A stretch of 64,000 bases of DNA from Gammaproteobacteria bacterium. Lineage in GTDB: Bacteria > Pseudomonadota > Gammaproteobacteria > Thiohalomonadales > Thiohalomonadaceae. The translations under genes were made by a program, and so were the position numbers. How positions within the stretch are numbered: position 1 is the stretch's first letter; every line of letters begins with the position of its first letter. The notes beneath the pieces were generated by a model. It was not told the origin of the DNA, ran no database searches, and saw only the letters and a program-made list of their open reading frames with translations. Below are positions 1 through 64,000 of this stretch, in pieces. The stretch is from assembly GCA_026196575.1 (NCBI GenBank), contig JAPHSX010000006.1:1-64000 (forward strand), written 5' to 3'.

Positions 1-1164
1 CGCCAGGTGATCGGATCTATACAGATTCTATGCCTGGATGTACTAGACGGCGAGCGATTTGCCAGTGTGCCTTGGGACGACTTTTTCATGGGTGCGCAGG
101 CCCTCTCTCCTGACCACCCTACGCTTGCTCGGGAGGTTGTTTCGACCGAGGATGGCAAGCCTGTTTATGTGAAGCCAAAGTCGGGGCAACTTGCGAAGGT
201 GGCTGCGCAGTATCGTGATGAACTCGATAGCTTCCTGGTCGAGTTACGCAGCCGCCAGTATTCCATTCGTACGGAACAAAGTTATGAAAATTGGATATTA
301 CGCTTCCTGGCCAGCCACCAGGAGTTGCCGGTCAGCCAGATGACCGTGCAGCATGTAAAGCGCTTTCTCAATGATCTGGTTATCCACGGAAATGTGGCGG
401 CAAGCACCCAGAATCAGGCATTAAATGCCTTGGTGTTCTTTTTTCGCGAGGTGCTGGGACGTGATCAGTTCGAGTTGGGTGAGCTAGTCTACAGCAAGCG
501 CCAAAAACGGCTGCCGGTGGTTTTGACACGCGATGAGGCCAGATCTCTTCTTGCGCAGCTTGATGGAAGTGCCTGGCTGATAGCGTCACTGCTTTATGGC
601 TGTGGCTTGCGCTTGGCCGAGTGTATTCGGCTGCGCGTGCAGGATCTGGATTTTGGTTACAAGCTGATCATGGTTCGCGATGGCAAGGGGGGCAAGGACA
701 GGCGGGTTCCCATGCCTGAACGCTGCATCGAACCACTGCAAAAGCAGCTTGAAGCGGCTAGACAACAGCACGAGGAAGATCTGGCGCTGGGTTTTGGTGA
801 GGTGTTTTTGCCTCACGCGCTGGCGCGAAAGTATCCTTCCGCTCCTCGTGAGTGGCGCTGGCAGTACATTTTTCCCGCCTCGCGCCTCTCGGTTGATCCG
901 CGTACCGGCCAAACACGCCGCCATCATTTACACGAAACGGGCGTTCAGCGGATGATCAAGACGGCAACGCAACGTGCGCGGATTAACAAGAAAGTTTCTG
1001 TCCATACCCTGCGCCACTCCTTCGCTACCCATCTGCTGGAATCCGGCTACGACATCCGCACGGTGCAGGAGCTATTGGGGCATAAGGACGTGTCCACCAC
1101 TATGATCTATACCCATGTGCTCAATACCCCTGGGATCGCGGTACGCAGCCCGATGGATATGTAG
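1..1164 (+). CDS. Integron integrase (IntI-type tyrosine recombinase), 5' end open at window edge
   Basis: Site-specific tyrosine recombinase that recombines attC and attI sites of integrons. Counting from the GTG at 7, the SAM-like core-binding domain is at about residues 68-155 and the catalytic domain follows, with R202, H333, R336, H359 and Y368 visible ([27 protein letters not shown]). The extra block that separates IntI from XerC/D is present at about 268-310 (ALARKYPSA... then [11 protein letters not shown]). About 65 residues precede the core-binding domain, more than in classical IntI, and the frame stays open to base 1, so the protein is N-terminally extended or starts outside the window. 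In the usual integron arrangement attI and the cassettes lie next to the 5' end of intI, so they would be to the left, unseen. No attC-like site was found to the right. Confidence 0.9.
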
Positions 1165-1322
1165 AACAAGAACATTTCGGCGCACACGGCGCACCCTATC
1201 AGAAAGCCGGGTCGGCAAGAGCCGCGCCCTGCGCGACACCACACCACGACTGACACAAGGGTATGGAAAGGTACCCGCCGCCGCGCTATGTTGAGAGGTG
1301 ACCCCAGCCAAAGGAGGAGTGG

Positions 1323-4925
<3,603 letters not shown>

Positions 4926-4928
4926 CCC

Positions 4929-5921
4929 GTGGATCTTCGTACCCGTTATCTGGGACTGGAGCTGGCAAACCCGCTGGTTCCCTCCGCCTCGCCGCTATCC
5001 CGTGACCTCGACATGGCCCGACGGCTGGAGGATGCGGGCGCCGCGGCACTGGTGATGTACTCGCTCTTTGAGGAGGAGCTGCATCCCACCCTGCTGCCGC
5101 CCCATGAGTTCGGCCACGTCGAGGCACAGAGCTATCTGCCCCTCCCCGCGCATCCGGCCGCGGCGCTGGATAGCTATCTGGAGCAGATAGCGGCGTTGAA
5201 ACGGAGACTGCAGATCCCCGTGATCGCCAGTCTCAACGGCAGCTCACGCAACGGCTGGGTGGAGTGTGGCAGAGAGCTGGTCGAGGCCGGGGCCGATGCG
5301 CTGGAGCTCAACCTCTACACCATCGCCGCGGAGGTAGAGACCGATAGCCAGCAGCAGGAGCAGCACTACCTTGCGCTGCTCGCGCAGTTGCGCGGGGTGG
5401 TGACGGTGCCGATCACGGTCAAGCTCTCCCCCTACTTCACCGCCCTGGCCAACATGGTGGCATCGCTGGAGGCGGCGGGGGCAAACGGGGTCGCGCTGTT
5501 CAACCGTTTCTACCAGCCCGATATCGACACCGGCACCCTGCGCCTCACGCCGCGCCTGCAGCTCTCCCACCCCGGTGACACCCTGCTGGCGATGCGCTGG
5601 CTGGGGATCCTGCACGGCAAGGTTGGCCTCTCGCTGGCCGCCACCGGCGGCATTCACTCGGCCGAGGATGCCATCAAAATGTTGCTGGCCGGGGCCGATG
5701 TCACCCACCTCTGCAGCGCCCTGCTGCGGCACGGACCACGGCACCTGAGCGAGATCCTGCGCGGCATGGAGCAGTGGCTGGCAGAGAGCCCCTATGAGTC
5801 GCTGGAGATGCTGAAGGGGTCACTGGCCCATCGCCATGCCGGGACGGACTCGGCCTACGAGCGGGCCAGTTATGTGAGGATGCTGGGGAGCTATGCCCTC
5901 AATCCAACGCAGTGGGAGTAG
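4929..5921 (+). CDS. Dihydroorotate dehydrogenase-like FMN flavoprotein
   Basis: TIM-barrel protein of the class 1 dihydroorotate dehydrogenase / PreA superfamily, 330 residues. It opens with MDLRTRYLGLELANPLVPSA, as DHODs do (FMN-phosphate and substrate loop), and ends with a C-terminal phosphate-binding stretch (AATGGIHSAEDAIKMLLAGA). A GTG start is used, with aaggag 6 nt upstream inside the 3' end of nifJ; the intergenic gap is 3 nt. Genes of this family are found next to nifJ in several lineages, so a role tied to NifJ electron transfer is more likely than pyrimidine synthesis, but the substrate is unknown. The 3' end overlaps the convergent gene at 5899-6462 by 23 nt. Confidence 0.8.
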   Translation: MDLRTRYLGLELANPLVPSASPLSRDLDMARRLEDAGAAALVMYSLFEEELHPTLLPPHEFGHVEAQSYLPLPAHPAAALDSYLEQIAALKRRLQIPVIASLNGSSRNGWVECGRELVEAGADALELNLYTIAAEVETDSQQQEQHYLALLAQLRGVVTVPITVKLSPYFTALANMVASLEAAGANGVALFNRFYQPDIDTGTLRLTPRLQLSHPGDTLLAMRWLGILHGKVGLSLAATGGIHSAEDAIKMLLAGADVTHLCSALLRHGPRHLSEILRGMEQWLAESPYESLEMLKGSLAHRHAGTDSAYERASYVRMLGSYALNPTQWE

Positions 5922-6462
5922 CCAGACGATCGTTCAGAGCAGCGGCGGTGCTGAACACCTCACCACTGTGTGCCACCAGTTCGACCCGAAATGGGCCGTC
6001 TGCGGCAGGTAGTAGAAACCCGGCCAGATAACCGAAACTGTCCCACCCAGACACCGCGCAATCGCCCCCCAGCTGATGACACAGATGGCCACTCGCCCGT
6101 GCCGCGGCTGCGGCCGGCAACTTGCGATCATGCTTGAGCCAGATTTGAAATTGATTCGGGCCGCAGGCAACGACGAGGGCAGGCTCGCAGCCACTGAGTC
6201 TGGCCCGCTGCACCTGCGCATGGTTGAGGCCGCTCACCAGCGAGAGTCCGTGTTCACCATGCGGGCGAAACTCGATACGGTTGCCCTTCGCGTTCTTCTC
6301 GTTAAGCCACTCCAGGATCTCCTTGACCTGCACCAGAAACAGCTCGTCGCGTTGCTCCACCACCCGGCCTTGGGGATTGACGATACGCAGGTCAAAACGG
6401 CTCGTCTCCATGGCACGCAACTGCTTCTCGACCACGGCCACATATCGGAAGGGTTTCTCCAT
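5899..6462 (-). CDS. RepB-primase-like domain protein (chromosomal orphan)
   Basis: 187 residues resembling the RepB DNA-primase domain of plasmid and phage replication proteins. Matching landmarks: FDLRIVNPQGRV near the N-terminus, ILEWLNEKNAKGNRIEFRP (the family has LkrxNAxGxdvYIRP), HGLSLVSGL, the central GPNQFQIWLKHDRKLP block (family: SPGNYQAWVxL), and GGDCAVSGWDSFGYLAGF (family: GGDPxSADxxxxGRLAGF). The start at 6462 is chosen because GAGG lies 7 nt upstream; an adjacent ATG (6465) and GTG (6468) are alternatives. No helicase, mobilisation or plasmid gene is nearby; it follows the cytochrome gene by about 40 nt on the same strand. Function here is unknown; replication or relaxase activity is not implied. 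Confidence 0.65.
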   Translation of the reverse strand: MEKPFRYVAVVEKQLRAMETSRFDLRIVNPQGRVVEQRDELFLVQVKEILEWLNEKNAKGNRIEFRPHGEHGLSLVSGLNHAQVQRARLSGCEPALVVACGPNQFQIWLKHDRKLPAAAAARASGHLCHQLGGDCAVSGWDSFGYLAGFLLPAADGPFRVELVAHSGEVFSTAAALNDRLATPTALD

Positions 6463-6505
6463 CATCACACCTCATCACCCCTGTCATGGCGAGCCCGTCC
6501 CATGA

Positions 6506-7363
6506 CTAACGTTGCGCCCGTTTTGTCAGCATAGCGCGAAATTCCGCAAGCGGGCGGTGAATGGTGTGACAGCGGGCGCAGATGAAGGCGCCGATCTTCC
6601 CCAGATTACCGTCGACCTGTTTGCCATCCTGCGCCGCAATGCCATCGAGCAGATCGCTCTGGTAGCGATCACTCGCGGCGGAGAAGATCCTGGCGCGGCT
6701 CTCACTCTCCTGGTGACACTGCGCACAGGAGTCGGCGGCAAGTGTCAGCAGGCGCTGTAACTCCTTTCCGGCCTCGCTGGCCCGCTGCGGCTGCTGGTCC
6801 TCGTGAAAGATCTTCACCTGATTGACCGCCCGGCTCATCGCCGCCATCAGCTCCTTGTGGCTCAGCCCCTCGTTCGCACCGTTCGCGATGGTGATGGCGC
6901 CAAAATCGGGACCGCGATAGAGGATACTGGTTACCGTCCGGTACTCGTTGTGACAGGAACGGCACGAGGTACGCACCTTGCCCAGCGCATGCCGTACCCC
7001 CTCCATATCGCCCTGCACTGCCGCCTGGCGCATCCGCCCCGACCACTCCAGCTCCAGCTCGTCCCGCCACTCCGGCACCATCTCGCCCAGCCTCTCATAG
7101 GCGGTAGCAAAATCGTCGGCCCACTTCGCCAGCCGCTGCGGTTCGCCGCGCTCGACATACTCCTCCAGGGCCTGCATCGAGCGGCGCAGCGAGAACATGG
7201 TGTGCAACCAGACCTGACGCTTGTTCTGAGGCTTGTACCACTGTGCCAGCGAGGCGGGCGGCAACTTGACTACCAGCTCCTCGGCTCTGGTCGTCTGATG
7301 TGTGAACAGCAGCAGAAAAAAGGCGCCACACAGCAGCGCGGGGGTAAGGCGTGAGTTGGTCAT
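6506..7363 (-). CDS. Periplasmic triheme cytochrome c
   Basis: 285-residue exported protein with an N-terminal signal peptide (hydrophobic ALLCGAFFLLLF, then a TRAEE cleavage region) and three c-type heme motifs: CRSCH, CAQCH and CARCH. The first two lie in helical segments with aromatic and arginine-rich surroundings, like the four-helix class II (cytochrome c') fold, suggesting a duplicated domain. The third sits near the C-terminus. It should act as an electron carrier in the periplasm after Ccm/DsbD-dependent heme attachment. The start at 7363 has GGAGG 5 nt upstream and removes four residues from the longest frame. The partner is unknown; the neighbour downstream is the RepB-like gene, which gives no clue. 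Confidence 0.8.
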   Translation of the reverse strand: MTNSRLTPALLCGAFFLLLFTHQTTRAEELVVKLPPASLAQWYKPQNKRQVWLHTMFSLRRSMQALEEYVERGEPQRLAKWADDFATAYERLGEMVPEWRDELELEWSGRMRQAAVQGDMEGVRHALGKVRTSCRSCHNEYRTVTSILYRGPDFGAITIANGANEGLSHKELMAAMSRAVNQVKIFHEDQQPQRASEAGKELQRLLTLAADSCAQCHQESESRARIFSAASDRYQSDLLDGIAAQDGKQVDGNLGKIGAFICARCHTIHRPLAEFRAMLTKRAQR

Positions 7364-7402
7364 CGTGGCCTCCAAAGTCGTGGCAAGCGGTGCAAAGGCT
7401 GG

Positions 7403-8773
7403 TTATTCGAACATGCGCAGTATGCCGGATGCCTTGTCATAGGTCTCCTGATACTCCAGCTCGCAACGGGAGTCGACCACGATGCCACCACCGGCGGAAA
7501 AATGGAGCGTGCCGTGCTGGTAGAGCGCGGTGCGGATCGCAATGTTGCAATCCATCCTCCCCTCATAGCCGATATAGCCGATGCTGCCGCAGTAGATGCC
7601 GCGGCGCTGCGGCTCCAGCTCCTCGATGATCTCCATCGCCCGGCGCTTGGGGGCGCCGGTGATCGAGCCGCCGGGAAAGCAGTGGCGCAGCAGACTCAGG
7701 GCATCCTCCGACGGATTGAGCTCCCCTGTCACCACACTCACCAAGTGGTGCACGGTGGCATAGTGCTCGATGGCAAAGAGTTGTGGCACCTGAATCGAAC
7801 CGGGACGGCAACACTTGCCCAGGTCGTTGCGCAGCAGATCGACGATCATCAGATTCTCCGCCCGATCCTTGCTGCTCTGGCACAACTCCTCGACCAGCAA
7901 ACTATCCTCATGCGCCTCACTGCGGCGGGGGCGCGTCCCCTTGATTGGACGGGTCTCCACCTGCCCGCCCTCAAGGCGCAAAAAACGCTCTGGCGAGGAG
8001 CTGAGGATCTGCCCAAAGGGGGTGTTGAGATAGGCGGCGAACGGGGCGGGGTTGTTGCGCCGCAGTTTGCAGTAACCGGCCCAGGGGGAACCACTCACCG
8101 CCAGCGAAAAACGCTGGGCAAAATTGACCTGATAACAGTCCCCCTCGCGCAGGTAGTGCTGGATGCGCGAGAAGCCGGCGCGGTAGTCGTCCCAGGTCAT
8201 ATTGGCACGCACCGCCCCGGCGGCGGCAAAGTGGTCGTCTGTCACTGGTCGCTCCAGCGCCTGCGCAAACAGGGCGATGAGTTGCGGCCAGTCCGCATGG
8301 GTGCCCGCGTGGTGTCCCGCTGAAAGCAGCTGGCAGCGCTGCTCCTGATGGTCGCACACCAGTGCCCAGTCGTAGATGCCGACCGCCATCTCGGGCAGCG
8401 CCAGGTCATCGTCCGCCTGCGCCGGCAACGGCTCAATGCGCCGCGCCAGGTCGTAGCCAAAGTAGCCGACCGCGCCACCGCTAAAGGGTGGCGGCATGTC
8501 GTCCGTCGCGGGCTCGCTGAACAGGAGCTGCCGCAACAGACTAAAAGGGTCATCCGTGGAGCAGCGCTGCTTGCCGTCGCTCACGATTTCGGTGCTTGCG
8601 CCACGCGTCACCAGGGTGGTGTGCGGGCGGGCGACCAGAATATCGTAGCGCCCCAAAGCCCCTCCCTGGCCACAGCTGTCCAGCCACATCGCCCACGGTT
8701 CATGGCTCACAACGGCGAACAGGCGGGTGCAATCCGGGGTGTAGGGCAGCGGGTGCGAAAGCGAGCTATTCAT
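7403..8773 (-). CDS. pabB: Aminodeoxychorismate synthase component I
   Basis: Converts chorismate, with ammonia from the glutaminase PabA, to 4-amino-4-deoxychorismate for folate synthesis. The N-terminal half aligns with PabB (SHEPWAMWLDS, then YDILVARP). The C-terminal chorismate-binding domain has ETRPIKGTRPR; lysine in PIKGT is the PabB signature, where TrpE has alanine. Other landmarks are LMIVDLLRNDLGK, HLVSVVTGEL and the C-terminal GGGIVVDS. The ATG at 8773 was chosen because homologous sequence starts just after it; the longer TTG frame (8830) adds residues unlike PabB. No pabA or pabC is adjacent. Upstream lies the terminator of tRNA-Pro, so pabB must have its own promoter. Confidence 0.92.
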   Translation of the reverse strand: MNSSLSHPLPYTPDCTRLFAVVSHEPWAMWLDSCGQGGALGRYDILVARPHTTLVTRGASTEIVSDGKQRCSTDDPFSLLRQLLFSEPATDDMPPPFSGGAVGYFGYDLARRIEPLPAQADDDLALPEMAVGIYDWALVCDHQEQRCQLLSAGHHAGTHADWPQLIALFAQALERPVTDDHFAAAGAVRANMTWDDYRAGFSRIQHYLREGDCYQVNFAQRFSLAVSGSPWAGYCKLRRNNPAPFAAYLNTPFGQILSSSPERFLRLEGGQVETRPIKGTRPRRSEAHEDSLLVEELCQSSKDRAENLMIVDLLRNDLGKCCRPGSIQVPQLFAIEHYATVHHLVSVVTGELNPSEDALSLLRHCFPGGSITGAPKRRAMEIIEELEPQRRGIYCGSIGYIGYEGRMDCNIAIRTALYQHGTLHFSAGGGIVVDSRCELEYQETYDKASGILRMFE

Positions 8774-8872
8774 CGGGAAAGATTCAATTTGTCTGAGGCC
8801 AGCGGTGACGGCACACCCTCTCCTTGCCAACCATGGCGTTGCAAAGGGCGGTGAACAAGAAGTGAGGGACGT

Positions 8873-8909
8873 AAAAAAGGGCCTGCCAATAACTTGGTAA
8901 GCCCTTTGT
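8873..8909 (-). terminator. Intrinsic terminator after tRNA-Pro
   Basis: Long hairpin (minus-strand arms AAAGGGCTTACCAA and TTGGCAGGCCCTTT) followed by a run of T on the minus strand, directly downstream of tRNA-Pro and upstream of pabB. Confidence 0.8.
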
Positions 8910-8925
8910 TATCCGACCAACATAT

Positions 8926-9002
<77 letters not shown>

Positions 9003-9086
9003 GAGAAGGGACACGGGTTCCCTCATCAAGAAGCCGCGCATATTACACTAGATGGGGACGGATGAGAACAGACCGGGGAGAAAAAA

Positions 9087-9443
9087 TCAGCGCCGGAGAA
9101 TATCCAGCACCTCTTCCAGTTCACTGCGCAGCTGGCGGATGATCTGCTGACTCTGATTGGCGTCCTGCTTCACATCCTCGCTCTCGAACTGTTGGCGCGC
9201 ACCACCAATGGTGAAGCCCTGTTCGTAGAGCAGTGAGCGAATCTGACGGATGATGAGCACATCCTGGCGCTGATAGTAACGGCGATTGCCACGGCGCTTT
9301 ACCGGCTTGAGTTGGGTAAACTCCTGCTCCCAGTAACGCAACACATGCGGCTTGACGTTGCACAGCTCGCTCACCTCACCGATGGTGAAGTAACGCTTGC
9401 CCGGAATTGGCGGTAATTCGTTATTGTTGCTGGGTTCCAGCAT
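9087..9443 (-). CDS. MerR-family transcriptional regulator of the ihfA operon
   Basis: 118-residue protein with an N-terminal MerR-type winged helix ([20 protein letters not shown], then WEQEF) followed by [20 protein letters not shown] and a short C-terminal helical tail. It has no metal-binding cysteines or drug-binding domain, so it is the short orphan MerR type conserved behind ihfA. The start overlaps the end of ihfA by 23 nt, so it is translationally coupled and the last gene of the thrS-to-merR series. Regulatory targets are unknown. Confidence 0.9.
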
Positions 9444-9723
9444 ACGCCTCTACCCTCGCCTTTAGTTTCTGTCCTGGCCTGAAGGTGACCACGCGTCGCG
9501 CGGTGATCGGGATCTCCTCACCGGTCTTGGGATTCCTTCCCGGGCGCTCGTTCTTGTCGCGCAGGTCGAAATTACCAAAGCCGGAGAGCTTGACCTGATG
9601 CCCATTCTCAAGCGCAGCACGGATCTCTTCAAAAAACTGCTCTACCAGCTCCTTGGCCTCCCGCTTGTTGAGACCTAACTCTTCAAACAGGGTTTCAGCC
9701 ATCGCCGCCTTCGTCAAAGCCAT
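9421..9723 (-). CDS. ihfA: Integration host factor subunit alpha
   Basis: 100-residue HU/IHF-fold DNA-bending protein. It begins [20 protein letters not shown] and keeps the beta-arm sequence [17 protein letters not shown] with the proline that intercalates into DNA. It forms a heterodimer with IhfB and bends DNA at recombination, replication and promoter sites; tyrosine recombinases like the one at 22037 often need it. It starts 2 nt after the pheT stop, the standard pheST-ihfA coupling. Confidence 0.97.
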
Positions 9724-9725
9724 AG

Positions 9726-12107
9726 TTACTCTCTTAATACTGCCCCGAGTTCGTTTGCCAGGGTCGTCACTATCTGCTCGATAGCAGAATCAACTTCTTC
9801 ATCGGTAAGAGTGCGTGATTGTGCCTGTAAGGTCAAGCCCAATGCGATACTTTTTCGTCCTGAATCAATATGTTCCCCCTGATAAACGTCAAACAGCTTT
9901 AAGTTCTGCAGGGTGTCGGGGGCGGCCCGGCGCGCGGCCTCGACAACCGCCGAGGCGGGGGTATGGCGCTCAAGAACCAGCGCAATATCCCGACGAATGG
10001 CCGGATATTTGGAGATTTCGCTGAATTTTGCGACGGTTCCCGAAAGAAGTGCCGCTGCCTCAATCTCGAAGAGGAAGGCGTGACCACTGAGCCCCAGCTG
10101 TGACTCCAGCGAGGGGTGCGCGGCCCCCAGCCACCCCACCGCCTTGCCATCGAGATAGATACGGGCCGACTGCCCCGGATGCAGGGCCGGGTGTGGCTCG
10201 GCACTAAAGGTAAAGGCATCGGGACGACCGCCCAGCGCCAGCAGCGCCTCCACATCCCCCTTCAGGTCGAAGAAATCGAGTTTCTGCTCGCTGGCGCCCC
10301 ACTGCTCCGGCAACACCGGGCCAAAGAGGAGACCGGCCAGGACATTGTCCTGCTGGATCGCCCCCCCCTCCAGCGGAATGAAACGCAGGCCATACTCAAA
10401 CAACCGCACCCGCCCCTGCTGGCGATTAAGATTGTGCTGCAGTACCGGCAGCAGACCGGCCCACAGGGTGGTGCGCATCACCGACATATCGGCGGAGATG
10501 GGATTGGCCAGGGCAATAGGGGAGCGCTGCGGGTCGAGCAGCTGCTGCATCTTCGGTTCGACGAAGGTGTAGGTGATCGCCTCCTGATACCCTCGTGCGA
10601 CCAGTGCTGCCGCCAGGTCGCCCTTGCCCAACTGCGCCTCGGGGCACTCGCCCATGCGCAGTGCCGCCTGTGGACGTGTACTGGGAAGATTGCTGTAGCC
10701 GATAATGCGCCCGATCTCCTCGATCAGGTCTTCCTCAATGCTGATGTCAAAGCGGAAGGCCGGGGGGATCACCTGCCACCCCTCCCCTTTGGCCTCGACC
10801 TGCATATCAAGGCGGCGGAGGATCGCATCGATACTCTCCGCCGCTACACGGGTACCCAACACCCGCTCGATACGGGCATGGCGCAGGGTGATCGGTTGCA
10901 CCTGGGGCAGAAACTGCGGTGCACAGACCTCGCTGACGGCACCGGCACTGCCCCCGGCGATCGCCAGCAGCAGTGCGGTGGCACGCTCCATCGCCTGCGT
11001 CGCCAGCTCGGGGGAGACCCCGCGCTCAAAGCGGTGCGAGGAGTCGGTATGCAGGCCGTAGCGGCGGGCACGGCCGGCAATACTGGCTGGCGTGAAGAAG
11101 GCACCCTCCAGGAAGATATCCCGAGTCGTATCACTCACTGCAGAGGCCGCCCCTCCCATCACCCCCGCCATGGCCAGTGCACCATTATCATCGGCAATCA
11201 CCAAAGTCTCGCTATCCAGCGTGACCTCCTCCTCGTTGAGCAGGCGCAGCTTTTCACTCGCCGTGGCGAGGCGAACCTGAATACCCCCGCTGAGTTTGTC
11301 CAGATCGAAGGCATGCATCGGCTGCCCCAACTCCAGCAACACATAGTTGGTGACATCGACCACCGGACCCAGGCTGCGCGTACCACTGCGGCGCAGTCGC
11401 TCCTGCATCCACAGCGGTGTGGTGGCGGCAACATTGACACCGCGAATCACCCGCCCCAGATAGCGCGGGCACGCGGCCTGCGCTGACACCGTGATCGGCA
11501 GGATGTCGGCAATCGTCGCCGCCACGGCGGTACACGCTGGCCCCTGCACCTCGGCGTGGTTGAGCACGCCCGCCTCGCGGGCGATGCCGGCGATGCTCAG
11601 GCAGTCGCCGCGATTCGGCGTCAGCCCCAGCTCGATGGTGACATCGTCCAGCTGCAGATAGTCACGGAAATTATCCCCCACCGGGGCATCGGCGGGCAGC
11701 TCCAGCAAACCGGAGGAACTCTCGGCCAGACCCAGCTCGGAGGCGGAACAGAGCATGCCATTGGAGGGGACGCCGCGCAGCTTCGCCTTCTTGATCTTGA
11801 AGTCACCGGGCAGCTGGGCACCAACCACCGCACAGGCCACGCGCAGACCGGCGCGCACATTGGCCGCGCCGCAGACGATCTGTACCGGCTCCGCCTCGCC
11901 GACATTGACCTGGGTCACCCGCAGCTTGTCGGCGTCAGGGTGCGGCGCCACGCTCAGCACCTCGGCCACCACCACGCCACTAAAGGCCGCCGCCACCGGC
12001 TCCACCGCATCGACCTCAAGCCCGGCCATGGTCAGCTGATGACACAGCTCCCCGGTAGAGACCGAAGGATTGACCCACTCACGCAACCACTGTTCACTGA
12101 ATTTCAT
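9726..12107 (-). CDS. pheT: Phenylalanyl-tRNA synthetase beta subunit
   Basis: Beta chain of the alpha2-beta2 PheRS, which charges tRNA-Phe; the beta subunit binds tRNA and carries the editing site. It is 793 residues, normal for gammaproteobacteria. It starts [14 protein letters not shown], has the N-terminal tRNA-binding EMAP-like domain (about 40-150), the B3/4 editing domain, the B5 domain ([11 protein letters not shown] onward) and the C-terminal ferredoxin-like anticodon-binding domain ([19 protein letters not shown]). Unusually, it is separated from pheS by 175 bp containing a palindromic repeat instead of the typical short spacer. Confidence 0.97.
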
Positions 12108-12137
12108 ATTGGGATAAACCTAAATCTACAATCTGTT

Positions 12138-12280
12138 AACCGCAAAGGTCGCCAAGGAACGCAAAGTACAACTTGCTCATCAATCTAGCTGCTTTCTACG
12201 CTTGAGCGCTGCTATTTCCGTCTTGACGACATGTACACTCTTTTTCTGTTCCTTTGCGCGACTTCGCGCACTTGGCGGTT
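12138..12280. repeat. 143-bp imperfect inverted-repeat element between pheS and pheT
   Basis: The arms begin AACCGCAAAGGTCGCCAAGG (12138) and, read on the other strand from 12280, AACCGCCAAGTGCGCGAAG. The arms are about 30 bp, imperfect, and the interior codes for nothing. It fills the pheS-pheT gap almost exactly: the right arm ends 2 nt before the pheS stop. It resembles small dispersed palindromic (MITE- or REP-like) elements; no clear target duplication was seen. As RNA it would form a large hairpin inside the operon transcript. Confidence 0.6.
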
Positions 12281-12282
12281 TC

Positions 12283-13314
<1,032 letters not shown>

Positions 13315-13359
13315 TTACCGGTGCCGCCACACGGGCCACACCTTTTATAAACCGTAAAA

Positions 13360-13395
13360 TTGAAAAGGGGGAAGACTGTTCGGCCTTCCCCCTTT
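13360..13395 (-). terminator. Terminator-like hairpin between rplT and pheS
   Basis: Minus-strand arms AAAGGGGGAAG and CTTCCCCCTTT (11 bp, 10-nt loop) followed by TTTTCAATTTTA. It would stop part of the transcription from rplT into pheS. Confidence 0.65.
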
Positions 13396-13450
13396 CACTG
13401 CCAATCCACCTGCCCTTATCACCGGTACGACCGGTGTAAGGAAAGAGTGA

Positions 13451-13807
13451 TTAAGCCCGTGCCGCCCTGGATTGTTCAGCCAGTGCCGCAAAACAGCCTT
13501 TATCGGTGACGGCGATATCGGCGAGGATCTTGCGATCGATCTCGATACCGGCCTTTTTCAGACCGTTAATGAAGAGGCTGTAGGACAGACCGCACTCACG
13601 GGAGGCCGCGTTGATACGGGCGATCCACAGGGCACGGAACTGACGCTTGCGCTGACGGCGGTCACGATACTGGTACTGACCGGCCTTGATGACCGCCTGT
13701 TTGGCGACACGAAAGACATTCTTGCGACGGCCCTTATAGCCCTTGGCCAGCGCGATAACCTTCTTGTGCCTGGCGCGTGCTGTTACACCACGTTTTACTC
13801 TTGCCAT
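13451..13807 (-). CDS. rplT: 50S ribosomal protein L20
   Basis: 118-residue L20, starting [20 protein letters not shown], with the very basic N-terminal extension that threads into 23S rRNA and the globular C-terminal half ([20 protein letters not shown]). L20 is essential for early 50S assembly and in E. coli represses rpmI-rplT translation. It sits 13 nt after rpmI in the standard infC-rpmI-rplT operon. Confidence 0.98.
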
Positions 13808-13820
13808 TTACTCATCCTCC

Positions 13821-14015
13821 TCAAACGTAGGGCATCATGCGACGAACCATACGGACGTCGACGGCGGCAACCATTTCCGGCGAGCGTAACTGACGCTTAC
13901 GCTTGGTCGGCTTTTTGGTGAGGATGTGGCGACGGAATGACTGGGAGCGTTTAAAACCCCCGGCACTGCGTGTGAAGCGCTTGGCGGCGCCTCGGTGTGT
14001 TTTGATTTTCGGCAT
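13821..14015 (-). CDS. rpmI: 50S ribosomal protein L35
   Basis: 64-residue basic protein, [20 protein letters not shown] at the N-terminus, matching L35 over its whole length. The 103-nt gap to infC holds short hairpins on the minus strand (for example GACC/GGTC near 14105-14120), the place where L20 autoregulates in enterobacteria. Whether that control exists here cannot be seen. Confidence 0.97.
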
Positions 14016-14118
14016 TACTCAACTCCGCATTTCAAATGGAAAAAAACGCCACGTTTGTGACTGGACGCCTCCAGAGGGGCGGACAGTAGCGCGCTCGAAG
14101 CAGACCTACAAAACTGGT

Positions 14119-14643
14119 CTACTTCTTCTTTTTCGGGGCAATCAGCATCACCATTTGGCGACCTTCCATTCTCGGGAACTGTTCAACCGTTCCAAATTCT
14201 GCAAGGTCTCCCTCGACGCGCTTCAACAGATCGCGACCGAGCTCCTGGTGGGCCATTTCACGGCCACGGAACCGCAAGGTTACCTTGACCCTGTCCCCAT
14301 CATTGAGGAAGCGTGTCAGGTTGCGTAGTTTGACCTGATAATCTCCCTCTTCCGTCCCAGGACGGAATTTGATCTCTTTTACCTGAACCTGTTTCTGTTT
14401 CTTCTTGGCGACCTGCTGCTTTTTACGCGTTTCGAAGATGAATTTGCCGTAGTTCATAATGCGGCAGACCGGCGGTTGGGCATCGGGGGAGACCTCAACC
14501 AAATCAAGATCGGCCTCTATGGCAATCTCCAGTGCCTGGGCAATCGGTACTACGCCAATTGCCTCGCCTTCAGCACCAATCAGGCGTACCTCAGGGACTC
14601 GAATCTCTTCGTTCAGGCGCGTTTGCTTCTCTTTAGCAGCGAT
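14119..14643 (-). CDS. infC: Translation initiation factor IF-3 (probable AUC start)
   Basis: Binds the 30S subunit, prevents 50S joining and checks the initiator tRNA and start codon. The family core runs from [18 protein letters not shown] to [11 protein letters not shown], with [12 protein letters not shown] and [20 protein letters not shown]. No ATG, GTG or TTG start fits: the open frame continues far into thrS with unrelated sequence. A perfect GGAGG on the minus strand (14657-14653) is followed 9 nt later by ATC at 14643, giving a 174-residue protein close to the usual 180. Initiation at AUC would fit the family habit of using a poor start codon that IF-3 itself rejects, giving autoregulation. 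The ATC lies 4 nt after the thrS stop. Confidence 0.9.
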
Positions 14644-14647
14644 GTCG

Positions 14648-16576
14648 TCAATCCTCCAAAACAGGTTTGCGTCCACGGTGCGCAATCTCGGAATGGAGCA
14701 TCCCGGCAAACGCCTCAAGGGACATTGTGCCAAGGTCTTCACCCGTTCTGGTGCGTACCGCAACGGTGCGTTCCTCTACCTCACGGTCACCAATGACCAG
14801 CATGTAGGGAACACGGTGTAGCGTGTGCTCGCGGATCTTAAAGCCGATTTTCTCATTTCTCAAGTCGGATTTGATGCGAATGCCTTGTTTTTTAAGGTTT
14901 TGCTCGATTTCCGCGACAAATTCAGCCTGCCGATCGGTAATATTCATCACCACCGCCTGCAGCGGGGCCAGCCACAGCGGAAAGGCGCCGGCAAAGTTCT
15001 CGATGAGGATACCGATGAAACGCTCCATTGAACCGAGGATCGCCCGGTGCAGCATCACCGGCACCTGCTTGCTGCCATCCTCGGCAATATAGTAGGCATC
15101 AAGGCGGCCCGGCATGGAGAAGTCGACCTGAATGGTGCCGCACTGCCACACTCGGCCGAGACAGTCCTTGAGCGAAAACTCGATCTTCGGCCCGTAGAAG
15201 GCCCCCTCGCCCGGTTGCAGGTCCCACGGCAGCCCCTTGGTGTTGAGCGCCTGCTCCAGGGCGTGTTCCGCCTTGTCCCACACCTCGTCGGAGCCGACGC
15301 GCTGCTCGGGACGGGTGGAGAGCTTGATGATCACCTCATCGAAGCCGAAATCGGCATAGACCTGATATAGCAGGTCGATAAAGACCGACACCTCCGACTG
15401 GATCTGATCCTCGGTACAGAAGATGTGGGCATCGTCCTGGGTGAAGTTACGCACCCGCATGATACCGTGCAGGGTACCGGAGGGCTCATTGCGATGGCAG
15501 GAGCCGAACTCCGCCAGGCGCAGCGGCAACTCACGGTAGGACTTCAGGCCCTGATTGAAGATCTGCACATGGCAGGGGCAGTTCATCGGCTTGACCGCAT
15601 AGTCGCGGTTCTCCGAATGGGTGGTGAACATCATGTCGCCGAACTTGTCCCAGTGGCCGGAGCGCTCCCACAGGGTACGATCCACCACCTGCGGGGTGCG
15701 GATCTCCTGATAGCCGTTCTGGCGGAATACGCCGCGCATGTACTGCTCCACCCCCTGCCACAGGGTCCAGCCGTTGGCATGCCAAAAGACCATCCCCGGC
15801 GCCTCCTCCTGGGTGTGGAACAGGTCGAGCTGGCGGCCGATCTTGCGGTGGTCACGCTTCTCCGCCTCCTCCAGGCGGTGCAGATACTCCTCCAGCGCCT
15901 TCTTGTCGCTCCAGGCGGTGCCGTAGATGCGGGTCAGCATCTCGTTTTTTGAGTCACCGCGCCAGTAGGCACCGGCCACCTTCATCAGCTTGAAGGCCTT
16001 GAGCTTGCTGGTGGAGGGCACATGCGGCCCGCGGCAGAGATCGGTAAAGTCGCCCTGTTTATAGAGCGACAGCACCTCACCGTGGGGGATCGCCTCAACC
16101 AGCTCCGCCTTGTACTTCTCGCCCATCCCCAGGAACAACTCGATCGCCTCCTCGCGCGGCATCTCCGAGCGCTCCAGCGGCAGGTTCTGCGAGACGATCT
16201 TCGCCATCTCCTTCTCGATCTTCGCCAGGTCCTCCGTGGTGAAGGGACGCTCGTAGGCAAAATCGTAGAAAAAGCCATCCTCAATCACCGGACCGATGGT
16301 CACCTGCGCCTCGGGGAAGAGGCGCTTCACCGCCTGCGCCAGCAGGTGGGCGGTCGAGTGGCGGATGATCTCCAGCGCCTCATCGCTCTTGTCAGTGATG
16401 ATGGAGAGGCTCGCATCCTCTTCAATCAGGTGCGAGGCATCGACCAGCTTGCCGTTCACCCGGCCGGCCAGGGTCGCCTTGGCCAGGCCAGAGCCGATAT
16501 TGGCGGCGATCTCAGAGACCGTAACGGATTGATCGAACTGGCGCGCAGAGCCATCGGGAAGGGTAATGACAGGCAT
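14648..16576 (-). CDS. thrS: Threonyl-tRNA synthetase
   Basis: Class II synthetase charging tRNA-Thr, 642 residues. N-terminal TGS domain ([13 protein letters not shown]), then the editing domain with [16 protein letters not shown] and the zinc-type second histidine region, then the catalytic core ([10 protein letters not shown] supplies the zinc cysteine; motif 2 [15 protein letters not shown]), and a C-terminal anticodon-binding domain ([20 protein letters not shown]). The ATG at 16576 is preferred over 16585 because AAGG lies directly against the upstream ATG but 9 nt from this one. Upstream, a terminator hairpin ends only about 45 nt before the start. Confidence 0.97.
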
Positions 16577-16621
16577 GGAACTCATCCTTTCAGTGGTGAT
16601 CCCTACGAAAGATCACGTGAC

Positions 16622-16653
16622 AATAAAAAAGCACCGTGGCATGCGCGGTGCTT
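16622..16653 (-). terminator. Intrinsic terminator or attenuator upstream of thrS
   Basis: Minus-strand hairpin AAGCACCG / CGGTGCTT with a 9-nt loop followed by TTTTTTATT. It ends about 45 nt before the thrS start, hardly enough for a full promoter and leader, so it may be an attenuator in the thrS leader. It could equally end the transcript of the pseudouridine synthase homologue upstream. Confidence 0.75.
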
Positions 16654-16791
16654 GGAATTCGATTTCTCACAGGAGCCCCTAAGGAGATCCTATCTCATTG
16701 ATTTTGAATGGTATCACAGCTCATGGCGGGAGTGAAGGCGGCAGCCACGTCATCGGCCATCGAAATCAGGCGCCATCTGGCCCAGAAAAAA

Positions 16792-17511
16792 TCAAAACAA
16801 CAGCCCCGGCGCAAGGTAACGCCACTGCCCCGGCGGCAACTTTGCCAGCGCTACCCGCCCGATGCGCACCCGCTTCATCGCCACCAGCTTAAGCCCGACA
16901 CTCTGGCACATAAAGGCGATCTGCCCCGGCCGCACAGATTTCAGCGCAAAGCGCAGACGATGTTCGCTCTGCCGGCTCACCTTGAGCGCAGGGAGCGGCC
17001 GGTTGTTGAAGCTCATCGGGCGATTGAGCTGTGCCAGCTGCTCGGGCGTAATCTCGTCACTGAGCTCCACTACGTACTCCTGTTCGTTCCTGGCGGCATC
17101 CTCAACCAGACGGCGTACCACCCGCCAGTCATGGGTAAATACCAGCAGCCCCGTGGCCCCGACCTCAAGGGGTGTGGTTGGCCGGAGCCCGGCAAAGTGA
17201 CGCTTGAGCAGCCGGATGCCGGAGCGGTCATCCTGCGCATGGGTCGCCGGGGTAATCAATTCCAACGGCGCGGTGGGCACCGCCACATCAAAGCCCTGCG
17301 GATAATTCAGCAACAGTGTCACCGGTGCGAGCGGCTCCAGCGTGGCATCAGGATGCAAAGTCACCGTTTGCCCCAGCACCTTGACCTGCGGCTGCTCCAC
17401 CACCTCGCCCTCCACCAGCACCCAACCGCCTTCAATATACCGCTGTGCCTCACCCCGGGAGCAGTGAATCAGCTCTACCAGACGTTTATCGAGACGCATT
17501 GCCTCACGCAT
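16792..17511 (-). CDS. S4-domain pseudouridine synthase homologue (RluF/RsuA-like) with altered catalytic motif
   Basis: About 239 residues: an N-terminal S4 RNA-binding domain (MRLDKRLVELIHCSRGEAQR, YIEGGWVLVEG) and an RsuA/RluF-type catalytic domain with EQEYVVELSDEITPEQLAQL and RPGQIAFMCQSVGLKL near the end. The family's catalytic motif GRLDxxTxGLLLLTND appears here as PLEVGATGLLVFTHD, with Glu (about residue 116) in place of the nucleophilic Asp. It is therefore probably not a normal synthase; an RNA-binding or chaperone role is possible. The start is uncertain: 17511 or 17499 both give a sensible N-terminus, and the longest frame begins at 17553. Confidence 0.7.
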   Translation of the reverse strand: MREAMRLDKRLVELIHCSRGEAQRYIEGGWVLVEGEVVEQPQVKVLGQTVTLHPDATLEPLAPVTLLLNYPQGFDVAVPTAPLELITPATHAQDDRSGIRLLKRHFAGLRPTTPLEVGATGLLVFTHDWRVVRRLVEDAARNEQEYVVELSDEITPEQLAQLNRPMSFNNRPLPALKVSRQSEHRLRFALKSVRPGQIAFMCQSVGLKLVAMKRVRIGRVALAKLPPGQWRYLAPGLLF

Positions 17512-18030
17512 GACCATCACACAACACGCTAACGTTGTGGCCAGTGGAAACATCGGGAATGACGAGTTCGTCTTTAGCTTGGAGATTCAACATGACCTTT
17601 CTCTATTCCACTGTTGTTAATAAACTCGGATTCGACTCAAGCCCCTAGATGCATCGGCATCACAGTATGCGACATTGTATAGAAAACAGGTAACTACTCT
17701 CCCGGGTGTCGCTGTTTCGGAGCGGCTCTGCCGCGATAGAGGGTGAGGGCGACACCCGCCCATCGCGCCATAGGCGCTCCTACGTTTTTACCGCTGCCCC
17801 GATGTGGATAACGGGTGTCTGTGGCTGGGGGCGAGTAGTTACGAAAACAGACGATTTACTTCCCATCAATATCTGCCCGGCCACTATAACCTGAACAATT
17901 CAGGGGGAATATCCCCTGCAAACAACCACCTACCCACACTGGCTAGAAAACAGGTGAGAACTGATTAACGATTTTCGCTACAATAGCTGCCCTGTTTTTA
18001 CGTCGGTTCCAGGTGTGCACGGTATCTGTA
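17512..18030. other. Non-coding stretch upstream of the fumarate-reductase-like operon
   Basis: No gene is seen in about 520 bp. It contains the miniature element at 17690-17842. A 12-nt direct repeat, TAGAAAACAGGT, occurs at 17680-17691 and again at 17944-17955, the second copy about 75 nt before the first gene of the operon. No clear promoter was identified. Confidence 0.5.
17690..17842. mobile_element. 153-bp MITE-like element with 10-bp TIRs and 8-bp target duplication
   Basis: It begins GTAACTACTC (17690-17699) and ends GAGTAGTTAC (17833-17842), a perfect 10-bp terminal inverted repeat extended by similar CCC/GGG sequence inside. Both ends are flanked by the identical octamer GAAAACAG (17682-17689 and 17843-17850), a clean target-site duplication. 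Ends starting GTAA with 8-bp duplications are the habit of the IS66 family, so an IS66-type transposase may have moved it. The interior holds two inverted REP-like arms (GGAGCGGCTCTGCCGCGAT; TCGCGCCATAGGCGCTCC) and no open frame of note. Confidence 0.75.
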
Positions 18031-18669
18031 ATGAATAACGAGTCCCAACAAGTGGTAAACGCCGTGATCGACGGCAAAGCGATTCAGGCCCCGCCGTCGC
18101 TCTCCGTGATTCAGGCCCTGTGGCATGCGGGCTACCCGCGGGTCAAGGGGGTCGGCTGTCTGGAGGGGGTGTGCGGCTCCTGCCGCGTACTGGTGCGGCG
18201 CAAGGATGAGTCGGCGGTCAACATCGAGCTGGGGTGCCAGACCCTGGTCGAGGAAGGGATGCAGGTGATGTTCCTGGTCTTCCCCAACCCCACCCACCAC
18301 CACTACCGTCTCTCCCATATCCAGAACTCCTGGGATCTGCACGCGCAGTTTCACCGCATCTTCCCCGAAGCGGCCAACTGCCGTCACTGCGGCGGCTGTA
18401 CCCGTGGCTGCCCCAAGGGGATCGATGTCGAAAAGGGGGTGGAGCTGGCCAGCGCCGGGCGCTTCAAGGAGGCTGGCGAACTCTTCGTCGAGTGCATTAT
18501 GTGCAACATCTGCATGACCGGCTGCGCCGAGGAGATCGCCCCCAACCACGTCGGCCTCTTCGCCCGGCGCGTCACCGCCTACTTCCACTCCCGCCCCTCC
18601 AACCTCATCCACCGCCTGGAACAGATTCGCAAGGGCGAGCTGCGCATCGAGGAGGATAAGGATGAGTAA
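18031..18669 (+). CDS. Iron-sulfur subunit, FrdB/TfrB-like (2Fe-2S plus two 4Fe-4S motifs)
   Basis: About 212 residues. The N-terminal ferredoxin-like 2Fe-2S domain has CLEGVCGSCRVLV and a later LGCQTL cysteine. The C-terminal part has two CxxCxxCxxxC motifs, CRHCGGCTRGC and CIMCNICMTGC. Classical SdhB/FrdB carries a 3Fe-4S ligand pattern in this area, so this is closer to heterodisulfide- or thiol-linked fumarate reductase iron-sulfur proteins. It should pass electrons to or from the flavoprotein encoded by the next gene, which overlaps it by 8 nt. The ATG at 18031 is taken; an in-frame GTG at 18013 is possible. Confidence 0.8.
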   Translation: MNNESQQVVNAVIDGKAIQAPPSLSVIQALWHAGYPRVKGVGCLEGVCGSCRVLVRRKDESAVNIELGCQTLVEEGMQVMFLVFPNPTHHHYRLSHIQNSWDLHAQFHRIFPEAANCRHCGGCTRGCPKGIDVEKGVELASAGRFKEAGELFVECIMCNICMTGCAEEIAPNHVGLFARRVTAYFHSRPSNLIHRLEQIRKGELRIEEDKDE

Positions 18670-20284
18670 CTCCCGCGTCAGTTACGACGAGGCGCTGGCC
18701 GCCTACCGGCCACTGGCCGAGCGTCCGCTGCAGGAGCAGCACGACGATGTCGATGCCCTGCTGCGCGCCTACCACCCCGACTACCGCGCCGACACCATGA
18801 CCACCCTCAAGGTCGGCCCCAACAGCGGCGAGCCGTGCCACCGCCAGCTGGCCGAGGTGTTGCAGGCCGATGCCCGCATCGACGATGCCGACCTGGCCGG
18901 CGGCGCCATCGTCGAGACCGATGTGCTGGTGATCGGTGGCGGTGGTGCCGGTTGCGCCGCCGCCCTGGTGGCCGCGGTGGCGGGGGCGAAGGTGATCCTC
19001 GCCACCAAACTGCGCCTCGGTGACAGCAATACGGTGATGGCCGAGGGGGGGATCCAAGCCTCCATCGACAAGAGCGACACCCCGCAGATGCACTATGACG
19101 ACACCCTCAGGGCGGGCCATCACCTGGGCGAGAAGAGACTGGTGTCGCAGATGGTGATGGACGGCCCCGATGTCATCCGCTGGCTGATTCAGCAGGGGAT
19201 GCAATTCGACATGGACGAGTTTGGCGACCTGCTCACCCGCCGCGCCGGTGGCACCTCGGCCAACCGCGTCTGCTTCTACCGCGACTACACCGGACTGGAG
19301 ATGATGCGCGTGCTGCGCGAGGCGGTGCAGAACAGCGACGCCGAGGTGTGGGAATACAGTCCGGTGGTGGAGCTGATGATCAACGAGGCGGGCCACTGCG
19401 CCGGGGCGGTGATCTCCAACCTCAAGGATTGCCGCTATGTGCAGATCATCGCCAAGAGCGTGATCATCGCCACCGGCGGCATCGGCCGCATGCACTTGAA
19501 CGGCTTCCCCACCTCCAACCACTTCGGCGCCACCGGCGACGGGCTGGTGCTGGCCTACCGCCTGGGGGCCAAGCTGCGCGACCTTGACTCATTCCAGTAC
19601 CACCCCACCGGCCTAGCCCACCCGCACCACCTGGCCGGCACCCTCATTACCGAGGGGGTGCGCTCGGCCGGCACTTGGCTGCTCAACGGCAAGGGCGAGC
19701 GTTTCGTCGATGAGCTCAAACCACGTGACGTAGTGGCCGCCGCCATTCTCAAGGAGTGTGCCGAGGGGCGTGGTGTGCAGACCAGTGACGGGGGACAAGG
19801 GGTATGGCTCGACACCCCCGGCCTGGAGCTGCGTAATCCCGGCATTCTGAAACAGCGCTTTCCCAAGCTGCTGCACTTGGGGAAAAAGGCCGGTATCGAT
19901 CCCCACATCTCGCCGCTTCTCATCTACCCCACCCTGCACTACCAGAACGGCGGCGTCGCCATTAGCGAACACGGCGAGACCACGGTGCCGGGGCTCTATT
20001 GCGTGGGTGAGGCGAGCGGCGGCATTCACGGCAGAAACCGTATCATGGGCAACGCCCTGCTGGAGATCATCAGCTTTGGTCGCCGCGCCGGCGCCCATGC
20101 CGCCGAGCGCCGTCATGGCAAGGGGCACAAGCGCACCTCCATCGACCACCTCAGCCGCCTGCGCCGCGAACTCACCATCTCCGACATGCCGATGGAGCAG
20201 AAGAGCCCGATGCTCTTCCCCTCCTGCGCCAAATTCGACACCGACGTGGACTACGAGGGTCTGCGCCGCAACCGGCGCAAGTAA
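18662..20284 (+). CDS. Fumarate reductase/succinate dehydrogenase-type flavoprotein (FrdA-like)
   Basis: 540 residues of the FrdA/SdhA/NadB superfamily. After an N-terminal extension of about 85 residues comes the FAD dinucleotide fold (DVLVIGGGGAGCAAALVAA), then SNTVMAEGGIQAS, the active-site region QYHPTGLAHPHHLAG, ERFVDELKPRDVVAAAI with the Arg expected to act as the catalytic acid, and GLYCVGEASGGIHGRNRIMG near the C-terminus. There is no Tat signal and no membrane-anchor gene (sdhC/D type) beside it, so the complex should be soluble. With the overlapping iron-sulfur gene and the NuoF-like gene downstream it suggests an NAD(P)H-linked reductase; fumarate as substrate is inference. Confidence 0.82.
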   Translation: MSNSRVSYDEALAAYRPLAERPLQEQHDDVDALLRAYHPDYRADTMTTLKVGPNSGEPCHRQLAEVLQADARIDDADLAGGAIVETDVLVIGGGGAGCAAALVAAVAGAKVILATKLRLGDSNTVMAEGGIQASIDKSDTPQMHYDDTLRAGHHLGEKRLVSQMVMDGPDVIRWLIQQGMQFDMDEFGDLLTRRAGGTSANRVCFYRDYTGLEMMRVLREAVQNSDAEVWEYSPVVELMINEAGHCAGAVISNLKDCRYVQIIAKSVIIATGGIGRMHLNGFPTSNHFGATGDGLVLAYRLGAKLRDLDSFQYHPTGLAHPHHLAGTLITEGVRSAGTWLLNGKGERFVDELKPRDVVAAAILKECAEGRGVQTSDGGQGVWLDTPGLELRNPGILKQRFPKLLHLGKKAGIDPHISPLLIYPTLHYQNGGVAISEHGETTVPGLYCVGEASGGIHGRNRIMGNALLEIISFGRRAGAHAAERRHGKGHKRTSIDHLSRLRRELTISDMPMEQKSPMLFPSCAKFDTDVDYEGLRRNRRK

Positions 20285-20339
20285 GAAGCTAAATCGAGAG
20301 TTGCATAAGTACACTATGACCGTTTAAACGGACTGAAAC

Positions 20340-20437
20340 TCCCCCCCCTGAGGGGGAGGGTTGGGGAGAGGGGATCGAATACATTGCGCCTCCCTCTCCC
20401 CTGCCCTCTCCCTGATGGGGAGGGGGTGTGGCGTATA
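20340..20437. repeat. G/C-tract inverted repeat between the flavoprotein and NuoF-like genes
   Basis: Left arm GGGGGAGGGTTGGGGAGAGG and right arm CCTCTCCCCTGCCCTCTCCC are imperfect inverted copies. This looks like a dispersed palindromic (REP-type) repeat and could fold as a hairpin in the operon transcript. The rest of the 194-bp gap shows nothing. Confidence 0.6.
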
Positions 20438-20478
20438 CGATGTGCATAAAAACTAACATCAAAGGTTTAAGGTATTAG

Positions 20479-21726
20479 ATGAGCCAACTCAACCAAGTCC
20501 TGTTACACGAGCAGAGCCGTGTCGGCGCTGACCTCGACGCCTGGCTGGCCACCATTGGTGGTCAGGGACTGACCAGGGCGTTGGCAGAGCCGGCGGCGCT
20601 CATCCCCCTCATCGAAGAGGCCGGGCTGCGCGGCCTTGGCGGCAGCGGCTACCCCACCTTCAAAAAGTGGCAGTTCGTCGCCACGCAACCCAACGCGCAG
20701 GACAAATACCTCATCTGCAACGGCAACGAGGATGAACCCGGCACCTTCAAGGATCGCCTGCTGCTACAGGAGGCACCGCACCAGGTAATCGAGGGGGCCT
20801 GTATCACCGCCCTGGCCTGCAACATCAACCGCATCATCTTCTACATCAACCCCGACCAGAAGTCCTCACTGGCGGTGATGGAACAGGCGGTGCAACAGTG
20901 GCGTGAATCGCAGTGGTTTGTTGCCATAGAGAAGGCCTTGGGAAAGGAGCTGGAGCTGACGGTACGCCCCAGCTCCGGCCACTACATCGGTGGCGAGGAG
21001 ACCGCCGCCATCGAGAGCGTCGAGGGCAAATTTCCCTTCCCGCGCGGCAAGCCCCCCTTCCCCGCCGAGTTCGGCGTGTTCGGCAAGCCGACCCTGATTA
21101 ACAACATGGAGACTCTCTCCAACGTCTCGCACATCGTACGCCACGGCGCCCAGTGGTATCGTGACCTCGGGCTGGGGAGTTCACACGGTACCAAGATCTA
21201 CTGCCTCAGCGGCGACGTCCTCTACCCCGGCGCCTATGAACTGCCGATGGGCACACCGTTATCCACCCTCATCTACGAATATGGCGGCGGCATGTTACTG
21301 GAGAAGCAACTCAAGGCGGTCTTCACCGGCGGCCCCTCCAACACCATCCTCACGCCGAAGGATCTCGATGTACCGCTCGACTACGACTCGGTGCGCGAGC
21401 GCGACTCCAGCCTCGGCACCGGGGCGATGATCGTGATCTCCGAGGGAACCGGCATCGTCAAGCGAGTGGCGGAGTATGTGAACTTCTTCGCCCACTCCTC
21501 CTGCGGCCAGTGCCCCTCGTGCAAGAATGGCACCTTCTACGCCGCGCAACTGCTCACCCGCATCGACACCGGCCGCGGCAGCCGCGCAGACCTCTACGCC
21601 CTGATGAACCTCTGCCAGATGCTACCCGGCAGCGGCCGCTGCCACATGCTCGACGGCGCGCTCAAGGTACTGCAAAGCTCGCTGCACCATTTTATGGACG
21701 AGTATGAAGAGGCGGTGAACCGGTAG
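20479..21726 (+). CDS. NuoF-like NADH-binding flavoprotein subunit
   Basis: 415 residues of the 51-kDa complex I / HoxF / FdsB family, which carries NADH, FMN and one 4Fe-4S cluster. The FMN/NADH fold has GLRGLGGSGYPTFKKW, ICNGNEDEPGTFKDR and SGHYIGGEETAAIESVEG; the cluster ligands are SCGQCPSCKNGT plus a later cysteine (LMNLCQML). It is not the complex I subunit of the nuo operon at the right end of the window, being a lone gene with no NuoE partner. Position and strand tie it to the two upstream genes, where it would feed electrons from, or return them to, NAD(H). AAGG lies 6 nt before the ATG. Confidence 0.85.
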   Translation: MSQLNQVLLHEQSRVGADLDAWLATIGGQGLTRALAEPAALIPLIEEAGLRGLGGSGYPTFKKWQFVATQPNAQDKYLICNGNEDEPGTFKDRLLLQEAPHQVIEGACITALACNINRIIFYINPDQKSSLAVMEQAVQQWRESQWFVAIEKALGKELELTVRPSSGHYIGGEETAAIESVEGKFPFPRGKPPFPAEFGVFGKPTLINNMETLSNVSHIVRHGAQWYRDLGLGSSHGTKIYCLSGDVLYPGAYELPMGTPLSTLIYEYGGGMLLEKQLKAVFTGGPSNTILTPKDLDVPLDYDSVRERDSSLGTGAMIVISEGTGIVKRVAEYVNFFAHSSCGQCPSCKNGTFYAAQLLTRIDTGRGSRADLYALMNLCQMLPGSGRCHMLDGALKVLQSSLHHFMDEYEEAVNR

Positions 21727-21833
21727 CCATCTAGAAGCGGCCGGCAGACTGAACCCGTTAACTGGCGTGGACAATTTGTGGACAGGTGGCACAGAAAACA
21801 AAAACGGTGATTAGCCTAACCTGTTGTTTTATA

Positions 21834-21891
21834 TGGTGCCCGGAGCCGGGGTCGAACCGGCAAGGTGTTGCCACCGAGGGATTTTAAGTCC
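21834..21891 (-). pseudogene. 3' half of the host tRNA-Leu(UAA), cut at the anticodon loop
   Basis: Minus-strand sequence from the anticodon loop to CCA: GGACTTAAAATCC, variable arm, T arm (GGTTCGACC) and acceptor strand TCCGGGC-ACCA. It cannot fold alone. Its acceptor strand pairs perfectly with GCCCGGA at the 5' end of the fragment at 30019-30060. Joining the two across the shared 13-bp core restores an 87-nt tRNA-Leu with anticodon TAA and an AGGGA/TCCCT anticodon stem. The break is the left end of the integrated element. Confidence 0.92.
21879..21891. repeat. attL core of the element
   Basis: GGATTTTAAGTCC, identical to attR at 30019-30031. It equals the anticodon loop and flanking stem bases of the target tRNA-Leu. 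Confidence 0.85.
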
Positions 21892-21996
21892 ATACCGCCC
21901 ACCCTGAACTATTTTTAAGTAGCACTTACAGTTGCTATATTTCAGTAACTTACCTATATTTAGTCCCTAGTGTGTATGCAGAGTTTTTAATAAACC

Positions 21997-22013
21997 TGCT
22001 ACCTATTTGCTAC
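21997..22013. promoter_or_regulatory. Paired TGCTAC repeat, candidate integrase arm-type site (left end)
   Basis: TGCTAC-CTATT-TGCTAC: two direct copies with an 11-bp period, about 25 nt before the integrase start. The identical 17-mer occurs inverted at 26854-26870, and a TGCTAC-ATAAC-TGCTAC pair lies at the right end. Repeats one helical turn apart near both att cores are typical of arm-type binding sites. Confidence 0.6.
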
Positions 22014-22036
22014 AAATTCCACCCGAGGGACTGAGC

Positions 22037-23308
22037 ATGGGTAAGTTGAAACTGAGCAAAACGACCGTGGAGAAGCTGCAGCCGGTTGAGGGCGTGCAGG
22101 CGATTTACTGGGACCAGGACATCACGGGATTTGGGGTCCGCGTATCCCCCGGCGGATCGCGCTCCTTCTTCTATCAGGGGCGGCTAAACGGCATGGCCAA
22201 GAAGATCACCATCGGCAAGTTAGGGCGCATTACTGCCGAGACGGCACGCAAGGAGGCCAAGCGGATCGCCTCCATGCTGGAGCTGGGGCAAGACCCGACA
22301 CGAAAGAAGGAAGGCAAGACCACCGGCTCGACCTTTGGCGACCTGCTCGAAGCCTATGTGGAACTGCTGGAGTCGCAGGGTAAGCTATCCGCCAAGGCCG
22401 TAAGCAACGCGATCAAAAAGGACGTAGAAACCGCCTTCCCCAAGTTGTGGAAGAAAGCCGCCAACGCGATCACGCTGGACGATTGCATGGACATCGTGGG
22501 CAGGCTCAAGGATGAGGGGAAGAGCCGGCAGGCCGACAAGATCCGCAGCTATATCAGAACGGCCTTCTCCGAGGCGATAAACGCCCGTGGTGACGTGAAT
22601 ATGCCCGCGTCCATGCGCAAGCTGGGGATCACATTCAACCCGGCGCGAGACATGCGCAAGGTGAAGGGCTCCAGCAACGCCAAAGACCGGGCGCTATCGC
22701 TGGCAGAGTTCCGGGCCTACTGGAAGCACACCCAAGAGCTACCCGAGCCCAAGCGGTCCTTGGCCCTACTCCACGTCCTGACTGGCGGACAACGCCAGCA
22801 ACAGCTTGCCCGTGTCACCCTGGCCGACATAGACCGGGATGCCCCTTCCCTGACGATATGGGATAGCAAGGGCCGACGTGCTGAACCACGGCGGCACGTG
22901 GTCCCCCTGCTCCCTGTCGCCCTAGACGCCATCGACGAGATCACCGGGGGCGGGGAATTCGTCTTTTCTTGTGATGGCGGCAAATCGCCGATCCACATTG
23001 CATACCTCAATGACCTTACAAAGGCGACATGCCAGAAGATGCAGGACGCCGGGGAGCTGGAGGGCGCACCGTTCACCGCTGGCACCATCCGCGCCACCAT
23101 CGAGACGCGGTTGATCGCCAAGCCCTACAGCGTGACCTCTGACGTTCTGGCGCATCTTCTCAGCCACGGGATGGGCGGCATCCAGCAGCGCCACTACCAA
23201 CACCACGACTTTTTCGACGAGAAGCTGGACGCCCTGCAGAAGCTCCACGGGATGCTGACGCAACCGAGGGGAAAGGTGACGGCGATCCGCGGGAGGAAGC
23301 AGGCATGA
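22037..23308 (+). CDS. int: Tyrosine-recombinase integrase of the satellite element
   Basis: 423 residues. The N-terminal arm-binding domain (DUF4102-like; TTVEKLQPVEGVQAIYWDQD, then FGVRVSPGGSRSFFYQGRL) is followed by a core-binding domain (about 100-215) and the catalytic domain with R253 (TGGQRQQQ), R352 (TIRAT), H377 (LLSHG) and the nucleophile Y387 (RHYQHH). The usual H of the HxxR box is G349 here. The ATG at 22037 is chosen for the GAGGG about 8 nt upstream; the longest frame begins at 22007 inside the arm sites. It lies next to attL and should cut in the anticodon loop of tRNA-Leu. Its stop overlaps the next start (ATGA). Confidence 0.93.
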   Translation: MGKLKLSKTTVEKLQPVEGVQAIYWDQDITGFGVRVSPGGSRSFFYQGRLNGMAKKITIGKLGRITAETARKEAKRIASMLELGQDPTRKKEGKTTGSTFGDLLEAYVELLESQGKLSAKAVSNAIKKDVETAFPKLWKKAANAITLDDCMDIVGRLKDEGKSRQADKIRSYIRTAFSEAINARGDVNMPASMRKLGITFNPARDMRKVKGSSNAKDRALSLAEFRAYWKHTQELPEPKRSLALLHVLTGGQRQQQLARVTLADIDRDAPSLTIWDSKGRRAEPRRHVVPLLPVALDAIDEITGGGEFVFSCDGGKSPIHIAYLNDLTKATCQKMQDAGELEGAPFTAGTIRATIETRLIAKPYSVTSDVLAHLLSHGMGGIQQRHYQHHDFFDEKLDALQKLHGMLTQPRGKVTAIRGRKQA

Positions 23309-23868
23309 AAACCAGGCTGATCGACTTTTTCCGAATGAATGCCCCCGACCGAGATCCAGAAGAATTAGCATCGTCGGTCTTGGGTGTCGTTGAACATGAA
23401 AAGAAAGCGGACGCGGCAAAGAGGCGTGAGGAGGAAGCTATCAACAAGGCGCTGAGAAAGATCAGCCAAGCCATAACCGAGTTAGAAAAAGTCGATGGTC
23501 AACGGGTAAAGCACCTGCTCAATAATTTGCGCCATGCGCAATATGAGGCGGGAGACCCCAGCAAAAATTACATGGTAAAAAGCAGATATATTTCCATACC
23601 GGGTCCCGACTTCAATTCGCCAAGAGTAATTGCGTCCGAGGTAAAGCCAAGGGCGAAAAATGCAAAGCTGATATTCGCACTGGAAGGATTTTGGCTCCGA
23701 ACCTTCCGAGAGCGCCCAAGCGAATGGCGCGACCATAAATTCTTCGAGTTAGCGGCGATTGTTTGCTCTGGAACAAAAGACCGTGACGCAAATGCAGATA
23801 GTCTATATCAGCAGCGAAAACGTGTGGCGAAGCCACTAGCACCTGATGGGAACAAAGGGAACAAATAA
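23305..23868 (+). CDS. Hypothetical protein behind the integrase
   Basis: 187 residues, not recognised. The first 70 or so residues are highly charged and probably helical (EHEKKADAAKRREEEAINKA); the middle has a hydrophobic, aromatic core (FALEGFWLRTFRERPSEW); the C-terminal tail is basic. The start codon overlaps the integrase stop by 4 nt, so it is translated with it. A/T-richer than the host genes. No signal peptide or membrane segment. Confidence 0.75.
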   Translation: MKTRLIDFFRMNAPDRDPEELASSVLGVVEHEKKADAAKRREEEAINKALRKISQAITELEKVDGQRVKHLLNNLRHAQYEAGDPSKNYMVKSRYISIPGPDFNSPRVIASEVKPRAKNAKLIFALEGFWLRTFRERPSEWRDHKFFELAAIVCSGTKDRDANADSLYQQRKRVAKPLAPDGNKGNK

Positions 23869-23914
23869 GACAAAATTTTTCGTTCTTTTTGTGACCTATA
23901 GCAAACCCTAATAA

Positions 23915-23958
23915 ATCGGATTCTACCCCTGTCAATCACGAACAGCGGAGAATCCGAT
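23915..23958. promoter_or_regulatory. Inverted repeat abutting the AlpA-like start codon
   Basis: Perfect 10-bp arms ATCGGATTCT (23915-23924) and AGAATCCGAT (23949-23958), 24-nt spacer. The right arm touches the ATG at 23959 and covers the ribosome-binding region. It could be an operator for an autoregulator or an RNA hairpin that hides the start. Confidence 0.6.
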
Positions 23959-24210
23959 ATGCAAACCCATACCACCCCCACCGGGAACACCGTTCCCCCC
24001 GAGGCTGTTGTCTCACTCCCGCGCCTTCTCACTCAGAAGGATCTTGCTGCCTACCTTAACAAAAGCACGGCATGGTGCGAGCGCGCCCGCTGGGCAGGCG
24101 AAGGCCCGCGTTTCGTTAAGCTGGGGCGCCATGTTCGATACCGTGCCGACGATGTGCTGGCGTGGATCGAAGAGAACGCGAAGCGCTCAACTAGCGAGGT
24201 GGCGCAATGA
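23959..24210 (+). CDS. AlpA/excisionase-type helix-turn-helix regulator
   Basis: 83 residues with an HTH_17-type winged helix: LLTQKDLAAYLNKSTAWCER, then GPRFVKLGRHVRYRADDVLAWIEE, the fold of AlpA and excisionase proteins. In P4-like and PICI satellites AlpA homologues switch on the excision or replication module. It is separated from the integrase pair by a 90-bp gap with the inverted repeat above, so it begins a second transcription unit. Overlaps the next gene by 4 nt. Confidence 0.85.
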   Translation: MQTHTTPTGNTVPPEAVVSLPRLLTQKDLAAYLNKSTAWCERARWAGEGPRFVKLGRHVRYRADDVLAWIEENAKRSTSEVAQ

Positions 24211-24401
24211 ACCCCGCCGAATGGATCACGCCTTCTGCCGCCGTCGTTGAGTACGGCATCCCTATCGAAACCCTTGGGCTGTACATTCAAGGCGGCCAGT
24301 TCCGAACCTCCGTCGTTGTCGGGAGGGTTGTCATATGCCGCGCAGACGTCGCCGCCCTGGCTCTGAAAATGCGTGCCGGACTGTGTGGGGGGTGCGAATG
24401 A
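24207..24401 (+). CDS. Small HTH-like protein
   Basis: 64 residues, MNPAEWITPSAAVVEYGIPI at the start. The pattern (WITPSAAVVEYGIPIETLGLY, then FRTSVVVGRVVICRADVAAL) resembles a degenerate HTH_17 winged helix, and the C-terminal tail ends in CGGCE. ATGA overlaps couple it to the gene on each side. Possibly a second excisionase-like protein; not assigned. Confidence 0.6.
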   Translation: MNPAEWITPSAAVVEYGIPIETLGLYIQGGQFRTSVVVGRVVICRADVAALALKMRAGLCGGCE

Positions 24402-24577
24402 TGATCCCCCAAAAAAGAACAGCCGCCCGGGCAGGCGGCAATTCAAACAACACACGCCAAGAGTATAGCGCTTTTTTCGATTCAATCACAGAGATCAAGG
24501 CCGATCTTATCGCCGTCGTGTTCGCCGTTGCTGCCAGTATTTTTGCGACGCTGATCGCACTGGGGATGATGCTATGA
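24398..24577 (+). CDS. Small single-pass membrane protein
   Basis: 59 residues. Positively charged, Asn/Gln-rich N-terminal half (QKRTAARAGGNSNNTRQEYS) and one C-terminal transmembrane helix (ADLIAVVFAVAASIFATLIA). GGGGGG precedes the ATG pair at 24398/24401. Overlaps both neighbours by 4 nt. Function unknown; in an element this compact a small membrane protein could affect phage or host membranes, but this is speculation. Confidence 0.6.
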   Translation: MMIPQKRTAARAGGNSNNTRQEYSAFFDSITEIKADLIAVVFAVAASIFATLIALGMML

Positions 24578-24978
24578 ATATTGAAAACATTCTAAGCCGC
24601 CTCGCCAAAGTGAAACCCAACGGTGCAGAAAAGTGGATCGCATGTTGCCCGGCGCACGATGACCGCTCCCCGAGTCTATCAATCCGCGATGCTGGCGACC
24701 GCGTTCTGTTGCACTGTTTTGCAGGCTGTGAAACCGGCGATGTGCTGGCCGCTGCTGGCCTTTCGTGGGGCGACGTAATGCCACCTACCAGCGAACAGGC
24801 GAGAGCCGCTTACAGGCGCTCTAGGGACGCCGCAAAGCTACGTCGTGCGTTAGAGCACGAGGAGCTGATCCTAGCGATCGCAGCGTGGCGAACAGACCCG
24901 CTAGAAGACGAAGACTTAGAACGCATTCGCCTCGCCGAAAAACGGATCGAGAAAATTCGGGGGGTGTTGCATGACTAG
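24574..24978 (+). CDS. CHC2 zinc-finger (DnaG/primase-type) protein
   Basis: 134 residues. The N-terminal zinc ribbon is a primase CHC2 finger: CCPAHDDRSPSLSIRDAGDR followed by LLHCFAGC. The rest is a charged helical tail without TOPRIM or helicase motifs, so this is only the DNA-recognition part of a primase. It starts 4 nt inside the previous gene and overlaps the next by 8 nt; with the DUF3987 protein it forms the likely replication module. Confidence 0.85.
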   Translation: MNIENILSRLAKVKPNGAEKWIACCPAHDDRSPSLSIRDAGDRVLLHCFAGCETGDVLAAAGLSWGDVMPPTSEQARAAYRRSRDAAKLRRALEHEELILAIAAWRTDPLEDEDLERIRLAEKRIEKIRGVLHD

Positions 24979-26530
24979 TATCACATCACCCATTGATAGG
25001 CTAGACGAAGATCAAAGTTATGTTGATTCACTCCCAGAGCCGCTGGAACTTAAGACACCCGCCGATCTCTTTCGTGGCCGTTCTGTTCCTGCGTTTCCGC
25101 TGGAAGCATTACCGGAGGCATTCGCCATCTACGCGAAGGAGCACAGCGAGCAATCAGGCTTCGACCCCGGCGCGTATGGCTTCGCCCTGCTGCTGTCTGC
25201 GTCCAACCTTATCAACCATAAAGGCCGCATGACGATAACCGATTCATGGCGCGTTCCTGCGTTTCAATGGGGCGCTGTAGTCGATGATTCCGGGGCCGGT
25301 AAGTCGCCTGTATTGTCTGCCAGCACTTCGGCTTCAGATGCCATTTATGAGCGCATCGAAGACGAATCAGCAAAAGCCTATGCTCAATGGAAAATAATTG
25401 TCGACAATTTAGCAAAAAACGAAACAGCACCACCAAAACCGGCATGGCGACAACGCCAAGCGATGAACACCACCGTCGAGGCATTATCGGCGCTGCTGGC
25501 AGACAATCCGGAAGGGGTGAATCTCAAAGTTGATGAGATGACCGAACTTCTCGGACGGATGGACGCCTACAGCAGTGACGGCGGTATGGATCGCGCTGCG
25601 TATCTCACTGCGTACAACGGCGACCGCCTCACCATTAACCGCAAGGGCACAGGCGCGAATCCTCCCCCGCCTGTTGTTATCGAGCGGTTTTCAGTCGGCA
25701 TCCTGACAGGTATTCAGCCCGAGAAACTGGCGGCGATGTTCAAGAAGTCTAGCGGTAGTGCTGATGGCCTGTTGCAGCGATTCATCCTCTACAGTTTCGC
25801 GCCTGCTGGAGATGTTGATTTTATGGCCGAGCTTGGCAGGAACACTGATAGCAACTGTCATGCGATATTCAATAACATAACCGTCCACAATGATGTGCAA
25901 CTGAATTGCACGCTACGACCAGAGGCCAAGCGGGAATTTCAAGAGTACGTCAACTTCACCCGCAAGCTGGCGACTCGCACGGCAGGCGCACGGATGAGGG
26001 AGCATATCAACAAGTACCCCGGCTTCCTGGCCCGACTGACTCACGCGCTACACCGTATCGAGGCAGCGGCGGTAGGGCGCGAGCCAAGGCCAATGGTGGA
26101 GCTGGAAACGGTACTGCGTGCCAAGGCCATCATGGCGTGCCTATACCGGCACTCAGAAGCCATCTATGAAGTGCTGGACTCCACTACCGGCAATGTCCGC
26201 GATCTGGTCAAGAGCGCAGCTGAGGCAGTTCTCAGCAAAGGCTGGGAAACCTTCCAACGTGGTGACCTAACCCGGAATGCAACTCACTGGCAGGGGGCAG
26301 ACTCACGCGAGGCAGAAAACGCACTGGATCTGCTCATAGAAATGTCATGGATTGAGGACGCGACACCACCACGCCTACCAGGGCAGCGGGGCCGCCGTTC
26401 TGATGGGCGGTTCAATGTTCATCCTGGCGTACATTCGCTATTCAGTGAGCAAACCCAGAGGATTAAGCACAACCGGGAAGAGCGGTTCAAGGCGATACAG
26501 GCTATCGCATCATCAAGGGAGCGCAATTAG
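24971..26530 (+). CDS. DUF3987-type protein (replication module)
   Basis: 519 residues resembling the DUF3987 family, large proteins that follow primase fragments in prophages and satellites. A Walker-A-like loop VDDSGAGKSPVL is at about residues 103-115; a later region reads VDEMTELLGRMDAYSSDGGM (acidic, DE box) and PPPVVIERFSVGILTGIQPE; the C-terminal region (KGWETFQRGDLTRNATHW) looks like a winged-helix. This fits an ATPase or helicase acting with the CHC2 protein, but no biochemical role is established for the family. Last gene of the replication block. Confidence 0.78.
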   Translation: MTSITSPIDRLDEDQSYVDSLPEPLELKTPADLFRGRSVPAFPLEALPEAFAIYAKEHSEQSGFDPGAYGFALLLSASNLINHKGRMTITDSWRVPAFQWGAVVDDSGAGKSPVLSASTSASDAIYERIEDESAKAYAQWKIIVDNLAKNETAPPKPAWRQRQAMNTTVEALSALLADNPEGVNLKVDEMTELLGRMDAYSSDGGMDRAAYLTAYNGDRLTINRKGTGANPPPPVVIERFSVGILTGIQPEKLAAMFKKSSGSADGLLQRFILYSFAPAGDVDFMAELGRNTDSNCHAIFNNITVHNDVQLNCTLRPEAKREFQEYVNFTRKLATRTAGARMREHINKYPGFLARLTHALHRIEAAAVGREPRPMVELETVLRAKAIMACLYRHSEAIYEVLDSTTGNVRDLVKSAAEAVLSKGWETFQRGDLTRNATHWQGADSREAENALDLLIEMSWIEDATPPRLPGQRGRRSDGRFNVHPGVHSLFSEQTQRIKHNREERFKAIQAIASSRERN

Positions 26531-26620
26531 TTGGATTAATTGTATGCGCGTGCGAGACATTAAGTTCTTACCCCTAAATTAAATTCTCTACTTCTCGTAC
26601 GCACATACAACTTTTCCAAC
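26531..26620. repeat. 27-bp imperfect inverted repeat (large stem-loop) after the DUF3987 gene
   Basis: Left arm includes TTGTATGCGCGTGCGAGA (26540-26557); right arm TCTCGTACGCACATACAA (26593-26610). These 18 nt are inverted with two mismatches, and outer bases (TTGGA/TCCAA) extend the stem. The loop of about 36 nt is A/T-rich. It begins directly after the stop. Candidates are a replication origin, a packaging (pac/cos) signal, or a structured RNA. The rest of the gap to 26897 shows no supported gene. Confidence 0.65.
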
Positions 26621-26853
26621 TTAATACCACCACCCAAGGTGCCGGTGAAGGATGAGAATCAGCCACGCAGAACACAACCCTGGCGATCTGGCGGAAAGGC
26701 CAGCCGCGAACAGCCGCAAATATAGACCCCGTACCCTCCCGCCATCGAGCAGAAACACGGCGGCAGCAGGCATACATGAGGGATATAATATCCCCGTGCT
26801 ATTCGTTCAAAGCCCCATGCCATTGCGGCCTGTGGCTGATGACGCCTAAACTT

Positions 26854-26870
26854 GTAGCAAATAGGTAGCA
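26854..26870. promoter_or_regulatory. Inverted internal copy of the TGCTAC pair
   Basis: GTAGCAAATAGGTAGCA is the exact reverse complement of the 17-mer at 21997-22013. It lies 27 nt before the terminase small-subunit start, so the same protein (probably the integrase) may bind in front of the packaging genes. Confidence 0.55.
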
Positions 26871-26897
26871 GTTACCCAGTGGATAGGCAGCGATTAA

Positions 26898-27296
26898 ATG
26901 GACAGCAAACCAAAGACCGGCAGGAAGAAGAAGGCCGATAGAGTACCGGCGAAATTTGAACCGGGCTTCATTGCCGCGCTGGACGGTCGAACCGGTATCG
27001 CCCAGGAGATGCGCGAGAGATTCCAAGAGCTGACCCGCGACCTTGGCGGCGCTGACTCCTTGAGCTACCAGCAGCGCAGCCTATGCGAGCGCGTGTTATG
27101 GCTGGAGCACTGGATCAGGGTTCAGGAAGCGGCCCTTGCCCGTGGCGACAATGCCGCGTTTGACGTAGGCCGCTACACCCAGGCCGCCAACTCAATCCAA
27201 GGGCTCTATGCAAAGCTGGGCCTGCAGCGGCAAGCGCGAGACGTTCCCACCTTGGGCGAGTTCATCCGCTCGAAGCAGGGAGCCCCGCAGCAATGA
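26898..27296 (+). CDS. Putative terminase small subunit
   Basis: 132 residues. Basic N-terminus (KPKTGRKKKADRVPAKFEPG), helical middle with SLSYQQRSLCERVLWLEHWI and a short C-terminal tail. It is assigned by position directly before the large terminase (4-nt overlap) and by composition, typical of a small DNA-binding subunit that selects the packaging site. Sequence alone is not decisive. Confidence 0.6.
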   Translation: MDSKPKTGRKKKADRVPAKFEPGFIAALDGRTGIAQEMRERFQELTRDLGGADSLSYQQRSLCERVLWLEHWIRVQEAALARGDNAAFDVGRYTQAANSIQGLYAKLGLQRQARDVPTLGEFIRSKQGAPQQ

Positions 27297-28699
27297 GCCC
27301 GATCAGCATCCGTGATGTGACCACCGACCCGCAGCTATTCGGCGGCATGTTTGGCGGCAAGAGCTGGGCCGCCTGGCGTGCGCTCCTCTTCGGCTTTTTC
27401 GGCCTGACCCTGACCGATGACGAGGCCGAACTGTTTAAGGCCATCACAGGGCGCGAGGCGCTGCCCCTGTGGCCGATGGATGAGCTCTGGCTGGTAGTCG
27501 GGAGACGTGGCGGCAAGAGCCAAAACGCGGCACTACTGGCGGTCTTCCTTGCCGCGCTCCATGACTATACCGACCGCCTAAGCCCTGGCGAGGTGGCAAC
27601 CGTGATGGTCTTGGCCGCTGACCGCAAACAGGCCCGCGCCGTCTTCCGGTATGTCTCCGGCCTTCTGCATAGCAACCCGATGTTGGAGCGGCTGATCGTG
27701 CGCGAAGACAAGGAGACCATCGAGCTTAGCAACCGCACCGTTATAGAGATCAGCACCGCATCATTTCGCAGTGTACGCGGCTACACATTGGCCGCCGTTA
27801 TCGCTGATGAAATTGCCTTCTGGCGCAGCGAAGACAGCGCCAACCCCGATTATGAAATTATCAACGCGCTACGCCCGGCCATGGCAACGCTCGACGGCAA
27901 ATTGATTGCACTGTCCAGCCCCTACGCAAAGCGCGGCGAACTGTGGGAAAACTACCGCCGCTATTTCGGCAAGGAAGATAGATCGATCCTTGTGGCCCAG
28001 GCCGACAGCATGACCATGAATCCCAAGCTACCGCCCCGAGTTGTGGCCGCAGCGATGGAACGCGATCAGGCTGCAGCCCTGGCCGAGTACATGGCCCAGT
28101 TCCGATCCGACCTCGAAGCGTTCGTGACCCGTGAGGCGGTCGAAGCGTGCGTGGTGCCTGGCCGGTATGAGCTGCCCAACCTATCGACGAACCGTTACCG
28201 CGCCTTTGTCGATCCGTCTGGCGGTTCAGCGGATAGCATGACCCTTGCCATTGCCCATGAAGAGCGCAGAGACAAGCAAACGATCACCGTGATCGACGCG
28301 GTGCGCGAGGTCAAGCCGCCATTCTCCCCTGAAGCCGTGGTAACTGATTTTTGTGCGCTGTTGAAGGGCTATCGGATCTCAACCGTGACAGGCGACAGGT
28401 ACGGCGGCGAATGGTGCCGGGAGCCCTTCAAGAAGCAGGGCATCAAGTACGAGCTATCCGCCAAGCCGCGATCCGACCTCTACCGGGACATGCTGCCGCT
28501 GATTAACAGCGGACAGATTGAACTACTCGACCACGACAAGACCGTGAATCAGCTTTGCAGCCTGGAACGCAGGACAGCCCGCAGCGGCAAGGACAGCATC
28601 GACCATGCCCCCGGCGCTCACGATGACATTGCAAACAGCGTGGCAGGCGTAGCGGCCAACCGCATCGGCCATGTCTGGGATTACAAGTCGCTTTTATAA
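27293..28699 (+). CDS. Phage terminase large subunit
   Basis: 468 residues with the two-domain layout of packaging motors. ATPase domain: Walker A GRRGGKSQ (K75) and Walker B VIADEIAFW (D172, E173), with a coupling SSPYAKRGELW motif. The C-terminal RNase-H-like nuclease shows FVDPSGGSADSM, TGDRYGGEW and GAHDDIANSVAG acidic sites. All catalytic residues appear intact. No portal, protease or capsid gene follows, unusual for a phage but expected in a satellite that redirects a helper's capsids. Confidence 0.9.
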   Translation: MSPISIRDVTTDPQLFGGMFGGKSWAAWRALLFGFFGLTLTDDEAELFKAITGREALPLWPMDELWLVVGRRGGKSQNAALLAVFLAALHDYTDRLSPGEVATVMVLAADRKQARAVFRYVSGLLHSNPMLERLIVREDKETIELSNRTVIEISTASFRSVRGYTLAAVIADEIAFWRSEDSANPDYEIINALRPAMATLDGKLIALSSPYAKRGELWENYRRYFGKEDRSILVAQADSMTMNPKLPPRVVAAAMERDQAAALAEYMAQFRSDLEAFVTREAVEACVVPGRYELPNLSTNRYRAFVDPSGGSADSMTLAIAHEERRDKQTITVIDAVREVKPPFSPEAVVTDFCALLKGYRISTVTGDRYGGEWCREPFKKQGIKYELSAKPRSDLYRDMLPLINSGQIELLDHDKTVNQLCSLERRTARSGKDSIDHAPGAHDDIANSVAGVAANRIGHVWDYKSLL

Positions 28700-28734
28700 C
28701 CACCCCAACCACCGACACAAAGGAGCACGACACC

Positions 28735-29481
28735 ATGAACGCTTACCACACCGCCGCACAGGCCGCACAGGCCGCTTTGAGCACCGCCCATGCCGATGCA
28801 CTGGCCGACACCCAAGCCCGGCTGCAGCACGCCACCGGGGCCGCCAGCGCCGATGCAATCCGCCCCCGCCTGCTTGATATGCTGGAACATGCCGAGACGC
28901 CCGCCGCTGACACTGTGACCAGTATGCTCAGCACTTACGCGGCCATGTTCGCCCCGCACTTGCAGCGTGACGGCGAGATGATGATCCGCTCGCTCCGCTC
29001 GATGAAGAAGCAGCAGGGCCTCACCGATGCGCAATGTTCCGCTGTTGCGGGCAGTCTGTTGGCCTGCATCCACGGCAAAGCCCCCAGCGGCCTGATCAAG
29101 TTTCCCGCCCCTACTGCGTGGCACTTCAATATATCCCTTGCCGACCTGCACCAGTTGGCCGGATGGGTAGTCCCCGATGCCCATGCAGAACTGCAGGCCG
29201 AGCTGGACGAGCTCACCGGCGAGCGGTTCAAGGCAGAGCGCGACCTCGCCCGACTGGAGGCACACAAGCAGGCGCTCGACAAGCTGGCCGCCGCACTGAA
29301 GACAAGCCCCTCCAACGTGATGCGCATCCGCAGCAATGCACCCAACCGGCAGAGCGTAGCGGGCGTGTTTTTCGAGCCTGGCGAAGTGCGCGAACTGACC
29401 CCGGCAGAGTACGGCGAGATTGCCGACCATGCCGGATACCGCCGCATGATCAGCGCCGGGCAACTGGAGGTGCAGCCGTGA
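28735..29481 (+). CDS. Hypothetical protein downstream of the terminase
   Basis: 248 residues, not recognised. Alanine-rich helical N-terminus (AAQAAQAALSTAHADALADT), a middle with SMKKQQGLTDAQCSAVAGSL, a coiled-coil-like segment (LQAELDELTGERFKAERDLA) at about 160-200, and a C-terminal domain ending in GYRRMISAGQLEVQP. Good ribosome-binding site (aaaggag). It might be a scaffold, capsid-size or packaging factor given its place, but nothing in the sequence proves it. Confidence 0.7.
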   Translation: MNAYHTAAQAAQAALSTAHADALADTQARLQHATGAASADAIRPRLLDMLEHAETPAADTVTSMLSTYAAMFAPHLQRDGEMMIRSLRSMKKQQGLTDAQCSAVAGSLLACIHGKAPSGLIKFPAPTAWHFNISLADLHQLAGWVVPDAHAELQAELDELTGERFKAERDLARLEAHKQALDKLAAALKTSPSNVMRIRSNAPNRQSVAGVFFEPGEVRELTPAEYGEIADHAGYRRMISAGQLEVQP

Positions 29482-29711
29482 GCCGGGAGATCACCGATGC
29501 AGAATTAGAAGCAGCACGACGCCGGGGCGATTCCCCGGCCGAGTATGCAAACCAAAAAGGCGGCATGGGGCGCCACCACCTGGATCCGGCCAACCCGATG
29601 CACCGCTTCATTGCCGAGCACCAGACGTACCATGCACCCCCGTGCCACTCGCAGCAGGAGCCGCGGGGCCGCCTTGGAGTGCTGGCCCTGCTCGCCAATC
29701 GGGAGATTTAA
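29478..29711 (+). CDS. Small hypothetical protein, last gene of the satellite
   Basis: 77 residues from a GTG that overlaps the previous stop (GTGA). Charged start (SREITDAELEAARRRGDSPA) and a His/Pro-rich middle (MHRFIAEHQTYHAPPCHSQQ). Not recognised. A terminator follows about 100 nt later. Confidence 0.55.
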   Translation: MSREITDAELEAARRRGDSPAEYANQKGGMGRHHLDPANPMHRFIAEHQTYHAPPCHSQQEPRGRLGVLALLANREI

Positions 29712-29813
29712 GGATTTACCAGCGGTATAGGGTTTGGTGGCCCACGGTCCCGCTGGTAATAGGTAGCTGATGCACCTGGCGTGTGACTCCTTCACGCCGA
29801 AGCATTAGCACTA

Positions 29814-29844
29814 GACCCTACCCTCGCGGTGGGGTCTTTTTTTT
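29814..29844 (+). terminator. Terminator of the satellite operon
   Basis: GACCCTACC-CTCGC-GGTGGGGTC followed by eight T. It lies just before the convergent carried tRNA-Leu and separates the two units. Confidence 0.85.
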
Positions 29845-29847
29845 GTT

Positions 29848-29936
29848 TGGTGCCTCGGGCCGGAGTCGAACCGGCACAACCGTTTCCAGTTGGCGGATTT
29901 TAAGTCCGCTGCGTCTACCAATTTCGCCACCGAGGC
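29848..29936 (-). tRNA. tRNA-Leu(UAA) carried by the satellite (replacement copy)
   Basis: Complete 89-nt class II tRNA with encoded CCA. Acceptor GCCTCGG/CCGAGGC, anticodon stem GCGGA/TCCGC with loop CTTAAAA (anticodon TAA), T arm GGTTCGACTCC. It is clearly diverged from the broken host tRNA-Leu in acceptor stem, anticodon stem and variable arm, so it came with the element. It should read UUA/UUG codons in place of the split gene. No second tRNA-Leu(UAA) is in the window. Confidence 0.95.
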
Positions 29937-29941
29937 GTGAC

Positions 29942-29958
29942 TGCTACATAACTGCTAC
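29942..29958. promoter_or_regulatory. Paired TGCTAC repeat, candidate arm-type site (right end)
   Basis: TGCTAC-ATAAC-TGCTAC, the same 11-bp period as the left pair, only 5 nt upstream of the carried tRNA-Leu. It overlaps where the tRNA promoter must lie, so integrase binding could affect tRNA expression. Confidence 0.6.
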
Positions 29959-30018
29959 ATATTTTTTCAATATCAGCCTAACTTATTGGTTTCATTGCAT
30001 ATTAATCCAATACAAGAC

Positions 30019-30060
30019 GGATTTTAAGTCCCTTGCGTATACCAATTTCGCCATCCGGGC
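30019..30060 (-). pseudogene. 5' half of the host tRNA-Leu(UAA), cut at the anticodon loop
   Basis: Minus strand: GCCCGGA acceptor strand, D arm (GGCGAAATTGGTATACGC) and anticodon arm up to ACTTAAAATCC. It completes the 3' half at 21834-21891. The first 13 bases on the plus strand (30019-30031) are the attR core. The promoter of the old tRNA should still be present to its right. Confidence 0.92.
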
Positions 30061-30325
30061 CTTTTGGATGGGGCCATAATTTTACCCTAGCAAGCGCAGA
30101 GTTTCAGCTAAAAACAATGTCACGGCAGGGCAAGATCGCACTACAAAAAGCAAGGTTATTGCATTGGGTGGGAGGGGGTACATACAAAAGCAGGAGGTTA
30201 AGCCGCATGGCAACGACGAGAAGGGAGCAATTGGGTTTATGGGTCGATCAATTTACCTAGGTGGTTGAGTGGGTGTAAAAATGATCAAATGGGCGAATAT
30301 CTGTTTTGCCTAGAGTTACGCTCAC
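30061..30325. other. Non-coding stretch between the satellite and an IS remnant
   Basis: No supported gene. A good ribosome-binding site (aggagg) precedes an 18-codon frame at 30206 that stops before the transposase remnant; this may be debris from another insertion. Confidence 0.4.
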
Positions 30326-31275
30326 ATGAGTTTCCTCAAACATTTCGCCGATTCACCCGACCCGCGCTCGCACATCAATCTTAAACATGAATTGCTGGAT
30401 GTGGTTTTCTTGTGCGTTTGTGCGGTGCTTTCGGGTGCCGAAGGATGGATGGACATCAAAAAGTTCGGTGACGAGAAGCTGAATTGGTTGAGAAAATTCC
30501 GGCGCTTCGAGCACGGGATCCCGGCCGATGACAGCATCGCGCGCATTATCGGTGCGGTGGATCCACATAAAATGAATGCGTGCTTTGTCGACTGGGTCAA
30601 TGAGATCCGCAGCCAGGCAGGCGGCATCAATTCATCGCGATCGACGGCAAGACCTTCCGCCACAGCCATGATGCCCAACCCAGTGATGCACTGCACTCGA
30701 TCACGGTGTGGTTGCGCGAGCAGGGGCTGGTTTTCTGCCAAAGCAAGTCCGAGGGGAAGAAGAACGAAATCAAGAGGGTGCAGTCACTCATCGACACATT
30801 GGAACTGACCGATACGACCGTCACCCTCGATGCCATGCACTGCCAGAAGGCCACCGCGAAGTTGCTGCGCCGGCGCGAAGCGCAGTACGTATTGTGTGTG
30901 AAGGACAATCAGAAGGGGCTGCGCGAGGAGCTGCAGTGGTGGTTTGAGGGTTTTGAGGGCAACTGGCCGCTAGGGGCCAGTACCTTCGAGCAGACTGATG
31001 CTGGCCACGGCAGGGTGGAGATCCGCCGCTATGTCCAGCTGCCCCTTGTCGAACAGATCACCCACGCCAACAGCTGGGAGGGGCACGTAGCATCGTGCGT
31101 GTCGAACGCGAACGACACATCGGTGAGAAAGTCACCATGGAGACGGTGTACTACATCAGCTCCCACGAGCCGAACGTGGCCTTCATCGCCGAGGCGATCC
31201 GTTCGCACTGTGAGGTGGAAAACAAAGCCCATTGGGTGCTGGATGTCGTGTACATGGAGAACAACAGCCGCATCA
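30326..31275 (+). pseudogene. ISAs1-family transposase, frameshifted and truncated
   Basis: Frame 1 gives the N-terminal part (FADSPDPRSHINLKHELLDV). Near 30625 the reading frame shifts; the continuation holds the catalytic region IAIDGKTFRHSHDAQ and DAMHCQKATAKLL. A second shift near 31085 is needed to reach the C-terminal HWVLDVVYMENNSRI, and the sequence then stops matching, so the end is lost. Three pieces cover most of a DDE transposase of this family. It lies 30 bp from the end of fur. Dead copy. Confidence 0.85.
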
Positions 31276-31304
31276 TTTGTCTAGGAGCCTCTCGGCGCGC
31301 AACT

Positions 31305-31733
31305 TCAGTCGGCCGCCTGTTGCCCCCGGCACTCGGCACAAATCCCGAAGAGGGTGAGACTGTGGTCGGTGATAACAAAACCGTGTTTGGTGGCGATCTC
31401 CTGCTGGCGCTTTTCGATCACCTCGTCGACAAACTCATCCACCCGGCCGCACTTCACGCAGAGAATGTGATCGTGGTGGTGGCCTTCGTTGAGCTCGAAT
31501 ACCGCATGCCCCCCCTCGAAGTTGTGACGGGTGACCAGGCCCGCCGTCTCGAACTGGGTGAGCACGCGATAGACGGTGGCAAGGCCGATATCCTCATCGT
31601 GGTCTAACAGTACCTTGTAGACATCCTCGGCGCTCATGTGGCGCTGCTCCTCGCTGTTCGCGAGGATCTCCAGGATTTTCAGGCGTGGGAGGGTGGCCTT
31701 GAGGCCCGCCTGTTTCAATTCCTTAGTCGACAT
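31305..31733 (-). CDS. fur: Ferric uptake regulator Fur
   Basis: 142-residue iron-responsive repressor. N-terminal winged helix (MSTKELKQAGLKATLPRLKI), dimer domain with the histidine-rich metal site (EGHHHDHILCVKCGRVDEF) and a second CxxC (ICAEC). All standard Fur metal ligands are present. The start at 31733 matches the family; the longer frame adds 16 unrelated residues. Divergent from bamE with 71 bp between the starts, the usual fur-bamE arrangement in gammaproteobacteria. Confidence 0.96.
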   Translation of the reverse strand: MSTKELKQAGLKATLPRLKILEILANSEEQRHMSAEDVYKVLLDHDEDIGLATVYRVLTQFETAGLVTRHNFEGGHAVFELNEGHHHDHILCVKCGRVDEFVDEVIEKRQQEIATKHGFVITDHSLTLFGICAECRGQQAAD

Positions 31734-31804
31734 ATCGATTGCGTTTCTCACAGCACGGTGGCTTGGGGTATCATGACGCAAACAGTAACCCGCAAGCAGA
31801 ACAA

Positions 31805-32152
31805 ATGCAAAAGATTCTCATTACCCTTACCCTCCTCTCCCTGATGCTGACCGGGTGCGCCCACAAGATCGAGATCCAGCAGGGCAATGTGGTCACCCAG
31901 TCGCAGCTGGAGCAGCTACACCCCGGCCTGGATCAACGACAGGTACGCGCCCTGTTGGGCAGCCCCTTGCTCAACGATCCCTTCCACCCCGATCGCTGGG
32001 ATTACTACTACAGCAAAAGCAGGGGACTGGAACCGCTGGAGCGCTACCGTCTGACCCTCTTCTTCAGCGGCGACACTCTGTTGCGCTTTGAGAGAGAGGG
32101 GGCATTCCCGAGTGAGGAGTACCAGCGGCCAGAGGAAAAATCACGCCGCTAA
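31805..32152 (+). CDS. bamE: Outer membrane assembly lipoprotein BamE (OmlA/SmpA)
   Basis: 115 residues. Lipoprotein signal with lipobox LTGC (LTLLSLMLTGCAHKIEIQQG), then the BamE fold: VVTQSQLEQLHPGLDQRQVR and LLGSPLLNDPFHPDRWDYYY. It is anchored in the inner leaflet of the outer membrane and helps BamD/BamA insert beta-barrel proteins. Faces rnfH convergently. Confidence 0.95.
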   Translation: MQKILITLTLLSLMLTGCAHKIEIQQGNVVTQSQLEQLHPGLDQRQVRALLGSPLLNDPFHPDRWDYYYSKSRGLEPLERYRLTLFFSGDTLLRFEREGAFPSEEYQRPEEKSRR

Positions 32153-32171
32153 CCGCAGCAGGGCGTCGTAA

Positions 32172-32507
32172 CTACCCTTCCTCCTCGGGAGCGGCATCGC
32201 CACCGCCCCTGCTCATCTTCTTCCCCTCGGCGGCACGCTGCTGGCGCACTGCCTTGGGGTCGGCGATCAGCGGCCGGTAGATCTCGATGCGATCCCTGGC
32301 CCGCACCGTGGCATCGAGCTTGCTCAACTTGCTGAAGATCCCGACCTTGCTGGTGGCCAGATCAATCTCGGGAAACTGTGCCAGCAGGCCGGAGCGCTCG
32401 ATCACCTGAGCCAGCGTCATCCCCTCCTCCGCCTCGATACTCAGCAGCATCTGCTGTCCAGGTTTGGCGTAGGCCACCTCGACCAGAAAGGTTTCACGCC
32501 TTGCCAT
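32172..32507 (-). CDS. rnfH: RnfH-family ubiquitin-like protein
   Basis: 111 residues from the ATG at 32507, which lies inside the end of ratA (overlap 14 nt). The beta-grasp fold is recognisable: FLVEVAYAKPGQQMLLSIEA, then VGIFSKLSKLDATVRARDRI and EIYRPLIADPKAVRQQRA. The family (UPF0125) is always coupled with ratA; its biochemical role is unclear. The C-terminal tail is charged and low-complexity. Confidence 0.9.
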   Translation of the reverse strand: MARRETFLVEVAYAKPGQQMLLSIEAEEGMTLAQVIERSGLLAQFPEIDLATSKVGIFSKLSKLDATVRARDRIEIYRPLIADPKAVRQQRAAEGKKMSRGGGDAAPEEEG

Positions 32508-32931
32508 AGACATCCACCGCACGTTTGGAGAAGGCATCCACCAGGCTGTTGGCGATCTGGCTGAAGATCGGTCCCATCGCCATGCCCACCAGCCGGTTAT
32601 TGAATTCAAACTCCAGATCCAGCGACACCTTGCACGCCTGTTCACCCAGCACATCAAAGCGCCAGAACCCATCTAACCGTTTGAACGGTCCCTCCTCCAG
32701 GCGCATCTCGATCATCTTGTCGCGCTGCAGGCGATTGCGGGTGGTAAAGGATTTATGCAGGCTACCGTGGGCGATCTCCACCGTAGCGCGAATCACATCC
32801 TCATCGCGTGAGAGAACCTTGCTGCTGCGGCACCAGGGCAGAAAGGTGGCATAGGCGTCAACATCATTGACCAGGGCATACATCTGCGCGGCGCTGTAGG
32901 CGACCAGCGCGCTTTTGTTAATCGTTGTCAC
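32494..32931 (-). CDS. ratA: RatA/COQ10-like START-domain protein
   Basis: 145 residues of the polyketide-cyclase/START superfamily: INKSALVAYSAAQMYALVND at the N-terminus, VKVSLDLEFEFNNRLVG-type strand and a C-terminal helix (SQIANSLVDAFSKRA). In E. coli the homologue was described as a ribosome association toxin; in mitochondria the relative Coq10 binds ubiquinone. Conserved next to smpB and rnfH, so a housekeeping role is more likely than a toxin-antitoxin pair. Confidence 0.92.
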   Translation of the reverse strand: MTTINKSALVAYSAAQMYALVNDVDAYATFLPWCRSSKVLSRDEDVIRATVEIAHGSLHKSFTTRNRLQRDKMIEMRLEEGPFKRLDGFWRFDVLGEQACKVSLDLEFEFNNRLVGMAMGPIFSQIANSLVDAFSKRAVDVYGKA

Positions 32932-32953
32932 AACGGCTCCGGGTAAAAAGGGA

Positions 32954-34357
32954 TCAGAGAACCCCGATGGCCTTAAGGAAGATCAATACCACTGCCACCG
33001 GGCTGATGTAGCGTATCACGAAGTACCAGAGATTAAAGGCCGGCGCCGCGCCCATAGCCAACTCCTCCACACAGGTAGCGCGCCTGAGCCGCCACCCGGC
33101 AAAGAGGGCGATCAACAGCCCCCCCAGCGGCAACATAATGTTGGCGGTAAGGTAGTCCAGAATGTCAAAGAAGGTCTTGCCGAAGAGCTGATACTCCTCG
33201 CCCGACCAGATATTGAAGGAGAAGACCGAACCGACCCCCAACAGCCACACCACGCCACCCGAAAGGGTTGCCGCATAGGTGCGGCTGTGGCCGCGATTCT
33301 CCACCAGCCAGGCGACAATCGGCTCGATGAGCGAGATCGCCGAGGTCCAGGCGGCAAAGGTGAGGAGCAGGAAGAAGAGGCTGCCAAAGAAGACCCCACC
33401 GGGCATGCGGCCAAAGGCGATGGGCAGGGTATTGAAGATCAGCCCCGGCCCCGAACCCGGCTCCAGGCCGTTGGCAAAGACGATGGGGAAGATCGCCATC
33501 CCCGCCAGCAGCGCCACCAGGGTATCCATCACGGCAATGGTGATCGAGGTTCTGGCAATGGAGACGTTTTTGGGAAGGTAGGAGCCATAGACCATAATTG
33601 CCCCCATCCCCAGACTGAGGGTAAAAAAGGCGTGACCCAGTGCCACCAGTACGCCATTGCCGCTAATCTTGCCGAAGTCGGCCACAAAGAGAAAATTGAG
33701 GCCCGCCATAAAGGGGGAGTCACCCCGTGCCTGCCCAAGCCCACCGGCATACTCGGCATTCATGGCGTAGCCCACCATCACCAGCAACAGCACAAACAGC
33801 GCCGGCATCAGAAAACGTACCGCCTTTTCCAGGCCACTGCGCACCCCACGCGCCACCACAATGGTGGTCATCACCATAAAGAGGGTATGCCAGGCGAGCA
33901 GCCGCTCCGGATCACCAATCAAACCGGTAAAGATACTCCCCACCCCGTCGGCGGTAAGGCCGTCGAAGGTGCCTGCGGCGGTGCGAAAGAAGTAGGCCAC
34001 GGCCCAGCCGGCAATCACCGAATAGAAGGAGAGAATGAAGGTTCCGGCAAGCAGCCCGCCCCACCCCATCAGCTGCCAGGCGGGTGAACGCCCCTCCTCC
34101 GCAGCCAGGTGACGCATCGTGTTAATGGGACTGCGCCGTCCGCGCCGCCCCAGCATCACCTCGGCCATCATAATGGGGATACCGATAATCGCGATACAGA
34201 GTAGATAGACAAGCACAAAGGCACCGCCCCCGTTCTCGCCGGTGATGTAGGGAAACTTCCAGACATTACCCAGACCGACCGCCGACCCGGTCGCCGCCAG
34301 GATAAAGGCCCAGCGCCCGGACCACTCGCCGTGTAACGATTCGCGACTCTCCGCCAC
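32954..34357 (-). CDS. Sodium-dependent transporter of the NSS (SNF) family
   Basis: 467 residues, about 12 membrane helices. The family signature is at the N-terminus: [20 protein letters not shown] with the unwound TM1 sodium/substrate site, followed by [20 protein letters not shown]. Bacterial NSS proteins cotransport amino acids or related compounds with Na+; the substrate cannot be read from sequence. It sits between ratA and the divergent smpB, interrupting the usual adjacency of those genes. Confidence 0.93.
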
Positions 34358-34464
34358 CGTTCATCCCCCTTTCTTTGAATTTGCACCATTGTCGGCCAAT
34401 TCCGCCCGCCCCTCAAGCCGGGGAAAATCACACGCGCCACTGTCTCTTCACGCACGCTATCCCC

Positions 34465-34470
34465 TATAAT
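34465..34470 (+). promoter_or_regulatory. -10 box of smpB, suggesting a leaderless message
   Basis: A consensus TATAAT ends 9 nt before the smpB ATG (34480), so transcription would begin at or within a few bases of the start codon. No Shine-Dalgarno is present. The -35 region is weak. Confidence 0.5.
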
Positions 34471-34479
34471 GGCCCAACT

Positions 34480-34962
34480 ATGGCGAAAAACAGTAAAACC
34501 GTAAAAGGGGCTGGCTCCAGCACCATCATCACCAACAAAAAGGCACGTCACGACTTCTTTATCGAAGACCGTTTCGAGGCCGGACTGGTGCTGGAGGGGT
34601 GGGAGGTGAAGAGCCTGCGCGCCGGCAAGGTGCAGATTGTGGACAGCTACGTCTTCATCAAGGAGGGCGAGGCATGGGTTACCAACATCCTCATCACCCC
34701 GCTACAAACCGCCTCCACCCACATCCACCCGCAGGCCAACCGCCTGCGCAAGCTACTGCTGCACCGGCTGGAGCTGGACAGGCTGATCGGCGCCGTGGAG
34801 CGCAAGGGCTACACCCTGCTCGCCCTCTCCCTCTACTGGAAGCACGGCCGGGTCAAGGCCGAGATCGGGCTGGCCAAGGGCAAGCACGAGCATGACAAGC
34901 GCGCCACCGACAAGGAACGCGACTGGAAACGCGAAAAACAACGCATCCTCAAGCACGGCTAA
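34480..34962 (+). CDS. smpB: SsrA-binding protein SmpB
   Basis: 160 residues. It binds tmRNA and delivers it to stalled ribosomes for trans-translation. Recognisable: [60 protein letters not shown], and the basic C-terminal tail ([19 protein letters not shown]) that probes the mRNA channel. The ATG at 34480 starts the homologous sequence. The tmRNA gene follows 60 nt later. Confidence 0.97.
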
Positions 34963-34972
34963 CTATTTTCGG

Positions 34973-35001
34973 GTGACAGGGAACTTACCCGCCGATACAC
35001 T
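34973..35001 (+). promoter_or_regulatory. ssrA promoter
   Basis: -35 GTGACA (34973-34978), 17-nt spacer, -10 TACACT (34996-35001), about 20 nt before the mature tmRNA end. It starts just behind the smpB stop. Confidence 0.6.
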
Positions 35002-35022
35002 ACCTAACTCTACAGAACCAAT

Positions 35023-35387
35023 GGGGGCGACCTGGATTCGACGTGGGTTGCGAAACCTGAGGTGCATGCCGAGGTGCAGTTCACCTTCGTAAAACAAACT
35101 GCAAACTTTTAGTTGCCAACGACGACAACTACGCACTCGCTGCTTAAACCCCAGTAGGGTGCCCTCCGGACTGGGGCCGTGCCTATGCGCTCAGGACTCC
35201 GGGGGTCATTTCTCATAGGATCGCGATGAAGCTCGTCCGGGGCGGACTCGTTAAAACTCTACCGGAATCGCCGTCAGTTGGCCCTGCCTGTTGGGTTGCT
35301 GCCGGTTAAAACAATAGACAGGATAAGCATGTAGAGCCGATGGCAGAGGGCTTGCGGACGCGGGTTCGATTCCCGCCGCCTCCACCA
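35023..35387 (+). ncRNA. ssrA: Transfer-messenger RNA (tmRNA)
   Basis: 365 nt. The 5' end GGGGGCGACCTGGATTCGAC and 3' end GGGTTCGATTCCCGCCGCC-TCCACCA form the tRNA-Ala-like domain (acceptor GGGGGCG/CGCCTCC, T arm GGGTTCGATTCCC). The reading frame encodes the tag ANDDNYALAA followed by TAA (codons from about 35117), after which pseudoknot sequence follows. Ends in encoded CCA. Confidence 0.96.
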
Positions 35388-35400
35388 ATTCAATATCCAG

Positions 35401-35424
35401 AGCCGTCCCAGGACGGCTTTTTTA
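35401..35424 (+). terminator. ssrA terminator
   Basis: AGCCGTCC-CA-GGACGGCT followed by a T run. Confidence 0.85.
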
Positions 35425-35500
35425 TTGCCTGAATTCAATGAGTTACCATGATTTATAGTCCTAGTAGCGCCTAGGAGTTACATGATATCCGGGGCCAACT

Positions 35501-35549
35501 GGGGGCAACATTAGGGGCAACTGCACTCACCCCAGATATGGTTGCCCCC
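35501..35549. repeat. GGGGCAAC repeats before the integrase remnant (candidate arm-type sites)
   Basis: GGGGGCAAC at 35501-35509, GGGGCAAC at 35514-35521 and the inverted GTTGCCCCC at 35541-35549, which ends 2 nt before the integrase ATG. Likely integrase binding sites of an element that entered at ssrA. Confidence 0.5.
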
Positions 35550-35551
35550 AA

Positions 35552-36160
35552 ATGCCGCTAACTGATACGCAAATTCGCAATGTCAAGCCCAAGGAAAAGA
35601 GCTACAAACTCTTCGATGCAGGGGGACTGTATTTAGAACTCACCCCTAAAGGGGGAAAGTGGTGGCGGTTAAAGTACCGATTCGGGGGCAAGGAGAAGCG
35701 GCTATCCCTCGGCGTCTATCCCGATGTGCCACTGAAAGATGCCCGTGAGAGACGCGACGAGGCTCGCAAACTACTGGCCAATGAGATCGACCCGAGCGAA
35801 AATCGCAAGGCCAAGAAGGCGGCGACAGTCGAACGCTCAGGCAACAGCTTCGAGGTAGTGGCGCGGGAGTGGTACGCCAAGTACTCCCCCAGCTGGTCAG
35901 TCAACCATGGCGATCGGATCATCCACCGCCTGGAGCGGGACATCTTCCCCTGGGTCGGCGGCAAACCAATTGCCGACATCACTGCCCAGCAGTTGCTGGA
36001 GGTCATTCGGCGGATTGAGCAGCGCGGAGCCTTGGAAACCGCCCACCGCGCCCTCGGCAATTGCAGCCAGGTGTTCCGCTATGCCGTCGTAACGGGAAGG
36101 GCCGAGCGAGACCCCCCTGGTGATCTGCGCGGCGCGTTGCCACAGGTCAAGTGTCGATAG
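35552..36160 (+). pseudogene. P4-type integrase, truncated before the catalytic domain
   Basis: About 200 residues: DUF4102 arm domain (MPLTDTQIRNVKPKEKSYKL, GGKEKRLSLGVYPDVPLKDA) and core-binding domain (YSPSWSVNHGDRIIHRLERD). Homology to P4 integrases ends at about GDLRGALP (near 36150), just where the catalytic domain should begin; a stop follows after a few residues. So R, H, R, H/W and Y are all missing and it cannot recombine. It sits 165 bp after ssrA, a common attachment site for such integrases. Confidence 0.9.
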
Positions 36161-36459
36161 TTCTTTTCAGAATGCTCGCGTAAATGACCGCTACCGTTAT
36201 TCGTCTGGGAATAATAGGCAATCGCATTGAATTCATGATTGCCCATAACGGAGATAGCTGCCCCAGACTCTATCATTGGCCGGACAATATTAATGACGCC
36301 ACGCTGATTCGCCCCTCGATCAATGAAGTCTCCTAAGAACGCGACTAAACGTGATGGATGACGATATACACCGTCAACCTTGGAATAGCCCAAGGTTTCA
36401 AGCAGGCTCACCAAGCTATCGGAACAACCGTGGATATCGCCAATAATGTCGTAATTCAT
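36150..36459 (-). pseudogene. PPP-family metallophosphatase, truncated
   Basis: About 103 recognisable residues: GDIHG, LVAFLGDFIDRGANQR and VMGNHEFNAIAYY, the first three metal-binding motifs of serine/threonine (or Ap4A-like) phosphatases. The C-terminal half with the later histidine motifs is gone; the frame runs on to 36079 through the reversed integrase remnant. The break coincides with the break of the integrase, so both were cut by one deletion. Confidence 0.75.
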
Positions 36460-36601
36460 GCCCGCCACCTACATATAACCCACACTACGGGTTCAAGTGC
36501 TTATCAGCCCCAAAGGGGAGAATAGGCCGCAGAAAAGGAGGTTCGATATGGATTACAGGTACGTCAGTCATACGGTCTATTAACTAATCAGCCACCGGCT
36601 T

Positions 36602-37111
36602 TTAGCCGGTGATTGTTGAGTTCGGCTTGCGCTCAAAACTCAGAAAGGTACAGGCGTAGGCGTTTTTCTCATCCACCGGCTGCTCTTCCCGCGCCGTCTC
36701 TTGCCACACTTTCATATCAAATGCGGGAAACCAGGCATCGCCTTCGAACTTGCCGTGTACCTGGGTGATGTAGAGGCGGTCGGCACGCGGCAGGAGCTGC
36801 TGGTAGAAGGAGGCGCCGCCAATAATCATCACCTCATCTGCACCGGCTGCGGCCCGCAATGCCTCGTCGATGGAGTGAACCACGACGGCGCCCTCCGCAC
36901 GATAGTCAGGATCACGGGTGACAACAATGTTGGTGCGCTCCGGCAGCGGGCGGCCACCGAAGGAGTCGAAGGTCTTGCGCCCCATAATGATCGGTTTGCC
37001 GAGGGTGTGGCGGCGGAACCACTTCATGTCGGCAGGGAGCCGCCATGGCAGGCGATTCTCCACGCCGATGAGACGGTTCTCATCCATCGCCCAGATAAGT
37101 GAAATCATCAT
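36602..37111 (-). CDS. folA: Dihydrofolate reductase
   Basis: 169 residues. NADPH-dependent reduction of dihydrofolate to tetrahydrofolate. The N-terminus ISLIWAMDENRLIGVENRLP has the Met20-loop region; LPADMKWFRRHTLGKPIIMG, GRKTFDSFGG and MIIGGASFYQQLLP (NADPH site) are all conserved, with the catalytic acidic residue as D28 or so (PADMKWF). Encoded next to thyA, which generates dihydrofolate. A CACCGGC/GCCGGTG hairpin overlaps the stop. Confidence 0.96.
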   Translation of the reverse strand: MMISLIWAMDENRLIGVENRLPWRLPADMKWFRRHTLGKPIIMGRKTFDSFGGRPLPERTNIVVTRDPDYRAEGAVVVHSIDEALRAAAGADEVMIIGGASFYQQLLPRADRLYITQVHGKFEGDAWFPAFDMKVWQETAREEQPVDEKNAYACTFLSFERKPNSTITG

Positions 37112-37146
37112 TGTCTGAATGTGTAATCCAAAAAAATGACCGGCTG

Positions 37147-38025
<879 letters not shown>

Positions 38026-38230
38026 GGCTCTCCATATCTCCGGTTTCAGTTTGGCGACCATTATAAGCACTCTCGCCATCAATCGCAGCAGGCCATGTTT
38101 TATCGGCCCATCCCGATACCCCGGCAGACGCCAAAGCCATAGCAAATGGATGGGAATTCACCCATGATGGAAAAATATCTATACTACCGCCACACGTTCC
38201 TTAGCCCCCTCGCCCATCCATGGAGTCGGT

Positions 38231-39382
38231 ATGCCTGATAACAACGAACACGAAAAACCGCAGGTTCTGATCGCCGATGACTCCAGGGTGATCCGCAAGT
38301 CCATCGTCAAGATGCTGGGGGAGGAGTATCAGGTGCTTGAGGCCGCCGATGGTCTGGAGGCACTGGAGATGTTGCAGCAGAATGACAAGATTCGCCTGCT
38401 CTTCTCCGATCTCGGCATGCCACGCATGGACGGCTATGAGCTGCTGGCAGCAGTGCGCGGCTCCGAGGATGCGGGGCTGGCGGAACTCCCGGTGATCATC
38501 GTCACCGGAAAGGAGGACACCGAGGCGGCCAAGGAGAAGTTGATCGAACTTGGCGCCACCGACCTGATTGGCAAACCGTTCCACTCTGCCGAACTCAAAT
38601 CGCGTACCCGTAGCTACATCAGCCTGGCACGCAAGGTGAAGACGCTGGAGCAGACCTCACCGATCGACAAGGCCACCGGCCTTGCCACCCCCGACTATTT
38701 CAGACAGCAGACCGAGATCACCTTCTCGCTCTGCCAGCGCCACGGCCACGACATCACCCTGGCGCGGCTCAATATCGAGAACTTCGACGCGCTGAATGCC
38801 GAGTACAACAAGTCGGTAGTCGCCAGGATCATCGCCACCATCGGCAAGCTATTGCGCGGCGACATGCGCAAGGAGGATGTGGCAACGCACCTGGGCGCTG
38901 AACGGTTCGCCCTGATGCTCCCTGGCGCCGACCCCGAAGGGGCCAATGAGGTGATGCTGCGCATCCGCCGCCACCTGGCGAAGATGGATCTGCGCATCGG
39001 CGACAAGGTGGCCCACATCGCCTTCAGCGCCGGTATCGTCTCCCGGCCCGTGAGTGAAGATATCGGAGATTTTTCCCAGTTGATGACGCAGGCCGAGGAG
39101 GCACTGCAACAGGCACGGGGCAAGGGCAAGGAGCAGACGGTGATCCTCCGGCCCCATCAAGAGAGTGCAGCGCCGCCACCCGCGCCGCCATCCAGTGCGG
39201 CACCGATCGACATCAAGCTTGACGAGCTACTGGCACAGATGGCCGACGGGACGGCAGAGCTGAGCGAGGCGCAGCTTACCCTGGCGTTGAAGAAGTTCCT
39301 GCCACTACTGTCGCGTGCCGATCAGAAGCTCAAACTGGGGCTGGGCAAGGTGGTGCTACACCTGCACAGAAGCCTGAAGTAA
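38231..39382 (+). CDS. Response regulator with degenerate GGDEF domain
   Basis: 383 residues. N-terminal receiver domain with the acidic pair D16/D17, phosphorylated D60 (LLFSDLGMPRMDG), T92 and K94 (VTGKED). A GGDEF-type domain follows (about 145-305): TGLATPDYFRQQTEITFSLC, with HLGAERFALMLPG where GGDEF belongs (about residue 220). GAERF lacks the residues needed to make c-di-GMP, so it is probably a regulatory or binding domain. A Pro/Ala linker leads to a C-terminal helical segment (about 320-383) of unknown role. No histidine kinase is adjacent. Confidence 0.88.
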   Translation: MPDNNEHEKPQVLIADDSRVIRKSIVKMLGEEYQVLEAADGLEALEMLQQNDKIRLLFSDLGMPRMDGYELLAAVRGSEDAGLAELPVIIVTGKEDTEAAKEKLIELGATDLIGKPFHSAELKSRTRSYISLARKVKTLEQTSPIDKATGLATPDYFRQQTEITFSLCQRHGHDITLARLNIENFDALNAEYNKSVVARIIATIGKLLRGDMRKEDVATHLGAERFALMLPGADPEGANEVMLRIRRHLAKMDLRIGDKVAHIAFSAGIVSRPVSEDIGDFSQLMTQAEEALQQARGKGKEQTVILRPHQESAAPPPAPPSSAAPIDIKLDELLAQMADGTAELSEAQLTLALKKFLPLLSRADQKLKLGLGKVVLHLHRSLK

Positions 39383-39392
39383 TCCCCGCGCT

Positions 39393-40172
39393 CTACGCCT
39401 TTTTTCTGTAAGCGTAGAGCATCATCCCCACGCCAATCACCACCATCGGCAGCGACAGCAACATCCCCTTGGTCAGCCAGCCACCGGCCAGATAGCCGAT
39501 ATGGGCGTCGGGCATGCGCACAAACTCCACCAGTATACGGAACAGCCCGTAGCAGGCACCAAAGAGGCCACTTACCGCCAGCGCCGGGCGCGGCTTGCCG
39601 GAGTAGAACCAGATGATAAGAAACAGCACCACCCCTTCGAGAAAGAACTCATAGAGCATCGAGGGGTGGCGCGGCTCCGGCCCGCCCCCCGGAAAGACCA
39701 TGGCCCAGGGCAGATCGCTTACCTTGCCCCACAGTTCAGCATTGATAAAGTTGCCGATGCGCCCCGCCCCCAGCCCCAGCGGCACCAGCGGCGCCACAAA
39801 GTCGAGCACCTCGAAATAACCGCGTTGCTGCTTGCGAGCGTAGAACCCGATGGCAAGCATCACCCCGAGCAGTCCGCCGTGAAACGACATGCCACCCTGC
39901 CACACCGTAAAGAGCATCAACGGATTGTCGAGAAAGGCCGTGAAATTGTAGAACAGCACATAGCCGATGCGCCCCCCCAGCACCACGCCCAGGGCACCGT
40001 AAAAGATGAGGTCCTCGACCTGTTCCACCTGCCAGCCGCTGTTGGGCTGGCGCGCACGGTAGCGCCCCAGCCACCAGGCCGAGGCAAAGGCGACCAGATA
40101 GAGCACGCCGTACCAGTGGATCTTTACCGGCCCCAGTGATAAGGCCACCGGGTCAATATCGGGATAGGTCAT
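39393..40172 (-). CDS. lgt: Prolipoprotein diacylglyceryl transferase
   Basis: 259 residues, seven membrane helices. Transfers diacylglycerol from phosphatidylglycerol to the lipobox cysteine of prolipoproteins in the inner membrane. Motifs: [52 protein letters not shown] and the signature [19 protein letters not shown]. Needed for bamE and both slp products encoded in this window. Confidence 0.97.
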
Positions 40173-40190
40173 GGTAACTCGCTTTGCGGT

Positions 40191-41384
40191 TTATACGGTG
40201 ACGACACGGCTGGTGAAACACTTGATGTAATCGGTCTCGACAATCGCCGGATGGACCGGATGATCCGGACCCTGATGGCCCTGCTCGACGATCTGCAGGT
40301 TGCGGTCCAGGTGGCGTGAGGATTGCAACAGCAGCTCGCGGAAATTGTCGCGCTGCAGGTGGTAGGAGCAGGAGGCGGAGACCAGCATGCCATCCTTGCC
40401 CAGCAGCTGCATCGCCGCCTGATTGATGCGCCGGTAGGCCTCAATCCCCTTCTTCGCATCCTTGCGGCGCTTGATAAAGGCCGGCGGGTCAACAATCACC
40501 ATATCAAACTGCTCCCGCTCGCCACGTAGCGCCTTGAGGGCATCGAAGGCATCGCCCTCGATCCCCTGCACCCGGTCGGCCACGCCGTTCAGGGTCGCAT
40601 TGCGCGCCACCAGATCGAGCGCCCTGGCCGAGCTGTCGATACACACCACCTCGCGCGCCCCGGCGCTGGCCGCCGCCACCCCCCAGCCGCCGATGTAACT
40701 GAAGACGTCGAGCACCCGCATGCCACGGGCAATATGCTGCACCCGCGCCCGGTTGAGGCGGTGATCGTAGAACCAGCCGGTCTTCTGCCCACTCAGCAGC
40801 GGCACCTCGAAGCGGGTGCTGTTCTCCTCGATCTCCACCACCTCCGGCACATTACCCAGCGCGGTCTCGACGCCACTCTCCAACCCCTCCTGGGCACGCA
40901 TGCTGCTGTCGTTGCGCAGCAGGATGGCGCGCGGTTTAAGCACCTTGTCGAGCGCCGCCACTACCTCTTCGCGCAACACCTCCATACCGGCGGTATTGAG
41001 TTGCACCACCAACACATCGCCGAAGCGATCCACCACCAGGCCGGGGAGAAAGTCGCTCTCGCCGTAGACCAAGCGATAGAAGGGCTTGTCGAACAGGCGC
41101 TCACGCAGCGAGAGCGCCACCTTGATGCGGTGTACCAGCAGCGACTGATCGAGGCGCTGCTCGGGGGTGCGGCTCACCAGCCGGCCGCAGATCAGGGAGT
41201 GGCCATTGACATAGGCCACGCCCAACGCCTTGCCATCATTGGCGGTCACCACCACCTGCTGGCCGGGGGCAAAGTCGCCCAGCGGCGAGCGGGCAATATC
41301 CACCTCGTTGCTGTAAACCCAGAGGTGACCATTGCGCAGACGGCGCTCTTCATTCTTCTTCAGGTGTAGCGGGGCAAGTTCCAT
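40191..41384 (-). CDS. rlmI: RlmI-like rRNA methyltransferase (m5C, SAM-dependent)
   Basis: 397 residues from ATG 41384. An N-terminal PUA domain (LKKNEERRLRNGHLWVYSNE) is followed by a central beta domain and a C-terminal Rossmann methyltransferase with VLDVFSYIGGWGVAAASAGA, EGDAFDALKALRGE and VDPPAFIKRRKDAKKG, then SASCSYHLQ with the catalytic Cys. RlmI methylates C1962 of 23S rRNA in E. coli. Follows a 20-bp gap before lgt; same strand. Confidence 0.9.
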   Translation of the reverse strand: MELAPLHLKKNEERRLRNGHLWVYSNEVDIARSPLGDFAPGQQVVVTANDGKALGVAYVNGHSLICGRLVSRTPEQRLDQSLLVHRIKVALSLRERLFDKPFYRLVYGESDFLPGLVVDRFGDVLVVQLNTAGMEVLREEVVAALDKVLKPRAILLRNDSSMRAQEGLESGVETALGNVPEVVEIEENSTRFEVPLLSGQKTGWFYDHRLNRARVQHIARGMRVLDVFSYIGGWGVAAASAGAREVVCIDSSARALDLVARNATLNGVADRVQGIEGDAFDALKALRGEREQFDMVIVDPPAFIKRRKDAKKGIEAYRRINQAAMQLLGKDGMLVSASCSYHLQRDNFRELLLQSSRHLDRNLQIVEQGHQGPDHPVHPAIVETDYIKCFTSRVVTV

Positions 41385-41448
41385 GACGGCGTTCCGGTGA
41401 GACAAGGGCGGCGATTATGGCAGAAAGGGACGGTGGTGACGATGCACC

Positions 41449-41655
41449 TCAGGCGTTGAGGTCGGGGATGAGTCGGCTCTCGACCCGCAAGATGGCATCC
41501 TTCAGCTGCAGCTTGCGCCGCTTCAGCCGCTTCATCTGCAGCTGATCCACATAGGGGTTGGCCTGCAGCGCCTGGATGGCATCGTCCAGGTCACGGTGCT
41601 CCAGCCGCAGGGCATCGAGGCGTTGGGCAAGTTCGATCAGTTCGGCATTATCCAT
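41449..41655 (-). CDS. DUF465 (YdcH-like) small coiled-coil protein
   Basis: 68 residues, MDNAELIELAQRLDALRLEH at the start, then DLDDAIQALQA, a KRLKRRKLQLKD basic stretch and a short tail. Two-helix hairpin typical of the family; function unknown. The start at 41655 replaces a longer frame with an unrelated leader. Confidence 0.85.
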   Translation of the reverse strand: MDNAELIELAQRLDALRLEHRDLDDAIQALQANPYVDQLQMKRLKRRKLQLKDAILRVESRLIPDLNA

Positions 41656-41780
41656 GGCTCTACTCGCAAGACCCGGCAATGAACCGGGGCGATAAAAATA
41701 GCACATTCCCATCCTACGGTCAGCGCCTGTCAACATGGGCTAGACTTGAAGGGCGACACAGATAACTTGAGGACGAAGCC

Positions 41781-42347
41781 ATGATGCACCCTGTTGCCCT
41801 ACTCCTGCTGCTGGCCGCGCTACTACCTGGCTGCGCCGCCAGCATCCCCGCCGCCCTGCGCGAGGCACCGGCGCAGAGTCCCTCCCTGGAGCAGGTGCGC
41901 ACCCAGCCCGAGAGTTATCCGGAGGTGCGCCTGCGCTGGGGCGGCACCATCGTGATGGTCGAGAACCTGCCGCAAACCACCCGTATCGAGATCGTCGCGC
42001 GCCGCCTGCACGCCAGCGGCGAACCGGTGAGCGAGGATAGCAGCGCGGGGCGCTTCATCGCCCACTTCGACCAGTTCCTCGACCCCACAATCTACGCCAG
42101 CGGCCGCGCCCTTACTGTGGTGGGGCGTTTTGTCCGCCTCGAACAGCGTGAGCTCGACAAGATGCGCTATCGCTACCCGCTGGTGCGCGTCGAATCACAC
42201 CACCTCTGGCCCGAGCCGGAGCCGTTGCATCACTATTACGATCCCTACTGGCACGATCCCTTTTTCTATGATCCCTGGTATCCCTTCGGCTATCCTTATC
42301 CCTATTACTACTATCCTTACCGTTACCCCAGACCCCACGCCCGTTAA
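41781..42347 (+). CDS. Slp-family outer membrane lipoprotein with Tyr/Pro-rich tail
   Basis: 188 residues. Signal peptide with lipobox LPGC (LLLLLAALLPGCAASIPAAL), then the Slp beta domain: VRLRWGGTIVMVENLPQTTR, RFIAHFDQFLDPTIYASGR and LVRVESHHLWPEP. The last 40 residues are almost entirely Tyr, Pro, Asp, His, Phe and Trp (HHYYDPYWHDPFFYDPWYPF and repeats), a composition not seen in its neighbour. Slp proteins are starvation- or acid-induced lipoproteins of the outer membrane. Confidence 0.88.
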   Translation: MMHPVALLLLLAALLPGCAASIPAALREAPAQSPSLEQVRTQPESYPEVRLRWGGTIVMVENLPQTTRIEIVARRLHASGEPVSEDSSAGRFIAHFDQFLDPTIYASGRALTVVGRFVRLEQRELDKMRYRYPLVRVESHHLWPEPEPLHHYYDPYWHDPFFYDPWYPFGYPYPYYYYPYRYPRPHAR

Positions 42348-42362
42348 CCGAGGAGAGATCGC

Positions 42363-42851
42363 ATGACGAGAGTGCTTCCCCCGCTGCTGCTACTGCTTCT
42401 GCTTGGCGGCTGCAGCAGCAAACCGCTGTTGCCGACCGAGGGGATTAACAGCGAACTGACGGCACAGCAGGTGGTCGACTCCGGCAAGGGGATGGTCGGC
42501 AGCCGCGTGTTGTGGGGCGGCGTCATCGTCGCCGTCACCAACCTCAGGGAACGTACCCGACTGGAGGTGCTCGCCTACCCACTCGACAGCACGCAGCGCC
42601 CCCAGACCGACAAGGCGGCCGGCCGCCGTTTTCTCGCCTACTACCCCGGCTATCTGGAGAGCGCCGACTATGCCGCCGGACGGCAGGTGAGCCTGGTCGG
42701 CACCGTTAGCGGCATCGAGGAGGCACCGCTCGGCGAGCACCGCTATCGCTACCCGGTAGTTGACAGTGAAAAGCTCCACCTCTGGCCGGTGGAGGCGCCG
42801 CAGAGCGAACCCAAGGTCCGTTTCGGCATCGGGGTGATCCTCCACAACTAA
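42363..42851 (+). CDS. Second Slp-family outer membrane lipoprotein
   Basis: 162 residues. Lipobox LGGC (LLLLLLGGCSSKPLLPTEGI), then the same fold as the previous gene: SRVLWGGVIVAVTNLRERTR, RRFLAYYPGYLESADYAAGR and YRYPVVDSEKLHLWP. It lacks the Tyr/Pro-rich tail. The start follows the first slp stop by 15 nt, so the pair is a tandem duplication in one operon. Confidence 0.88.
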   Translation: MTRVLPPLLLLLLLGGCSSKPLLPTEGINSELTAQQVVDSGKGMVGSRVLWGGVIVAVTNLRERTRLEVLAYPLDSTQRPQTDKAAGRRFLAYYPGYLESADYAAGRQVSLVGTVSGIEEAPLGEHRYRYPVVDSEKLHLWPVEAPQSEPKVRFGIGVILHN

Positions 42852-42858
42852 CCCCCCG

Positions 42859-43323
42859 CTATGGCGTGCGGATCACCCCGGTGACGATACCCAGGATCTG
42901 CACCTCTTCGTTCTTAAGGTAAATAGGCGCCATCTCGGGGTTGGCCGGCTGCAGACGGATGCCCTCACGCTCGACGTAAAACTTCTTCAGGGTGACCCGT
43001 TCCCCGTTAATCATGGCGACCACCGACTGGCCGTTCTCGGCGCTCTCGCGCTTTTCGATGATCACGATATCACCGTCCTGGATGTTGTCATCGACCATGG
43101 AGTGGCCACGCACCTTCAGCGCATAACAGTTGCGTCGCACCATGCTGGCAGGGGCGGAGACCCGCTGCGCATCCTCATTAAACTCGACCGGCTGCCCGGC
43201 GGTGATCCAGCCCAGCAGCGGCACCGTCGTCATCTCGGCACTGGTCAGCTCCAGTGTCTCAAAGCCTGGAATATGAACGGGGCGATCCCGCTTCGGGATC
43301 AGATAGGTTACAGCGGACATCAC
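42859..43323 (-). CDS. LexA/UmuD-like S24 peptidase without a DNA-binding domain
   Basis: 154 residues. The self-cleavage domain of LexA and UmuD is complete: cleavage site A42-G43 (LLGWITAGQPVEF), nucleophile S75 (KVRGHSMVD) and general base K113 (ERVTLKKF). Only about 30 residues precede the cleavage loop, too few for the LexA winged helix, so its size and layout resemble UmuD, but no umuC lies beside it. It could be an SOS-triggered modulator or a stand-alone S24 protein. Confidence 0.82.
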   Translation of the reverse strand: MMSAVTYLIPKRDRPVHIPGFETLELTSAEMTTVPLLGWITAGQPVEFNEDAQRVSAPASMVRRNCYALKVRGHSMVDDNIQDGDIVIIEKRESAENGQSVVAMINGERVTLKKFYVEREGIRLQPANPEMAPIYLKNEEVQILGIVTGVIRTP

Positions 43324-43429
43324 CGACTCCTCATTTATCTTCCACCCCTAACTTACTTGGGACAGGGGGCAAAATCAAACCGCCAAACAGCCTATCACGC
43401 CCCTGCCGGGCGTGCGATAATCCGCGCTC

Positions 43430-44074
43430 ATGAACGGTAGAAATCTCACACTTTCATTCGTCATCCTGCTACTGGCGCTGTTGCTGGCTGTGGTGCTGCT
43501 CTGGCCGGTGCCACAGCAGCCGGCAGCCAGCCGCCCGATCCCCGAGGTGTTACGGCCGCTGCTACTCCCCGCGGCACGCCCCCTTGACGCCTTCACCCTG
43601 CAGGATCACAACGGCGCCCCCCTGACCCTGGAGCAGCTGCGCGGCGGCTGGAGCCTGATCTTTTTCGGTTATACCCACTGTCCCGACATCTGCCCCACCA
43701 CACTCGGCACCCTCAAAGGGGTGGCGCAACGGCTTGAGGCACAACACGCCGCCGACACCCGCATCATCTTTGTCTCGGTCGACCCAAAACGCGACACCCT
43801 GTCCCACCTCAGGGAGTACATCAGCTATTTTGGCCCCGACTTCATCGCCGCCACCGGCGAGTCGCAGGAGATCGACAACCTGACCCACCAACTCGGTGCC
43901 ATGTATATGTTCGACGGCGACACCACGGGCAACGACTACATCGTCAACCACAGCGCCAGTGTGGCACTCATTAACCCGCAGGGGGAGTGGGTGGCCCGTT
44001 TCAACCCGCCCCACACCGTCACCAAATTCAGCAGCGACTATCTGCAACTTCGCGATTTTCTCTCGCAGCAATAA
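43430..44074 (+). CDS. SCO1/SenC-type copper chaperone
   Basis: 214 residues. One N-terminal membrane anchor (LTLSFVILLLALLLAVVLLW), then a periplasmic thioredoxin fold with the copper motif CPDIC at about residues 84-88 (GYTHCPDICPTTLG) and the third ligand His near 174 (NDYIVNHSASVALI). Sco proteins deliver Cu to the CuA site of cytochrome oxidase or reduce its cysteines. No oxidase genes are in the window. Divergent from the S24 gene. Confidence 0.92.
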   Translation: MNGRNLTLSFVILLLALLLAVVLLWPVPQQPAASRPIPEVLRPLLLPAARPLDAFTLQDHNGAPLTLEQLRGGWSLIFFGYTHCPDICPTTLGTLKGVAQRLEAQHAADTRIIFVSVDPKRDTLSHLREYISYFGPDFIAATGESQEIDNLTHQLGAMYMFDGDTTGNDYIVNHSASVALINPQGEWVARFNPPHTVTKFSSDYLQLRDFLSQQ

Positions 44075-44094
44075 ATTTCCAGGACTGACCCCAG

Positions 44095-44973
44095 ATGGCT
44101 GAACGCAGCGCCGGATTTATCGACTATCTCAAGGCCCTCCCGCAATACCTGATGCCGGGCCACCTCGTCTCGCGCCTGATCCACCGTTTTACCCGCATCC
44201 GCAACCCGCGTATCAAGAACCCCTTTACCCGCTGGTTCATCGGCCACTTCCGCATCAATCTGGACGAAGCGCTTGAACCGCAGCCGAGTGGCTACGAGCA
44301 CTTCAACGCCTTCTTCACCCGCGCCCTCAAACCGGGGATCCGCCCCATTGTCGCGGGCGACGACACCGTCGCCTGCCCGGTGGACGGGGCGGTAAGCCAG
44401 GCGCTACCGATCCGCGACGGGCGTGTCTTTCAGGCCAAGGGGCACGACTATTCGCTGGTGACCCTGCTTGGCGGCTCCGAAGAGCGCGCCGCTCCCTTTC
44501 AGGGTGGTCTCTTCACCACCATCTACCTCTCGCCGCAGGACTACCACCGCATCCACATGCCGGTCAGCGGCACCCTGAGGGAGATGGTGCATGTGCCGGG
44601 CAGGCTCTTTAGCGTCAACCCTGCCACCACCCGCGTCATCCCCGGCCTGTTTGCCCGCAACGAGCGGGTGATCTCCCTCTTCGACACCGCCTTCGGCCCG
44701 CTGGCGATGGTCAAGGTGGGGGCGGTGAATGTGGGAAGTATCGAGACGGTGTGGGCCGGTGAGGTCACCCCGCCGGCCGGGCGCGTGGTACGCAGCTGGC
44801 ACTACGACGGTGAGGAGGCCATCACCCTGCAAAAGGGGGAAGAGATGGGACGTTTCAACATGGGCTCCACCGTCATTCTTGTTTTTGGCCCCGGTGTCGT
44901 CGAGTGGGCCGACGAGATCAGGGCCGGGGAGCGGGTGCGACTGGGGCAGTTGCTGGCAACGCGCCAGACGTAA
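44095..44973 (+). CDS. psd: Phosphatidylserine decarboxylase
   Basis: 292 residues. Converts phosphatidylserine to phosphatidylethanolamine in the inner membrane, using a pyruvoyl group made by self-cleavage at the Gly-Ser bond of FNMGSTVILVFG (near residue 258). Other landmarks: GYEHFNAFFTRALKPG, VACPVDGAVSQ and YLSPQDYHRIHMPVSG. Starts 20 nt after the sco stop; they probably share a transcript. Confidence 0.96.
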   Translation: MAERSAGFIDYLKALPQYLMPGHLVSRLIHRFTRIRNPRIKNPFTRWFIGHFRINLDEALEPQPSGYEHFNAFFTRALKPGIRPIVAGDDTVACPVDGAVSQALPIRDGRVFQAKGHDYSLVTLLGGSEERAAPFQGGLFTTIYLSPQDYHRIHMPVSGTLREMVHVPGRLFSVNPATTRVIPGLFARNERVISLFDTAFGPLAMVKVGAVNVGSIETVWAGEVTPPAGRVVRSWHYDGEEAITLQKGEEMGRFNMGSTVILVFGPGVVEWADEIRAGERVRLGQLLATRQT

Positions 44974-45217
44974 CCGAACAGCCCGCTCACTGAGTCACTG
45001 GCCACCGCTTTACAATTCACCATCTCCGCCAACATCACCACCATGCAGACCACATGGATATTGACGAAGAGATGGCGTGCTCACATTCCCCGGCTGAAAC
45101 CACCATACGAGTGAACACCCGTCTGGGAATTCGATGAGATCCCCCGCAGTTCCCAAACCGTAATGCCTCCCCGACAGGGCCGAAAGGCTCCTGAATTTGT
45201 TTAGATTTGTTTAGAGG
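44974..45217. other. Non-coding stretch before tRNA-Asn
   Basis: No supported gene. It ends with a tandem TTTGTTTAGA repeat (about 45197-45216) just before the tRNA promoter. An antisense frame over this stretch and the tRNA is spurious. Confidence 0.4.
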
Positions 45218-45246
45218 TTGACCCAACAAAAAAGCAACGGTAGTAT
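45218..45246 (+). promoter_or_regulatory. tRNA-Asn promoter
   Basis: -35 TTGACC (45218-45223), 17-nt spacer, -10 TAGTAT (45241-45246), 40 nt before the tRNA. The precursor leader contains a GTGCTG/CAGCAC hairpin. Confidence 0.75.
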
Positions 45247-45285
45247 ACGCGCCTGTGCTGTTAGGCAGCACATAAAAACCGCTAT

Positions 45286-45360
45286 TCCCCGGTAGCGCAG
45301 CGGTAGCGCAGAGGACTGTTAATCCTTTGGTCGCAAGTTCGAATCTTGCCCGGGGAGCCA
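45286..45360 (+). tRNA. tRNA-Asn(GUU)
   Basis: 75 nt with a GCCA end. Acceptor TCCCCGG/CCGGGGA, anticodon loop CTGTTAA with anticodon GTT, T arm AGTTCGAATCT. Confidence 0.96.
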
Positions 45361-45363
45361 TCT

Positions 45364-45394
45364 AAAAACCGATCCGTCAGGGTCGGTTTTTTTT
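45364..45394 (+). terminator. tRNA-Asn terminator
   Basis: AACCGATCC/GGGTCGGTT hairpin followed by a T run, directly after the tRNA. Confidence 0.85.
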
Positions 45395-45424
45395 CGTTCG
45401 TGCCGTGACAAACCGGCGCCACTT

Positions 45425-45967
45425 CTACTTGCTCAGGCGTTGCGTGAGCGACTGGATAATACGGTTTACCTCAGGACGATGTTCCAGGGTGGTGGCGTGT
45501 TTGATATGTTCGCGGGCGAGATCACCCTCCTCCTCCTGCAGCGCGATCTCGGCCAGCAGACAGTGCAACAAGCAGCGATCATTCTGTGTCTTTAACTCGC
45601 CGTTAATCGCCACCAGCAAGTGTACCTTGGCGGCGGCGTAACGCTGCTCGGCGATCTCCTTCACCCCTTTCAACCAGTTGTAATAGGCGAGGCTCTGCGG
45701 GCTGAGCAGTTGCGGCCAGCGCACCTGTTGCAGGGCGTGATTGACCGTTGTCAGATCGCCGCGACGAAAGGCAGTGAAGCCATACCAGACGCTGCTGTTG
45801 CGTAGCGTGTCGATAAACAATAGGGCGGAGAGGATAAAGAAGGGTATGGCCAACGGTGAGCGATGGAGCGTGAGATAGAAACAGCACAGCATGCTGATGG
45901 CACAGACGATAAAACGGATATCTGGGTCATACTGGTGAACCCAGCGTTGCACCTTTTTTAGCACCAC
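45425..45967 (-). CDS. Hypothetical membrane protein with a TPR-like C-terminal half
   Basis: 180 residues. Two membrane segments near the N-terminus (FIVCAISMLCCFYLTL and IPFFILSALLFIDTL), then helical pairs suggestive of a TPR solenoid (FTAFRRGDLTTVNHALQQVR, KGVKEIAEQRYAAAKVHLLV, LAEIALQEEEGDLAREHIKH). Not recognised beyond that. Separated from pnp by the pnp terminator, so an independent gene. Confidence 0.75.
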   Translation of the reverse strand: MVLKKVQRWVHQYDPDIRFIVCAISMLCCFYLTLHRSPLAIPFFILSALLFIDTLRNSSVWYGFTAFRRGDLTTVNHALQQVRWPQLLSPQSLAYYNWLKGVKEIAEQRYAAAKVHLLVAINGELKTQNDRCLLHCLLAEIALQEEEGDLAREHIKHATTLEHRPEVNRIIQSLTQRLSK

Positions 45968-46040
45968 TACTCCCCCCTCAAAAGATCAACTCATCCGATG
46001 TTCCATGAATTTGCACATTGTTACAGGCAAAACATACAGT

Positions 46041-46065
46041 AAAACAAAAGGGGCCGTAAGGCCCC
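46041..46065 (-). terminator. pnp terminator
   Basis: Minus strand GGGGCC-TTAC-GGCCCC followed by TTTTGTTTT, 27 nt past the pnp stop. Confidence 0.85.
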
Positions 46066-46091
46066 TCCCATAGACAGCACAACCCTGCAGC

Positions 46092-48176
46092 CTACTCCTC
46101 GGTCACGGCCTTCATGCTGAGGCGGATGCGTCCCTGCTTGTCGATCTCCAGCACCTTGACCTTGACCATGTCGCCCTCGGAGAGTTTGTCGCTCACCTTC
46201 TCGACACGCTCGTCGGAGATCTGCGAGATATGTACCAGACCATCCTTGCCGGGCAGTACGTTGACGAAGGCGCCAAAGTCCATCAGTTTGTTGACGCGTC
46301 CCTCGTAGATCATCCCCACCTCGACATCGGTGGTCAGCTGCTCGATGCGACGCTGGGCCTCCTTGCCGGCGGCGCCGTCGACCGAGGAGACCTTGACGGT
46401 GCCATCATCGCTAATATCGATGCCTGCTCCGGTCTCTTCGGTGATGGCACGAATGGTGGCGCCACCCTTGCCGATGACGTCGCGGATCTTGTCTGGGTTG
46501 ATCTTGAAGGTGATGTAGCGTGGCGCAAATTCGGACATCTCTTCGCGCGGCTTGGCGATCGCCTTGTTCATCTCGCCAAGGATGTGCAGTCGTCCCTCTT
46601 TGGCTTGCGCCAGGGCGGCCTGCATGATCTCGCGGGTGATGCCGTCAATTTTGATATCCATCTGCAGGGCGGTGATACCGTAATCGGTACCGGCCACCTT
46701 GAAGTCCATGTCGCCGAGGTGATCCTCGTCGCCGAGGATGTCGGTGAGGACGGCAAACTTGTCGTGCTCTTTGATCAGGCCCATCGCCACGCCGGCCACC
46801 GGCGCCTTGACTGGTACGCCGGCATCCATCATCGCCAGACAGCTGCCGCAGACCGAAGCCATGGAGCTGGAGCCGTTGGACTCGGTGATTTCGGAGACCA
46901 CACGAATGGTGTAGGGGAAATCTTCGCTGCTCGGCACCACGGCAGCAACGCCGCGCTTGGCCAGACGGCCGTGACCGATCTCGCGGCGCTTGGGGCTGCC
47001 GACGCGACCGGTCTCGCCGACGCTGTAGGGGGGGAAGTTATAGTGGAGCATGAAGCTCTCTTTACGCTCCCCGTCCAGGGCGTCAATGATCTGCGCATCA
47101 CGGGCGGTACCCAGGGTGGTGACGACCAGGGCCTGGGTTTCACCGCGGGTGAACAGGGCGGAACCGTGGGTGCGCGGCAACACACCGGTGCGGATGGTGA
47201 TGGGACGTACGGTGCGGGTGTCGCGACCATCTATACGCGGCTCGCCGCTGATGATGCGGCCACGCACCGTGCTCTTCTCCAGAGCCTCGATGGCTTCGCG
47301 TACCTTGCCCTCGTCCATACCGCTGTCGCCGCTGCACATCTTCTCGACAATGGCGCCGCGGATCTCGTTCAGACGGTCGTAACGCACCATCTTTTCGGTG
47401 ATCTGGTAGGCCTCGGTAAAGGCACCGGCGGCGGTAGCCGCAACGGCCTGCTCCGCGGAGTGGTCCTGTTGCGGCGGCTGCCATGCCCACGCCACGGTAC
47501 CGGCGGCGGTGGCAAATTCGCGGATCGCATTAATCACGGTCTGCATCTGTTCATGGCCGAACATCACGGCACCCAGCATCTGCTCCTCGGTGAGGCAGTC
47601 GGCCTCGGACTCCACCATCAGCACTGCATTGGCGGTGCCGGCAACGATCAGGTCGAGCTTGGAGTCGGCCAGTTGCGTCCTGCTGGGGCTGAGAATGTAG
47701 TTACCGTCGATAAAGCCGACACGCGCCGCGCCAAGCGGGCCGTTGAACGGCACACCGGAGACGGCAAGCGCCGCCGAGGTACCGATCAGGGAAACGATGT
47801 CGGCGCTAATCTCGGGATCGAGAGAGACGACGGTGGCAATAACCTGGACTTCGTTGTAGAAACCGTCAGGAAAGAGCGGGCGGATGGGGCGGTCAATCAG
47901 GCGCGAGGTGAGGGTCTCGTGCTCACCGGGACGACCCTCGCGGCGGAAGAAGCCGCCGGGGATCTTGCCGGCGGCATAGGTCTTCTCCTGATAGTCGACG
48001 GTGAGAGGAAAGAAATCCCGACCCGCGGTGGCCTTTTTGTCGGCGACCACGGTGACCAGCACCGTGGTGTCGCCCATGCTGGCCATTACCGCACCAGTGG
48101 CCTGACGGGCGATCTCGCCCGTCTCCAGTTTGACCGTATGCTCCCCATACTGGAACTCTTTCTTGACTGGCGTCAC
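46092..48176 (-). CDS. pnp: Polynucleotide phosphorylase
   Basis: 694 residues. Degrades RNA 3' to 5' by phosphorolysis, as a trimer and in the degradosome. Two RNase PH-like domains (first: [20 protein letters not shown] and [20 protein letters not shown]; second: [36 protein letters not shown]), then a KH domain ([20 protein letters not shown]) and an S1 domain ([20 protein letters not shown]). Last gene of the rimP-pnp series; follows rpsO by 41 bp. A long antisense frame over it is a shadow. Confidence 0.98.
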
Positions 48177-48217
48177 AACTAATTCCTTTATTGGTTATTT
48201 ACTGAAGTAGCCTGAGG

Positions 48218-48487
48218 TTACTTACGCAGGCCCAGGCTGGCGATGAGGGTGCGATAGCGCTCGACATCTTTCTTCTTCAGGTAGTCGAGCAGCTTGCGGC
48301 GCTGGCTAACCATGCGCAGCAGGCCACGACGTGAGTGGTGGTCGTGGATGTGCTCTTTAAAGTGGCCGGAAAGGGCCAGAATGTTGGCGGTTAACAGCGC
48401 GACCTGAACCTCAGGGGAACCGGTATCATTTTCGCCCTTGCCATATTCCTTGACGATATTGGCTTTTTGCTCGTTGCTAAGGGACAT
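48218..48487 (-). CDS. rpsO: 30S ribosomal protein S15
   Basis: 89 residues, [20 protein letters not shown] to the C-terminal [10 protein letters not shown], with [20 protein letters not shown] binding 16S rRNA helix 22. S15 often represses its own message. The leader toward truB has a GTTCCC/GGGAAC hairpin. Confidence 0.98.
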
Positions 48488-48583
48488 CTGGGTACTACTC
48501 CTACACTGGTAGTCTGAATGTAAACGCGCATTTTAACCGCGGTTCCCATCGGGGAACAAGGCAAATACGCTCGATAAAGACCC

Positions 48584-49513
48584 CTACTCGCCTGTGTTTA
48601 GCAGACGTTTGGGGCCGATGCGGCCGTCATCAAGTACAGCCCCAACACCGATGAATTCACCGGCACTGTTACACAGCCGCACCCACCCGCTGGTGGGGGC
48701 ATGCGGCACCTGAACGGCCTGTCCCTGCAATACATAGAACAGGCTGTTCTCGGTCAATTTGATCTCGGGATAGTTACCCAGGGCATGATCCAGCGGCAGC
48801 AGGTGGCGATCGAGACTCTCCACCCCCTCGCTCTCGGCCTGCTGGTGCAGCGCATCGAGGGTGATCATCCCCTCCTCCTGGAAGGGGCCAACCTTGGTGC
48901 GACGCAACCGGCTCAGATAGGCCCCGCAACCGAGCGCCTCGCCGATATCCTCCACCAGGGTGCGGATATAGGTACCCTTGGAACAGTGTACATAGAGCTC
49001 CAGCTCATCGGGGGTCATCCCCAGCAGCTCCAGCTTGTAGATGGTGACCTGGCGCGGCTTGCGCTCCACCTCAATCCCCTGGCGCGCCAGCTTGTAGAGC
49101 GGCTGGCCGTTGAGTTTGAGCGCGGAGTGCATCGGCGGGATCTGTTCAATCTCGCCCTGGAAACGCTCCAACACCTTGAGCACCAGCGCCTCGGTCAGCG
49201 GCGGCACCTCGCGGGTCTCGATCACCTCGCCCTCGGCATCGGCGCTGCTGGTACGCACCCCAAGCTTGCAGGTGCCGACATAGACCTTGTCGGCATCCAG
49301 CAGATAGGCCGACATCTTGGTCGCCTCACCAAAACAGAGCGGCAGCATGCCGCTGGCCAGTGGGTCGAGATTACCGGTGTGGCCCGCCTTGGCCGCCTTG
49401 AACAGATGCTTGACCTCCTGCAGCGCGGCATTGGAGGAGATCCCCACCGGCTTGTCCAGCAGAAGGATACCGTTGACCTTGCGGCCCTTGGGAGTGTTAC
49501 GACGACGTGCCAC
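48584..49513 (-). CDS. truB: tRNA pseudouridine-55 synthase
   Basis: 309 residues. Makes the T-loop pseudouridine at U55 of tRNAs. The catalytic Asp lies in AGHTGNLDPLASGMLPLCFG; KVYVGTCKLGVRTSSADAEG and the C-terminal PUA-like region (VQVPHAPTSGWVRLCNSAGE) are present. Basic N-terminal extension. It follows rbfA by 5 bp. Confidence 0.97.
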   Translation of the reverse strand: MARRRNTPKGRKVNGILLLDKPVGISSNAALQEVKHLFKAAKAGHTGNLDPLASGMLPLCFGEATKMSAYLLDADKVYVGTCKLGVRTSSADAEGEVIETREVPPLTEALVLKVLERFQGEIEQIPPMHSALKLNGQPLYKLARQGIEVERKPRQVTIYKLELLGMTPDELELYVHCSKGTYIRTLVEDIGEALGCGAYLSRLRRTKVGPFQEEGMITLDALHQQAESEGVESLDRHLLPLDHALGNYPEIKLTENSLFYVLQGQAVQVPHAPTSGWVRLCNSAGEFIGVGAVLDDGRIGPKRLLNTGE

Positions 49514-49518
49514 CGGTT

Positions 49519-49890
49519 TTAACTCTCGCTGTTGTCTTTGTCTTGGGCCACTGCCTCGTTGATCAGGGCGCTCAGACGAGAGCCCTTCTCAATGGAGTGG
49601 TCATACTGGAAACGCAGTTCGGGCACGGTGCGCAGACGCATGCGGTGGCCCAGCTCACGCCGCAGGAAACCATAGGCGTGGTTGAGCGCCTCCAGGGTCT
49701 GTTTCTCGTCGTGACCCTCGCCAAGGACGGTGAAGAAGACCTTGGCCACCCCCATGTCACGACTCAGCTCCACCGCGGAGATAGTGACCATGCCGAGGCG
49801 CGGATCCTTCAACTCACGCTGCACCAGCTCGGCCAGCTCGCGCTGGATCTGCTCGCCGACACGACGGCTACGGCTAAATTCTTTTGCCAT
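49519..49890 (-). CDS. rbfA: Ribosome-binding factor A
   Basis: 123 residues, KH-like fold: RVGEQIQRELAELVQRELKD, VTISAVELSRDMGVAKVFFT and LGHRMRLRTVPELRFQYDHS. Helps mature the 5' end of 16S rRNA and is important in cold. In the fixed order infB-rbfA-truB. Confidence 0.97.
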   Translation of the reverse strand: MAKEFSRSRRVGEQIQRELAELVQRELKDPRLGMVTISAVELSRDMGVAKVFFTVLGEGHDEKQTLEALNHAYGFLRRELGHRMRLRTVPELRFQYDHSIEKGSRLSALINEAVAQDKDNSES

Positions 49891-49921
49891 GCGCTATTGC
49901 ACGATCCGCGTTAGGTACCCG

Positions 49922-52468
49922 CTACAGGGTACGCTTGACCTGGACACGCTCGTAGACCTCAATCTGGTCGCCGGGCCTGACATCGTTGTAATTCTTCACG
50001 CCGATACCGCACTCGGTACCGTTTTTGACCTCGTTCACGTCATCCTTGTAGCGGCGCAGTGACTCCAGCTCGCCCTCGTAGATCACGACATTGTCGCGCA
50101 GTACCCGGATCGGGTTGTTGCGCTTGACGGTGCCCTCGATCACCATACAGCCGGCAATGGCGCCAAACTTCGGCGAGCGGAAGACATCGCGCACCTCGGC
50201 CAGACCGACGATCTCCTCCTTGAACTCGGGGGCGAGCATACCGGTCATGGCACGCTTCACCTCGTCGATGAGCTCGTAGATCACGCTGTAGTAGTGCAGG
50301 TCGATCCCCTGCTCGTCGATGACGCGCTTGGCACCGGCGTCGGCCCGCACATTAAAGCCGATAACGATGGCATTGGAGGCCACCGCCAGCTGGGCATCGG
50401 ATTCGCTGATCCCGCCCACGCCGCTGGCAACCATCTTCACCTTCACCTCGGGGGTGGAGAGTGCCGTGAGGGCATCGGCGATCGCCTCCACCGATCCCTG
50501 CACGTCGGCCTTGAGCAGGATGTTGACGACGCTGACCGCCCCCTCCTCCATCTGATTGAACATGTCGTCCAGCTTGCTCTTCTGCTGCTTGGCGAACTTC
50601 ACGTCACGGAACTTGCCCTGGCGGAACAGTGCCACCTCGCGCGCCTTGCGCTCATCGGCCACCACCACTGCCGATTCGCCGGCGGAGGGCACCCCGGAGA
50701 GACCGATGATCTCGACAGGAATGGAGGGGCCAGCCGACTCAATCGGCTTGCCATTTTCATCGTGCATCGCACGTACCCGGCCGTACTCGTGGCCGGCAAG
50801 GACGATATCGCCCTTATGCAGGGTGCCACGCTGAATCAGGATCGAGGCCACCACCCCGCGCCCCTTGTCAAGACGCGATTCGATGACGATGCCGTTGGCG
50901 GGACCCTCGGTGCTGGCGGTCAGCTCAAGTACCTCGGCCTGCAGCAGGATGGCATCGAGCAGCACGTCGACCCCCAGGCCGGTCTTGGCCGAGACCGGCA
51001 CGAACTGGGTGTCACCGCCCCACTCCTCAGGGATGACATCGAGCTGCGCCAACTCGTTCTTGACGCGATCGGGATCGGCCTCCTCCTTGTCCATCTTGTT
51101 GACGGCAATGATCAGCGGCACCCCGGCGGCGCGTGCGTGCTGCACCGCCTCCTTGGTTTGCGGCATCACGCCGTCATCGGCAGCCACCACCAGTACCACA
51201 ATATCGGTGAGGTTAGCGCCACGGGCACGCATCGCGGTAAAGGCGGCGTGGCCGGGGGTGTCAAGGAAGGTGATCATCCCCTTCTCGGTTTCGACGTGAT
51301 AGGCGCCAATATGCTGGGTGATGCCACCGGCCTCGCCGGAGGCGACACGGCTGACGCGGATGTGGTCGAGCAGTGAGGTCTTGCCGTGATCGACGTGACC
51401 CATAATGGTGACGACCGGGGCACGATGGTGCTCCTCGCCGGAGGTGGCGGCCTGACTGATGAGCTCCTCCTCCAGCGCGTTCTCCTTCATCAAGATCGGT
51501 TTGTGCCCCATCTCCTCGACGACGATGCTGGCAGTCTCCTGATCCAGCACCTGATTGATGGTGACCATGGTCCCCATCTTCATCATCGATTTAATCACCT
51601 CGCCGGCCTTGACCGACATCTTCTGTGCCAGTTCGCCAACAGTAATGGTCTCGGGAATGGAGACCTCGTGGGTGACCGGGGCCACCGGTTTTTCAAAGCC
51701 GTGCAGTGTGGTGGAGGTGACAGGGGTGCGCGCCGCCTTGCCGCCCTTGCGCTTATGGCGTCCCGTTTTACCGGCGGCAATGTGTAGCTCCCCCTCACTC
51801 TCACCCGGCCCCTTGCGACGCTTCTTCTTGTCGCCCTTGCTGTACTTGGTATCGGGTTTGTTGGCATCGGCGCTCGGCGCCGATTTAGTCGATTTCGCCG
51901 GCTTGGCTACCGGAACCTCACTGACCACGGCGGCCTTCGCGCCCTCCTCGGCCGCGGCCAACTGACGACGCTGCGCCTCCACAGCCTGTTGCTTTGCCTC
52001 TTCCTCGGCGCGCAGACGCGCCTCATCTTCCTTCTGGCGACGCGCCTCATCCATGGCGCGTTGACTGGCCTCGACATCCAGATGCTTTTCCAGCCGTTCG
52101 GCCACCTCGCTGTTGACACGCTGATCTTCCTCAGCCACCACCACGCTGCGCTTGACGTAGGTACGCTTCTTGCGCACCTCAACGGTAACCGTCTTGCCGC
52201 CCTTGCTGCTGGCGCCGCCCCCGAGCTTCAGCTCGCTGGTGGTGCGACGCTTGAGGGTGATTTTACTTGGCCCGGTCTCCTCGACGGCCTCGGGCCTGTC
52301 ACTACCGTGCTTGTGGCGCAGGTAATCGCGCAGCTTCACCTTGTCATCGTCGCCAATGAGTGACTCTGCCGCGGTAGCGGATACACCCGCATCTTTCAAC
52401 TGCCCCACCAGGCGATCGACTGGAACCCCAATCGTCTCGGCAAACTGTTTGACGGTAACCTCTGACAT
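49922..52468 (-). CDS. infB: Translation initiation factor IF-2
   Basis: 848 residues. GTPase that brings fMet-tRNA to the 30S subunit. N-terminal IF2N domain, then a long charged region (about 90-260) with Ala/Arg/Glu-rich coiled coil and Lys-rich linkers, then the G domain: [20 protein letters not shown] (G1), [30 protein letters not shown] (G3), [20 protein letters not shown] (G4). C-terminal beta-barrels bind the formyl-Met end. Encoded 18 bp after nusA. Internal starts as in E. coli cannot be judged. Confidence 0.98.
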
Positions 52469-52486
52469 CTACTCTGTTCTCCTGCC

Positions 52487-53989
52487 TTAACCTTCCTGCT
52501 CGTCTGCAAACCAGGGAGCCCGTGCAGTCATAATCAACTGACCGGCACGCTCTTCATCCATGCCATCAATTTCCATCAACTCATCTACTGCCAGCTCGGC
52601 GAGATCCTCCATGGTGGTGACACCCCTGGCGGCAAGAGCCTCGGCCAGGGCAGGATCCATCCCCTCCAGCTCCAGCAGATCCTGCTCGGGCTCGGCACCG
52701 CCGTGCTCCTCGCTGCTGATCTCATAGGTTACCAGCACATCCTTGGCGCGCGCGCGCAACTCCTCGACGATCGTCTCGTCAAATTCTTCAATCTCCAGCA
52801 TCTCGCTGACCGGCACATAGGCCACCTCTTCCAGGCTGGAGAAACCCTCCTGCACCAGGATCACGGCCACATCCTCATCCACGTTCAGCGTATCCTGGAA
52901 CATCGCCACCAGGGTGCCGGCCTCGGCCTCGTTCTTCTCCTCGGCCTGGGCATCGGTCATCACGTTCAGCTCCCAGCCGGTCAGTTCGCTGGCCAGCCGC
53001 ACGTTCTGGCCACCACGACCGATCGCCTGTGAGAGCTGCTCCTCGGCCACCGCGATATCCATGCTGTGCGAATCCTCATCGACCACGATGGAGAGCACCT
53101 CGGCGGGGGCCATGGCATTAATTACATACTGCGCCGGGTTGTCATTCCACAGCACGATGTCGACACGCTCGCCGCCCATTTCATTGGTCACCGCCTGCAC
53201 GCGCGAGCCACGCATACCGACGCAGGCACCAATCGGGTCGATGCGTGAATCGTTGGAGCGCACCGCGATCTTGGCTCGCAACCCCGGATCACGCGCCGCC
53301 CCCATGATATCGATCAAGCCCTCCCCCACCTCGGGTACCTCCAGCTTGAACAGCTGAATAATAAACTCCGGTATGCTGCGGCTAACGAACAGCTGCGGAC
53401 CACGCGGCTCAGAGCGCACATCAAAAAGATAACCACGCAGACGGTCGCCGGGGCGTACCGGCTCGCGGGGGATCAGGTGTTCACGGGCGATCAGCGCCTC
53501 AACGTTATTGCCCATGTCGAGGATCACGCTGCCACGGTCCAGGCGCTTAACCACACCGTTAATCAGTTCGCCGACACGATGGCGGTAGGCATCGACCACC
53601 TGTGCACGCTCGGCCTCGCGCACCTTCTGCACAATGACCTGTTTGGCGGTCTGGGCGGCGATGCGGCCAAAATCGACCGATTCGATCTGCTCCTCAATAA
53701 AGTCACCTGACTGAATCTCGGGATCATCGAGGCGTGCCGCGCTCAGCGTGATCTCGCGCGCAGGGTTCTCCAGGATCTGCGTCTCCACATCGTCAATCAC
53801 CTCCCAGCGGCGGAAGGTGTCGTAATCACCAGTGGTGCGATCGATGCAGACGCGAATATCCACATCACCACCGTGTTTTTTCTTTGATGCGGTCGCCAGT
53901 GCGGTCTCCATCGCCTCAAAGATAATCTCAGGAGCAACGCCTTTTTCATTGGAAACGGCATCTACAACCAGCAGGATCTCTTTGCTCAT
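52487..53989 (-). CDS. nusA: Transcription termination/antitermination factor NusA
   Basis: 500 residues. N-terminal RNA-polymerase-binding domain ([20 protein letters not shown]), S1 domain, two KH domains ([40 protein letters not shown]) and two C-terminal acidic repeats (residues about 345-500) that bind RNAP alpha and N. Full E. coli-like architecture. Confidence 0.98.
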
Positions 53990-54067
53990 AACACAGCCTC
54001 TATGTGTTCCCAGCCAAGCCCCGTCATCGGGACCACAAAACTTGTCGGCAACCGATACATCTGTTGC

Positions 54068-54523
54068 TTACCATTCATAAACCAAATGCGCCTTGTCGAT
54101 ATTGTCGAAGGCGAAACGCTGCGCTTCGCCATCCACCTCGACCGTCACCACCTCATCCTCGACACCAAGGATCCGCCCCTTGAACTTGCGGCGGCCGGCC
54201 AGCGGCGAATGCAGGCGAATCTCGGCCAGCTGACCGACAAAACGCGCATAGTGCGCCAGGGTGAAGAGCGGGCGCTCCAGACCCGGCGAGGAGACCTCCA
54301 GGGTATAGGCGCCGCGAATGGGATCTTCCACATCCAGCACCGCACTCACCTGGTGGCTGACATCACCGCAGTCATCGGCGGTGATCCCCTCCTCGTGGTC
54401 GATATAGATGCGCAGCAGCGAGTGGTGTCCCTGCGGCAGGTACTCGACACCCACCAGCTCGTAGCCCAGCGCGGTTACCGCCGGTTCGATGATTGCCACT
54501 AACTTTTCACTGGCCTGCGCCAT
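54068..54523 (-). CDS. rimP: Ribosome maturation factor RimP
   Basis: 151 residues from ATG 54523; the longer frame adds 17 unrelated residues. N-terminal domain IIEPAVTALGYELVGVEYLP, HSLLRIYIDHEEGITADDCG, then SPGLERPLFTLAHYARFVGQ and a C-terminal SH3-like domain (EVVTVEVDGEAQRFAFDNID). Needed for 30S assembly. First protein gene of the nusA-infB operon, after tRNA-fMet. Confidence 0.95.
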   Translation of the reverse strand: MAQASEKLVAIIEPAVTALGYELVGVEYLPQGHHSLLRIYIDHEEGITADDCGDVSHQVSAVLDVEDPIRGAYTLEVSSPGLERPLFTLAHYARFVGQLAEIRLHSPLAGRRKFKGRILGVEDEVVTVEVDGEAQRFAFDNIDKAHLVYEW

Positions 54524-54642
54524 CTTTTCCCCAGAAACAAAAAAAGGGCCCGAGGCCCATTTCGATGTGTCCAAAACTGGAACCGGAGTATAGCCTCTTT
54601 TGTGCTACAACACCATGCTCCACCCTGGCCTCATCGCCTAAT

Positions 54643-54669
54643 AAAAAGCCCCACAAGTGGGGCTTTTTA
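54643..54669. terminator. Bidirectional terminator between tRNA-fMet and rimP
   Basis: AAAAAGCCCCAC-AA-GTGGGGCTTTTT, 12-bp stem with T runs on both strands, 7 nt past the tRNA-fMet end. It separates (or attenuates) transcription from the tRNA into rimP. Confidence 0.85.
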
Positions 54670-54675
54670 TTGATT

Positions 54676-54752
<77 letters not shown>

Positions 54753-54767
54753 ATCGATAAGCTGCGC

Positions 54768-54796
54768 ATTGTACAGAGCGAGGCCGATCTTGGCAA
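54768..54796 (-). promoter_or_regulatory. tRNA-fMet promoter
   Basis: Minus strand -35 TTGCCA (54796-54791), 17-nt spacer, -10 TACAAT (54773-54768), 15 nt before the tRNA. A CTTGGC/GCCAAG hairpin overlaps the -35. Confidence 0.7.
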
Positions 54797-54826
54797 GCCG
54801 CCAAGGCTATTATTTTTCCTCATTTT

Positions 54827-55144
54827 TCAACGCCGTTGCCACAGCTGGCGCAGGTCGTGGCGATAGATAAAACCGGGCAGGGCAAACACCAGAAACAGAC
54901 AAAGTCCAACGGCATAAAACTCCCACCCCTGGGGATAGATTTCGCCGTTAAGCTTCTGCTCCATCCCCAGCGCCACGGCGCCAACGATGAAGAACAGCAA
55001 CAACCACTCCAGCCAACGCCAGGCGGCGCGCTTTACCCCCTGCTTCGGCTCCAGTACCAGCAGAACACGCTCACTCAGCCAGGGAAGATTGGCGGCGATA
55101 AAGGCAATGGCGATGATCAACCAACCCGATTGCACAGCAGTCAT
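54827..55144 (-). CDS. DUF2818 membrane protein
   Basis: 105 residues, three membrane helices: GWLIIAIAFIAANLPWLSER, WLEWLLLFFIVGAVALGMEQ and FYAVGLCLFLVFALPGFIYR. The family regularly follows nuoN; role unknown, possibly complex I related. Ends 75 bp before tRNA-fMet. Confidence 0.88.
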   Translation of the reverse strand: MTAVQSGWLIIAIAFIAANLPWLSERVLLVLEPKQGVKRAAWRWLEWLLLFFIVGAVALGMEQKLNGEIYPQGWEFYAVGLCLFLVFALPGFIYRHDLRQLWQRR

Positions 55145-55238
55145 GCGGAAACTCCTCCCATCAGTGAACAGACCCGAACCGTCGGCCAGGCGTGGCGTAA
55201 CAGCATAATGAGCCCAGGAACAGAGGTCACGCGCACCC

Positions 55239-56678
55239 CTACAGTCCCATCGCCTGACGGCAGATAGCCATCAGCGAGGAGGGAAAGAGGCCAATCAGCA
55301 ACACCGCCAGCGCATTGACGCTGAAGAGCAGCGCCACATCCGGCGACGGCCGGAAGGGGCTCAACTCCAGCGGCCCATCGAAGTACATCAACTTGATCAG
55401 CCGCAGGTAGTAGAAGGCACCGATCACCGAGAAGAGCACCGCCACGGCGGCCAGCCACACCATGTTGGCATCGACCACCGCCTGCAGCACCGAAAGCTTG
55501 GCCCAGAAGCCGATGAACGGCGGCACCCCGGCCATGGAGAACATCAGGAACATCATCATCAGCGCAAACCAGGGGCTGCGCTCGTTCAGCCCTTTATAGT
55601 CCTCCAGCTGGTCGGCCTCGAAACCGGCACGGCTCATCAGGATCACCATGCCGAAACCGCCGAGTCCCATCAGCACATAGACGATGGCGTAGAACATGCC
55701 GGCGGCATAGCCCTCCGGTGAACCGGAGAGTACCCCCAGCAGCAGGAAGCCGACATGAGAAATACCGGAGTAGGCGAGCATGCGCTTGATGTTGGTCTGG
55801 GCGATGGCCACCACGTTACCGATGCCGAGCGAGAGGATGGCCAGCAGCAGCAGGATATCGTGCCACTGCGGCTGCAGGGCACCGAGGCCATCCACCAGTA
55901 GCCGCATCAGCATGGCGAAGGCCGCCAGCTTGGGGGCGGTGCTGATGTAGAGGGTCACCGCGGTGGAGGCGCCGTGATAGACATCGGGCACCCACATATG
56001 GAACGGCACTGCCCCCAATTTGAAGGCGACACCGACCATCAGGAATACCAGGCCGAAGATAAGGATGAGCTGGCTCCCCTGCCCCGCCACCGCTGCACTG
56101 ACCTCGCCCAGCTCCAGGCTACCGGTTACCCCGTAGATCATCGACATGCCGTAGAGCAGCATCGCCGAGGCCATCGCCCCGAGGATGAAGTACTTCATCG
56201 CCGCCTCGGCCGCCACCCTGGAGTCGCGTTGCATCGCCACCATCGCGTACATGGAGAGTGACAGCAGCTCCAGCCCCATATAGATCGTGAGCAGGCTGTG
56301 GGCAGAGATCATCACCATCATCCCCAGCACCCCGAACAGGCCGAGGACAAAGAACTCGCCACGGAACATGCCGCGCTCGCGCAGGTAACGGCGGCTGTAG
56401 AGGAGCACCATAAAGACGGCGGCGTAGACCGCCAGTTTGAGCACCGAGGCCATCGGGTCGAGCACGAAGCTGTCGCTGAAGGTAAGCTCGCGGGCACTGC
56501 TGTAGAGACCCAGGCTGAGCAGGAAGGCCCCCACCAGGGTCGCCTGGGTCAGCAGATAGGTGACCACCCGGCTGCGTTCGCTGAGGAACAGATCCAGAAT
56601 GAGGATAAAACAGGCCATGCCGAGGACGAAGATCTCGGGCATCGCCAGCATGAAATTTGGTATCTCGAAATTCATCAT
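55239..56678 (-). CDS. nuoN: NADH-quinone oxidoreductase subunit N
   Basis: 479 residues, 14 predicted helices. Mrp-antiporter-like proton channel of complex I: conserved Glu/Lys helices ([46 protein letters not shown]-type motif [16 protein letters not shown]). Last nuo subunit of the operon, 9 bp after nuoM. Confidence 0.97.
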
Positions 56679-56687
56679 GGGTTCCCG

Positions 56688-58220
56688 TTACATTGCGTCG
56701 AGCGGCACTTTGCTGACCGCAATATGTTCAACCAGATGCCGTACCGTGGCGTCCATCACCTCCAGCAGCGGCGCCGGATAGAGGCCGAAAAAGAGCACCG
56801 CGAGCGCCAGCGTGGACAGGATCAGGAACTCCCGGCCATTGATGTCCTGCAGCGTGGCCACCTTGTCGTTGGTGATCTCACCGAAGAGTACCCGCTTCAC
56901 CATCCACAGGGTGTAGCCGGCGCCAAGGATCAGGGTGGTGGCGGCGACAAAGGCGATCCAGAAGTTGGCCTTGAAGGCGCTCAGGATCACCATAAACTCG
57001 CCGACGAAGCCGGCGGTACCGGGCAGGCCGGCGTTGGCCATGGCGAAGAGCACCATAAAGGCGGCGAACCTGGGCATCACGTGCACTACTCCGCCGTAGT
57101 CGGCGATCTGGCGCGAGTGCATGCGGTCATACATCACCCCGACACAGAGGAACATCGCGCCGGAGACAAAGCCGTGGGAGATCATCTGCACCACGCCCCC
57201 CTCCATGCCCATCGTCGCACCGGCAAAGCTGCCGCTGCTCTCGGCGATGGTCCAGGGGATAAAGAGACCGAGGGTGACAAAACCCATGTGGGAAATGGAG
57301 GAATAGGCAATAAGCTTCTTCATATCCTGCTGCACCAGTGCCACAAAACCGATGTAGGCGACGGCGATCAGGGACAGGCCGATCATCAGCCAGTCAAGAT
57401 TGTGGCTGGCATCTGGGGTGATCGGCAGGGAGAAGCGCAAAAAGCCGTAGGCACCCAGCTTGAGCATGATCGCCGCCAGGATCACCGAGCCACCGGTGGG
57501 GGCCTGCACATGGGCATCGGGCAGCCAGGTGTGTACCGGCCACATCGGTACCTTCACCGCAAAGGCGAGGAGGAAGGCGAGGAAGATCCAGATCTGTACA
57601 TTCAGCCCCAGCGGCAACAGGTGGTAGTCAAGGATGCTGAAGCTGTTGGCCTGAAAATAGAGATAGATCAGCGCCACCAGCATGAAGACCGAACCGAGGA
57701 AGGTGTAGAGGAAGAACTTGAGGGTGGCATAGACCCGGTTATCGCCGCCCCAGACACCGATGACGATAAACATCGGGATCAGCATCGCCTCCCAGAAGAC
57801 ATAGAAGAGCATCGCATCCAGCGCCGCGAAGACGCCAACCATCAACCCCTCCATGATGAGGAAGGCGGCCATGTACTGCGCCGGCTTGAACTTGATCACA
57901 TCCCAACCGGCAATCACCACCAGCACCGTGGTAAAGCTGGTAAGCAGGATGAGCGGCATCGAGATGCCGTCGACCCCCAGGTGGTAGTTAACATTAAAGC
58001 TGGCGATCCACGGCACCAGTTCAACGAACTGCATCTGGGCGCTGGCGTTATCAAACCCGCTATAGAGCGGCAGCGACAGCGCAAAGGTGAGCAGCGCCGT
58101 CAGCAGCGACAACACCCGGGCATTCTGCCCACTGCTGCCGCTGCCTACCAGCAACACCAGCAGGCCGCCGACTATCGGCACCCAGATCACCAGACTCAGC
58201 AGTGGCAAATCAGCAAACAT
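56688..58220 (-). CDS. nuoM: NADH-quinone oxidoreductase subunit M
   Basis: 510 residues. Second antiporter-like subunit: NYHLGVDGISMPLILLTSFT, FYVFWEAMLIPMFIVIGVWG, KVPMWPVHTWLPDAHVQAPT and QQDMKKLIAYSSISHMG. Pumps protons with NuoL and NuoN. Confidence 0.97.
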   Translation of the reverse strand: MFADLPLLSLVIWVPIVGGLLVLLVGSGSSGQNARVLSLLTALLTFALSLPLYSGFDNASAQMQFVELVPWIASFNVNYHLGVDGISMPLILLTSFTTVLVVIAGWDVIKFKPAQYMAAFLIMEGLMVGVFAALDAMLFYVFWEAMLIPMFIVIGVWGGDNRVYATLKFFLYTFLGSVFMLVALIYLYFQANSFSILDYHLLPLGLNVQIWIFLAFLLAFAVKVPMWPVHTWLPDAHVQAPTGGSVILAAIMLKLGAYGFLRFSLPITPDASHNLDWLMIGLSLIAVAYIGFVALVQQDMKKLIAYSSISHMGFVTLGLFIPWTIAESSGSFAGATMGMEGGVVQMISHGFVSGAMFLCVGVMYDRMHSRQIADYGGVVHVMPRFAAFMVLFAMANAGLPGTAGFVGEFMVILSAFKANFWIAFVAATTLILGAGYTLWMVKRVLFGEITNDKVATLQDINGREFLILSTLALAVLFFGLYPAPLLEVMDATVRHLVEHIAVSKVPLDAM

Positions 58221-58248
58221 GCACCCTACCCTTTAAATTAATTTTTTA

Positions 58249-60246
58249 TTACCTGAAGATAAACAGGCTGAACAGTGCCAACAGCCCGACAATCATGGCA
58301 AAGGCGTAGTGATAGAGATAACCGGTCTGCAGGCGACGGGTGATACCGGAGAGCACCCCCACCACGCGTGCCGAGCCGTTAACCATCAAACCATCGATGA
58401 GTGCCACATCCCCCACCTTCCACAAACCGTTGCCCAGACCGCGACCGCCGGCGGCGAAGAGCTTGGCGTAGATCTCGTCGGCCCAGTATTTGTTGTCGAG
58501 GATCTTATAGACAAAGCCGAAGCGCTCCTTCATGACCACGGCGATATCCAGCCCTTTTCGGTGCAGCATCCAGGCGGTGAAGACACCGCCCGCGGCGAGC
58601 CAGAAGGCCGGGGTCAAAAAGCCGTGCAGCGCCATGCCCCACCAGCCGTGAATACTCTCACCCACCGTTGCCAGCACATCATGCTCGGCCGCGACATAGA
58701 TGGCCTCGCCGAAGAAATTACCGAAGGGCATATCCATCACGAAGATGGCACCGATCACCACCGAGGGGATCGCAAGCAGCACCAGCGGCAGGGTGACCAC
58801 CCACGGGGTCTCATGCAGATGCTCGCGGGTGTGGTGATCCATCCGCTCCTTGCCATGGAACACCATGAAGTACATGCGGAAACTGTAGAGCGCGGTGATA
58901 AAGACACCGGCCAGCACTGCAGCAAAGGCGAAACCAGAGCCCGGGATGGAGGACTCACCCACCGCCATAATGATGCTGTCCTTGGAGTAGAATCCGGCAA
59001 AGAACGGGGTACCGATTAGGGCCAGCGAACCGATCAACGAGGTGATCCAGGTGATCGGCATGTACTTGCGCAGGCCGCCCATGTTGCGCATGTCCTGGTC
59101 ATGGTGCATGGCGATAATCACCGAACCGGCACCAAGAAACAGCAGCGCCTTGAAGAAGGCGTGGGTCATCAGGTGGAACACACCGGCGGCATAGGCCGAG
59201 GCACCGAGGGCCACCGTCATATAACCGAGCTGTGACAGTGTCGAGTAGGCTACCACTCGCTTGATATCATTCTGAATCAGGCCAAGGAGACCCATGAACA
59301 GGGCGGTGATGGCACCAATAATGAGGATGAAGCTGAGCGCCGTCTCGGAGAGCTCATAGAGCGGCGACATGCGTGCCACCATGAAGATCCCGGCGGTGAC
59401 CATTGTCGCTGCGTGGATCAGGGCGGAGATCGGGGTCGGGCCCTCCATCGAATCGGGCAGCCAGACGTGCAGCGGCACCTGCGCCGACTTGCCCATGGCG
59501 CCAATGAAGAGCAGGATGCCGATCACCGTCATCATGTTCCACTCACTGCCGGGGAAGATGGAGAAGGTCAGGTTCTTATGCAGCTCGGCGGTGCTGAAGA
59601 CCGCGCTGTAGTCGAGGCTGTTGAAGGTCATCAGCACCGCACCGATCCCGAGCAGGAAACCAAAGTCGCCGACGCGGTTTACCAGGAAGGCCTTGAGGTT
59701 GGCATAGACCGCCGACTCGCGCGTCGACCAGAAACCGATCAGCAGATAGGAGACCAGCCCCACCGCCTCCCAGCCGAAGAACAGCTGCATAAAGTTGTTG
59801 GCCATCACCAGCACCAGCATGGAGAAGGTGAAGAGCGAGATGTAGCTGAAGAAGCGCTGGTAGCTGTTGGTGCCGGCGCGCGAACCGGCGGGCCAGTTCT
59901 CCTCGTCGTGACTCATATAACCGATGGTGTAGATGTGTACCATCAGCGAGACGAAGGTGACCACCACCATCATCATCGCGGTCAGCTGATCAATCAGGAA
60001 GCCGACCTCGAAGCGGATGCCCTCGGAGACCAGCCAGGTGTAGACGGTCTGGTTGAGGATGCCGACCTTATCGATCACCACCTGCTTGAACACCACGGCC
60101 GAGAGCACGAAGGAGATGGCGACGCCAAGGGTGGTCACGCTGTGTGCCCCCTTGCGCCCGATAGTGCCACCAAACAGCCCCGCGACGATTGCCCCGGCCA
60201 GTGGCGCCAGGACAATCAGCAGCCCCAGATTGTAGATACTCTCCAT
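58249..60246 (-). CDS. nuoL: NADH-quinone oxidoreductase subunit L
   Basis: 665 residues. Distal antiporter-like subunit with the long lateral helix at the C-terminus. Motifs: HIYTIGYMSHDEENWPAGSR (family: YMxxDpgxxRFF), AQVPLHVWLPDSMEGPTPIS and NDIKRVVAYSTLSQLGYMTV, then a C-terminal amphipathic segment. Confidence 0.97.
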   Translation of the reverse strand: MESIYNLGLLIVLAPLAGAIVAGLFGGTIGRKGAHSVTTLGVAISFVLSAVVFKQVVIDKVGILNQTVYTWLVSEGIRFEVGFLIDQLTAMMMVVVTFVSLMVHIYTIGYMSHDEENWPAGSRAGTNSYQRFFSYISLFTFSMLVLVMANNFMQLFFGWEAVGLVSYLLIGFWSTRESAVYANLKAFLVNRVGDFGFLLGIGAVLMTFNSLDYSAVFSTAELHKNLTFSIFPGSEWNMMTVIGILLFIGAMGKSAQVPLHVWLPDSMEGPTPISALIHAATMVTAGIFMVARMSPLYELSETALSFILIIGAITALFMGLLGLIQNDIKRVVAYSTLSQLGYMTVALGASAYAAGVFHLMTHAFFKALLFLGAGSVIIAMHHDQDMRNMGGLRKYMPITWITSLIGSLALIGTPFFAGFYSKDSIIMAVGESSIPGSGFAFAAVLAGVFITALYSFRMYFMVFHGKERMDHHTREHLHETPWVVTLPLVLLAIPSVVIGAIFVMDMPFGNFFGEAIYVAAEHDVLATVGESIHGWWGMALHGFLTPAFWLAAGGVFTAWMLHRKGLDIAVVMKERFGFVYKILDNKYWADEIYAKLFAAGGRGLGNGLWKVGDVALIDGLMVNGSARVVGVLSGITRRLQTGYLYHYAFAMIVGLLALFSLFIFR

Positions 60247-60252
60247 GCCGCC

Positions 60253-60558
60253 CTACCCCTTCAAGGTGTCGAGATCGTCGACGTTGATACTGCGCCGGTT
60301 ACGGAACAGCACCACCAGGATGGCCAGACCAATGGCCGCCTCCGCCGCCGCGACGGTAAGAATAAAGAAGACAAACACCTGACCGGCGCTATCGCCCAGA
60401 TAGTGGGAGAAGGCGACAAAGTTGATATTCACCGCCAGCAGCATCAGCTCGATACACATCAGCAGGATGATGACGTTCTTACGGTTGATGAAGATCCCGG
60501 CCATGCTCAGACCGAAGAGGAGTGCCGCTACCGTCAGATAATCGGATAACGCGATCAT
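60253..60558 (-). CDS. nuoK: NADH-quinone oxidoreductase subunit K
   Basis: 101 residues, three helices. [20 protein letters not shown] then [14 protein letters not shown] with the conserved Glu of the proton path, and [13 protein letters not shown] with the second Glu. Ends 7 bp before nuoL. Confidence 0.97.
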
Positions 60559-60601
60559 GGCCGTGCCTCACTTACGCCGCTGTTTCTGTTTACGCCGGCC
60601 A

Positions 60602-61207
60602 TTACTTGCGCCCCTCCGACTCAAGCTGCACCACGCGCAGGCGATCAGACTTCTTCACCACCACCTGCTCCTCAATCTTCTGATAGCGGGTACCGGGACG
60701 GGTACGCAGCGTGAGCGCAATGGCGGCGACAATAGCCACCAGCAGCACCACTGAGGCGATCTCGAAGGGGTAGACATAGGTGGTGTAGAGCTGCTCACCC
60801 AGTTCGCGGGTATTGCTGTAATCGGCTGCCCTGGCCGGTGGCGCCGGCCACACATCGAGTCCGAAATTGATCCGTCCCACCGCCAGCCCCATGATCCCCA
60901 CGGCGGTGGCGGCAACGATGCCGCCGATGGGCAGATAGCGGGCGAAACCCTCGCGCATCCGCGCAAGGTTAATATCGAGCATCATCACCACGAAGAGGAA
61001 CAGCACCATCACCGCGCCGACGTAAACCAGCACCAGGGTGATGGCGAGGAACTCCGCCTCCAGCAGCAGCCACAACGCCGAGGTGGTGACAAAACAGAGC
61101 ACCAGAAACATTGCCGCATGTACCGGATTGCGCACCGTGATCACCGCGCCGGCGCTCAGCACCAGCACGCCGGAAAAAAGATAAAAAAGGATCTGCTCAA
61201 AACTCAT
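60602..61207 (-). CDS. nuoJ: NADH-quinone oxidoreductase subunit J
   Basis: 201 residues, five helices: LFYLFSGVLVLSAGAVITVR, HAAMFLVLCFVTTSALWLLL (EAEFLA follows), then YVGAVMVLFLFVVMMLDIN. The C-terminal tail is basic. Membrane-arm subunit at the Q-module junction. Confidence 0.96.
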   Translation of the reverse strand: MSFEQILFYLFSGVLVLSAGAVITVRNPVHAAMFLVLCFVTTSALWLLLEAEFLAITLVLVYVGAVMVLFLFVVMMLDINLARMREGFARYLPIGGIVAATAVGIMGLAVGRINFGLDVWPAPPARAADYSNTRELGEQLYTTYVYPFEIASVVLLVAIVAAIALTLRTRPGTRYQKIEEQVVVKKSDRLRVVQLESEGRK

Positions 61208-61219
61208 GCTCTCATCCGC

Positions 61220-61705
61220 CTATCGGTAGGGTGCATCCGCGGTACGGTCGGCGGCGATCTGCGCCTCGTATTTGTCACCCACCGCCAACAATTTTTCCTT
61301 GGTCATCAACAAATCATCACGGCACTCGCCGTGATATTCGTAGATACGGGTCTCGACAATGGCATCGACCGGGCAGGCCTCCTCGCAGAAGCCGCAGAAG
61401 ATGCACTTGGTCAGGTCGATGTCGTAGCGGGTGGTGCGGCGGGTGCCGTCCTCGCGCTGCGCCGACTCGATGGTGATGGCCATCGCCGGGCAGACCACCT
61501 CGCACAGCTTGCAGGCGATGCAGCGCTCCTCGCCGTTGGGATAGCGGCGCTGTGCATGCAGGCCGCGAAAGCGTGGCGACATCGGTGCCCGCTCCTCCGG
61601 GTACTGCACGGTGAATTTCTTGCGAAACAGGTAGCGCCCAGTCACCGCCAGGCCGCCGCGCAGCTCTTTTAGAGTCAGACTCTTCAGTATGCTAAATAGA
61701 TTCAT
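61220..61705 (-). CDS. nuoI: NADH-quinone oxidoreductase subunit I
   Basis: 161 residues. Two 4Fe-4S clusters (N6a, N6b): [16 protein letters not shown] and [16 protein letters not shown]. Passes electrons from NuoG to N2. [20 protein letters not shown] is typical of the family. Confidence 0.98.
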
Positions 61706-61725
61706 ATCGCTATCCGTTCCCGCCG

Positions 61726-62826
61726 TTACGCCGCGTCAAACCACGGGGCCAAGCCGCCCATGATGAAGAGACCGACCACCAGCAGCCAGACGATGGTGAT
61801 GGGAATAAAGACCTTCCAGCCCAGACGCATGATCTGGTCATAGCGATAGCGCGGGAAGGTGGCACGGAACCAGAGGAAGAAAAAGAGGAACAGCGCCGTC
61901 TTCGCCAGTAACCAGTGGATGCCGTCACCCAGCGCCAGGTCAAACAGCGCCAGCTCCGGGATCCAGCTGGCCGGGAGCGGGCTGAGCCAGCCACCGAGGA
62001 ACATCAGCGCCGCCAGCATCGAGATCAGGATCATGTTGGCGTATTCGGCGAGGAAAAAGACCGCGAAGGTCATGCCGGAGTACTCGACGTGGAAGCCGGC
62101 GACGATCTCCGACTCCCCCTCGGCGACGTCGAACGGGGCGCGATTGGTCTCGGCCACGCCGGAGATGAAATAGATAATGAAGAGCGGAAAGAGCGGAATG
62201 AAATACCAGTTGAGCAGGCCATACGCACCGCCCTGACCGCGCACGATGTCACCGATATTGATGCTGCCCGCCGCCATCAGCACCCCGACCAGGGCAAAGC
62301 CCATGGCGATCTCATAGGAGACGATCTGCGCCGCCGAGCGCATCGCCCCCAGAAAGGCGTACTTGGAGTTGGAGGCCCAGCCGGCGATGATCACGCCGTA
62401 GACACCAATCGAGGTAATGGCCAGTACATAGAGCAGACTGGCATCGATGTCGGCCAGCACCATCTCGCTGCCGAAGGGCACCACCGCCCAGGCCGCCAGC
62501 GCCGGGGCCATGGAGAGCACCGGGGCGATAAGAAAGAGGAACTTGTCGGCGCCGCCGGGGATGATGATCTCCTTGAACATCAGCTTCACCGCATCGGCGA
62601 TGGGCTGGCCCAGACCCCACAACGGCTTGCCAAAGAAACCGACGCGATTGGGGCCGATGCGGATCTGCATGAAGCCGATCACCTTGCGCTCGGCATAGGT
62701 AAGGTAGGCAACGCTGAGCAACAGCGGCACCATCACCAGCATAATCTGCAACAGGGTGACGACAAGGGTCGCCAGCCAGGGCCAAAGCCCCAATCCCAAC
62801 AGGAAGTTTTCCACTATCTCGAACAT
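61726..62826 (-). CDS. nuoH: NADH-quinone oxidoreductase subunit H
   Basis: 366 residues, eight helices. Forms the quinone chamber: [20 protein letters not shown] (the Glu/Arg loop), [20 protein letters not shown], and [20 protein letters not shown] with the acidic quinone-site loop. 17 bp after nuoG. Confidence 0.98.
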
Positions 62827-62843
62827 CCGGTCTATTCCAGTCG

Positions 62844-64000
62844 TTATGCGTGAGTCAGCTCGACGGCGGCAAAACCGCCGCCCAATCCCACCGTGGCACT
62901 CAGGCCGGCAGGCAGGTAGACCGCGTTATCGGGCAGGCGCTCGTCGATAAGCAGCGGCAACACCACCTCGCCCGCCCCTTGAATCAGCCTTGCCTCCACC
63001 ACCGAGGAGAATCCCGCCTTCTCTGCCGTGACACTGTTAAGGCGGATCTGCCACAGATCGGCATCCGCGGTGGTCTGCAGGGGGGCGGCGCGGCGCACCA
63101 TGGCATCGACCGCGTAGATCGGTACATCGGCAATGCGCAGCAGACCCGCCGGCAGGCGGCTCATCGCCTTCGGCTGCCAGGCGGCGGGGGCAGCCGGCAG
63201 CTGCGCGCACGCCGCCTCCAGCTCGGCGCGTACCTCCTCGGCAGAGTTCTGTTCAAAGCCGTTAATATCAAACAGATTGCCCAGCACGCGCAGGATCTTC
63301 CAGGCGGGACGCGCCTCACCGGGGGCGGTGGCAGCGCCGTTAAAGCCCTGCCACTGCCCCTCGGTGTTGACCAGGCTGCCGGCGGTCTCGGCAAAGGTGG
63401 CAGCCGGCAGCAACACATCAGCGTAGTCACGCATGGCCACCGAGGCGTAGCTGTTGATGGCTACCACAAAGCGCGCCTCCTGCATTGCCTGCAGCGCGGC
63501 GGCCGAATCGATACAGTCATACTCCGGCTCGACACCCAGCAGCAGATAGCCGGGCAGCTTTGCCGCGAACATTGCCTTCCAGTCCAGTCCAATGCCATCA
63601 CTCGCCTGACAACCCGCGCCACGATGCGGCAGGCAGCCGGCCAGTGCAGCACCGGCGGCATTGCCCCCCTCGGCGAGGATGCCGATATGGGCGCCGCTCA
63701 GCGAGGCGATAAGGTTGGCCACGGCGCGCAGCTCGGCGGCGGCAGGATGCCCCTGCGCCCCCGCCCCCAGCAGCACCGAGGCCTGCTTGCCCGCGCGCAG
63801 GGTGCCGGCGATGGCGCGGTGCGACTCCTCTACGGCGACACCGACGATGGCCGTGGTGAGCCACTGCGGCACCGCCTCACTGGAACCCTCCAGCAGGGCC
63901 TTTGCCACCGCCAGCAGCTCGCTGACCAGATCCAAAGCGATCCGTTTTTCGGCCAGCGTAAAGGCCATCGCGTAATCGACGGGGTTAATCGCCATCACCC
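62844..64000 (-). CDS. nuoG: NADH-quinone oxidoreductase subunit G, C-terminal part (cut by window edge)
   Basis: The last 385 or so residues of NuoG: a molybdopterin-oxidoreductase-like domain that no longer binds Mo ([60 protein letters not shown]) and a short C-terminal beta part. The iron-sulfur N-terminal domains lie outside the window to the right. It leads the visible part of the nuo operon; nuoA-F are presumably further right. Confidence 0.95.

Follow-up and report, generated by a model that had tools for sequence, protein, structure and literature searches.

The tRNA-Leu(UAA) gene of the host is interrupted within its anticodon loop by an element of 8.14 kb, which is bounded by two 13-bp copies of GGATTTTAAGTCC and carries a complete replacement tRNA with the same anticodon. 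Very probably this element, found in a 64,000-nucleotide stretch of DNA (the window), resembles a phage satellite and became integrated by a tRNA-dependent route. The new aspect is that an arrangement known from whole phages is now seen in six related, much smaller elements.

The broken host gene and its replacement

The two 13-bp cores are spaced by 8140 bp, and a third copy of the core, at 29895, forms the carried tRNA's anticodon arm (Table 1). When the flanks were merged at the core, ARAGORN recognized an 87-nt tRNA-Leu(UAA), and this reconstructed gene is 95% identical to the intact gene in four relatives. With attL alone or attR alone, no tRNA was detected by ARAGORN. The original prediction, that two tRNA-Leu halves about 8.1 kb apart can be joined to an 87-nt tRNA-Leu(UAA) and that the host gene is really broken, was therefore confirmed by both the coordinates and ARAGORN: the halves yield a tRNA only when joined, and neither junction encodes one. 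In the 2.74-Mb assembly GACTTAAAATC occurs three times, all at the element locus; given this confinement, together with five further elements of the same layout, the layout is not a matter of chance. The anticodon loop commonly serves as an integration sub-site: 2083 of the 3919 islands in Islander are anticodon-centred (PMC4383910), which corrects the earlier assumption that tRNA-targeting elements insert mostly at the 3′ end. The unusual feature is that the tRNA is left unrebuilt, not that the anticodon loop is targeted.

Table 1. Features of the element and its flanks (positions in the window).
Feature	Position	Strand	Basis
Host tRNA-Leu(UAA) 3′ half, with attL core (21879–21891)	21834–21891	−	Sequence and joined-flank ARAGORN; agrees with the intact gene in relatives
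Paired repeat GTAGCAAATAGGTAGCA, probable integrase arm site, attL side	21997–22013	−	Pattern search, chance expectation 0.01
Tyrosine integrase with N-terminal arm-binding domain	22037–23308	+	Pfam Arm-DNA-bind_3 4e-13; PHROG 1 integrase 2e-39
AlpA-like helix-turn-helix protein, probable excisionase/regulator	23959–24210	+	Pfam HTH_17 6e-10; PHROG 66 excisionase and transcriptional regulator 2e-9
Replication module: primase zinc-ribbon ORF (24574–24978) and DUF3987 helicase-like ORF (24971–26530)	24574–26530	+	Pfam Zn_ribbon_DnaG 2e-8, DUF3987 1e-40; PHROGs
Small helical protein at small-terminase-subunit position	26898–27296	+	Common to all six elements; AlphaFold pLDDT 84.7
Terminase large subunit (TerL)	27293–28699	+	PHROG 2 5e-22; PDB profile match to TerL nuclease
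Right-end ORF, no assigned function	28735–29481	+	Similar ORFs (25–28%) at same place in L083 and L167
Terminator-like hairpin; rightward element transcription ends before the tRNA	29813–29844	+	Pattern scan
Complete replacement tRNA-Leu(UAA), 89 nt, CCA encoded	29848–29936	−	ARAGORN; Rfam RF00005 59 bits
Paired repeat TATGTAGC-AGT-TATGTAGCA, probable arm site of the integrase, flanked by attR core and carried tRNA	29942–29961	−	Pattern search, chance expectation none
Host tRNA-Leu(UAA) 5′ half, with attR core (30019–30031)	30019–30060	−	Sequence and joined-flank ARAGORN
Promoter-like site CTGAAA-17-TAAAAT of host tRNA gene, upstream of broken 5′ half	30079–30107	−	Pattern scan

The complete tRNA-Leu(UAA) that had been predicted inside the element was recognized by both ARAGORN and Rfam. 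No second complete copy was found, which leaves the carried gene as the sole complete tRNA-Leu(UAA) of the assembly. This assembly is a draft from which some other expected tRNAs are missing and in which a tRNA match is cut off by the end of a contig, and a second tRNA-Leu(UAA) could conceivably lie in a gap. The carried tRNA is also the sole complete gene of its anticodon in Sedimenticola hydrogenitrophicus and Halomonas salipaludis and, by a loop-sequence search, in three further genomes (G534, G537 and G621), all of them draft assemblies. A dependence of the cell on the carried tRNA for as long as the element stays integrated is supported by these sequences. The presence of UUA in 15 of the 39 long host ORFs speaks for it, the rarity of this codon (1.6 per 1000 codons) against it. 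For a related element that splits tRNA-Leu(CAA), this dependence may be weaker, because UUG could be read by tRNA-Leu(UAA) through wobble.

The original prediction went on to regard the element as hard to lose, by an addiction without a toxin. Dependence during integration agrees with this proposal, but precise excision does not: recombination of attL with attR would restore the intact host gene, and such excision is therefore not expected to harm the cell. A penalty is to be expected instead when the element, or its tRNA, decays or is deleted.

Gene content and conservation of the element

The element is small and integrative, and encodes an integrase, an AlpA-like regulator, replication proteins (primase/helicase) and packaging proteins including TerL. 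No capsid, tail or lysis gene was detected in its 8.1 kb by Pfam and PHROG searches, and PADLOC gave no convincing defence gene. This gene content is that of a phage satellite, and bears out the earlier description of the element as satellite-like. The integrase retains the conserved residues R253, R352, H377 and Y387, with a Phage_integrase Pfam match (3e-4) below its cut-off; likewise, the TerL_ATPase match of TerL (7e-5) lies slightly under the cut-off. A fold search with the candidate small terminase subunit was not significant, although several of the top viral matches were small terminases. The right-end ORF has no family match in Pfam and PHROG.

Five related elements, with integrases 65–91% identical, were found in S. 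hydrogenitrophicus and four Halomonadaceae. All share a common plan, in which the 5′ half of the host gene is followed by the core, by 81–83 bp (83 bp in the window element) containing the paired integrase-arm repeats, and then by a complete, co-directional cognate tRNA. In all six, no tRNA-Leu is present at attL or attR whereas the joined halves do form a tRNA (ARAGORN), and the anticodon of the carried tRNA equals that of the broken gene. This holds also for the L083 element, in which a tRNA-Leu(CAA) is split and a tRNA-Leu(CAA) is carried, a switch from UAA to CAA; the core motif is kept in the carried tRNAs of both the window element and L083. The attR-side arm repeat is conserved in all six elements, the attL-side repeat is found at the same place in related elements, and the AlpA-like protein is common to the six, while the replication module varies from element to element. 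Within a lineage, the carried tRNAs are closer to each other than to the gene they replace; for this reason we discarded the hypothesis of a carried tRNA recently copied from the host gene.

In the proposed comparison with element-free relatives, the intact tRNA genes of empty-site Halomonadaceae are 100% identical to the joined halves and have the same neighbours on either side. Among viral contigs, no relatives were found by integrase scans, integrase alignment or TerL alignment, and searches with the arm-repeat and arm-plus-tRNA patterns returned only unrelated contigs. In phage and plasmid collections the matches were all distant, and none reached 60% identity. Distant integrase relatives occur in four genomes (G076, G185, G293 and G011), with no complete tRNA gene in the surrounding stretches examined.

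Alternative explanations

Since a rebuilt tRNA is the usual outcome for tRNA-targeting islands (PMC4383910), the complete tRNA might be the host gene itself, restored at one junction with sequence that the element brought, and the far fragment a displaced piece. Exactly this is seen in one genome (G074), where the same tRNA gene is rebuilt in the classical way by a related terminase element whose integrase is different, with a displaced fragment left at the other junction. In the window, however, the complete tRNA lies 83 bp past the crossover core with its own 5′ half and acceptor stem, and in none of the six elements is either host half completed at its junction; the host halves fit each other rather than the carried gene. 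The sequence refutes this explanation, and we give it hardly any credence. It is just as improbable that the halves belong to an intron-containing or split tRNA, joined at the RNA level into a host tRNA that still functions. In some of the genomes searched, the anticodon loop of tRNA-Leu(UAA) does contain a group I intron, but these introns span roughly 0.2–0.3 kb, whereas the halves are 8–11 kb apart with a duplicated core and an integrase between them; there is no Intron_gpI match in the window from 20000 to 36000, and the empty sites are simple intact genes. This reading was rejected on these grounds.

An assembly artefact or a decayed relic was considered as well, given the draft state of the assembly and a contig (C32) that ends in an insertion sequence related to one at 30326, such that neighbouring contigs may be misjoined. 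Six separate assemblies, from different species, nevertheless show this layout, and the reading frames of integrase and TerL are uninterrupted; an artefact was rejected as extremely unlikely. To the right of about 30.3 kb an insertion sequence is present, and that region may be rearranged. Somewhat less remote, but still improbable, is the explanation that the carried tRNA owes its retention chiefly to some other benefit, for instance a supply of UUA-reading tRNA for the element or resistance to anticodon-loop nucleases of the host or of phages, with complementation as a by-product. UUA is somewhat commoner in the ORFs of the element (8 of 1846 codons) than in those of the host (24 of 14712), a difference that hangs on eight codons, and resistance to tRNA-degrading defence was discussed in the 2024 paper (PMC10865867). 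Against it, the carried anticodon tracks the broken gene, the CAA case included, and the spacing between the attachment core and the tRNA is constant across the six elements.

Proposed integration mechanism and relation to known systems

For tRNA-dependent integration, which remains our preferred reading, we propose a recombination, by the tyrosine integrase, between a short core in attP and the anticodon stem-loop of the host gene for tRNA-Leu(UAA). Upon integration the host tRNA is destroyed, because the shared core is too short for the gene to be rebuilt. The complete tRNA of the same anticodon sits just outside the attP arm site of the element, and after integration it lies past the core, co-directional with the broken host 5′ half. 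Between the promoter-like site of the host and the carried tRNA, no promoter- or terminator-like site was found on the tRNA strand by pattern scan, and the host promoter region is conserved in a relative of the same genus (G001). Read-through from the host tRNA promoter across the broken half is, on this evidence, the likeliest way for the carried tRNA to be expressed; the mature tRNA would then be released by ordinary tRNA processing and presumably be charged. Such a replacement, of a tRNA that is probably essential, would make integration survivable, and for the duration of integration the cell would depend on the element. The element may also be excised and packaged by a helper phage. We further suggest, tentatively, a promoter capture with paired retargeting, in which the replacement tRNA has no strong promoter itself and owes most of its expression to its position behind the host tRNA promoter after integration, and in which lineages switch targets (UAA to CAA) by changing the core of attP jointly with the anticodon loop of the carried tRNA; this extension is possible but doubtful.

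tRNA-dependent lysogeny was shown experimentally in mycobacteriophages by Guerrero-Bustamante and Hatfull (mBio 2024, PMC10865867), and closely related actinobacteriophages were found to use different tRNA targets with matching tRNAs. As in those phages, an arm-type tyrosine integrase acts on a short core inside the host tRNA gene (8–17 bp there, 13 bp in the anticodon arm here), no tRNA is rebuilt at either junction, and a cognate tRNA of the same isotype is carried. The carriers differ: those of the 2024 study are complete temperate phages of Actinobacteria, whereas those described here are 8–11 kb elements of Gammaproteobacteria in which a terminase but no capsid gene was detected. In Fionnbharth, moreover, the tRNA lies away from attP and its promoter was shown by a reporter, while here the tRNA is directly next to the arm site of attP and stands behind the promoter of the host tRNA gene. 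Because no capsid, tail or lysis gene was detected, the element works like tRNA-dependent lysogeny rather than being an instance of it.

The vTRX32-1-like phages of Rhizobium leguminosarum (PMC8631192) also interrupt a host tRNA-Leu, at a 12-bp motif, and carry a complete tRNA-Leu; they are 42–45 kb long, and their carried tRNA is without the attachment motif, unlike the carried tRNAs of the window element and L083. Classical tRNA-targeting islands and satellites (Islander, PMC4383910) share the tyrosine integrase and the anticodon-centred attachment site, but they rebuild the tRNA at one junction, which the window element does not. Tycheposons, which the original prediction had named as precedent, likewise combine a tyrosine recombinase with a complete tRNA gene; in the secondary description used for comparison (PMC10872708) they are large cargo carriers of 4–200 kb bordered by tRNA, and that description contains no anticodon-loop break of a host tRNA. 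The tRNA-dependent lysogeny of actinobacteriophages is the closer precedent.

How widespread tRNA-dependent integration is beyond actinobacteriophages was left open by the 2024 study (PMC10865867). Our analysis indicates that it is used also by small satellite-like elements, six of them in two gammaproteobacterial groups, with a fixed junction geometry. As G074 shows classical rebuilding of this gene, a single locus allows the two strategies to be compared. The carried tRNAs of the UAA/CAA pair are 91% identical, and this pair offers a direct test of how the choice of target is coupled to the anticodon carried. A mobile element can, in this way, take over a gene of the core translation machinery.

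The split host gene and its replacement

The original prediction of two tRNA-Leu(UAA) halves, a shared 13-bp core and an inner complete tRNA was borne out at every position. A spacing of 8140 bp separates the two copies of the core, which is the anticodon stem-loop of the host tRNA-Leu(UAA). When the flanks are brought together at the core, the result is a complete tRNA-Leu(UAA) of 87 nt whose acceptor stem is fully paired, and at the window junctions neither attL alone nor attR alone yields a tRNA. The anticodon stem-loop is a common attachment sub-site of tyrosine integrases, 2083 of the 3919 islands in Islander being anticodon-centred (PMC4383910).

Coordinates of features in the window and in the loci compared with it
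Feature	Locus	Position	Strand
Host tRNA 3′ half (attL)	window	21834-21891	minus
Core, attL	window	21879-21891	
Integrase gene	window	22037-23308	
Third arm-like repeat copy, GTAGCAAATAGGTAGCA	window	26854-26870	plus
Carried tRNA-Leu(UAA)	window	29848-29936	minus
Core, attR	window	30019-30031	
Host tRNA 5′ half (attR)	window	30019-30060	minus
Promoter-like site of host tRNA gene	window	30107-30079	minus
DDE_Tnp_1-family transposase remnants	window	30326-31284	
Transposase piece (L038)	G000:C32	1-196	
YafO-family toxin gene	L084	19276-19692	
Second tRNA-Leu 3′ fragment	L167	18174-18229	
Intact tRNA-Leu(UAA) with displaced 3′ fragment	G387:C32	125328-127934	

The window's assembly is a draft (2.74 Mb, 74 contigs, completeness 100) with 38 tRNA matches, and it has gaps, since these lack some other tRNAs that a genome of this kind should have. 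By ARAGORN, the Leu anticodons CAA, UAG, CAG and GAG are each represented by a single gene, and UAA by no complete gene other than that of the element. In this assembly all three occurrences of the loop sequence GACTTAAAATC fall at the element locus, and using the carried tRNA as query gave a concordant result. The tRNA-Leu(UAA) is the only reader of the UUA codon, which is rare yet used: it makes up 24 of 14712 codons and is present in 15 of the 39 long host ORFs.

Upstream of the 5′ half, the host tRNA gene still has its promoter-like site, and from there to the carried tRNA a pattern scan of the minus strand detected nothing resembling a promoter or terminator. The carried tRNA is thus probably expressed by host-driven read-through, the simplest route.

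Related elements and empty sites

An integrase query against the genome collection gave elements in Sedimenticola hydrogenitrophicus (L083, 91% identity) and Halomonas salipaludis (L084, 65%), and those in G534 (L167), G537 (L165) and G621 (L166) came from searching 250 Halomonas-family genomes. The L165 and L166 integrases are 99% identical and are to be counted as one lineage. All six elements, 8.1-11.1 kb from core to core, share one order: host 5′ half, core, 81-83 bp, a complete co-directional tRNA-Leu, element genes, integrase and host 3′ half. The carried anticodon is that of the broken gene in all six, being CAA in L083 and UAA in the other five. Apart from the carried gene, neither S. 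hydrogenitrophicus nor H. salipaludis has a complete gene of the anticodon concerned. In G534 the loop sequence ACTTAAAAT is restricted to the element; in G537 and G621 the sequence has 54 other sites, and no tRNA-Leu is among them, a test presuming the usual A31-U39 pair. Past the G534 element lies a further tRNA-Leu 3′ fragment of greater divergence, probably left by an earlier insertion at this gene.

Insertion into one gene has direct evidence, because four Halomonas-family genomes carry an intact tRNA-Leu(UAA) with 100% identity to the joined halves of L084 between the same flanks. These genes are preceded by tRNA-Gly and tRNA-Cys, the flanking sequence is as in L084 and L167, and, judging by their ORFs, the flanking genes are probably pgsA and nadB. 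For the window's lineage, the tRNA-Leu(UAA) of a relative in its genus (G001) is intact, matches the joined halves at 95% identity and is likewise preceded by tRNA-Gly and tRNA-Cys; the flanks are not syntenic with the window except for the tRNA and its upstream region. Transposase remnants adjoin the host 5′ half in the window. The contig holding tRNA-Gly and tRNA-Cys in the window's assembly (C32) terminates in a fragment of the same transposase at 95% identity, and the Gly-Cys-Leu cluster was therefore split, by rearrangement or by assembly.

Other arrangements were observed at tRNA-Leu(UAA). In G074, a related TerL (terminase large subunit) element with a different integrase (L168) occupies the same gene in the classical arrangement, with a complete tRNA at one junction and the displaced 3′ half ~7.3 kb away; the replacement-tRNA strategy therefore tracks the integrase module rather than the terminase backbone. 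A 3′ fragment displaced by 2.5 kb from an intact tRNA-Leu(UAA) in G387 likely marks a small classical island at this gene. Short insertions interrupt the same anticodon loop in the relatives G017 (L152), G020 (L153), G051 (L154) and G010 (L151); by Rfam, L153 and L154 contain group I introns, L152 gives a sub-threshold match (41 bits, E 2e-8) and the longer L151 interruption (~0.7 kb) gives none.

Gene content and origin of the carried tRNA

The integrase, an AlpA-like protein, a small helical protein and TerL are common to all six elements. The replication genes vary, with a zinc-ribbon protein and DUF3987 in the window, DUF5906-type primases in L083 and L084, and others elsewhere. No capsid, tail or lysis genes were detected in the window element. 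This make-up is that of a phage satellite, and we infer packaging by a helper. All three aligned integrases, that of the window (residues 346-354) included, have GxIR (TAGxIRAT) where HxxR is usual, with R253, H377 and Y387 retained. The element of H. salipaludis contains a YafO-family toxin gene near its replacement tRNA.

A paired repeat, approximately TATGTAGC-NN-TTATGTAGCA, lies between the attR core and the carried tRNA in all six elements, 11-25 bp ahead of the tRNA, and a similar pair is present on the attL side. These are probably integrase arm sites, which would place the carried tRNA just outside attP. A third copy, directly ahead of the ORF at the small-terminase position in the window and matched by a repeat of the same type at the corresponding place in L083, may be a regulatory site.

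A recent copy of the host gene would be one source of the carried tRNA, and the identities rule it out: the carried tRNAs are only 71-80% identical to the genes replaced, as against 91% (window and L083) and 89% (L084 and L165) within element lineages. The carried tRNAs therefore belong to the element. Those of the window and L083 differ in the anticodon loop and variable arm and are nearly identical in the remainder, a pattern that points to anticodon and target having switched together.

Probable dependence on the element

At the sequence level, the arrangement resembles the tRNA-dependent lysogeny of actinobacteriophages (PMC10865867) in its short core, the lack of a rebuilt tRNA and the same-isotype tRNA aboard. 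The carrier here is no phage, however, and the element is therefore said to work like, rather than to be, that system. The actinobacteriophage paper also mentions Lactobacillus prophage Lj965, and similar cases are described in Rhizobium phages (PMC8631192) and mentioned in Sinorhizobium (PMC11476347, PMC12429752). A literature search covering few subscription papers gave no report of the arrangement in satellite-like elements, which is weak evidence of novelty.

The original prediction had also proposed addiction without a toxin. Dependence on the carried tRNA is supported for as long as the element is integrated, but a toxin-like addiction is not, since recombination between attL and attR would restore the host gene and precise excision should thus be harmless to the cell. 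What the carried tRNA would do is make integration itself survivable, and cells in which the element is deleted or decays, or in which its tRNA is lost, should be at a selective disadvantage.
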